A DNA stretch of 41,240 nt, taken from NCBI GenBank assembly GCA_031262525.1, contig JAISHM010000015.1:1-41240 (forward strand), given 5' to 3'. The translations under genes were made by a program, and so were the position numbers. The first letter of the stretch is position 1; every line of letters begins with the position of its first letter. This document shows positions 1-41,240 of this stretch, in pieces. The stretch comes from Rickettsiales bacterium (GTDB lineage: Bacteria > Pseudomonadota > Alphaproteobacteria > Rs-D84). Below the pieces are notes generated by a model. The model saw only the letters and a program-made list of their open reading frames with translations. It had not been told where the DNA came from and searched no databases.

Positions 1-526
1 CACAGGCTATATTCAGATTATGCTGGCAAACCCTGGTGGATTCTTTGTGCTTTTTATTCAAAATGTTTATCCAGTTTTCGTGGTCTGCTACTTTGTAAGT
101 ATAAGGGATTATTTTCAATAAACCATTTCTAACGATATTGTTATAGTCGGTTTCTTGTTGAATAATCTGAAACCGGTCCAGCCATTGTCTTAAAAACACG
201 GGTGTATCGAACATAATTGTATCAAAAATTATATCTCTTCCATCTTTGATTATTCCCGCCACCATATGATAATTCCAATTTCGGCTTTCGTATAAATTTC
301 CAAATTTGCAATCTGCACAATCCGCACAAGTAAATTGGGTTTGATAGGATAATTTTTTTTGGGGTTCTTTTAGTCGATATATATTTATATTTTTATACCC
401 TGCAATTGACAGCGCACCACAAATAACATAGGCGCGAAAGTTACAGTTGTTGTCAGCGTAATTTGGATAAAATTTTCCCGGTCGCAACAAAGTTTTGTGA
501 AAATTTATCATCTTTTCGTCTATCAT
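1..526 (-). CDS. Protein-glutaminase-like (Cys-His-Asp deamidase fold) protein, partial, runs off the left edge
   Basis: Not in the ORF track because it has no stop within the window. Reverse-strand reading from ATG 526 or 511 is open to base 1: MIDEKMINFHKTLLRPGKFYPNYADNNCNFRAYVICGALSIAGY...NWNYHMVAGIIKDGRDIIFDTIMFDTPVFLRQWLDRF. The C..RA / W.YH.A / (I)D....F..PV pattern resembles bacterial protein-glutaminase. Confidence 0.6.
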   Translation of the reverse strand, partial: MIDEKMINFHKTLLRPGKFYPNYADNNCNFRAYVICGALSIAGYKNINIYRLKEPQKKLSYQTQFTCADCADCKFGNLYESRNWNYHMVAGIIKDGRDIIFDTIMFDTPVFLRQWLDRFQIIQQETDYNNIVRNGLLKIIPYTYKVADHENWINILNKKHKESTRVCQHNLNIAC

Positions 527-548
527 ATAACAAATTATAATAAATTAA

Positions 549-1067
549 ATATATTTTGTCAATCATTTTGTAATTTATAAAGGTATAAAAATAGATTATA
601 TTAAAAACAAACCAAAATTTAATAATGTTGCTGGGCTGGGTTTTAGTCATGGTTTTTATAATCCTTTTGGTGGTGAGGCAGGCGAAGTGGAAAATTGTTA
701 TCATAATCTGGTTAAACCATACCTTTCAACAATCATTCCGTTTGGGTGTGGTGGCGATGCGTTGCCTTTTCATTTATCTACGCACACAAATAAACCCTGT
801 AAAATTTTGGAACACTTCTTTGGTTATCCGGATATAAAATTCATACAAGAATACGGCAAAAAATTAAATTATTCTAAAAAACTGCGGACACAATGGAAAG
901 AAAAACAAATTTCTGATTACAGACATATCGTTTATGATATTACAACACCAACTGATAATCGTGTTTGTGTTGATGGTGAATTAAAACAGCCCGTATCAGA
1001 AACAATGGAATTATGCCAATCATTTTGTGCAAACTGCATAAACAACAACCGCGGATTTTATAAATAA
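549..1067 (+). pseudogene. Uncharacterised ORF with no ATG start, possibly 5'-truncated; faint SMI1/KNR4-like segment
   Basis: Frame is open from 549; the only plausible annotated start is GTG 687. The reading upstream of 687 looks protein-like (IDYIKNKPKFNNVAGLGFSHGFYNPFGGEAGEVENCYHN...). Confidence 0.35.
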
Positions 1068-1074
1068 ACCGATG

Positions 1075-2247
1075 TTATTTTTCCAATACCGCTATCCCGG
1101 GTAATGTGCGCCCCTCGATAAATTCCAGGAATGCGCCGCCGCCCGTGCTGACATAGGTCATATCGTTTTTCGTATTCGTATATTCGGTCGCCGCAACCGC
1201 GTCCCCGCCCCCAACCACAGACATTAAATCGCCAGCACGCGTCCGCTGTCCCAGATAGCGCGCCAACGAGAATGTAGAAGCGCCCCATACATCGCCCCAC
1301 TCTGCCATTCCCATTGTTCCGTTCCATATAACACATTTCGCGTCGCGCATTGCCAGCTTATAATTTTCCACGGATTCTGGACCATCGTCCATAATCACAT
1401 CATTTGGTAAAATATCGTTCAATTTTTTATTGGTGCGCGTGGATTTTGGCGAAAATTCCGGTCCAACCCCCTTATCAACTGGCACTACTATTTTACAATT
1501 ATTTTCATTCGCGATTTTTATAATTTCATTCACCGAATTTTTATATTCGTCTTTATACAACTCGTCCGTCCAATCGTATTTTCCCGTCGCCAAGACAAAC
1601 GATGTTCCGATTCCGCCCCCCATACAAACAACATCGCACCGCGATACCAACGACCTCAATAAATCAAGTTTTGTTCCAACCTTACCCCCGCCAACAATCG
1701 CCATCAGTGGGCGCGGTGGATTTTGCATAACCTGGGTTAAACTCCGTATTTCATCGGTCAGCAGGTTACCCGCATACGACGGCAAAATTTTTGCGACGCC
1801 CGTCGTGCTGGCGTGTGCGCGATGCGATACTGCAAACGCGTCATTTACAAAAATATCAAAACCCGCCGCCAGTTTTTTTGCAAATTTTTCGTCGTTTTCT
1901 TCTTCGCCCTCATAAAAGCGCAGATTTTCCAACAAAACAACATCGCCGTCTTTCATCTTTGGTAAAAAATCTTTATCCAAGCAATCGTCAATCAGTGGAA
2001 TTTTCAGATAATCCGCCACAGGCCGCAAAGTATATTTTTCATCACGCACCCCATTTGGTCGCCCCAGGTGCGCACAAATTGCAACCCGCGCCCCGCCCTG
2101 TTGCAGAAACTTTATCGTTGGCATAGATTGCTCTATCCGAAAAGCATCTATAATTTTTCCATCTGTAATCTGAACATTAAAATCATCACGCAGCAAAACA
2201 TATTTTCCGCGAATATCACCTAATTCATTTATAGTATGGATTTTCAT
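1075..2247 (-). CDS. pgk: Phosphoglycerate kinase
   Basis: MKIHTINELGDIRGKYVLLRDDFNV...; AHLGRPNG, LLENLRFY, VGGGKVGTKLDLL, GGGDAVAA motifs. Confidence 0.97.
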   Translation of the reverse strand: MKIHTINELGDIRGKYVLLRDDFNVQITDGKIIDAFRIEQSMPTIKFLQQGGARVAICAHLGRPNGVRDEKYTLRPVADYLKIPLIDDCLDKDFLPKMKDGDVVLLENLRFYEGEEENDEKFAKKLAAGFDIFVNDAFAVSHRAHASTTGVAKILPSYAGNLLTDEIRSLTQVMQNPPRPLMAIVGGGKVGTKLDLLRSLVSRCDVVCMGGGIGTSFVLATGKYDWTDELYKDEYKNSVNEIIKIANENNCKIVVPVDKGVGPEFSPKSTRTNKKLNDILPNDVIMDDGPESVENYKLAMRDAKCVIWNGTMGMAEWGDVWGASTFSLARYLGQRTRAGDLMSVVGGGDAVAATEYTNTKNDMTYVSTGGGAFLEFIEGRTLPGIAVLEK

Positions 2248-2843
2248 AACAACTCCTTTACAGGTTTATAACTTTTCCGATAATGTTCATTTATACCAAA
2301 CTTTCGCATCGCTTGCAAGTGCGCGGCTGTCGGATACCCCGAATTTTTATCCCAGCCGTATTCTGGAAATTTCGTCGCCAAATTACACATTATTTTATCC
2401 CGCGTTTGTTTTGCGATGACACTGGCCGCCGCAATAGATAACGATTTAGCGTCCCCACCCACAATCGCCAGTCCATTCACACCATCTGGCATTTTATTTC
2501 CATCAACCAGGACAAAGTCTGGCGCGTGCGGCAAATTATCCAAAGCGCGCCGCATCGCCAACATTGACGCGTTCAAGATATTTATTTCATCTATTTCTTC
2601 GGGCGAACACAAACCAACCCCCACCGCGCAATTTTCCATAATCCAATCAAAAGCCACCGCGCGCGCACGCGCCGTCATTTTCTTAGAGTCATTTATTTTA
2701 CAAGTGATTTTCGCGTTTGCTGGGATTATAACCGCCGCCGCAACAACTGGACCACATAACGGGCCGCGTCCAGCCTCATCCACACCGGCAACTATTTTTG
2801 CCCCTGTGGCGCGCTCTATATCCAATGTCGGAAAAGTGTTCAT
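2244..2843 (-). CDS. rnhB: Ribonuclease HII
   Basis: VAGVDEAGRGPLCGPVVAAAVI, DSKKMT, SIAAASVIAKQTRD, YPTAAHLQAM; start overlaps the upstream gene. Confidence 0.96.
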   Translation of the reverse strand: MNTFPTLDIERATGAKIVAGVDEAGRGPLCGPVVAAAVIIPANAKITCKINDSKKMTARARAVAFDWIMENCAVGVGLCSPEEIDEINILNASMLAMRRALDNLPHAPDFVLVDGNKMPDGVNGLAIVGGDAKSLSIAAASVIAKQTRDKIMCNLATKFPEYGWDKNSGYPTAAHLQAMRKFGINEHYRKSYKPVKELL

Positions 2844-4561
2844 TAAATCGTGCGCCCGTTGATTGCGTTTTGGACATATTCATCTTCGCTGGAATACAAT
2901 GGCCATTTCCCATTTGCCAAATCTTCCAAACTGGTCAGCGGTTGATTCAATCGCGCACGATACAACCATAAATTAGAAACAACCCTTTTGATATAATTTC
3001 GCGTTTCAATATTCGGAAAACTTTCAATATATAACAACGGGTCCGATGTATCGAAACCCTTATCAAACTTTGCCACTGCGCCGTCGCCCGAATTATACGC
3101 CGCCAACATTTTTATGATATTCCCGTCAATCGCGGGCATCGCCAATAAGTCCACAATATGCTGTTGCCCCAAAAACATATTATGATTCGGGTCCGACATA
3201 TCCAAATCTGACATAGATATATTATTTTTACGCGCCACACTTTTCGCGGTACCTGGCATCATTTGCATAACCCCGCGCGCGCCCTTACCCGATTTTGCCG
3301 ACGGCTTGAACTTTGATTCTTGCTTTGTAATCGCGAATAACAGGGCGCGGTCAATACTCCACCCGCCCATCGGTTCCCAATCAGGTAACGGATATTGCGC
3401 ACTGAAAATCACATTTTGGTCAATTTCAATTATTCCACGACCACGAATCAAGTCAGACACCTGTAAGGATACACGCGGCAACTCGTTCGCAGACGCCACA
3501 GAATACACCGCATGCAATAATTTATTATCCGCATTCGCCGTTATCATCAAACGCAGATATTTTTCCGCACGTGTTTTATCCCCAATTTGCAATAACGCCA
3601 ATGCCGCCCGACCATACTTTGATTCACGCAAAATATCCAAGTCATCGTCCGATACATCGGTATCAAAAAACTGAAAATCTGGTGTTTCACCCAGCATTGC
3701 CGCCGATAACGCACCATAAAAAAGTTGTGGTCGCTTTGCCGCCGTTTCCCAATACTTTGTCGCCGCACTGGTATCACCATCTAATTCCGCCGCACGACCT
3801 GCCCAGAATGCCCCCTCGGCCCGACGCGCATCATTTATATGTGTCAGATTTTGCATATCTGAAAAATACTCACGCGCCGCCGCATAGTCATTATCACGAA
3901 ACGCGGACAGGCCCATTGTCCACATTCCATATTCCGACTTTCGCGCTGTCGCAATTTCACCGAATTTTTTTGCCAGTTCCCGTTCATTGTTTGTATAATA
4001 AATAAACGCCAAACGACCCGCCAAACGCCCATAATCCGTGCTGGACAGCGATTTTATAAACGCCTTGTCTTCCAATATTTTACGCGCGGTTTTTGTGCTG
4101 CCCCCAGACAACGCAGATTTGAACCTTTTTATTTTTGTCGCGGTCGTCCCATAATATTTTTTTGATGTCCAGTCTTCATTTTTTGGCACATCTTCGGACA
4201 CACCAGAAATCATCTTTGGTAAAGATGCCTGCCGCGTTTTCGCCTGTTTAATTCTTCCCAATTTTTCCATTTGCTCGGCCCCGGGCATATCATAACATTT
4301 TTTCATCCATTCCGCTACCTGGGTCCCGCGCGTCCGATAAGTTTTTGATGTGTATTTTTGGAAACTAACCTCGCACCACAGAATTTGATTCTCTATTTGT
4401 GGCATCAGTTTTTCCGCGTCCGAAATTTTTTCACGCCCCTGCAAATCAAAAATTTCGGTATAAGTTTTCACGTCCGCGTCCGCCAGCAACACCGGTAAAT
4501 CAGCCGCGTGCGCATCGCACACAAAAAAAGCCATAATAAAAAATGCAAAAATTTTTCTCAT
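2843..4561 (-). CDS. Soluble lytic murein transglycosylase-like protein
   Basis: Signal peptide MRKIFAFFIMAFFVCDAHA; C-terminal SLT domain AITKQESKF...GARGVMQMMPGTAKSVARK...LAAYNSG. Start trimmed to ATG 4561, just after the nrdR stop. Confidence 0.9.
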   Translation of the reverse strand: MRKIFAFFIMAFFVCDAHAADLPVLLADADVKTYTEIFDLQGREKISDAEKLMPQIENQILWCEVSFQKYTSKTYRTRGTQVAEWMKKCYDMPGAEQMEKLGRIKQAKTRQASLPKMISGVSEDVPKNEDWTSKKYYGTTATKIKRFKSALSGGSTKTARKILEDKAFIKSLSSTDYGRLAGRLAFIYYTNNERELAKKFGEIATARKSEYGMWTMGLSAFRDNDYAAAREYFSDMQNLTHINDARRAEGAFWAGRAAELDGDTSAATKYWETAAKRPQLFYGALSAAMLGETPDFQFFDTDVSDDDLDILRESKYGRAALALLQIGDKTRAEKYLRLMITANADNKLLHAVYSVASANELPRVSLQVSDLIRGRGIIEIDQNVIFSAQYPLPDWEPMGGWSIDRALLFAITKQESKFKPSAKSGKGARGVMQMMPGTAKSVARKNNISMSDLDMSDPNHNMFLGQQHIVDLLAMPAIDGNIIKMLAAYNSGDGAVAKFDKGFDTSDPLLYIESFPNIETRNYIKRVVSNLWLYRARLNQPLTSLEDLANGKWPLYSSEDEYVQNAINGRTI

Positions 4562-4562
4562 A

Positions 4563-5069
4563 TTAAAATAACGATGTCTTATACTTTTTTGGTAATTCAC
4601 AGACGCTGCTGTTATCTTCGGCCTCGGGGATTTTATTTATGATTTCCTTAAAGTCCGATATTTTACTGAACCGACGATACACAGACGCAAAACGCACAAA
4701 TGCAATCGGGTCCAGATTCAACAAACTTTCCGATACCATTTCACCAATTGTTTCAGACGACACGATATCTTCGTTTTCTGACTCTAAACGCCGATGGATA
4801 CTGGTTACAAAGCGTTCAATCTGTTCTGGTAAAATATCCCGTTTTCTACATGCAATATGAACCGAACGCGCCAGTTTATCGCGGTCAAAAGGCTGCACCG
4901 CCCCATTTGATTTACGCACCATAATATCACGCAACTGCACCCGTTCCAGGGTCGTAAACTTTGCACCACACGATGAACACACACGACGACGACGAATCGT
5001 TCCGTCGTCCATATCTGGGCGTGAATCCTTTACCTGGGATTCAGAAGAATTACAATAAGGGCATTTCAT
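4563..5069 (-). CDS. nrdR: Transcriptional repressor NrdR
   Basis: MKCPYCNSSESQVKDSRPDMDDGTIRRRRVCSSCGAKFTTLER zinc ribbon plus ATP-cone. Confidence 0.96.
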   Translation of the reverse strand: MKCPYCNSSESQVKDSRPDMDDGTIRRRRVCSSCGAKFTTLERVQLRDIMVRKSNGAVQPFDRDKLARSVHIACRKRDILPEQIERFVTSIHRRLESENEDIVSSETIGEMVSESLLNLDPIAFVRFASVYRRFSKISDFKEIINKIPEAEDNSSVCELPKKYKTSLF

Positions 5070-5176
5070 AATCAAAAAATGTTAGCAAATGGTGCAGCGC
5101 CTGTCCAGAAAAATAATAACTGGAAAATCTGGATTTTAATTGTATAATTTTCTGCGCAAAGATAAAAAAAGAAAAA

Positions 5177-6541
5177 ATGTACAGCAAAATAACCGACAAT
5201 TCACGCGATATTACACCTGGGGCACTATTTATCTCACGTCCGTGTGCAAACGCACAACAATATCTAAATGACGCCTTGGTGCGTGGCGCGGCGGGCGTCT
5301 TATTACCCGCAAATCATAATTTATCTGTGCCGCCGGGACCGACAATTTCTTTTTCTTTTGATATAAATACAGATACCGCCAAACTGGCGCGTGAATATAT
5401 GCCAAATTTACCAAAACATTTATGCGGAATTACCGGTACCAAGGGCAAAACCAGCATTGTTGCTCTGGTCCGTCAGATTTTACAAATCCTTGGTAAAAAA
5501 TCCGCGACAATTGGGACACTGGGGGTTGTGTCAGACGATTGGTCTGAACCAGGGCGAAATACAACCCCGTTTCCCATAGAGTTGGCAGAAACATTACAAA
5601 AACTGGCCGAAAATGGCACCCAGTATGTCGCTATGGAATTATCCAGTATTGGGCTGGACGAAAAACGCGCAGAATTTTTACCATTTGACGCGATTGGCTT
5701 TTCTAATTTTTCACGCGACCATTTGGACTATCACGGAACAATGGAAAATTATTTTGCGACCAAGGCGCGATTATTCAGCAATGATTTTAATTATAAAACC
5801 GCTGTTATAAACGCTGACGACGAATGGGCAAAGAAATTGACCCCTCACAGCGATATTATAAATATAGGATTTCATGGCGATAAAATTAAAATAATTTCAA
5901 TCAGACCAAACAACGATGGTCAGGATGTTGAACTGATATTCTTTGGAAAAAATTATCGGTTAAAAACACCACTGCTGGGGACATTCCAAATTTACAACAT
6001 TTTAATCGCGATTGGCTTGGTAATCGGGATGGGGATTGCGCCCGACGAAATACCGCTGGAAAAATTATTCAGTGAATTGCGCGCACCGCGTGGTCGTTGT
6101 GAATTTGTGGGGAATACGCGGACGGGCGCGGCGGTCTATGTTGATTATGCTCATACCCCGGATTCATTGGAAAAAATTTTAGAGACTTTGCGCGAACACA
6201 CAAAAAATAAATTGTCTGTGGTGTTCGGGTGTGGCGGAAATCGCGATATGGGAAAGCGCGCAATAATGGGAAAAATCGCAAATGATTTAGCGGATAATGT
6301 TATTATTACCGACGATAATCCGCGTAATGAAAATCCAGATTTAATTCGTGAACAAATTATGACCGCGTGCCCATCGGCGCGTAATATGGGCGACCGCGAA
6401 TTGGCAATTAAAACCGCAATTTCGGAATTATCCGACGGCGATATTTTGGTTATTGCGGGCAAGGGGCACGAAGATTATCAGCTGATTGGCGATAAAAAAT
6501 ATCATTTTGACGATGCTGAAATAGCAAAAAAGAATTTGTAA
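5177..6541 (+). CDS. murE: UDP-N-acetylmuramoyl-tripeptide synthetase (MurE)
   Basis: GITGTKGKTSIVALVRQIL; ELSSIGLDEKR; DYAHTPDSLEKIL; FGCGGNRD.GKR; DNPRNENP. Confidence 0.95.
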   Translation: MYSKITDNSRDITPGALFISRPCANAQQYLNDALVRGAAGVLLPANHNLSVPPGPTISFSFDINTDTAKLAREYMPNLPKHLCGITGTKGKTSIVALVRQILQILGKKSATIGTLGVVSDDWSEPGRNTTPFPIELAETLQKLAENGTQYVAMELSSIGLDEKRAEFLPFDAIGFSNFSRDHLDYHGTMENYFATKARLFSNDFNYKTAVINADDEWAKKLTPHSDIINIGFHGDKIKIISIRPNNDGQDVELIFFGKNYRLKTPLLGTFQIYNILIAIGLVIGMGIAPDEIPLEKLFSELRAPRGRCEFVGNTRTGAAVYVDYAHTPDSLEKILETLREHTKNKLSVVFGCGGNRDMGKRAIMGKIANDLADNVIITDDNPRNENPDLIREQIMTACPSARNMGDRELAIKTAISELSDGDILVIAGKGHEDYQLIGDKKYHFDDAEIAKKNL

Positions 6542-6542
6542 A

Positions 6543-7286
6543 ATGGATAATAAAGAACTGGAAAATTTTTATACATCTGGTTATTTGTTGGCACCATTAT
6601 TCCGCGAGTTTGCGAAATATATTCTGGAAGACTCTGAAAATTTACCAGTAAATGTCGCAATGCGCAGTGGAATGCCGATATTACGCGCGGCACAAAAACT
6701 GGGGGCATATGAAAATAAAATTAAACCATGTTGGGTGTTAAACTCTAATATAATGGTCCCGTACAGATGTGATGGAGAGCCGGGTTGTGGTTGTCGCAGA
6801 TTTGGTTGTATAAACGACGCAAAATGTAATGACGCCGATACAATTTGTGGAAAAAACCTGGAAAAGTTTTTTTATAGCGCAAAACTAGACAAACCATGGT
6901 GCTTTGCAGATATTGGGTATAAGGGTAGCGTCCCAAGCATTTTTATGTTCAAAAACAATGGTATATTCAGGCCAAAACATAGTTTTTTAATGTCGTGTCC
7001 TTATACTAATTGGGTATTTTCACGCGACTATCCGGAATGGATAAACGAGCAAGGCTTTTTTAATTTTGTTCTGGACGCCACACCAAAAGCCGCGAACAAG
7101 CCAGAGGTTGTAACAACAAATGGCATATCAAAATTGGTCTTTTCCCAAAACAACGAGCGCGTTGAAATGGAAAATAAATTTTATAATGGTTTTAATGATG
7201 GCTTTGATACCAAGCCAGATTTTCACGCAATTTATGATAATTTTCTGAATAATAATATACTTTATAACCAGGGTAAGGGATATTAA
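6543..7286 (+). CDS. Uncharacterised Cys-containing protein between murE and murF
   Basis: Starts 1 nt after the murE stop and ends 1 nt before murF; 247 aa with CDGEPGCGCRRFGCINDAKCNDADTICG. Confidence 0.85.
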   Translation: MDNKELENFYTSGYLLAPLFREFAKYILEDSENLPVNVAMRSGMPILRAAQKLGAYENKIKPCWVLNSNIMVPYRCDGEPGCGCRRFGCINDAKCNDADTICGKNLEKFFYSAKLDKPWCFADIGYKGSVPSIFMFKNNGIFRPKHSFLMSCPYTNWVFSRDYPEWINEQGFFNFVLDATPKAANKPEVVTTNGISKLVFSQNNERVEMENKFYNGFNDGFDTKPDFHAIYDNFLNNNILYNQGKGY

Positions 7287-7287
7287 A

Positions 7288-8541
7288 ATGAACATTGCGG
7301 AAATACTAAAAAACTCATCTGGGCGGATTTCAACTGACAGCCGCGCAATCGGCGTGGGCGATATTTTTATCGCATTGCCCGGGGATAAATTTGATGGTCA
7401 TAACTTTGTTTCCGATGTATTAAATCGTGGCGCATCGGTTGCAATCGTTCAGAATTTGGTTGATACCGCGCCAGTGGAAAAACAAATTGTTGTGCCAGAT
7501 GCATTTACCGCATATTTGAAGTTTGGAGAATACTTTCGTAATCAGTTTCATGGAAAAATTATCGCCCTGACCGGCAGCGCGGGCAAGACCACGACCAAGG
7601 AAGAGTTAAAACAAATCATCGGTGCGCAAAAAAAAGTCTATGCCACAATGGGCAATTTTAATAATCGTATCGGGGTCGCAAAAACCCTGATTGAGATGGA
7701 TATGAATGCCGATGTTGCAATAATTGAAATTGGTATGAATCACGCGAGCGAAATTGCAGAAATTGTAAAATATGTTCGTCCTGATATTGCGATTGTGACC
7801 AATATCTATCCAATGCATATTGAATTTTTCATCGATGGACTGAACGGAATTGCAAATGCAAAATCCGAAATTTTTAATACTGGGGCAATCGCGGTAATAA
7901 ATCGGGACGCGAATCTGTCCGATGTTTTGATAAACAATGCGCGCAGTTGCGAATGCAAGATTGAATTATTCGGAAAAGACAATGAAAATTTTCCAGATAT
8001 GCCCGAACATTTTCAATATAATGCGGGCTGTGTGATGAAAATTGCAGAGTTGCTAAATATGGATTTGGACGCGGCGCGCGAATCTGTGTTGGGCTTTGAC
8101 GCCCTGCCCGGTCGTGGAAAAAAACACAAGATAAAATTAGGCGACAATGCGGAATTCATACTGATTGACGATTCCTATTCTGGGCAACCTGAATCTATGA
8201 AAATCGCAATAAAAAATCTGGCAAAAATTCAGGGTCGCAAAATTGCAATTATCGGAAAAATGGCAGAACTCGGGGATTATTCGGTTATTGCGCATACAGA
8301 AATCGGGAAATTATTGGCGGATAAGGATATAGACATTGTAATTGGTGTTGGCGATGAAACGCGCGATACTCTGGCGCAACTAAAACAATCGCAAAAGCAA
8401 TTTTATTTTGATAACTCGGTTGATGTATTAAAGTTTTTACAAAACGATTTTATTTGTGATGGCGATGTAATGCTGGTTAAGGGTTCGCACTATGCGTCAG
8501 CAGTATATAAAATAGTCGATGTGTTTATTTCTGATAAATAA
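7288..8541 (+). CDS. murF: UDP-N-acetylmuramoyl-tripeptide--D-alanyl-D-alanine ligase (MurF)
   Basis: STDSRAIGVGDIFIALPGDKFDGHNF; ALTGSAGKTTTKEEL; GNFNNRIGVAKTL; IDDSYSGQPESMK. Confidence 0.95.
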   Translation: MNIAEILKNSSGRISTDSRAIGVGDIFIALPGDKFDGHNFVSDVLNRGASVAIVQNLVDTAPVEKQIVVPDAFTAYLKFGEYFRNQFHGKIIALTGSAGKTTTKEELKQIIGAQKKVYATMGNFNNRIGVAKTLIEMDMNADVAIIEIGMNHASEIAEIVKYVRPDIAIVTNIYPMHIEFFIDGLNGIANAKSEIFNTGAIAVINRDANLSDVLINNARSCECKIELFGKDNENFPDMPEHFQYNAGCVMKIAELLNMDLDAARESVLGFDALPGRGKKHKIKLGDNAEFILIDDSYSGQPESMKIAIKNLAKIQGRKIAIIGKMAELGDYSVIAHTEIGKLLADKDIDIVIGVGDETRDTLAQLKQSQKQFYFDNSVDVLKFLQNDFICDGDVMLVKGSHYASAVYKIVDVFISDK

Positions 8542-8618
8542 TGGTCGGGGTGACAAGAATCGAACTTGCGACCCCTTGCACCCCATGCAAGTACTCTACC
8601 AGGCTGAGCTACACCCCG
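8542..8618 (-). tRNA. tRNA-Pro(GGG), CCA encoded
   Basis: Reverse strand CGGGGTG TAGCTCAGCCTGGTAGAGTA CTTGC-ATGGGGT-GCAAG GGGTC GCAAGTTCGATTCTTGT CACCCCG A CCA; acceptor stem 7/7 paired; anticodon GGG. Confidence 0.93.
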
Positions 8619-8624
8619 ACGATT
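8561..8624. repeat. 64-bp direct repeat copy 1 (inside the intact tRNA-Pro, plus its 5' leader)
   Basis: CGAACTTGCGACCCCTTGCACCCCATGCAAGTACTCTACCAGGCTGAGCTACACCCCGACGATT, identical to 8984-9047. Confidence 0.97.
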
Positions 8625-8863
8625 TAACAATACTTTTTCTGAAATTTACGACCTGCGTGTGTTTTCAAGTATTGTTCAAACTTTTCTGCTTTTTCTTTAT
8701 TATCAAAAGCAAAGTAAGTTTGCAACTTCCAAGGTTTATACATATTTGTAAATCGCGAATTTCCATTATTGTGTTGGGAAAATCGTAATTTCAAATTATT
8801 TGTGCAACCTATATAAAAATGTTCTTGGCTATCTATACTTTGTAAGATATAAACATAAAACAT
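8624..8863 (-). CDS. Small GIY-YIG endonuclease-domain protein (UPF0213-like)
   Basis: MFYVYILQSIDSQEHFYIGCTNNLKLRFSQHNNGNSRFTNMYKPWKL...EKFEQYLK. Confidence 0.9.
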   Translation of the reverse strand: MFYVYILQSIDSQEHFYIGCTNNLKLRFSQHNNGNSRFTNMYKPWKLQTYFAFDNKEKAEKFEQYLKTHAGRKFQKKYC

Positions 8864-8892
8864 TTTTATAACCTCTCTTTTTGAATCGTCCG

Positions 8893-8979
8893 TCTGTTGC
8901 GATGCAACAGCCGAGACGCTCCGTCACGCCCGCCTTCGGTTTTCAACCTCGGCTCGCCGCGATAAAATCGCGGGCGAGA
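8893..8979. repeat. Cluster of palindromes between the truncated tRNA and the GIY-YIG gene
   Basis: CTGTTGC-GAT-GCAACAG; AGCCGAG...CTCGGCT; CTCGCCGCGATAAAATCGCGGGCGAG. Confidence 0.8.
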
Positions 8980-8983
8980 CGAG

Positions 8984-9047
8984 CGAACTTGCGACCCCTT
9001 GCACCCCATGCAAGTACTCTACCAGGCTGAGCTACACCCCGACGATT
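8984..9047 (-). pseudogene. Truncated tRNA-Pro copy (5' leader through T-loop), 64-bp direct repeat copy 2
   Basis: Exact 64-bp match to 8561-8624; the sequence beyond cannot form the T-stem or acceptor stem. Confidence 0.93.
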
Positions 9048-9181
9048 CAATACAATTTTTTATAAAATTGTGTTTTTTATTATAATTTTTATGGGAATAA
9101 TTGCAAGATAAAAAAACACTTGCACGAATCGCAATGATTACTTTAATATCGTCGCATAGAAAAACAAGAGAAAGGAAAAAT

Positions 9182-9565
9182 ATGATTATAGGAATCGGCG
9201 TTGATATGGTGGATTGCAATCGGTTTCTGGACTGGTCAGCATTCAAAAAATCCCGTATTTTTACAAAGCAAGAGTTAGAATTTGCAGACAAAGACAATGT
9301 AAATTCTGAGCGTCATTTGGCAAATTTTTGGGCCGCGCGCGAGGCTTGTCTGAAAGCAATGGGGTGCGGATTTGGTGAAAACATAAATTTTTCCGATGTT
9401 TCGGTTATACATAACGAAAATGGTGCGCCAGAATTGTTGATAAGTGGCGGGGCACGGGCGGAATTAAAAACTCTGGCGGGGGCAGATGCGCGGGTGTTTG
9501 TTTCAATCACAGACCAGGGGGAATACTGCGTCGCAATGGTTGTTATTGAAAAAGTTGAAAAATAA
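9182..9565 (+). CDS. acpS: Holo-[acyl-carrier-protein] synthase
   Basis: MIIGIGVDMVDCNRF...FTKQELEFA...ERHLANFWAAREACLKAMGCGFG. Confidence 0.93.
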   Translation: MIIGIGVDMVDCNRFLDWSAFKKSRIFTKQELEFADKDNVNSERHLANFWAAREACLKAMGCGFGENINFSDVSVIHNENGAPELLISGGARAELKTLAGADARVFVSITDQGEYCVAMVVIEKVEK

Positions 9566-9569
9566 AGAA

Positions 9570-9593
9570 TCGGGGATTTTTCCCGATTTTTTA
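9570..9593 (+). terminator. Rho-independent terminator after acpS
   Basis: AATCGGGGATTTTTCCCGATTTTTTA. Confidence 0.7.
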
Positions 9594-9628
9594 TTGAGAT
9601 TTATGGATTTTGTTTCTATAATAATACT

Positions 9629-10039
9629 ATGTTAAACGGAATCAGTTTTTGGACATCTGACAAAGTTTGGGCGGGAATTTTATCCGACCTGGGTGGAGTT
9701 TTTATATCACGGGGAAATGCTTCTGTGATTTGGCGGGCACCAAAAACAAAAATAAGCACAAATCAAATCGCAGCCGAATTTATTCGTTTACAGGACAACA
9801 ATGAAAATGAAATTATTAAAAAAATTTGTGGTGATAAAAAACTGACCGATATCGGGAGAAAAATTATTATTGCTTTGGCGAACGCGGGCACGAATGGAAT
9901 CAGTACCACAGAATTACAACAAAAATTAGGGTATGATGCGACGGCAAAGACCGGCGCGGTCGGCACCGCAATTTACCAATTGCGAAAAACTTTTGGCGCG
10001 AACTTTATAAAAAACACTAATGGAAAATACAAACTATAA
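9629..10039 (+). CDS. Putative winged-helix DNA-binding protein
   Basis: C-terminal GRKIIIALANAGTNGISTTELQQKLGYDATAKTGAVGTAIYQLRKTFGANFIKNTNGKYKL; overlaps birA. Confidence 0.65.
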   Translation: MLNGISFWTSDKVWAGILSDLGGVFISRGNASVIWRAPKTKISTNQIAAEFIRLQDNNENEIIKKICGDKKLTDIGRKIIIALANAGTNGISTTELQQKLGYDATAKTGAVGTAIYQLRKTFGANFIKNTNGKYKL

Positions 10040-10694
10040 ACTTTTGTCATTTGATAAAATCCCCAGCACCCAAACAACGGCGGCGGCGCTGATTCGTGAT
10101 GGAAAAATAAATGGGAAAACTATTATTTTGGCAGATAAACAAAGCGCAGGTCGCGGACGCTATCGTCGCGTATGGATATCTGAACCTGGGAATTTATACG
10201 CCAGTTTTGTATATAATTGCACAGAGCGCGATTCGCGGGTTTCATACGCGATTGCGGTTGCGGTTGCAAATACTCTGATTGAATTTGGATTACAACCAGA
10301 AATAAAATGGCCAAATGATATTTTAATAGATGGAAAAAAAATTTGTGGAATTTTAATTGAATACTTATCCGACTTTATAATTATCGGTATCGGAATCAAC
10401 ATAAAATCAAATCCGAAAATTCGCGACACACAAACAACAAAAATTTCCGACTATAATTCACGAATTTCGCGTGATGATGTATTGGGTGCGCTGATAAAAA
10501 ATATGAATAAAAACATAGACCGCGATTTTTTACCAATAAAAAAACAATGGACCAATCTGGCGATGAATCTGGGTGAGGAAATTATTTATCGTGGCATAAA
10601 TGCGGTATTATGCGGGTTAAACGATGATGGTGGTTTGATTTTACGACGGGGCATGGAATACATCACAATTTATGGCGATGAAATTTCATATTGA
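10020..10694 (+). CDS. birA: Biotin--[acetyl-CoA-carboxylase] ligase
   Basis: FDKIPSTQTTAAALI; SAGRGRYRRVWISEPGNLYASF; KWPNDILIDGKKICGILIE; IGIGINI. Confidence 0.93.
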   Translation: MENTNYKLLSFDKIPSTQTTAAALIRDGKINGKTIILADKQSAGRGRYRRVWISEPGNLYASFVYNCTERDSRVSYAIAVAVANTLIEFGLQPEIKWPNDILIDGKKICGILIEYLSDFIIIGIGINIKSNPKIRDTQTTKISDYNSRISRDDVLGALIKNMNKNIDRDFLPIKKQWTNLAMNLGEEIIYRGINAVLCGLNDDGGLILRRGMEYITIYGDEISY

Positions 10695-10719
10695 TTTTTA
10701 TTATGATTTATGATATACT
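10691..10719 (+). promoter_or_regulatory. Sigma70-like promoter
   Basis: TTGATT - 17 nt - TATACT. Confidence 0.5.
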
Positions 10720-10746
10720 GATTATACACAACAAGAAATAAAATTT

Positions 10747-10813
10747 GATGCGCCGCGGCGCATTTTTTTTATTTCTGAAATTATATTCCACGCATTCTGT
10801 GGAATTTTTTTTA
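10747..10813 (+). terminator. Two tandem terminator-like hairpins
   Basis: GATGCGCCGCGGCGCATTTTTTTT and ATTCCACGCATTCTGTGGAATTTTTTTT. Confidence 0.7.
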
Positions 10814-10835
10814 TTAAACAGAGAGAAAATATCAA

Positions 10836-11231
10836 ATGGAAATGATTCTAATAAAAACAAATCCAGAAAACAAAACAGCAACCGCGGAAAAGATTGCAAA
10901 AATCATAATGATTGAAACAGGCGCAACCAGTTTATTGGCCGTGGAATCATTTGCGTCTATGATTTGCAACATCTGTAAAAAAACATCCAGACAATTTTCA
11001 GACATTTCCAACGATACCGACTTATTCAACAAAAATTATGACAATGTTGATACAAATTCACGCGAATATGCAATGTGTATCAGGGTCGCGCGTAAAATGA
11101 TGAACGGCGATTTATCCGACAATATTCGTGGCGCAATCCGTTGGCACAATAACAAACAGAATCCAAAATGGGCAAAAAACATTGGGTGGGTCGCGGTTGC
11201 TGATAATTTATTTTTTTATACAGGCTGTTAA
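10836..11231 (+). CDS. Phage-type cell wall hydrolase (SleB-like)
   Basis: REYAMCIRVARKMMNGDLSDNIRGAIRWHNNKQNPKWAKNIGWVAVADNLFFY. Confidence 0.65.
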   Translation: MEMILIKTNPENKTATAEKIAKIIMIETGATSLLAVESFASMICNICKKTSRQFSDISNDTDLFNKNYDNVDTNSREYAMCIRVARKMMNGDLSDNIRGAIRWHNNKQNPKWAKNIGWVAVADNLFFYTGC

Positions 11232-11232
11232 A

Positions 11233-11457
11233 ATGAGAATACAAAAAATAGTTTTGGGCGGCTGGTGCGCGGGTCATCGGACATATATAATTTCTGGGGT
11301 CGGAATTATATCCGCAATCGCAGCGTATTTGGTCGGAGATGAAAATTTATTCACAATGATGAATTCTGTCTTTACCCTGGCGGGAATTTATTTTTTACGA
11401 AAATCAACAACAACAAAAAGGAAAAAAAATGGAAGTCCCAGAAAAGTTTCAGAATAA
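11233..11457 (+). CDS. Small membrane protein, holin-like
   Basis: TM segment IISGVGIISAIAAYLVGDENLFTMMNSVFTLAGIYFL; position next to the hydrolase. Confidence 0.5.
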   Translation: MRIQKIVLGGWCAGHRTYIISGVGIISAIAAYLVGDENLFTMMNSVFTLAGIYFLRKSTTTKRKKNGSPRKVSE

Positions 11458-12082
11458 TGACGGCACATTAAATTCAGACGCACTGATAAAATCATACAGC
11501 GAACTGGAAAAAAAATTGGGTACAATGATTTCTGTCCCAGGCGCTGATGCAGATAATGATACGCGTGAAAAATTTATGCGTGCCTTGGGCGTTCCAGAAA
11601 ATGCGAACGATTATCCAAAAAATGATTTGTTTGATGACGAAACGATTCGTGAAAAATTCCGCGATGCAGGTTTAACACCAACACAAGTTGAAAAAATTTA
11701 TTCAATCGCAAATGAATTTTTATCGCCTGCATTGTCTGAAATTTTTACAAAACAATCCGAAACAGATGCAATGAATGAATTAAAAAGTTTTTTCGGTGGC
11801 AATGATAAAATGATAACTGCTTTAAAAGAAATTGATGCGTATGCAGAAAAATTTTTACCAGCCGACGCATACGAAACTCTGACCGCGTCACCCGCAGGAA
11901 TCAAGAGCATTTACAAGATGATGCAAAGCGCAGAACCAGAAATAGAAGTTGGAAATTTACGCAGCGAAAAATTATCTGATTCTGATTTACGTGCAATGAT
12001 GCGCGACCCAAAATATTGGCGCGACCACGATACAGAATATGTTCGCAAAGTTGAAAATGGTTTCAAAAAATTATATGCGTAA
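11429..12082 (+). CDS. Phage capsid assembly scaffold-like protein
   Basis: MEVPEKFQNNDGTLNSDALIKSYSELEKKLG...VPENANDYP...; acidic, upstream of the capsid gene. Confidence 0.65.
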   Translation: MEVPEKFQNNDGTLNSDALIKSYSELEKKLGTMISVPGADADNDTREKFMRALGVPENANDYPKNDLFDDETIREKFRDAGLTPTQVEKIYSIANEFLSPALSEIFTKQSETDAMNELKSFFGGNDKMITALKEIDAYAEKFLPADAYETLTASPAGIKSIYKMMQSAEPEIEVGNLRSEKLSDSDLRAMMRDPKYWRDHDTEYVRKVENGFKKLYA

Positions 12083-12121
12083 ATTTTTTTAATTTTTTTT
12101 TTAGTTTTTTTCTCTTTTCTC

Positions 12122-12150
12122 TTTACTATTTTTTTTGTTTCATATAAAAT
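12122..12150 (+). promoter_or_regulatory. Possible sigma70-like promoter for the H1-like gene
   Basis: TTTACT - 17 nt - TAAAAT. Confidence 0.35.
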
Positions 12151-12204
12151 GTAATCAAGAACAAAAAAATTTTGTTCCAAACAAAAAACAAAAAGGAGAG
12201 GGGA

Positions 12205-12411
12205 ATGGCATTTTCATTCTTGAAACCAGCGGCGAAAAAAGTTGCAGCAAAAAAACCAGTTGCAGCGAAAAAGCCAGCCGCAAAAAAACCAGCAGCGAAA
12301 AAAGTTGCGGTTAAAAAACCTGCGGCAAAAAAACCAGTTGCAAAGAAAGTAGTTGCAAAAAAACCTGTGGCGAAAAAGCCAGCGGCAAAAAAAGTCGTTA
12401 AAAAGAAATAA
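12205..12411 (+). CDS. Histone H1-like Lys/Ala/Pro-rich repeat protein
   Basis: MAFSFLKPAAKKVAAKKPVAAKKPAAKKPAAKKVAVKKPAAKKP...; preceded by AAAAGGAGAGG. Confidence 0.85.
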   Translation: MAFSFLKPAAKKVAAKKPVAAKKPAAKKPAAKKVAVKKPAAKKPVAKKVVAKKPVAKKPAAKKVVKKK

Positions 12412-12447
12412 TTTAATTATTACTTTTTAGGTTTATCAGGTTAAAAT

Positions 12448-12476
12448 AAAAAATCCGCGTTCGCGGATTTTTTATT
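12448..12476 (+). terminator. Rho-independent terminator
   Basis: AAAAAATCCGCGTTCGCGGATTTTTTATTTT. Confidence 0.8.
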
Positions 12477-12572
12477 TTAATAATTTTATACAGATTCGCG
12501 GACAAGCGCGTGCGCCCCGCATATTTATTTTAATGGCGCGGAAACGCATAACCAAAAAAATAAATTTCACCA

Positions 12573-12600
12573 ATCGGACAATATGTCCGATTTTTTTAAT
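12573..12600 (+). terminator. Terminator/attenuator-like hairpin upstream of the capsid gene
   Basis: AATCGGACAATATGTCCGATTTTTTTAAT. Confidence 0.6.
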
Positions 12601-12622
12601 CATAAAACAAAAGGAGTTACAG

Positions 12623-13435
12623 ATGTCTGAATCTATAAACACAGCGTTTGTAAAACAATTCGAAGCCGAGGTTCATCTGGCCTATCAACAGATGGGCACA
12701 AAACTGCGCAACACAATTCGCAGCAAATCCGGTGTAATCGGGGCCAGCACAACTTTCCAAAAAGTCGGCAAAGGAACCGCCAGCACAAAAACTCGTCATG
12801 GGCTGGTGCCTGTAATGAATCTGAATCACGAACCTGTGGAATGCACCCTGACCGATTACTATGCGGGCGATTGGGTTGATGCATTGGATGAAATCAAGGT
12901 CAATATAGACGAACGCCGCGTCGTCGCATCTGCGGGTGCATACGCGTTGGGTCGCAAAACAGACGAATTGATAATTGGCGCAATGACAACAGCAACCAAC
13001 TTGGTCGGAACAAACACAGCATTGACCAAGGATTTAATCCTGTCGGCGGTTGAACAATTAAACGCGAACGATGTCCCAGACGATGGTCGCAGATTCTGTG
13101 TGGTCGGCGTTCATCAGTGGAACCAATTATTGGGTATGGACGAATTTGTATCTGCCGAATATGTCGGCAACGAATCACCATTGACCAATGGTTTTGAATT
13201 ACGCAAATGGTTGGGTATCAACTGGATTATGCATAACGGATTACCGATTGCTGACGATGTGCGTTCTTGCTTTATGTATCACGCATCCAGCATTGGGCAC
13301 GCATGCGGACAAGAAGTCAAATCAGATATTTTCTGGAATGGCGAACGCGCCGCACACTTTATCAGCAACAGCATGTCCCAGGGTAGCGTTCTGATTGACA
13401 ATGATGGAATCATCAAAATCAATTGTGCTGAATAA
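12623..13435 (+). CDS. Phage major capsid protein
   Basis: MSESINTAFVKQFEAEVHLAYQQMGTKLRNTIRSKSG...; start set at ATG 12623 after AAAGGAG. Confidence 0.85.
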   Translation: MSESINTAFVKQFEAEVHLAYQQMGTKLRNTIRSKSGVIGASTTFQKVGKGTASTKTRHGLVPVMNLNHEPVECTLTDYYAGDWVDALDEIKVNIDERRVVASAGAYALGRKTDELIIGAMTTATNLVGTNTALTKDLILSAVEQLNANDVPDDGRRFCVVGVHQWNQLLGMDEFVSAEYVGNESPLTNGFELRKWLGINWIMHNGLPIADDVRSCFMYHASSIGHACGQEVKSDIFWNGERAAHFISNSMSQGSVLIDNDGIIKINCAE

Positions 13436-13489
13436 CATAAAAAATGGCGCGTCAAATGGCGCGCCATAAAAAAACAAAGAGGTTTTCCA

Positions 13490-13717
13490 ATGGCTTTCCA
13501 AAATAAAAACTTGTCTGTAATTGCGTATGCAAATGGCTTTACCCTGTGGCACTATGCCGCTGATGAGTCTATAAAAACAATCAGCGCGACCGGATATTTT
13601 AATCCGATAAAATCTTTGATGAATACTGGCGACATAATTATCATCAACGCAAACGATGATACAGCAATCAAAAAAATAAAATTTTCCGCGCAAAACATAA
13701 ACACAACAAATTTATAA
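13490..13717 (+). CDS. Small phage structural-type protein
   Basis: MAFQNKNLSVIAYANGFTLWHYAADESIKTISATGYFN...GDIIIINA; in register with the cassette. Confidence 0.6.
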   Translation: MAFQNKNLSVIAYANGFTLWHYAADESIKTISATGYFNPIKSLMNTGDIIIINANDDTAIKKIKFSAQNINTTNL

Positions 13718-13739
13718 CAAAACCAAAGGAGACCATAAA

Positions 13740-14267
13740 ATGTTAACAACCATAGACCTGTGTTCAATGGCATTATTAAAAATTGGTGAAAAACCGATTT
13801 TATCCTTGAACGAAGAAACCCCAACCGCTGCAATTTCACGGACTTTGTTTGACCAATCTATAAATTATGTTTTGTCGTTGCATCCTTGGAAATTCGCGAC
13901 ACAAAAAATAACACTGACAAAAACAGACGGGGGGGATTTTGCCCTGCCCGTAAATGTCTTGCGTGTAATTGACTGCGACTGTGCGCTGTATCAAGTATCT
14001 AATAATCGCGTCGCTGCACCTGTTGATACAATTGAGATAACCGCAATCATCAAAGTCAATCCAGAAAATATGCCATCTTATTTTGTAAATGTGGCAACCC
14101 TGTATTTGGCACGCGAATTTTGTATGCCACTGACCGGAGATCAAAATTTACTGCGCACTATCGCAGCGCTATACGAATCTGAATTACGCGCCGCAAAATT
14201 CATAGACAGCACAATGTCAAATGCAAATGACATTGAAAACTTTTCTTTAATCAGTGCGAGGTTTTAA
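13740..14267 (+). CDS. Phage tail tubular protein A-like
   Basis: MLTTIDLCSMALLKIGEKPILSLNEETPTAAISRTLFDQSINYVLSLHPWKFA. Confidence 0.75.
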   Translation: MLTTIDLCSMALLKIGEKPILSLNEETPTAAISRTLFDQSINYVLSLHPWKFATQKITLTKTDGGDFALPVNVLRVIDCDCALYQVSNNRVAAPVDTIEITAIIKVNPENMPSYFVNVATLYLAREFCMPLTGDQNLLRTIAALYESELRAAKFIDSTMSNANDIENFSLISARF

Positions 14268-14269
14268 TT

Positions 14270-15994
14270 ATGGGAAAATTTTTACAAACACAAAATTCTT
14301 TTGCATTTGGCGAATTATCGCCAGATTTTTATTCGCGCGGAGACCTGGATATTTTTTCACGCGGTCTGTCACAACTGAATAATATGGATATTTTACCCAG
14401 TGGCGCAATTTCGCGAAGATGCGGAACATCGCGAATCGCACAGGCACCACAAAATGGCAAACTGATTCCATTTTCAATTTCAGATACAGAAAATTATTTG
14501 CTGTTGTTATCAGATAATATATTAAAAATTTATAATAGCGCTGAAATTATCCAAGAAATTGAAACCCCATGGACAACAGAACAAATACAAAACATAAAAT
14601 ATGCGCAAAAATTTGGGTCAATATTTTTTGTAAATTCTGAACACAACCCCATGATATTAAAAAAGAATGGCACACAATTTATTTTATCAGACTTTTCCTT
14701 TTCTGTAAATTCTGATATGTCGTTAAATATACCATTTATGAAATTTGATGATGCAGATAACATTTCAATCAGCATTACATCACATACTTTGGGGGGAAAT
14801 TTTGCGACACTGACCACCAATGAAAACTTTTGGACCCCAGAATATAAAGACGGACTTTTGTTTTTACAGGACCGCCAATGGGTAATTTACCAATATATCA
14901 GTCCAACCCAGGTTGTCGCACAATCTAATACAGGATATTCAATAACATCTATCCCGATTTCAGATTGGAAAGAGTCTGTATTCAGCGCGACTCGCGGATG
15001 GCCAACCAGTATAACTTTCCATCAAAACAGACTTTTATTCGGCGGGACTAAATCTCACCCCAGTGGGGTTTGGATGTCCCATGTCGGGGACCATCATAAT
15101 TTTAATACAGGTTCTGGTCTGGACGACGAAGCAATTTTCTTAACATTATTATCATCGGAACGCCAACAAATCACAAACATTATCAGCAGTGATAATTTGC
15201 AAATTTTAACAACAACTGGTGAGTGGGCGATTTCCGCAAAACCATTGACCCCAACAAACATAGACATACGACAACACACCAGCGCTGGCAGTGTATCATC
15301 GCCCTATATTCGCCCACAAAAAATAAATCGTTCTACAATTTTTGTTTCCAAAAATCGCAAGGAAGTTTATGATATGGTTCTGGACGAAATTGGCGAAAAT
15401 TATACTGCAACAAATCTGGCGGCAACCGCATCACATCTGATTCAATCCCCAATTGATATGACATATAATGAAAATTCCAGACAACTTTTTATTGTTATGG
15501 AAGATGGTCAAATGGCCGTATTATCGCGTCTGGAATCCCTGGGGATTTCCGCATGGGCACAATATACCACAAATGGGCAATATAAATCCGTCGCGGTTCT
15601 GGACGGCGAAACATTTGTTTTAACCCAACGCGGAGAATTTGCATATCTTGAAAAATTTTCGCAAAACGAAACCTTGGACAGCGGCGAGTTCTCATTCACG
15701 CATACCGCGACCGCAATGCCGATGATTATCAGTGGCCGCACGCCAAAAAAAATAAAAGTTCATAAAATTACTGCGCGCGTCATAAACACAAAATCTATAT
15801 TTATAAATGGTGTGCGCGCACCTATACCAAATGAAACACTGGGGGGCGATTCCCCTGGATTTTCAGGCGATACATCTGTTGGGGATATTGGAACAATCGC
15901 CGATACATTAAAACCAATATGGGAAATTTCAGGCAACGAATCTGAACCAATAACTATTCTTTCGGTATCCACCGATGGTTGGTATTTAATTTAA
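14270..15994 (+). CDS. Phage tail tubular protein B-like
   Basis: QTQNSFAFGELSPDFYSRGDLDIFSRGLSQLNNMDILPSGAISRRCGT...RLLFGGTKSHPSGVWMSHVGDHHNF. Confidence 0.8.
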   Translation: MGKFLQTQNSFAFGELSPDFYSRGDLDIFSRGLSQLNNMDILPSGAISRRCGTSRIAQAPQNGKLIPFSISDTENYLLLLSDNILKIYNSAEIIQEIETPWTTEQIQNIKYAQKFGSIFFVNSEHNPMILKKNGTQFILSDFSFSVNSDMSLNIPFMKFDDADNISISITSHTLGGNFATLTTNENFWTPEYKDGLLFLQDRQWVIYQYISPTQVVAQSNTGYSITSIPISDWKESVFSATRGWPTSITFHQNRLLFGGTKSHPSGVWMSHVGDHHNFNTGSGLDDEAIFLTLLSSERQQITNIISSDNLQILTTTGEWAISAKPLTPTNIDIRQHTSAGSVSSPYIRPQKINRSTIFVSKNRKEVYDMVLDEIGENYTATNLAATASHLIQSPIDMTYNENSRQLFIVMEDGQMAVLSRLESLGISAWAQYTTNGQYKSVAVLDGETFVLTQRGEFAYLEKFSQNETLDSGEFSFTHTATAMPMIISGRTPKKIKVHKITARVINTKSIFINGVRAPIPNETLGGDSPGFSGDTSVGDIGTIADTLKPIWEISGNESEPITILSVSTDGWYLI

Positions 15995-16012
15995 TAAACA
16001 AAGGAGTAAGAA

Positions 16013-16363
16013 ATGTCACAACTGGTAACCGATGTCACAGATATACTGGACAATAAACAAGATAAAAAAGCCGCAGAATCGGAACGTAAAAAAATACTGG
16101 AACAAATAAAGGCAGATGAAAAAACAAAAACTAATCTGGTAAAAAAAGCGTTGGCCACGCAACGCGCAAAATTTGGCGCGGCGGGGATGTCGGCAAATGG
16201 CATCACCGAAGAAGCCGTTCTGAAACGTCTGCGCGAAGAAACCGAAGAACCCTATGCAGAAAAAAAGAAATCTAATCTGGCAAAATTATCCGCAACAAAA
16301 ACAAAAAAATCCAATTTGTTAAAGTCTATGCTGGGGCGCATCGGCGACCTGTTTGTGGGATAA
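16013..16363 (+). CDS. Small coiled-coil phage-associated protein
   Basis: MSQLVTDVTDILDNKQDKKAAESERKKILEQ...; RBS AAAGGAG. Confidence 0.6.
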   Translation: MSQLVTDVTDILDNKQDKKAAESERKKILEQIKADEKTKTNLVKKALATQRAKFGAAGMSANGITEEAVLKRLREETEEPYAEKKKSNLAKLSATKTKKSNLLKSMLGRIGDLFVG

Positions 16364-16364
16364 A

Positions 16365-16952
16365 ATGACCGCTGATTTTTTTTTAAATTCTTGGAATAAA
16401 ATTCTGGGATTTGATACACCGCGCCATCACCGCGATATTTTGGATTTTTTGGTGCAGTCGTTGGATACACCACCACGACGCGCCCTGCTGTTGGCTTTCC
16501 GTCATTCAGGAAAATCGTCAGTAGTTGGAATTTTTGCAGCTTGGGTTTTATCCACACGACCAAAAACACGAATCTTGATTTTATCAGCGGAATCATCGCT
16601 GGCATCGCGAATGGTTTCGCATATAAAACATATTCTGGAAAATCATCCTGATTGCACCGATTTAATTCCAAATGTAAAAAAAGAATGGGGAACACATAAA
16701 ATCACAATTTCGCGCCCGATTGGTATTCGCGAACCATCGGTAATTTGCCAAGGGATTCACGGAAATATCACCGGTATGCGCGCAGACCTGATAATCTGTG
16801 ATGATGTCGAGGTTCCAAACACCAGCAACACAGCGCAAAAGCGCGCCGCCCTGCGCGAACGTTTGCGCGAACTGGATTTTATTTTATCCCCGAATGGCAC
16901 GATGATTTATATTGGAACACCGCATACAATGAACACAATTTATCAAACATAA
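16365..16952 (+). CDS. Phage terminase large subunit, ATPase domain only (C-terminally truncated)
   Basis: Walker A LLLAFRHSGKSSVVG, Walker B LIICDDVEV, GTMIYIGTPHTMNTIYQT-stop; no nuclease domain follows. Confidence 0.8.
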   Translation: MTADFFLNSWNKILGFDTPRHHRDILDFLVQSLDTPPRRALLLAFRHSGKSSVVGIFAAWVLSTRPKTRILILSAESSLASRMVSHIKHILENHPDCTDLIPNVKKEWGTHKITISRPIGIREPSVICQGIHGNITGMRADLIICDDVEVPNTSNTAQKRAALRERLRELDFILSPNGTMIYIGTPHTMNTIYQT

Positions 16953-16976
16953 AAACGCGGGATACCCCGCGTTTTT
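16950..16976. terminator. Bidirectional terminator between converging genes
   Basis: AAAAACGCGGGATACCCCGCGTTTTTT. Confidence 0.8.
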
Positions 16977-19900
16977 TAATTACGACCTTGCATCATTGCC
17001 AATATTTCGGCTTTTCGTCCTAATTTTTTTTGTTTAATATCACGCAATTTTTTTGACCCATTTTGGAATTTTTCTTTCTTAGATTCAGTGTATGTATTCT
17101 TTTCTGGTGATTCTGGCAATTGTTCAGTATCACGTGTTTCTATTGTTTCAGTTTTTGGTTTTTCTTGTATGGGTTCTGCGTATGTTTTTGTTTCTGATAA
17201 TTCTGTTTTTTCTTTTTCAGCCTTAGACTTTTCATTCTTAGAATAATCAGGTTTATACGGCACAGGTTGATATAAATATGATTTATCCCCCAGTAAATCC
17301 ATACCACCCAATTCTTGGATTCGTTTCATCAGCGCATCATCTTTTTGTTGCAATTCCGAATCCTGATATTTGCCGCCATAATTTTTTGTACCTGGATGTT
17401 CTTTTTGTTGTCGCAAGCTCACTAATTCTTCTATTGCATTTTGTAAATCATAACGATGATATGCATCGGCCTTGGCCGCGTTCAAGACACTATCATTTGG
17501 ACGCCCAAGTTTATTCAACAAAGTTTGCAATTTTTGTTTGATATCTTTTTGTTGCGCCCATAGTTTATCGGCTTCGGACTTTTTGAGTCCTGGCTTTTGG
17601 CGTTTTTGTTCGATATCCACAATTTGCTTTTCCCACAGGTCCAGATTATTCGCCTGGGCACGGGTTATTTCCATAACCTTACCACGTCCAAATTTATGCC
17701 CCTGTATTTTATCTTTTTGTTGCCGAGCCTCATACTCCGCGCGATACTTTTTATCTTTTTCACTCAGATTAGTCGGGTCTTTTGCGTCATCGCCCAGCGT
17801 CCGTTTTTTTGTTGTTTTTTTCTGTTGTGTTGGCGTTTGTTTTACTTCTTCATACTCGACATCTTCGATATGCTCTGGCAATTGCTTTCTCACAGGGGCT
17901 TCGGGTAATTGTTTTTGACCGGCGTGTTCTGGCAACGCTATAATTTCTGGTAATTCCAGTTGTTTTGTTCTGGTTACTTCGGGCAACTCTATAACATTTG
18001 GCTGTTGTTGTTTTTCCTCGATATGCTCTGGTAATGCCAAGGTTTCTTCGTGCGCCGGTAATTGTTTTTGCTCTTCTTGCACTTTTTCTGGTGCTTTTTC
18101 CGGCACTTTTTCTGGTGCTTTTTCTGGTGCTTTTTCTGGTACTTTTTCAACTGGCTTACCCTCTATCCTATCCAGCAAAGCACCCGCGCGGTCCCGCAAC
18201 TGCGCAAATTCTTGCTTGGTTTCTGGGGCATAATTACCCAGCATACCCAGACCATAAGGGGTTTCAACCGGTGTATAGGTTGTTGTTTCAAACGGTTGCA
18301 TTGCCTGACCAGAGCCCTCCATCACGGTTCTTGTTTGCACATTTTGGAATTCGTGATTTTGGGGATTCGCTTCATTATACGCGTCTATACTCGCGCCCAT
18401 CGCGCCCCGTCCCGCAAATCCACCACCAATAACCGCGGCAGCATTCGCCAATGACCAAGTTAATGCTTCTTTGGTTCCCAAACCGCTGGCCTTTGCGTCT
18501 TTATAAGTCGCAATCGCATTGGTCGCGCCCCCCAGCGCCATAGACCCCGCCCCCAATGCCATCGCCGCCTGGGATAATCCGGACGCACCAAAAATCATTG
18601 CGATTGACGCCAATGCGGTCGTCCCCATCGACGCCATCATACGTTTATCTTTCAGAAAAGCCTTTATTCCCGCAGGTTTCCCAGCAGCCTTTTGTGCCTT
18701 GCGCCATTTACGAACCTGGACCGCGCCATTTGCAATTCCCAGTGTAATACCAATTGCCGCCATGGACATTGCCAAACTGATGCCCGCCGTTGCCGCCGCC
18801 GCCGCCGCAATACCAGTTATCGCCGCCGACACCAAAAACGCACTGCCGAATCCTTTCAGAATACGGGTAAACATTTTTATTCGCGCTTTACGCTTATCAA
18901 TTTTGTTATTATTCGCGAAACGTGTATCTTTATGCTTATCAATATCCTCGATAGGCTTGAACATTTTTCCAAACAAAGCCCCCGCCATTGGCGCATTATC
19001 TTTTAATTTTGATTTTAACCGACCCGCCATTCCCGCGGTTTGATTTACCTGGGCATCCAACGCCGCGTTATATCCGTCGTCAGAAATATATCCGCCTTCT
19101 TTGGACATACCAGTAATAAAATTATTCAGAAATTTTTTATCGGTAAATTTTTCCGGTTCTTCGCCAGCAACCTTACCCACCCTGTCCGCGGATGAAATTT
19201 CGAACAACTTAAACGGGATTCTGTCCTCGATATCGGATTGCAATTTTTTATCGGTTATTTTATTGTTCGGCGACGATACATTTTGCATAACGACATCTGT
19301 CCGCGCCAACTGGATAATACGACCCAGACGGCTGTCCGCCGCCAGTTTATAACCTTTTTTATATTCTGCCGAAGGCTTCCCCTGTAAATCCTTGAACTGG
19401 GGAATTACATTTCCATCCGCGTCCAAAAATTTATATTTTGATATCAAACTCATTGTTTTATCGGACACCTTAAACGAGTCCGTACGCTTCATCAGATTAT
19501 CCCAATGTTTTGCCAATTTCGGCGCATCGTCGGATTTTAATTTATCCATACCCCATTGTTGGTCGTATTGTTTTATAAACTCTTCCAAACTTGCCTTATT
19601 CTTGCCGATTTGTTTAATTTTTTCCTTGTCTTCCTGAACATCCAAATCAGGCTGACGCGCGTCAAACATTTTGTTATAACCATCATAAACATCCGCAATG
19701 TTTGTCGTGTCCGCAAAATAATACCCAGAATTAGTCGCGAAATCCGCATTCAAACCATCCATTCGCGCACCCAATTTTTCCAGACGCGCCGTCAATGTCG
19801 TTTTATCTACTGATTTATCATTTTTGATTTTGTCCCTTGTCGCGGTATAAGCATTTGCCAATGTCGCAGGTGGCGCCATATTAAACAATTCATCGTTATC

Positions 19901-20614
19901 TATAATCTTGTCAATAAACTTTTCAGAAAATTCTGATGCCTGTTTTTCGTCTAAATCTTTGATTTTTCCAATAACTTCGGATATTGTTTTTTCATCAGTC
20001 TTTTTATGGTCGACCGCACTGATTAAACCCATATCCAGATAAACATCCATCGCAACGCGGTCCAACATATACTGATTCTTATCAGAATAAGGCGAACGAA
20101 TCCGCATTTTTTCCAGGTCATTTTTAATTTCTTCTACTTGCTCTATACTGATTTTTGTTTCGGGCTGCTGTTGTGATTGTGATTGTTGTTGTCGCCCTGG
20201 ATTTGTATTTTCATTTTGCGCGACTGGGTTATTTAATTCCGCTGTATTTTCTGTATTATTTTCTGCTGCGTCTTGCGCGTCTTGCATTTCCTGCCCATTT
20301 TTTTCTTCGGCGATTTCTGCGGCATTTGCATAATCATCCAGTATCCCCAGAAATTTTTGTATAACCTGTTCCCCCGCCATGGTGAAGTGCACCTTTTGGT
20401 CGGTGTTCGCGCCATATTCTGTCCCAAATAATTCCAGATAACGAACAAATTCTTTCAACGCGGCGGGTTCCAGCGTCAAATTATCCGATGCAAAATCATT
20501 TAATGTCTGCTGTTGTTGGTCCCACAACGCATTCGCCACGTCCGAGCCCTTATCCTGGGCCTCGAGTTGACCTATGGCGTTTTTAATTTTTTCCAATGTT
20601 AAAATGTCAGCCAT
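16976..20614 (-). CDS. Very large uncharacterised protein with hydrophobic Ala/Gly-rich core and PEK / LPE repeats
   Basis: Single ORF; start placed at MADILTLEK (20614) behind AAAGGGAAAGAG; EKVPEKAPEKAPEKVPEKAPEK and LPEHIEE...LPEVT...LPEIIALPEH. Confidence 0.85.
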   Translation of the reverse strand: MADILTLEKIKNAIGQLEAQDKGSDVANALWDQQQQTLNDFASDNLTLEPAALKEFVRYLELFGTEYGANTDQKVHFTMAGEQVIQKFLGILDDYANAAEIAEEKNGQEMQDAQDAAENNTENTAELNNPVAQNENTNPGRQQQSQSQQQPETKISIEQVEEIKNDLEKMRIRSPYSDKNQYMLDRVAMDVYLDMGLISAVDHKKTDEKTISEVIGKIKDLDEKQASEFSEKFIDKIIDNDELFNMAPPATLANAYTATRDKIKNDKSVDKTTLTARLEKLGARMDGLNADFATNSGYYFADTTNIADVYDGYNKMFDARQPDLDVQEDKEKIKQIGKNKASLEEFIKQYDQQWGMDKLKSDDAPKLAKHWDNLMKRTDSFKVSDKTMSLISKYKFLDADGNVIPQFKDLQGKPSAEYKKGYKLAADSRLGRIIQLARTDVVMQNVSSPNNKITDKKLQSDIEDRIPFKLFEISSADRVGKVAGEEPEKFTDKKFLNNFITGMSKEGGYISDDGYNAALDAQVNQTAGMAGRLKSKLKDNAPMAGALFGKMFKPIEDIDKHKDTRFANNNKIDKRKARIKMFTRILKGFGSAFLVSAAITGIAAAAAATAGISLAMSMAAIGITLGIANGAVQVRKWRKAQKAAGKPAGIKAFLKDKRMMASMGTTALASIAMIFGASGLSQAAMALGAGSMALGGATNAIATYKDAKASGLGTKEALTWSLANAAAVIGGGFAGRGAMGASIDAYNEANPQNHEFQNVQTRTVMEGSGQAMQPFETTTYTPVETPYGLGMLGNYAPETKQEFAQLRDRAGALLDRIEGKPVEKVPEKAPEKAPEKVPEKAPEKVQEEQKQLPAHEETLALPEHIEEKQQQPNVIELPEVTRTKQLELPEIIALPEHAGQKQLPEAPVRKQLPEHIEDVEYEEVKQTPTQQKKTTKKRTLGDDAKDPTNLSEKDKKYRAEYEARQQKDKIQGHKFGRGKVMEITRAQANNLDLWEKQIVDIEQKRQKPGLKKSEADKLWAQQKDIKQKLQTLLNKLGRPNDSVLNAAKADAYHRYDLQNAIEELVSLRQQKEHPGTKNYGGKYQDSELQQKDDALMKRIQELGGMDLLGDKSYLYQPVPYKPDYSKNEKSKAEKEKTELSETKTYAEPIQEKPKTETIETRDTEQLPESPEKNTYTESKKEKFQNGSKKLRDIKQKKLGRKAEILAMMQGRN
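18080..18155. repeat. 12-bp tandem repeat (GCTTTTTCTGGT) encoding PEKx units
   Basis: About six imperfect copies inside the large CDS. Confidence 0.85.
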
Positions 20615-20761
20615 CTCTTTCCCTTTAATTATCATATAATTTTATCATATTTTTGTATTTTAGACAAACACTATTACAACAACGATAGATTTATAAAATC
20701 GTGCTTGTAAAACCCAATATAATCCATTAAAATCGTCGTAATAAAATACAAAGGAAGTTAA

Positions 20762-21115
20762 ATGAGATTATTAAAAGGCTTTATCACGGCGGGTTTCATA
20801 ATGCTGGTCGGCGTGGCATGCGCGACATCAAAACAAAGTATTGAAATTTTTTATTCGCCGACCTGCCCACATTGTCATCACGCCATGGAATGGATTGACG
20901 GCGAATTGACCGACCAGTATAAAAATTTAGATATAAAAAAAAGAAATGTGATGCGGGGCGATAACCTGGACTTATTTCGTAATGCTATGAAAAAATGCGG
21001 CTATACATCTGGCGCAATTCCGGTGATTATTGTAAATAACGATAAATGTTTCCAGGGTTATTCTGCGCGTATAAACTCTGATATTATAAAAGCATTGGGG
21101 CCAGTAAAAAAATAA
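20762..21115 (+). CDS. Exported thioredoxin/glutaredoxin-like protein (CPHC)
   Basis: Signal peptide, then IEIFYSPTCPHCHHAMEWID...GAIPVIIVNNDKCFQGYS. Confidence 0.75.
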   Translation: MRLLKGFITAGFIMLVGVACATSKQSIEIFYSPTCPHCHHAMEWIDGELTDQYKNLDIKKRNVMRGDNLDLFRNAMKKCGYTSGAIPVIIVNNDKCFQGYSARINSDIIKALGPVKK

Positions 21116-21819
21116 TGTTTGATTTAACAATTATGGATTATGTTTATATTGGCATATTGCTGGTTTCAACAATATGGGCATCTGTGCGTGGCGGGGTTTA
21201 TGAAACGGTTGCGACGATTTCATGGATTGCGGCGGCGCTGATGGCGCGATTTGTATCACCCCTATTGGACGGGTTATTCCAGGGTTGGTTTAATCTTTCT
21301 GAATCAACGATTGGGTCTTTGGTTGCATCGTATTTTATTGTATTTTTTGTTATCTTGGTGTTATTTGGTTTTATCAACCAAAAATTGCGCGACAAGGTTC
21401 AAGATAGTATGTTAAATGTTACAGACCACGCGTTTGGGATTGTATTCGGAATTATACGCGCGGTTGCGGTGATGGGCCTGGTGTATTGGGTTATGTTGTG
21501 GTATTATTCGGATATGGTTATGCCGAATTATCTGGCAAATGCGCGGACGCGTCCGGTTATGCAATTGGCTGCGGATAAGATTTTTGACTGGTTTATACCG
21601 GGGCAAAATAAATTACTGGAAAATGATATGGCAACCACAACAATCAACGCCGACAGCGGGAAACTATATAAAAACCTAGTCAATCCGGCGGTCAAAAAAT
21701 CTGACAGCGTTGAAAAAAACGATGGTATAAAATTACCAAAAAATGACGAGGTTGGATATCGCGAATCAGAACGTAAAGCGCTGGATAATCAGTTATTAAA
21801 GATAGAATCAAAGGAGTAA
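21115..21819 (+). CDS. CvpA family membrane protein
   Basis: MDYVYIGILLVSTIWASVRGGVYETVATISWIAAALMARF; RDKVQDSMLNVTDHAFGIVFGIIRAVAVMGL. Confidence 0.85.
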   Translation: MFDLTIMDYVYIGILLVSTIWASVRGGVYETVATISWIAAALMARFVSPLLDGLFQGWFNLSESTIGSLVASYFIVFFVILVLFGFINQKLRDKVQDSMLNVTDHAFGIVFGIIRAVAVMGLVYWVMLWYYSDMVMPNYLANARTRPVMQLAADKIFDWFIPGQNKLLENDMATTTINADSGKLYKNLVNPAVKKSDSVEKNDGIKLPKNDEVGYRESERKALDNQLLKIESKE

Positions 21820-21822
21820 AAA

Positions 21823-22254
21823 ATGAAAAAACTTTTTATATTGGGAATGTGTGGGTTGATTGCGGCGTGCACGACTACTACATTTATGCCTTATGACGGG
21901 GCCAAAATTGAAATGGGCACTGGCGGCTTTGCGGAAACGATGATTGATGGGATGAGTTTTTACCAATCTGGATTGCCCGCAAATAAAGATTGCAAAACAA
22001 TTGGTCAGGTTTCAACCGATGTGCAGCCTGGTGGATTTTTCAAGACCAGTCGCGACCCGATTTATCGTGCAGTTGCTGACAAAGCAGTTCCCCAGGGGGG
22101 CAACACTGCGGTCTTGTTGAAACGCGACGAAAGAGTTTCAGGCAGCACAACAAATTACACTGGCGCTGGATATAAAATTATTGGTATTGGCACATCGTCC
22201 AGCACAAACGAATACGAAGAATTTAATACATTTATGATTTATAATTGTAAATAA
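21823..22254 (+). CDS. Putative lipoprotein
   Basis: MKKLFILGMCGLIAACTTTT lipobox. Confidence 0.75.
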   Translation: MKKLFILGMCGLIAACTTTTFMPYDGAKIEMGTGGFAETMIDGMSFYQSGLPANKDCKTIGQVSTDVQPGGFFKTSRDPIYRAVADKAVPQGGNTAVLLKRDERVSGSTTNYTGAGYKIIGIGTSSSTNEYEEFNTFMIYNCK

Positions 22255-22283
22255 AAAATCGCCGCACCGCGGCGATTTTTTAT
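22255..22283 (+). terminator. Rho-independent terminator
   Basis: AAAATCGCCGCACCGCGGCGATTTTTTATT. Confidence 0.8.
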
Positions 22284-22527
22284 TACAGGCGGTGTTTGTA
22301 AGGGGGCAGATATAAAAATCCAGCAAAGCCGCTGTGTGTATAGTGTTCGGGTGATTGGTGCGCTTGTTATTCTTGATGATTCTTTATAAAAATTTGCCGG
22401 TGTATTTTGGAAAAAGACATAATCACGCCACGAATTTTAGACACAATTCCGACATAATCGTGTAAGTTTTTCTTGTGTTTATTAGCAATTTGCTTGATAA
22501 TTATTTCTAATACAGATAGGAATAATT

Positions 22528-22959
22528 ATGTCAAAAGAAAGTATAAACATTGGCATTGCAGGCGAACATCTTGTCATTGCTAAATTATCAGAATTGGGTT
22601 TTGTTGTATCAAATACAGAAAAGAATACCGAGGCAATAGATGTTTTGGCTTGTTATCCAGAAACCATGAAGACATTTGCTATACAAGTAAAAACTACTTC
22701 TAATCAGAAAGATTGGCTTTTAGGAAAAAAGAACGAGAATCTTATTCATAAAAATTTCTTTTATGTTTTTGTAAAAATAACGAAAACTATACCTGAATTT
22801 TATGTTGTGCCAAGTAGCATTGTGGCGAATAACATATCTGAAAATCATAAAAATTGGTTATCTGCGCCTGGAAAAAACGGACAAAAGCACAATGATAGTG
22901 GCATACGAACATTTCTGCCGGATATTGAATACAAAGATAATTGGGGCGTATTAAAATAA
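22528..22959 (+). CDS. PD-(D/E)XK nuclease-superfamily-like protein
   Basis: IGIAGEHLVIAKLSELGFVVSNTEKNTEAIDVLACYPETMKTFAIQVKTTS. Confidence 0.6.
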   Translation: MSKESINIGIAGEHLVIAKLSELGFVVSNTEKNTEAIDVLACYPETMKTFAIQVKTTSNQKDWLLGKKNENLIHKNFFYVFVKITKTIPEFYVVPSSIVANNISENHKNWLSAPGKNGQKHNDSGIRTFLPDIEYKDNWGVLK

Positions 22960-22960
22960 C

Positions 22961-23752
22961 TTACGCATAAATTTCATTCTCAAAACGCATCATAATTTCA
23001 TACAAATCATCTGGGATATATTTTCGTGCCGCATCTCTCATCCAATCTGGCACGCCGTAATAAGCCTCTGCCACCGCACCAGTTATTGCGCCGATTGTAT
23101 CGGAATCACCACCAATAGAAATTGCATTTCGGATTGCGTCTTCATAAGATTCTGATTCTATAAAACATTCCAACGCTTGTGGAACAGTGCCTTGACAAGA
23201 ACCGTCCCAACCATAGTTTTGCTGTAAATAATCAACATCAAAACATAAATCATAATAATCTTTAATAATGTGCCGTGATATTTCATCCTTTGTCGCACCC
23301 ATTCGTGCCATAAATACCGCAACTGCTGTTGCCTCTGCTCCTTTAATGCCTTCTATATGGTCATGGCTGACTGATGTAACCAAATACGAAAGTCGTTTGA
23401 CGTCTGATAAAGTTGTACCTACATATCCGCACGCGCTGACACGCATTGCGGCACCATTACCCCAACTATCCACCGGTTCTGGATTTTCAGCCTGCAACCA
23501 CCGCGCGAATCTGAATCCATAACCAGAATTTGGATATCTGCGCCCCAATTCTTGCATAGATTTAATAGTTTCCGTCTGTAAATCAGATTTATTGATTTTA
23601 GAATTTAACAAGGCTTGCGCGACAGCAATTGTCATAACGGAGTCATCAGTTATGAAACCATGTCCGTCTAAAAATGGAAAATCTTTCGTTTTTATATTAT
23701 TGAATTCATAAATTGAACCAACTATATCACCGATAATCGCACCCCAGAGCAT
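22961..23752 (-). CDS. ADP-ribosylglycohydrolase family protein
   Basis: MLWGAIIGDIVGSIYEF...FITDDSVMTIAVAQALL...ISIGGDSDTIGAITGAVAEAYYG. Confidence 0.9.
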   Translation of the reverse strand: MLWGAIIGDIVGSIYEFNNIKTKDFPFLDGHGFITDDSVMTIAVAQALLNSKINKSDLQTETIKSMQELGRRYPNSGYGFRFARWLQAENPEPVDSWGNGAAMRVSACGYVGTTLSDVKRLSYLVTSVSHDHIEGIKGAEATAVAVFMARMGATKDEISRHIIKDYYDLCFDVDYLQQNYGWDGSCQGTVPQALECFIESESYEDAIRNAISIGGDSDTIGAITGAVAEAYYGVPDWMRDAARKYIPDDLYEIMMRFENEIYA

Positions 23753-23763
23753 TGTTTATCCTT

Positions 23764-24687
23764 TTAATTATCATTATATCCAAATTCACGCGTGTGCAAA
23801 ACTTCTTTCCAATAACTTTCGCGTTGTAATGCTTTTTCTTTTCCGTTTTCTGTTTTAGGGAAAGTTTCAATTATTGCATATTGGAAATTGTCTTTTACAT
23901 AATCAATACCTTTGGTTTTAACCAATTCTTTTAATCTTTTATTCGGATAATCACTGGAAGTTTCATACCCATTTTTCAGATATACAGACCAACGTCCGAA
24001 AATACCATCTTCGCCGTAAGCAGACCCCACGTATTGTTTTCCGTTTTTTGTATCGGTTATAACATAAACGCCATAGACACTTGATAACGCAGTTTTCCAT
24101 TCATTATTTTTTATGCTGTGTTTTAATTCTAAATATGATTTACAAACATTTTCATATCCTGGAAATTCGTCCCCAGTGGTTAAATAATGTTCTGATAAAA
24201 TTTCGCGAACTTGCACAGAGTTTACAATTTCCGTTGATGTATAGAAAAATTGTTGAGGTTTGTTTTTCCAATCAACAATAACACGACCAGCAAATTTATC
24301 ATATTCTGGCAAATTTTTAACACGCGCATATTTGAATGAGCGTCCAGTAAGTTTATTAAATCCGTCCATACAATTATCAGTATCTATAATGTCGGAAGCC
24401 CCAACAAACAACCATTTATCAGGTTCTGCAATTTTTATAAATTGGAATACAATATCATTATTTTGCAGGCGTTTCTTGGATTCTGAACCCATAGAAAGAA
24501 TTTCTTGATTCCACCCAGGGGTTTGGTTTATGTACATTTCCTTATAACTACAATGAACAACATTCCCTGGCTCAATCTCGTCATTCCAAGAAGTATTAAA
24601 GCGTAATTTTATCCGCTTTCCAGGGTGTGTCTGCAATAATTTATCAAAATTGAAAATATCTGCTAATAAAATCATGGGGAACTCCAT
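23764..24687 (-). CDS. GIY-YIG nuclease-domain protein with uncharacterised N-terminal domain
   Basis: C-terminal YGVYVITDTKNGKQYVGSAYGEDGIFGRWSVYLKNGY...; alternative start 24675. Confidence 0.75.
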   Translation of the reverse strand: MEFPMILLADIFNFDKLLQTHPGKRIKLRFNTSWNDEIEPGNVVHCSYKEMYINQTPGWNQEILSMGSESKKRLQNNDIVFQFIKIAEPDKWLFVGASDIIDTDNCMDGFNKLTGRSFKYARVKNLPEYDKFAGRVIVDWKNKPQQFFYTSTEIVNSVQVREILSEHYLTTGDEFPGYENVCKSYLELKHSIKNNEWKTALSSVYGVYVITDTKNGKQYVGSAYGEDGIFGRWSVYLKNGYETSSDYPNKRLKELVKTKGIDYVKDNFQYAIIETFPKTENGKEKALQRESYWKEVLHTREFGYNDN

Positions 24688-24751
24688 TTTTCATATCTAC
24701 ATTATTACATACAAATACAAAAATTCAATCTGTAAAATATACTACCCAAAC

Positions 24752-24834
24752 ACAACCCAGATACAACCCAAGTGGTTGGGTTGTGCGATTTTTTGGCGGG
24801 AATCTGGCAAAACACCCCCGATTTATACAACCCA
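24752..24834. repeat. ACAACCCA repeats (four copies, one inverted) with a 9-bp hairpin
   Basis: 24752-24759, 24763-24770, inverted 24777-24784, 24827-24834; ACAACCCAA-GTGG-TTGGGTTGT. Confidence 0.75.
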
Positions 24835-25214
24835 AAATAAAATTGCTGTCTAGGCAGGTGGCGGGGTCGCAATTACCCACGATGCATAATTTTCACAAAG
24901 TACCTTTATATTTTTTCGCGCGCGGCAATACGCTTTCTGTTTATTGTCTGTTCCGTATCTGATACAATTCTGATAGGTTTCTGTTCAGAATTGATTACGG
25001 GCTTGCGCATGCAGATTGGTGGCGGGGCAAAATCCGGCGGAGCAAAAATTGGCGGGTCAAGCCAGCCGACCCGCCACTTAAAACCGCAGAACTCCGCAAT
25101 AAAATCGCCCTGTGGCGGGTGGCGGGGCAAAATTGAAACGAAAGCCTAGATACCCCTCGGGGTCGCCTTTACCCCCGTGTGCCGTGTGCGTCAAAGTACC
25201 TTTACGCGCGGGCG

Positions 25215-25835
25215 CTATTTGTAAAACTTCTTTTCCTGTTCTATCCAGCCCCGCAGTTGCATAATCGTCATTTTTGCCCCATAGCATTTATATTTCAAAG
25301 AATTTAATGCCCTGACACACAAAGCATCTGGATACACCGCCGTCATAGTTTGCAAAGCGTCATCTTTATCAAAATTAAAATCGTCGTTGATTTCATAAGT
25401 TTTTGGCGCATTGGCATTCATTGTTTTGGCGAGTCCGTTCGTCAAAGCAAATGCACGCGCCGCCATTTCTTTATTCTTTTCTTTTTCATTATTATTTTCA
25501 ATTTCACTTTCTTTACTATTTTCTTTACCAACAGACGCGGGCGGTTTCTGTTCGGAATCTGTTCCATTTCTGATAGCGTTCTGATTGGATTCTGATTCAG
25601 TTCTGTTATCGTTCTGTTCAGAATCCCATCTGGCTTGACGATTTTTAGATAGGGTTTCACATCGCCTCTGATACTTTTCTGTATCGCGGTCAATTTGCTT
25701 TTTCATAAATCGCCAAAGTGGCAATTCACTTTGATAATCGGGATAGCCCAAAATGCACATCAGAATTTCCGCCTTGTCCGCATCGGGCAATCCGACCACT
25801 AAATCCACCCATTCGGGATTGATAAGGATTTTCAT
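25215..25835 (-). CDS. DUF6291-like plasmid/phage protein
   Basis: MKILINPEWVDLVVGLPDADKAEILMCILGYPDYQSELPLWRFMKKQIDRDTEKYQRRCE; low-complexity linker. Confidence 0.6.
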   Translation of the reverse strand: MKILINPEWVDLVVGLPDADKAEILMCILGYPDYQSELPLWRFMKKQIDRDTEKYQRRCETLSKNRQARWDSEQNDNRTESESNQNAIRNGTDSEQKPPASVGKENSKESEIENNNEKEKNKEMAARAFALTNGLAKTMNANAPKTYEINDDFNFDKDDALQTMTAVYPDALCVRALNSLKYKCYGAKMTIMQLRGWIEQEKKFYK

Positions 25836-25848
25836 ATCGCACCCCCAT

Positions 25849-26073
25849 TTATTTTGCCTGTGCGTAATTTTCCGTTCCGCGATAAGTTTGGGATTTTTCA
25901 AATTCGGCAAGCGCGTCTTTACGATAGACAATTCGCCCAACGCGTTTAATATACGCCGGACCGACACCCAGCGAACGCCATTTTTGCAAAGTGTTGCGTT
26001 TCATACCCCAAAGGGTTGCAAGTTCCGCCTCGGTCAAATAATTTTCCGGTGCAAATAAGTTTTCTGTGTTCAT
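25849..26073 (-). CDS. AlpA/excisionase-like helix-turn-helix protein
   Basis: NYLTEAELATLWGMKRNTLQKWRSLGVGPAYIKRVGRIVYRKDALAEFE. Confidence 0.8.
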   Translation of the reverse strand: MNTENLFAPENYLTEAELATLWGMKRNTLQKWRSLGVGPAYIKRVGRIVYRKDALAEFEKSQTYRGTENYAQAK

Positions 26074-26341
26074 AACATACTCCTTTCTAGTTTTGGCGCG
26101 TCCATTACAGCCGCACACGATTACATACAAAGAATGCCCGATTTTTCAGGGCTTGTAAATATGACGAATTTTGCATTTGATTGTAATGTTGTAGTATCGT
26201 GTATCAGGTTGTCTGTTTTGATAGTATATTTTATGATTTTTCTGAATTGCGAAAATGTCTGAATTATGATTAAAATGTCAGAGTTCTGCGGGACACGGGA
26301 CACATAGGAACATACTCCTTTGATTACAAATTGTCCCAAAA

Positions 26342-26365
26342 AGAGTGGCGGAAATCCGCCACTCT
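26342..26365 (-). terminator. Terminator hairpin downstream of 26406-26843
   Basis: AGAGTGGCGGA-AA-TCCGCCACTCT, T-run on the minus strand. Confidence 0.75.
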
Positions 26366-26405
26366 GTAATTATTTGCATAGATTTGTATTTAGCGAGTGA
26401 AAAAA

Positions 26406-26843
26406 TTACACCGAATCGGGGTCAATTTCTGAATCTTTTTCCAGCAAGTTTTCCAAGATTGTATTTTCAATATCGTCAATATGATACATCAAGGTGCGGT
26501 ATTTCATATCAACGATTTTTGCAATTTTGGTTTTCTCCATATTCGCATAAACCAGCCATATAATTTTGCGGTCGGTGATACTGGGTAACCATTCCAACCA
26601 GCGCACCGCAACTTCCATAAGAATATCAAGATTATGTCGGTCTGGAACTTCGTGCCCGATGCCCACAATTGGCATAGCGTCTTCGGTCAGGCGATGCAGC
26701 CAGTCATAATTTGTGGAACAAGTGCTTGGCCAAGCATTACGAAGGGCGGCGCGTTCATCAGGGTTCATATAAGCATCGGCGGCAACCGCGTCATTCATAG
26801 CATAAGTAATTCTTTCTCTGGTCCAAACTTTTTTCGCCGGCAT
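26406..26843 (-). CDS. Plasmid/phage-type HTH protein (DUF6362-like)
   Basis: MPAKKVWTRERITYAMNDAVAADAYMNPDERAALRNAWP...IIWLVYANMEKTKIAKIVDMKYRTLMYHID. Confidence 0.5.
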   Translation of the reverse strand: MPAKKVWTRERITYAMNDAVAADAYMNPDERAALRNAWPSTCSTNYDWLHRLTEDAMPIVGIGHEVPDRHNLDILMEVAVRWLEWLPSITDRKIIWLVYANMEKTKIAKIVDMKYRTLMYHIDDIENTILENLLEKDSEIDPDSV

Positions 26844-26852
26844 AGGATATCC

Positions 26853-27749
26853 TTATTTGTCTGACTGGTCTTTTAATTTTTCAACTTCTTTTAACGCTTC
26901 ATCAAATAAAGCAATTTTAGGCATAACATTAAACCCAGCCAAGTCGCTAAAAAGATTTTGCGTTGATTGAATAATTTTGCATAAATTTTCTATGCGTTTT
27001 TTACATCTTGCGTTAAAGTCATTTTGTTCTTTTTCTATATCGCTGCGTAAAGTATTGAACACTTCTACAATTGCCTCTATACGCAAACGAAATGGACTTC
27101 CCGTAAGATAGTCGTGTAATTCTTGCATTTTATCACTTATTGAAAGATTTTCTGCAACGGCAAGGTCAATTAACTTTTCACGAATAAGATGAGCCAGCGG
27201 AATAGCATAATCAAAATTACATACCCATTCACCATTATGACAAGCAAAACCATTAACACCCTCTGGAAGTTTCTTTGATATAATAATGGCAAACTTTACA
27301 TTATCACTTTTAGATTTGTCATCTTTGAGTTTATTTATCCAGATGTTTTTCCAATCAGTGGTATTTTTAACCTCCCATAAAATCTTACCACAATCATTTC
27401 CGATAGAATTTTTGACAGTATGAAATATATCGGCGCCTTCTACACCTTTCTGTTCAGCTTTAATAATATCATCAGGAAAAGCAGATTTTAATAACTCATT
27501 TGATAAATTTTCCCCGTGCTGACCTTTTTCTTGCGGTGTTATCGGGAAAGCCTTTGTTTTCATGTCTTGCGAGCATTTATAAACTGCATCAAGGCGACTT
27601 TACAACGCGGCTCGTTCTTGTGTAAATTCTTCTTCGGCTTTTTTAAGTTCTTTTTCTATAAGTTCATGAACATCATTATAGATATTTGCTCCGCAGTTTG
27701 GACATACAATGTCGTTTTGGATTTCAGATTTTATCTTTTTATTTGCCAT
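26853..27749 (-). pseudogene. DUF2130 family protein split by an in-frame TAA (27600-27602); central coiled coil apparently shortened
   Basis: N-part MANKKIKSEIQNDIVCPNCGANIYNDVHELIEKELKKAEEEFTQERAAL*, then same-frame SRLDAVYKCSQDMKTKAFPITPQEKGQHGENLSNELLKSAFP...GADIFHTVKN...GKILWEVKNT. Confidence 0.65.
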
Positions 27750-27861
27750 TGCGAAGCCTTTGATTGTATAGATAAATCATACCCCACAATTTCAGAATTA
27801 TCAAGATTTAATGTATTGAAATATGGGGGCGTGAAAACTGCGGTAAAATGCGCGGACGTAT

Positions 27862-28096
27862 TATTGAAATCAATCCAGCGCATATACTTTACTTTCTTTT
27901 ATTTATATTACATTACACTTACATTACATTATATTACTGCTGAAATCAGAATTGAAATCAATCTGAAACCAACTCTGAAATCAATGTTGAATTCAATACT
28001 GGTTAGCGTATGACAAATCGATATTAAATTATAAATATAGTTTGCAATTCTTGGTTTTATCAGTAATTTTATCGGGAATTATATCGGTAATTTTTG
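27862..28096. repeat. Iteron-like short repeats: TGAAATCAAT-type, ATTACA-type, ATCGGTAATT-type
   Basis: CTGAAATCAGAATTGAAATCAATCTGAAACCAACTCTGAAATCAATGTTGAATTCAATA; TTATCAGTAATTTTATCGGGAATTATATCGGTAATTTTT. Confidence 0.65.
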
Positions 28097-28129
28097 GGCA
28101 TGGCAATTCAAATGGCGTTTGTAAAATTA

Positions 28130-28330
28130 TCAATCAATCACAATTGCGTTTTTACCGCCTTGATACAGGAATCGGTCTGCGTCCTTTGTATAAAAACAAA
28201 CTTTTCCATCAATAATCGGCACGGTCTGCCCAGACATCCATTTGGAAAAATCCCCCCAGCGCAACCCTTGAGCCTTTAACAATGCCTTCATCTCAGATTC
28301 TGTGTAATAATTTTTGTCATCAGTTTTCAT
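28130..28330 (-). CDS. Small protein downstream of the metallopeptidase gene
   Basis: MKTDDKNYYTESEMKALLKAQGLRWGDFSKWMSGQTVPIIDGKVCFYTKDADRFLYQGGKNAIVID. Confidence 0.6.
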   Translation of the reverse strand: MKTDDKNYYTESEMKALLKAQGLRWGDFSKWMSGQTVPIIDGKVCFYTKDADRFLYQGGKNAIVID

Positions 28331-28332
28331 AA

Positions 28333-29016
28333 TTATTCCACGTTCCCTATGTTTTCCAATTCTGATTTTAATTTTTCCCAATTTGGTAATTTTGCGCCCA
28401 ACATCGCAAAGAACGCCACAGAATGGTCGCGATGATAATAATGACATAATTCATGCGTGATTACATATTCAATGCAGCGTCGGGGAGCAAAGATTAAATT
28501 TGGATTCAACATAATTATGTCTGGCGATAAAAAACTGCCCCATCGTTTTTTCAAAACACGAATTTTCATTTTTATATCTGGCAAATCATTAAATTTCTGA
28601 CGCACCCGTTTAAGTGCCAGCGCAAATTGTTTTTGCGCCATTGCGGACAACCAATTATCAAGGATTTCTTGATTGCGAGCCTGCTTTTTTGGCAACACAG
28701 AATATACAATCAGGCGTTCTTTTTCTAATTCCACATATTCGCGAACCTGTGGTGTTTTCTTTATAATAATCTGATATTGTTTGCCCAGATAACAAAAAGC
28801 CGCGCCGCTGATACACTCATTACATTTATCTTTATGAAATTGCCCGAAAAATATCAGTTGTTTCGCAATCCATAAATGTTTGCGCCGCACAAAGTCCGCA
28901 ATTTCGTCATCGGTTGCCTGTACCGGCGCATGCGCAACAATGGAACAATCTGGTAAAATATGAATTGCCAGTGTTTTGCGTTTTTCACGAATAGTTTCGT
29001 AATTATAAGTGCTCAT
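28333..29016 (-). CDS. YgjP-like (DUF45/M48-type) metallopeptidase
   Basis: LKKRWGSFLSPDIIMLNPNLIFAPRRCIEYVITHELCHYYHRDHSVAFFAML; HELCH zinc motif. Confidence 0.9.
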   Translation of the reverse strand: MSTYNYETIREKRKTLAIHILPDCSIVAHAPVQATDDEIADFVRRKHLWIAKQLIFFGQFHKDKCNECISGAAFCYLGKQYQIIIKKTPQVREYVELEKERLIVYSVLPKKQARNQEILDNWLSAMAQKQFALALKRVRQKFNDLPDIKMKIRVLKKRWGSFLSPDIIMLNPNLIFAPRRCIEYVITHELCHYYHRDHSVAFFAMLGAKLPNWEKLKSELENIGNVE

Positions 29017-32000
29017 AATTATTGACCGCAATATCCCACGCCGCTTGTTCTATTTTTGCAAATTCGGACGGGTTTATGTCCAATCCTAATTCACTGCGTA
29101 CATAATCATACAAATAATCGTCAATTTCATTTTTGACATTGCGTTCAACATCAATGTTTTTCTGCCAATCAACACGACGATTTGATTGAATGATTTTAAC
29201 AATATCACTGACAATTCCGGCAATTGTAATTTCATCAGACGGAAAATCAGATTTCAGATTTCTAAAAAACGGGTGTGTGATTTTAACACCACGAATTTGT
29301 TCTGGGATATCACTATCCTCATAATTATCAACCGAAGATTGCAATTCTTTCATCTTATCAAATAATGATGCAATGTCTTCTTTTTTTGCGGCACGCAATT
29401 CGTCCAACAATTTATCTATGCGGTCGGAAAAGTTTTGATAAAACTTGGCATCTTGGTTATAACGCTCTTTGATAATTTTCTTTGTCTGGGCGGCAATGGC
29501 CTCCGCCTTGCTGCGCGCGGACATTCCATTTTCAGAATCTTCCACAAATTGATTAAATTCACGCACATCCGACAGGTTGATTTCTTTGGATAATTCCTCA
29601 ACTTTATTCGCAGATACATATTTATCCAAAATCTTATGCAACTGGTCGCGGTATTTGGAAAAGTCAATCACTTCGCCCATCGCCAAACGGGTCGTCTTTT
29701 TAAGTTCCGCAAATTGTTTAATCGCAAGACTGTATTTTTCCAGTTCGCCTGACGAGAACTTATCTTGAAAATCAGGCAACGCCAAACAATTGGAAAATAC
29801 ATTTATAAAGCGATTTACATCATTATAAAATTTGTCGCGTTCCACTTCGTGTTCATCTGCTTTCAGATAATTCAACATTTCATCAGGATTTTTCATACCC
29901 TTGAAAGTGTCGCGCAGGTTGTCATACAGCGCGCGCAATTCATTTACTTTTTCGTCGGTTGAAATCAGCGCGCCATTTATATCATCGGGATTAAAGTTAG
30001 AAAACAATATCATCGCATCTTTCAATGCCTTTGCATTCATTGAATAGTCAACAATTAGACCCGATGTCTTTTTCTGTTTTCCCGCGTCCCCGCCAAAAGT
30101 ACGATTTACACGGGCAATCGCCTGTAATAAATTATGGTCTTTTAATTGTTTCGCTAAATATAAAACCGTATCGCGCGGCGCATCAAAACCGGTCAGTAAT
30201 TTATCCACAACAATCAACAATTCCACACCGCCAGGTTTCTTAAACTGGTCAATAATGGCGGTTTCGCGTTTTTCCAGTTTTCCGTAAAGTCGTTCTTGCT
30301 CTTTCAAATACTTTGCAACCTCGGCTTTCATTTCTGGCAAATTATCGTCATCTGGGTCATCGGTCACGCCAGAGATAATAACCTCACTGCTGACACCACC
30401 TAATAAATCCAGCGCATGCTTACACATAACCGCGGCGTATTTAGACGGCATAACAATCTGCCCCTTTAATCCAGTATTTTGAAAGTTATCAATGTAATGG
30501 TCGTGAATATCCAGCGCAATCATTTCAATGCGTGAATTATTATCCGCCATCATTTTGGAAAGTCGCGCCTTTGCCTCAAAATCTTTTTTCTGTGGCTCGG
30601 TCATTGTCGCTGTTATACGATTGTAAAATTCGTCCAGCATAACCTTGTGCGTGGTCATCGGAATATATCGTGCCTGATAAACCAGCGGTAAAATTGCGCC
30701 ATCTGCCTCGGCCTCGGAAATGGTATATTTATCAATGTATCCGCCCCATTTGACTTCATCTTTTTTCTGCGCTTTCATCAATGGCGTTCCGGTAAATCCG
30801 ATATAGCACGCATTCGGCATCATCGTTTTCATAAATGCGTGCGCTTCGCCCCCTTGGGTGCGGTGTGCTTCATCAACAAGGACAAAAATATCGTCCGATT
30901 TATCAACAAAGGTTGATTTTTTCAACTTTCCGAATTTTTGCACCAGGGTAAATAAAACGTCCAGATTTTTACCTTTGATTTGTTTTTCTAAATCAGTGGA
31001 ATTTTTAACATCGTGAATATTTTTCTTTATGTTGCAAGCGGCAAATGTATCTTTGATTTGTCGTTGCAGGTCGCGCCGGTCGGTTAAAATAATTATGCGC
31101 GGATTCCCCAGTTTTGCGGTCAATTCCCGCACCAACATAACCATGGTCAGGGATTTTCCCGACCCCTGGGTGTGCCAAATTAAACCACCACGGCGGGGTG
31201 TTTCCATAACACGCACCATTGTTTTTTGTATGGCAAAGTATTGCTGATAACGGGCGATTTTTTTAATCCCGCCGTCATAAAATACAAAGCCCTTTATAAT
31301 ATCCAAAATTCGTTCGGGACGCAGCAGATTATAAATCCCGCGTGATTGTTCATTGTCGGAAATCCCCGCAAAGTTATATGGGTTGCGAATTAAATCACGA
31401 CAAATCTGGGCAACAACCACGGGATCGGGATTAAAATCTGGCAAAACGGCATCGGGTTCTTTCCAAACGGAATAATAATCCGGCGGGGTCAGCATTGTTC
31501 CATATTTGAAAGCATGCCCGTTTGTGCCGATTAAAATTTGCGGGAATAAAAAGAATTTCGGTGTCTGCGCGCCTTGCTGGTTGCGCCACATTTGGTCCAG
31601 TGCCTCGCGCACATCAACACTGCCGCGTTTGCATTCAATAACGGCAATGGGCAGACCGTTGATAAATAAAACAATATCCGGTCGGCGGTCGGTTATTTCG
31701 GATATTTCAAATTCTGCGCAAACATAAAAATCATTGTTATTGTTGGCGGGATTTTTGAAATCAATAAAGTTCATTTGCGGGGATTGACGGCGACCGTTTA
31801 TAATCTCGGACACTGCCTTGCCAGCAATTAAATCGGAATAGATATTTTCAGACGCCTTTATAATACCGCCGTCCATATTTGCATTTTCAATTTCAATCAA
31901 TGCATCAATAATGGATTTTTCGGAAATGTTTGGATTGATGCGGGCAATTGATTTAACCGCCAATTCACGCAAGATGTATTGTCCACGACCGGCACGCAGT

Positions 32001-32119
32001 TCATTTACACGGGCGCGTGGAATATATTGATAGCCCAGCGCACACAGTTCGGCAATCGCCGGAATCTGGCTGATTGATGCCTCATCAAAATCAGGAAAGT
32101 CGTTATTTGTCATTATCAT
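29003..32119 (-). CDS. hsdR: Type I restriction enzyme R subunit
   Basis: PDIVLFINGLPIAVIECKRG; WHTQGSGKSLTMVMLVREL; VDEAHRTQGG; IGFTGTPLM; LTGFDAPRDTVLYL. Confidence 0.95.
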   Translation of the reverse strand: MIMTNNDFPDFDEASISQIPAIAELCALGYQYIPRARVNELRAGRGQYILRELAVKSIARINPNISEKSIIDALIEIENANMDGGIIKASENIYSDLIAGKAVSEIINGRRQSPQMNFIDFKNPANNNNDFYVCAEFEISEITDRRPDIVLFINGLPIAVIECKRGSVDVREALDQMWRNQQGAQTPKFFLFPQILIGTNGHAFKYGTMLTPPDYYSVWKEPDAVLPDFNPDPVVVAQICRDLIRNPYNFAGISDNEQSRGIYNLLRPERILDIIKGFVFYDGGIKKIARYQQYFAIQKTMVRVMETPRRGGLIWHTQGSGKSLTMVMLVRELTAKLGNPRIIILTDRRDLQRQIKDTFAACNIKKNIHDVKNSTDLEKQIKGKNLDVLFTLVQKFGKLKKSTFVDKSDDIFVLVDEAHRTQGGEAHAFMKTMMPNACYIGFTGTPLMKAQKKDEVKWGGYIDKYTISEAEADGAILPLVYQARYIPMTTHKVMLDEFYNRITATMTEPQKKDFEAKARLSKMMADNNSRIEMIALDIHDHYIDNFQNTGLKGQIVMPSKYAAVMCKHALDLLGGVSSEVIISGVTDDPDDDNLPEMKAEVAKYLKEQERLYGKLEKRETAIIDQFKKPGGVELLIVVDKLLTGFDAPRDTVLYLAKQLKDHNLLQAIARVNRTFGGDAGKQKKTSGLIVDYSMNAKALKDAMILFSNFNPDDINGALISTDEKVNELRALYDNLRDTFKGMKNPDEMLNYLKADEHEVERDKFYNDVNRFINVFSNCLALPDFQDKFSSGELEKYSLAIKQFAELKKTTRLAMGEVIDFSKYRDQLHKILDKYVSANKVEELSKEINLSDVREFNQFVEDSENGMSARSKAEAIAAQTKKIIKERYNQDAKFYQNFSDRIDKLLDELRAAKKEDIASLFDKMKELQSSVDNYEDSDIPEQIRGVKITHPFFRNLKSDFPSDEITIAGIVSDIVKIIQSNRRVDWQKNIDVERNVKNEIDDYLYDYVRSELGLDINPSEFAKIEQAAWDIAVNNYEHL

Positions 32120-32121
32120 TT

Positions 32122-33420
32122 TTAATTCCCCTTCGCTGGCGAAGGGGTGGCATCGGCGTCAGCCGATGACGGGGTAGTGGTTTTAACCCGTACTTCACCA
32201 GTCAGTAATTTTTGCATTAAACCCGCCTTTTGTTTTTCAATTGCGGTGCGTTGGCGTTCCAGCAAAGCAATCTCGTCATCCGCTGCAACCAGAATATCCG
32301 CAATCGCCGATTGTTCGTCGGTGGTTGCGGGGATAGAAAGATTTAATTTTAATAATTCCGAACGAGATAAATTATAACGAATTGCGCCTTGTGCAAATCT
32401 GTACATTTGTTTCCTAACATATTCGCTACGCAAATAAAAAGATGCGAAAACTGGCGACAAACTATCAAAATTATTTAATCTGAAACCAGTACAAAAACTA
32501 TTTAGATATGTTTTTATATTTGGCTCATAAAGTAATACTGACGATATTCCAACTTCATCTGGTGTTTCCGACGATGTTGTAAAAAACACATCTCCATATT
32601 TTACAGAATTTTGATTTTCATTATCTGAAACATTTACCAATGAAAGTTTATTTGCGTTAATTGTTGGTTCGCTATAAATAGCCATATATGTTATAAACGG
32701 ATTTCCAGCTCCAAAATCATCTTTATTTTTTCCAGTCAATCCATTAAACAATGTCCCAATCTCTCCCAACTTTACGACTTTCCAATCGGTGGTAAAACCG
32801 TGGGGGCGGAGGATTGGCGCGGTCGTACCATCGGCGACAGTCAGCATTTTTTGCATAAGTCCCCGCTTTTGCAATTTCTTTAATTCAATCCGCCGTTTCA
32901 GCAAGCCCAGTGCATTATCCCACTCATCCAACACCCCCGCAATACCTTCCTGCTCTGGCAATGGTGGGAGTAATATATTGATATCTGCCAATTCATCTTT
33001 GGTTATACCTTTTATAGCAAGCCCCTGACTTTTATCTATAATTTCATTTTTATGCTTTTTTATTATAAAAAATAAAAATTTCTTATTTATTAAATTGTTT
33101 GCTTGTAATATTGTTAAATCTTGATTTACTGCAAAGCTTTCTTCTAGAAACACTTGTTTGCCAACAGATACTCTTGTCACTAATATAGTATCATTAGCAT
33201 TCGCTATTTTTGCTGAAGAATTTTTTAACCCTGCCTCTGTTATATAATCACAACCTATAATTTTATCATTTTCTATATATCTGGCAGATAGCCATTTTAT
33301 ATTTCCATTCCAGAAATCTTTATTTTGTTTTGATGGAGTGCCGCCGGAAAACATCGAACATACATCGCCTAACGTTTTTTCTTGCCACCCATCAGGGATA
33401 AAATGAGTTTTATTTAACAT
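32122..33420 (-). CDS. hsdS: Type I restriction enzyme specificity (S) subunit, two target-recognition domains
   Basis: IPDGWQEKTLGDVCSMFSGGTPS...LPPLPEQEGIAGVLDEWD...DWKVVKLGEIG...QSAIADILVAADDEIALLERQ. Confidence 0.93.
   Translation of the reverse strand: MLNKTHFIPDGWQEKTLGDVCSMFSGGTPSKQNKDFWNGNIKWLSARYIENDKIIGCDYITEAGLKNSSAKIANANDTILVTRVSVGKQVFLEESFAVNQDLTILQANNLINKKFLFFIIKKHKNEIIDKSQGLAIKGITKDELADINILLPPLPEQEGIAGVLDEWDNALGLLKRRIELKKLQKRGLMQKMLTVADGTTAPILRPHGFTTDWKVVKLGEIGTLFNGLTGKNKDDFGAGNPFITYMAIYSEPTINANKLSLVNVSDNENQNSVKYGDVFFTTSSETPDEVGISSVLLYEPNIKTYLNSFCTGFRLNNFDSLSPVFASFYLRSEYVRKQMYRFAQGAIRYNLSRSELLKLNLSIPATTDEQSAIADILVAADDEIALLERQRTAIEKQKAGLMQKLLTGEVRVKTTTPSSADADATPSPAKGN
32128..32168. 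repeat. REP-like palindrome pair within the 3' end of hsdS
   Basis: CCCCTTCGC-TG-GCGAAGGGG and CATCGGC-GTCA-GCCGATG. Confidence 0.75.
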
Positions 33421-33932
33421 TTTTTCAACTCCATATATCCCTTTGTTTGCCTGTCAGTCCAATATTCAATTCTGATTTTGTTTAGATTTTTATTATCAAC
33501 TTTAATTTGCGCCCCACCATATTGAACTGGGTTTTTATCTTTGTGTTCACTCTTTGGGTCTGTTCTATAAACGTAAAACAACTTATTTTCATCATAAAAC
33601 CATTTACTGACGATACTTTCACCATGCATTTCATCGCTTAATATAATAACTTTTGTTGAGGAGAATGTTTGTTTAATTTCTACATTTACAGCTTTCTGAC
33701 CTTTTTTGCCCTTGTAGTTATAATGCAACTTGCCTTTCCATTTACCAGAGATATTATATTGGCGAATTATAATGGGCGAAAACCAACGCCATATAAAAAG
33801 GTCAAAGAAAATCCATACAACCGCAACAATCGCCAACACCAGCCCTGTGGCTCTTATATAATTTCCGAAAATAGAAACCGCCGCCCAGAATAAAGTAAGC
33901 AAAATAATAATGATTGAATCTTTTATCACCAC
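33414..33932 (-). CDS. cap15: CBASS effector, Cap15-like (2TM + beta-strand-rich domain)
   Basis: Two N-terminal TM segments, then NISGKWKGKLHYNYKGKKGQKAVNVEIKQTFSSTKVIILSDEMHGESIVSKWFYDENKLFYVYRTDP...; adjacent to a CD-NTase. Confidence 0.75.
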   Translation of the reverse strand: MVIKDSIIIILLTLFWAAVSIFGNYIRATGLVLAIVAVVWIFFDLFIWRWFSPIIIRQYNISGKWKGKLHYNYKGKKGQKAVNVEIKQTFSSTKVIILSDEMHGESIVSKWFYDENKLFYVYRTDPKSEHKDKNPVQYGGAQIKVDNKNLNKIRIEYWTDRQTKGYMELKKC

Positions 33933-34780
33933 AAAACCTCTATCATTTTCTCTGTAAACGCCTTAGCGTCGTCAATCGTCCATTTTTGTATTGAACTAAA
34001 TAATAACTTAATCTCATTTAATTCAACAAAAGAACTTGGATTTGTGCGTAAATATCGGCTCCACGCTTCTACTATGTTGCGCGCCTTGCCAAGGTAATTT
34101 TTCGACGAATCCATAATCAATGAATTATCAACATTATAGACCATGCACTCAATCAAGAACGAAGGAATATCATAATTTAAATCATTCTTTATTCCCTTAA
34201 ATATGCGAACCATCTGTTTATAATACCCGAGAGACATGGCATCTTTTAAATCACTGTTATTTTTATCCTGTAATGGATAATTCAAACTTCTGACTTGGTC
34301 GTTAAAAAAAGACATTATCCCATCACGACTATTGATATATTTATCATCTTTGGCAGGAATAGCTCCCACAACATCTGATTCGTGTTTATAGGATGTTTCT
34401 TTGATTTTAAATGCTTTTTTCCCATTTCTAACTTGGTCACCAAATCGTTCTTTTAATGCTTTTTCCAAATGTTTTCTATGATATTCACAAGATTTTCCGC
34501 CACCCTTATGGTCTGGGCTAATACATTGTTTTGGTGTATCAATTAAAAAATGTCCATCAAACAACACATAAATATCCACATCACTATCAATTCTAACATT
34601 GGTTTTGTTATGATATGAACCTTTCAGTTTAACAACAGGACAATTTAGTTCTGCGGCTTTCCAATCATAATCATCAATCGCCTCTTTAACCATTTCAATA
34701 GAATGGTTTGCTTTTGCTTGTTCTGTATCGGATAAATCTTTTGTAAATCCAATCAGAGAATCATTATCATATTTTAACAT
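33926..34780 (-). CDS. CD-NTase (cGAS/DncV-like nucleotidyltransferase)
   Basis: VVKLKGSYHNKTNVRIDSDVDIYVLF (GS...DxD) and ESDVVGAIPAKD (third acidic residue). Confidence 0.87.
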   Translation of the reverse strand: MLKYDNDSLIGFTKDLSDTEQAKANHSIEMVKEAIDDYDWKAAELNCPVVKLKGSYHNKTNVRIDSDVDIYVLFDGHFLIDTPKQCISPDHKGGGKSCEYHRKHLEKALKERFGDQVRNGKKAFKIKETSYKHESDVVGAIPAKDDKYINSRDGIMSFFNDQVRSLNYPLQDKNNSDLKDAMSLGYYKQMVRIFKGIKNDLNYDIPSFLIECMVYNVDNSLIMDSSKNYLGKARNIVEAWSRYLRTNPSSFVELNEIKLLFSSIQKWTIDDAKAFTEKMIEVLW

Positions 34781-34792
34781 CGTGTAGCCTTT

Positions 34793-36283
34793 TTACTTCA
34801 ACCCCAATTCTGTCAGGTATTTTTTCATTTTTGCGGTGGATTCGGACAGGCGCGCGTCTATATCCGCCAACTCCGCCGCGACCGCCGCCATATCAACGGG
34901 TTCTTCCGCCGTAAAGGTATCAACATAGCGCGGAATATTCAGGTTATAATCATTTTCCGCGATTTCCGCCGACTTTGCCAAATGTGAATACTTTTCAATT
35001 TCCGCCCGTGTGCGGTATGTTTCAACAATTTTATTTATCTGTTCATCCGATAGAGTATTTTGCGCTTTGCCAGGCACAAATTCACGGCTGGCGTCAATAA
35101 ACAGAACATCTTTGCGGTTTTCGTTTGTGCCGCCTGCCTCACGCGACCGGTCAAAAATCAAAATCGCAACAGGTATCCCAACCGTTTGAAATAAATTCGC
35201 CGGCAGACCAATAACTGCGTCCAACAAGTTTTCTTCCACCAGTGCACGTCTAATTGTCCCCTCGCTTGAACCACGGAACAAAACGCCGTGCGGAACAATT
35301 ACCGCAACGCGTCCGCTTTCGTTCTTTGCCGTTTCAACCATGTGCGAGATAAAGGCATAATCGCCCTTGGACTTTGGCGGCATTCCGCGCCAGAACCGGC
35401 GATAAATATCATTATCAAGTTTCGGTTCGCCCCATTTATCCAATGAAAACGGCGGATTTGCGACCACGACATCAAACTTCATCAATTTATCATTTTCAAT
35501 CAATTTCGGGTCGTTTAATGTATCGCCCCATTCAATACGCGCAGAATCTTCACCATGTAAAAACATATTCATTCGCGCCATATTGTAATTTCCACCATTC
35601 TTTTCCTGGCCATACAATGCGTAATTCCGTCCGCCGATTTCTTTTGCCGTCAGCAATAACAGAGAACCCGAACCACAAGTCGGGTCGCAGATTCTGTCCC
35701 CCGCCTTTGCGCCCGCAAGTTTTGCCAGCAATCCCGATACACTTTTCGGCGTGAAAAATTCCCCCGCTTTTTTTCCGCTGTCCGCGCCGAAGCGTTCAAT
35801 CAGATACATATACCCATTGCCCAAAATGTCGTCATCAACATCAGATAAATCAATCTTTGCAAAGTCATTTATCATATCGCGCAACATTTTATTGCGTTGC
35901 GCCGTTTGCCCCAGTTTTTCTGAATTAAAATCGGTTAAAAATATATTATCCAATGTTGGGCTGTTTGCGTCTTCAATCGCATGCAACGCTATATTGATTT
36001 GTTCGCCGATATTATCATCATTTTGATGTGCAAAAATATCATCAAATGCCGCGCCTTCTGGTACACGGAATCGTGCCAATTCCAGTTTGTTTTTTAACCG
36101 CTCTGGCGTGTCGCCGTATTGTTTAATCAATGCCGCTTTTTCTTTTTTATGCTGGTCAGACATATATTTATAAAACAAGAATGGCAAACTGTAATCCTTG
36201 AAATCCGCCGCCGCAACAATCCCGCGTGCAGAATCCGCTGCCGCCCAAAGTGTTTTATTCAATTCGTCTTGTGTTATTGCCAT
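34793..36283 (-). CDS. hsdM: Type I restriction enzyme M subunit (N6-adenine methyltransferase)
   Basis: GEFFTPKSVSGLLAKLAG; ICDPTCGSGSLLL; DVVANPPFSLDKW; GRVAVIVPHGVLFRG. Confidence 0.96.
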   Translation of the reverse strand: MAITQDELNKTLWAAADSARGIVAAADFKDYSLPFLFYKYMSDQHKKEKAALIKQYGDTPERLKNKLELARFRVPEGAAFDDIFAHQNDDNIGEQINIALHAIEDANSPTLDNIFLTDFNSEKLGQTAQRNKMLRDMINDFAKIDLSDVDDDILGNGYMYLIERFGADSGKKAGEFFTPKSVSGLLAKLAGAKAGDRICDPTCGSGSLLLLTAKEIGGRNYALYGQEKNGGNYNMARMNMFLHGEDSARIEWGDTLNDPKLIENDKLMKFDVVVANPPFSLDKWGEPKLDNDIYRRFWRGMPPKSKGDYAFISHMVETAKNESGRVAVIVPHGVLFRGSSEGTIRRALVEENLLDAVIGLPANLFQTVGIPVAILIFDRSREAGGTNENRKDVLFIDASREFVPGKAQNTLSDEQINKIVETYRTRAEIEKYSHLAKSAEIAENDYNLNIPRYVDTFTAEEPVDMAAVAAELADIDARLSESTAKMKKYLTELGLK

Positions 36284-36852
36284 TATGCTACCCCTATATT
36301 TTTTATAATTATATTATCAATTGCCGACATTGTCAGTTCCATCTGCCGATTATGCAATGTTGCCCAATCGTTAAACTCATTCGTCATTGCGACCAGTTTT
36401 TTTTGTAAATCCATCGGCGCGACCACGATTTCCAGTCCGCGCAATTCCGCCCCTGTGATAAATGGCTGAATCGTACCACCAGACATTTGCCGTTTTAACA
36501 TATTTTGTCCGACACTGCTGTTCAGGTACATTGCGATATATTCCGGCAAAATATCAGAGCGATTGATTCTCATTCGTAAAAATGAGGTCGGGACAATTGC
36601 CGCCGGCATATCCGATTTATACACCGCCGCCGCAAACCGTCCGCGCGCCAACAATATAATTTCGCCGTCCGTTAAAATATGCTTTTCGGGATTTTGAATT
36701 ATTATTGCCTTGGTTTCGTCAAAATTGATTTCTCCATTTGTAATGTCTTTGGGCTGAATCAAGGCGACGGTCGCGCCAGTTGTTGGCACTTCCTCCGTCC
36801 GCAAGGAATACCCCGCCCGAATATCTACAAAATCACCAAATTTCAATTTCAT
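36283..36852 (-). CDS. Short HsdS-like protein with a single target-recognition domain
   Basis: FGDFVDIRAGYSLRTEEVPTTGATVALIQPKDITNGEINFDETKAI...GGTIQPFITGAELRGLEIVVAPMDLQKKLVAMTNEFNDW. Confidence 0.75.
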   Translation of the reverse strand: MKLKFGDFVDIRAGYSLRTEEVPTTGATVALIQPKDITNGEINFDETKAIIIQNPEKHILTDGEIILLARGRFAAAVYKSDMPAAIVPTSFLRMRINRSDILPEYIAMYLNSSVGQNMLKRQMSGGTIQPFITGAELRGLEIVVAPMDLQKKLVAMTNEFNDWATLHNRQMELTMSAIDNIIIKNIGVA

Positions 36853-36929
36853 ACGAATCGCCCCGTTAGTTTGTATTCATATATTACATCATAAAGAGAT
36901 AAATGTCAAGGAAATAATTTTGTAGTATT

Positions 36930-38078
36930 TTAATACAAAGTTTCGGAAGTGTTTGCTCTATATTTGCGTGCCTTGCGGTCGCCCACCGCGACCAGCGCAC
37001 CCACCGACACCAATTTTGCAAAGTATTTTTTAACGCTTTCCGCCGATTTGCCAGTGATTTTCTGTGCTGTCGCATTTGTAATTTCGCGCTCGTTCGCCAA
37101 CCAATCGGTAATCTGGAACAGAAAATCCAGTTCGTTATCGGTAATTTGTTTTAATTTATCGGTATTTACACCCAGTTTATCGGTAATTGTTTCCGTTTTA
37201 TCGGTATGTTCGGTTATTTTATCGGTAAAAATATACATATCCGCGTTATTCAATATATTATCTTCGCCCAGCAACATATTCCCGAAAAACTGATATAAAA
37301 AGTCAAAATTATACGGAATGTTTTTTGATAAACTTTGATAATTCGCGCGCACCAGCGCATTGCGGAAGAATTTAGAATACTTTTTGAACCAAGAATTATC
37401 CGCATCAAAGCCAAGTTGCCGCAGGTATTTTATTGCGAACACGGCGGTCGTGCGGGTGTTGCCTTCAAAAAACGGGTGAATCTGCCAGATTTTTGATATA
37501 AACCGTGCCATGTGTTCCATACGCACCCGCGCATCCATTTTGATATAATCAACCTTGCGCTCTTCGCCGAAATCATAATCCATAGATTCCGATATCGTGC
37601 CTGCAAATCCATATTGCACGGTATCGTATCCGATAATGGGCTCATTCTTTATAATGTTGCCGTCGGGAAACTCGGGCAATAATCCCGCCGCACGAACAAC
37701 GCCCGCGATTTTTGGATTTACATCACGAAACAGAAATTTATGAATTGTAATATACATTGACGGCGCGAATGTAAAAGACGGGTCGTTCAGTATTTGTGTA
37801 ATCAGGGTTGATACACGGGCAACTTCCTCTTTGTCTTCGCCTTCGGATTTACCCGCTTGGCTGGAATAGTATTTATCAACTTTTTTATATGCATCCGTAA
37901 TTGTGATTTTTCCGTCAATGTTATCGCGTGCAACATCCAATAAATACTTTGATGGGGTCAGTCCATCTACCGCCTGCAAACCAATGGCAATGTCCCAGTT
38001 TTGCTGGCGGGCGTTGCGCGAGGACGGCTCGCCCACGGGCTTGTATTCAGTAATAATTTCTGGCACTTTTGCCGGCAT
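36930..38078 (-). CDS. Fic/DOC family protein with C-terminal winged-helix
   Basis: Fic core HPFFEGNTRTTAVFAIKYLRQLGF; C-terminal ITNATAQKITGKSAESVKKYFAKLVSVGALVAVG; start set at ATG 38078. Confidence 0.9.
   Translation of the reverse strand: MPAKVPEIITEYKPVGEPSSRNARQQNWDIAIGLQAVDGLTPSKYLLDVARDNIDGKITITDAYKKVDKYYSSQAGKSEGEDKEEVARVSTLITQILNDPSFTFAPSMYITIHKFLFRDVNPKIAGVVRAAGLLPEFPDGNIIKNEPIIGYDTVQYGFAGTISESMDYDFGEERKVDYIKMDARVRMEHMARFISKIWQIHPFFEGNTRTTAVFAIKYLRQLGFDADNSWFKKYSKFFRNALVRANYQSLSKNIPYNFDFLYQFFGNMLLGEDNILNNADMYIFTDKITEHTDKTETITDKLGVNTDKLKQITDNELDFLFQITDWLANEREITNATAQKITGKSAESVKKYFAKLVSVGALVAVGDRKARKYRANTSETLY
37134..37233. repeat. 21-bp-period repeat inside fic encoding TDKxxxx heptads
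   Basis: TTATCGGTA every 21 bp, five copies; protein TDKITEH-TDKTETI-TDKLGVN-TDKLKQI-TDNELDF. Confidence 0.85.
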
Positions 38079-38129
38079 TATGAAACCCTTGTGTTTATTT
38101 GTTTTATTATACAATACTTATTCCAAATT

Positions 38130-38440
38130 ACCAGTATTTTCTAGCGATATATTGTATTTTTATGGGGGAGTGTTTTCTAGAAATATGATACATTTTTTCT
38201 AGAAAAATATAGTGGTGTTTTTTAAGAAAAAAGTATGCATTTTTCTTAAAAATCTGCGGGGTTCTTTATGATAGTTTTTTTCTGTAAATTCTTATGGAAA
38301 ACTTTCAATTTTCCGTTAAAAAATCTTTGCACCATACACACCCCCGCTGATGTAATTTTCTACAAATATCGCGCGGTTTTTGTAGAAAATTATAGAGTTG
38401 CATTTTTACAAAATTTATACACATTTTGTAAAAAATTATG
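38130..38440. repeat. Array of A/T-rich hairpins (~45-bp periodicity) upstream of fic
   Basis: TTTTCTAGAAA..TTTCTAGAAAA; TTTTTAAGAAAAA-AGTATGCA-TTTTTCTTAAAAA; GGAAAA-CTTTCAA-TTTTCC; TAATTTTCTACAAA-12-TTTGTAGAAAATTA; TTTTTACAAAAT-TTATACAC-ATTTTGTAAAAA. Confidence 0.85.
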
Positions 38441-38456
38441 CTTGATATATTCTATA

Positions 38457-39080
38457 CTAAATATGTAAATCGTAAATTGCAACCTGCACGTCGGCGGGAA
38501 TTGCAGAAATAATTTTGCGGAACTCTGTTTCCCATTCGTCGTCTTTCATAAATTTGTCTTCGCCTTCATACCAACGACCATTAAATAAAATTGCGCCCGT
38601 GGATTCTAATTTTTCGGGTTCTACTTCGCGCCAAATTGCGCTGTCTGCAAATTTGCCATCGCGAAAAGGCAACATATCTTTCCAACGTCCGCCCATTTGA
38701 TACCAATCCCATTTTGCCTGCGGGTTATACCAATATCCCCATCGTCCATTTGCGTCCGGTTCGCCCCCGTGGTATTCGCGTGCGAAAGTATCAAAGTCCG
38801 GATAAAATTCGTTGAACTTTACGCGTTCCAATTTTGCGCCCTTTGGGCATACAAATTCCTTTGGGGCTAATACATTTTTTTGAACCCAACATTCGTCAAG
38901 CGATTTAGCGTATTTATCAACTTTGCGCCCGTCCGGAAATACGACGCATTCCATTGTTTCATTTTCAAAACTTTCTTTGTATCCGTCTGTGCAATCATTA
39001 AAAGCCCACCGCATATTTTCGTTAAACGGGGCGAGTTGCCCTTCGGCATTCCCGCCAATAATTAAAACTGGAAAGTGCAT
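38457..39080 (-). CDS. Uncharacterised mobile-element-type protein
   Basis: GRWGYWYNPQAKWDWYQMGGRWKDMLPFRDG motif. Confidence 0.7.
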   Translation of the reverse strand: MHFPVLIIGGNAEGQLAPFNENMRWAFNDCTDGYKESFENETMECVVFPDGRKVDKYAKSLDECWVQKNVLAPKEFVCPKGAKLERVKFNEFYPDFDTFAREYHGGEPDANGRWGYWYNPQAKWDWYQMGGRWKDMLPFRDGKFADSAIWREVEPEKLESTGAILFNGRWYEGEDKFMKDDEWETEFRKIISAIPADVQVAIYDLHI

Positions 39081-39096
39081 AATTTACTCCTTTGGT

Positions 39097-39492
39097 TTAG
39101 TATTCGTTTGCTTGCATAATTGTTAAAACTCGTTGCGTAAGTGCGGCTTTGGATTTATCCGGCGAATGAAATTGCATAGCCTTGTCGTAATAATCAATTT
39201 TCCAAAAGTATTTTTCGCCGTGGAAATTTAGTGCGCCGAAATCGTGTTCATGGTATGGGTCGTTGTTCGCATTAAAGTCTTCAAAGCAACGAACTTCGTC
39301 AATTAAACCGAACCGCTCGCCGTCCATCATTGCCGAAACGCCAGCCGAAAATACCAACATTCCAAGCGTCGGATTCAACAGGTCGCGTCGGAAATTATCG
39401 TTTAGTTTCCGCACCCGAGCAGTATTTATATTTTGCGCCGGCGCAACATTATTTTCCGTTTTTGCCGTCAATCCCGCAGATTGTGCAGTCAT
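39097..39492 (-). CDS. DUF3768 family protein
   Basis: ARVRKLNDNFRRDL...GLIDEVRCFEDFNANNDPYHEHDFGALNFHGEKYFWKIDYYDKAM...TQRVLTIMQANEY. Confidence 0.8.
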   Translation of the reverse strand: MTAQSAGLTAKTENNVAPAQNINTARVRKLNDNFRRDLLNPTLGMLVFSAGVSAMMDGERFGLIDEVRCFEDFNANNDPYHEHDFGALNFHGEKYFWKIDYYDKAMQFHSPDKSKAALTQRVLTIMQANEY

Positions 39493-39682
39493 TTATAACT
39501 CATTGTATTTACATTGTTTTTTTTACATTGCCAATCTGCCGGATAAAAAATTGAAAGTCCAGCGAAAAATACGAAAAAAGCGATAAAAATAGCAGAGAAA
39601 ATCTCAAATTTTCGCTGTGTTGTAGGAATTCGCACCATTGACGGTAGATAATATTTTTAATTTAAGATACTTGATTTATTAG

Positions 39683-41137
39683 ATGTTTTACCTATATAAA
39701 AACATAATACTAACAAAGAATTATAATATGTTTCCAGGGCGCCCAATTATAAAGACAGAGTTTGCGAATAAGGGTATAGTTTTTGTCGGGCGAGAACAAT
39801 TCATATTTAACGGAATAACATTTCATGATTTTTTGATTGATTTTATAAAATCCAAACTGGGATATAAATGGTTACGAGAACAAAGTTTAAAACCAGATGC
39901 AAATAAACATCCTATATTATTATGGTTTGCAGAAATTGGGAATCTGCAGAAAAGTGCAAAAACAAACGGTCGTGGATTATGGCAAGCACCATTATCTGGT
40001 TCTACAACTTCATTATTAAAATTAGCGTATTATATTTATTTACTTGGCAATAATGCAAAAATTGAAAATTTACTCCTTACGCGTCTGCGAAATAAGGAGT
40101 TGTTTTATGCTGCCTTATATGAGACTTATGTTGCATCAGTTTTTTTATATGCTGGCTATAACCTAGAATTAGAAGACGAAACAGATTCAACAAAAACTCA
40201 TTGTGAATTTACAGCTATAAATCGCAAAACAGGGAATAGATATTCAGTTGAAGCAAAATTAAGAAGTTCAAATGTTAATGATATTAAAGATGTTAAAATA
40301 TCTAACCAACTTATACGTGCATTAAAAAAACAAACTGATAATCAAAAGATAATTTTTATCGATGCCAATTATCCATTAAATTCAGAAAAAGAAATGAACA
40401 CGTTATTTGATAATATAGAACAACAAATAAATTTAATTGAATGTAAACAAAATCAAAAGGATGAAGCGTTTTTATTTATAACAAACAATCCCTATCATTT
40501 CAGAAACTTTACGCCTTCTCCGCAATCATCTGTATTGATTCGCGGTTTCAGAAAACCAGACTTTAATCTTATATTTCAACAAATATCTTTGCATCAAATG
40601 ATAGATTTAAGGGATAAATATCAAGATATATTAGACATACATGCCGCATTTCCAAATACATTAACAACACCGGATAATTTTAATGGCGATATTGTAGACC
40701 AGATATACAAGATTTTACCCATAAAAAATAAATATCAAATAAACAATAATTACGATATTACGATAAATAACAAAAATACAAATTTTACATTAAATAACTA
40801 TATCATTGATTATATAAATAAAGAGGTATTTCTTATATTTAAGAATAGTGAAGGTACAATATTACATATTGAAAGTTTAACGGACGATGATATAAAGAAT
40901 CACAAAGATGCTCAACAAAAAATGATAGATGCTATTGAACAAAAAAACAATAGAAATAAAAACCTTTTAGAATTATATGATTGGTTGTATAGTGTTTATT
41001 CAAATACTTCGAAAGATAAACTTATTGAATTTATGAGTAATGTTATAGATATGGATATATTAGAATCTAAAACTCAGAAAGAACTTGCAAGAATTTATTG
41101 CGAGGGCATGGCGCAACAAATATATTTCCATAAATAA
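39683..41137 (+). CDS. Uncharacterised protein with a PD-(D/E)XK-like motif
   Basis: ETYVASVFLYAGYNLELEDETDSTKTHCEFTAINRKTGNRYSVEAKLRSS; alternative start MFPGRPIIK (39728). Confidence 0.65.
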   Translation: MFYLYKNIILTKNYNMFPGRPIIKTEFANKGIVFVGREQFIFNGITFHDFLIDFIKSKLGYKWLREQSLKPDANKHPILLWFAEIGNLQKSAKTNGRGLWQAPLSGSTTSLLKLAYYIYLLGNNAKIENLLLTRLRNKELFYAALYETYVASVFLYAGYNLELEDETDSTKTHCEFTAINRKTGNRYSVEAKLRSSNVNDIKDVKISNQLIRALKKQTDNQKIIFIDANYPLNSEKEMNTLFDNIEQQINLIECKQNQKDEAFLFITNNPYHFRNFTPSPQSSVLIRGFRKPDFNLIFQQISLHQMIDLRDKYQDILDIHAAFPNTLTTPDNFNGDIVDQIYKILPIKNKYQINNNYDITINNKNTNFTLNNYIIDYINKEVFLIFKNSEGTILHIESLTDDDIKNHKDAQQKMIDAIEQKNNRNKNLLELYDWLYSVYSNTSKDKLIEFMSNVIDMDILESKTQKELARIYCEGMAQQIYFHK

Positions 41138-41184
41138 AATTTTCCTTTATTTATATAAGTTCTTACACTAGATAAATACAAGCA

Positions 41185-41240
41185 TTATTCAACAATCTCC
41201 CAATGACTGCCGTTTGCAGAGCCTTTGCGAGAAAGAATCC
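41185..41240 (-). CDS. C-terminal tail of a possible CDS entering from the right edge
   Basis: Reverse strand ...ILSRKGSANGSHWEIVE*; too short to classify. Confidence 0.25.
   Translation of the reverse strand, partial: ILSRKGSANGSHWEIVE

What the first reader, a model, noticed from the sequence alone, without database searches (positions are those of the whole stretch)
38130..38440. ~45-bp-periodic array of hairpins with different but self-complementary stems upstream of the fic/hsd/CBASS operon
Seen: at least four strong inverted repeats (11, 13, 14 and 12 bp arms) and one weaker one (38296-38314). Stem sequences differ (CTAG, TTAA, CTAC.., TAC..) yet each keeps pairing. Three loops look alike (TATGATACA, AGTATGCA, TTATACAC) and are followed by a T-run. 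Centres near 38190, 38235, 38372 and 38418, with degenerate traces near 38145, 38275 and 38330, suggest a ~45-bp unit. Arm changes that preserve pairing imply selection on structure. Inference: multi-site operator, attenuator array, or a processed repeat RNA (type III toxin-antitoxin RNAs are also tandem repeats upstream of a toxin gene, though Fic is not a known type III toxin).
Basis: partly seen in the sequence, partly recalled or inferred. Interest (0 to 1): 0.86.

Follow-up and report, generated by a model that had tools for sequence, protein, structure and literature searches.

The report
Repeated switch site for defence operon
In front of a prophage-borne anti-phage gene cluster lies a stretch of DNA with eight regularly spaced, mirror-image binding-site-like motifs, most likely a docking array for a repressor, probably the cluster's own first protein (a Fic enzyme with a DNA-binding tail); arrays this large are unusual but the general kind of switch is known.

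Summary
Four perfect inverted repeats (arms 11-14 bp) lie at 38173-38434; 2000 dinucleotide shuffles never gave more than one. They are two copies, offset by 183 bp, of one unit with four half-sites TTTnnAnAAA spaced 22-24-22 bp. Stem changes between copies are mostly compensated, always Watson-Crick to Watson-Crick, while spacers are randomised. The array lies 95-356 bp before the minus-strand start of a Fic gene heading a hsd/CBASS cluster in prophage-like DNA. Such repeats are about tenfold enriched before Fic genes of the same bacterial family (window excluded: at least two in 6/43 versus 0/495 background genes). One sister Fic subfamily has four half-sites spaced 18-24-18, and a similar array precedes an unrelated prophage Fic in a relative. 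The Fic is predicted to end in a winged helix; its best structural match, CccR, is a Fic enzyme proven to repress itself through inverted repeats. Best reading: a multi-site operator, probably bound by Fic itself. Against this, the window Fic's closest orthologues lack the array, so the binder may be another regulator. Type III toxin-antitoxin, terminator and (for related hairpins) att-site readings were tested and not supported. New variant of a known kind.

The parts
38173..38206 (.). inverted repeat H1, TTTTCTAGAAA-N12-TTTCTAGAAAA (first pair of half-sites of unit A)
38219..38252 (.). inverted repeat H2, TTTTTAAGAAAAA-N8-TTTTTCTTAAAAA (second pair of half-sites of unit A)
38353..38392 (.). 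inverted repeat H3, TAATTTTCTACAAA-N12-TTTGTAGAAAATTA (first pair of half-sites of unit B)
38403..38434 (.). inverted repeat H4, TTTTTACAAAAT-N8-ATTTTGTAAAAA (second pair of half-sites of unit B)
38173..38252 (.). unit A: four half-sites TTTnnAnAAA or complement at 38174, 38196, 38220, 38242 (spacing 22-24-22)
38356..38435 (.). unit B: duplicate of unit A, half-sites at 38357, 38379, 38403, 38425 (spacing 22-24-22)
38279..38288 (.). lone half-site TTTCTGTAAA between the units
38104..38134 (-). probable fic promoter: CTGGTA, about 16-bp spacer, TATAAT; several orthologues have CTGGAA-N16-TATAAT at the same place. Read by eye; the consensus scan did not list it
   Evidence: sequence
36933..38078 (-). 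Fic enzyme (motif HPFFEGNTR), 382 aa, PADLOC PDC-S72; predicted C-terminal winged helix at residues about 314-375, the candidate DNA binder
36286..36852 (-). single-domain HsdS-like protein
34796..36283 (-). HsdM, type I methyltransferase
33929..34780 (-). CD-NTase-like oligonucleotide cyclase (CBASS)
33414..33932 (-). Cap15-like two-transmembrane CBASS effector
32125..33420 (-). HsdS
29006..32119 (-). HsdR
38460..39080 (-). 207-aa phage-type protein (phrog_10079) that ends just before the array

Best explanation
The array is a double-stranded DNA operator: eight half-sites in two duplicated blocks just upstream of the promoter of a prophage-borne defence cluster (Fic, HsdM/S/R, CD-NTase and Cap15). 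A dimeric winged-helix protein, most likely the first gene product (Fic) acting through its C-terminal winged helix, binds pairs of half-sites two helical turns apart and holds expression down. A fall in the free amount of that protein during infection, or on entry of the element into a new cell, would release it. Shown here: the array, its spacing, its duplication, its position, the enrichment of such repeats before Fic genes in this family, and (by prediction) the winged helix. Inferred: that a protein binds, that it is Fic, that binding represses, that the genes form one operon, and that phage infection relieves repression.
For: Far beyond chance. Regular helical spacing of half-sites, 22-24-22 twice. 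Position directly 5' of the likely fic promoter (sequence). Inverted repeats in 400 bp before Fic genes of the same family: 1.31 per kb against 0.126 per kb before 495 genes of this genome; window left out and GC stems removed, at least one in 12/43 vs 18/495 (p = 4e-7) and at least two in 6/43 vs 0/495 (p = 2e-7), spread over 8 and 5 of 27 Fic subfamilies. A sister Fic subfamily (L107, L108, L109, L110, L116, L146) has four half-sites spaced 18-24-18 (17 once in L116), with the core TTTACTTT/AAAGTAAA constant and an unpaired G/G at the arm ends kept in several loci, which fits sequence recognition better than pairing. An independent array with the same 13-8-13 plan lies before another prophage Fic in relative G155. 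Predicted winged helix with block-mean pLDDT about 75-93; Foldseek best match 7xux = CccR, then SoFic and CbFic2, all Fic enzymes with a C-terminal winged helix. CccR represses its own gene by binding AGATAATCAT-N26-ATGATAATCT (PMC9755527).
Against: The closest full-length orthologues of the window Fic (46-51% identity, L131-L141; some near-identical to each other) have no comparable repeats upstream, and at most two overlapping or scattered half-sites; only L006 has repeats, of another sequence. Most Fic subfamilies surveyed (19 of 27) show none. The variable stem positions covary, which plain protein recognition does not require. No binding or expression data exist. Foldseek TM-scores over the whole chain are low (0.32-0.41), so the structural match rests on domains, not on the overall arrangement.
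Confidence: 0.5

Rival explanations
1. It is an operator array, but for another regulator, encoded by the prophage, a satellite or the host, not for Fic. Fic merely happens to be the gene behind it.
For: Fic orthologues with a similar winged helix lack the sites. Similar 13-8-13 repeats occur in the relatives in P4-type islands about 300 bp before alpA, next to HipBA or AbiE cargo without an intact Fic downstream, and 11 bp before an AbiEi-like gene in another family of the class (L204/L187). The window and G155 arrays both lie in prophage-like DNA.
Against: R1 hits outside the training set fall before Fic genes more often than expected (G155; G133/G066, about 250 bp before a Fic gene), and repeats before Fic genes are enriched in general. 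No regulator gene of this kind was identified next to the array.
Confidence: 0.22
2. The array acts as RNA: an attenuator, or a processed hairpin RNA as in type III toxin-antitoxin loci.
For: Both strands fold far better than shuffles (z = -5.1 and -6.7). Stem changes are compensated.
Against: Stability follows from any perfect palindrome. No one-sided (G-U) pair change among 117 cells, 12 of them changed on both sides (the set was partly chosen by pairing, so this is weak). Stems nearly free of G-C, no terminator-like site, no Rfam match above threshold, array upstream of the likely promoter, toxin gene not of the ToxN kind.
Confidence: 0.1
3. The repeats are recombination or replication sites: tyrosine-recombinase core sites (13-8-13 as in lox or FRT) or single-strand hairpin signals of the mobile element.
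For: 34-bp symmetric sites with 8-bp spacers; in relatives, homology between islands ends exactly at such a hairpin.
Against: In those islands a better att candidate is the anticodon loop of tRNA-Asn, beyond a block of GCTACAC repeats on the far side of the cargo. No recombinase was found beside the window array among the proteins scanned. Arms differ between neighbouring sites.
Confidence: 0.07
4. The hairpins have no present function; stems stay perfect because template switching during replication copies one arm onto the other after an old operator was duplicated.
For: Template switching creates and mends hairpins (PMC8794818). The array is missing in the closest Fic orthologues.
Against: Half-site core and spacing are kept in both units while spacers are randomised. 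Repeats with their own sequence recur before other Fic genes.
Confidence: 0.07

Closest known systems
CccR of Yersinia pseudotuberculosis (Fic domain plus C-terminal winged helix; PMC9755527, PDB 7XUX)
   Same: Fic enzyme with C-terminal winged helix and inverted repeats in its own promoter; best structural match of the window Fic
   Different: CccR site is a single AGATAATCAT-N26-ATGATAATCT repeat; here eight half-sites at 22-24 bp spacing in two duplicated blocks, before a cluster with R-M and CBASS genes; binding untested here
AbiEi operators of type IV toxin-antitoxin loci (PMC3985639)
   Same: Winged-helix protein binding inverted repeats (TGTTGCTTTTA-N27-TAAAAGCAACA) before a defence operon; negative autoregulation
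   Different: Different protein family; two half-sites only
BrxR/CapW-type WYL repressors of defence islands (PMC9122601)
   Same: Promoter inverted repeats (11-bp arms, 5-bp spacer) hold a defence island down
   Different: No WYL-domain gene recognised next to the array; here spacers are 8-12 bp and sites come in blocks of four
RptR, repressor of a type I R-M / DarTG2 island (PMC12255303)
   Same: Repeated short palindromes (three TAGCTA) in the promoter of a type I R-M island
   Different: Direct repeats overlapping the -10 box; 9-kDa regulator, no RptR homologue recognised here
Type III toxin-antitoxin (ToxIN) repeats
   Same: Tandem repeats before a possible toxin gene
   Different: Repeats not near-identical, no terminator before the toxin, toxin is Fic

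Membership tests
Fic-winged-helix autorepressor operator (CccR type) | Downstream gene codes for a Fic enzyme with a C-terminal winged helix | tested here: met
   helix-strand order H314-330, H335-342, H346-358, E362-365, E372-375, a prediction
Fic-winged-helix autorepressor operator (CccR type) | Inverted repeats in the gene's own promoter region | tested here: met
   array 95-356 bp before the start codon
Fic-winged-helix autorepressor operator (CccR type) | Repeats conserved with the same Fic subfamily (supporting, not strictly defining) | tested here: not met
   closest orthologues have none; L006 has repeats of other sequence
Fic-winged-helix autorepressor operator (CccR type) | The Fic protein binds the repeats and lowers expression | not testable with these tools
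   needs EMSA, footprinting and reporter assays
Type III toxin-antitoxin (ToxIN, CptIN, TenpIN) | Toxin of the ToxN/CptN/TenpN kind | tested here: not met
   Fic family
Type III toxin-antitoxin (ToxIN, CptIN, TenpIN) | Near-identical tandem RNA repeats | tested here: not met
   four hairpins with different stems and spacers
Type III toxin-antitoxin (ToxIN, CptIN, TenpIN) | Terminator between repeats and toxin | tested here: not met
   no terminator-like site
Transcription attenuator or intrinsic terminator array | G+C-rich stem followed by a T-run | tested here: not met
   stems are nearly all A-T
Tyrosine-recombinase core (att) site | Crossover point at the ends of an integrated element | tested here: inconclusive
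   for the related island hairpins the better att candidate is tRNA-Asn beyond the cargo; for the window array itself no recombinase gene was found, but the ends of the element were not mapped
Known structured RNA (Rfam) | Match above a family's gathering score | tested here: not met
   all matches far below threshold
BrxR/CapW or RptR regulated defence island | Regulator gene of that family adjacent | tested here: inconclusive
   no such gene recognised between 25 and 41 kb; the contig ends at 41240

The most novel reading that the evidence does not exclude
A Fic AMP-transferase doubles as the master repressor of a combined type I R-M and CBASS cluster on a prophage, reading an eight-half-site operator, so that its enzymatic or binding state could switch on a whole set of defences when a phage or a new host is met.
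Probability: 0.35. Interest if true: 0.65.

Novelty: new variant of a known kind. Interest (0 to 1): 0.45.

Why it matters
How defence islands are kept silent and released is poorly known; BrxR and RptR are among the few worked examples. If a Fic enzyme is the repressor, a toxin-like enzyme and the control of R-M and CBASS are one protein. Independently, the survey suggests that promoter inverted repeats are common before Fic genes in this family of bacteria, which makes CccR-like autoregulation a testable general rule.

Tried and rejected
(1) Repeat family dispersed in the genome: no other copies. (2) Att-site reading of the related island hairpins, suggested by homology ending at the hairpin: not supported once the GCTACAC block and tRNA-Asn were found on the far side of the cargo. 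(3) Strict conservation with the window Fic: not met. (4) Covariation as proof of RNA structure: A3 mixes in sequences found with a structure-based model (R1), so its pair counts are biased; in the orthologous island set the one variable pair is matched in five and mismatched in two of seven sequences (by eye). (5) Viral-contig pattern hit L067: taken as chance. (6) Fic relatives in Treponema and Bacteroides plasmids and in a faecal phage scaffold: no repeats upstream. (7) Rfam: nothing. (8) R2 hits in other families of the class: only G419 was looked into; the others were not followed.

Full report
What is there. The window is contig C20 of a 790-kb, 86%-complete genome. Its relatives of the same family are genomes of roughly 0.5-1.1 Mb; the taxon is not named by the tools, and an alphaproteobacterial placement is only my inference. 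Between the end of a 207-aa phage-type gene (38460, minus strand) and the start of a Fic gene (38078, minus strand) lie four perfect inverted repeats. Shuffled sequence never gives more than one. They reduce to half-sites TTTnnAnAAA (or complement) at 38174, 38196, 38220, 38242 and again at 38357, 38379, 38403, 38425. The spacing 22-24-22 is the same in both blocks, and the blocks align as a diverged duplication. One lone half-site sits at 38279.

How the stems change. Between H1 and H3 one stem pair differs and is compensated; between H2 and H4 three are compensated and the outermost is broken; the 8-bp spacers differ at 7 and 8 of 8 positions (sequence). It is compatible with pairing, with symmetric recognition by a protein dimer, and with copying of one arm onto the other by template switching (PMC8794818), so it does not decide among them.

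Surroundings. The genes behind the array are Fic, a single-domain HsdS-like protein, HsdM, a CD-NTase, a Cap15-like effector, HsdS and HsdR, all on the minus strand. Window 25-41 kb looks like prophage or phage-derived DNA: an AlpA-like protein, the DUF6291 protein and the 207-aa protein have counterparts, recognised by eye, in a prophage of relative G155 that also has terminase-, portal-, capsid- and tail-like genes. In that prophage a RelBE-like pair, a hairpin array and a Fic gene sit between portal and protease. The array of the window lies directly 5' of a promoter-like CTGGTA-N16-TATAAT, a layout shared with several Fic orthologues (not listed by the consensus scan).

Comparative test. 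A covariance model of three of the window hairpins and one from G001 (R1), searched through 143 genomes of the family, found among its best new hits the G155 array before an unrelated SoFic-type Fic gene, and a site about 250 bp before an AbiEi-like/Fic fusion in G133 and G066. This prompted a survey of Fic genes. Forty-four dereplicated upstream regions hold 1.31 inverted repeats per kb against 0.126 for 495 genes of the window's genome. With the window left out and G+C-rich stems removed, 12/43 against 18/495 have at least one and 6/43 against 0/495 at least two (p = 4e-7 and 2e-7). The signal is spread over 8 of 27 subfamilies. The background comes from one genome only, Fic genes sit in A+T-rich mobile DNA, and a few loci of one subfamily are counted more than once, so the size of the effect may be overstated; the count by subfamily is the safer figure. 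In one subfamily six loci keep four half-sites spaced 18-24-18, the closest parallel to the window's 22-24-22.

Who binds. The window Fic is modelled with a C-terminal winged helix. The best Foldseek matches are CccR (7XUX), SoFic and CbFic2. CccR binds inverted repeats in its own promoter and represses it (PMC9755527). This makes Fic the first candidate. Against it, the closest orthologues, three of which (L131, L132, L134) have a similar winged helix, lack the sites. Either the sites were lost or gained quickly, or the binder is another protein.

Related hairpins elsewhere. A second model (R2) found similar 13-8-13 repeats in P4-type islands of the family between alpA and HipBA or AbiE cargo, and before an AbiEi-like gene in another family of the class. 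Homology among the islands ends at the hairpin, which looked like an att site, but the likelier att is the tRNA-Asn anticodon loop on the other side of the cargo. R2 was trained on some of these, so whether they are homologous to the window's repeats is open.

Verdict. The likeliest function is a protein operator (about 0.7 in all), with Fic as the likeliest binder (0.5). Each ingredient has a known precedent (CccR, AbiEi, BrxR, RptR); the size, duplication and regular spacing of the array and its place before an R-M/CBASS cluster are, as far as I searched, new as a combination.

Noticed in passing
window 11429-20635: Genes of a T7-like phage (scaffold-like and capsid proteins) near two tRNA-Pro(GGG) genes at 8542-8618 and 8948-9042; the 1219-aa minus-strand ORF 16976-20635 has no Pfam or NCBIfam match.
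   Followed up: no
window 36286-36852 and 32125-33420: A single-domain HsdS-like protein besides a full HsdS in one R-M locus, with CBASS genes between hsdM and hsdS.
   Followed up: no
window 39683-41134: 484-aa ORF divergent from the DUF3768 gene, no match in Pfam, PADLOC, PHROGs or NCBIfam; contig ends just after it.
   Followed up: no
L196 9694-11600, L197 10014-11771, L199 10691-14456, L195 7840-8108: P4-type islands in relatives swap HipBA, AbiE or no cargo between a 13-8-13 hairpin and a block of GCTACAC repeats that leads to a tRNA-Asn half; the cargo starts right after the hairpin.
   Followed up: partly
L196 7388-7678: 97-aa ORF resembling only the winged-helix end of a window-type Fic, beside the integrase of an island with hsd genes.
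   Followed up: no
L051 12000-16100: Two P4-type integrase/AlpA modules of the window's own genome lie beside tRNA(CAT)-like sequence.
   Followed up: no
L196 about 9730-9910: HipBA promoter with repeated CTTACCGATATGTAAG-like palindromes, a likely HipB operator array.
   Followed up: no
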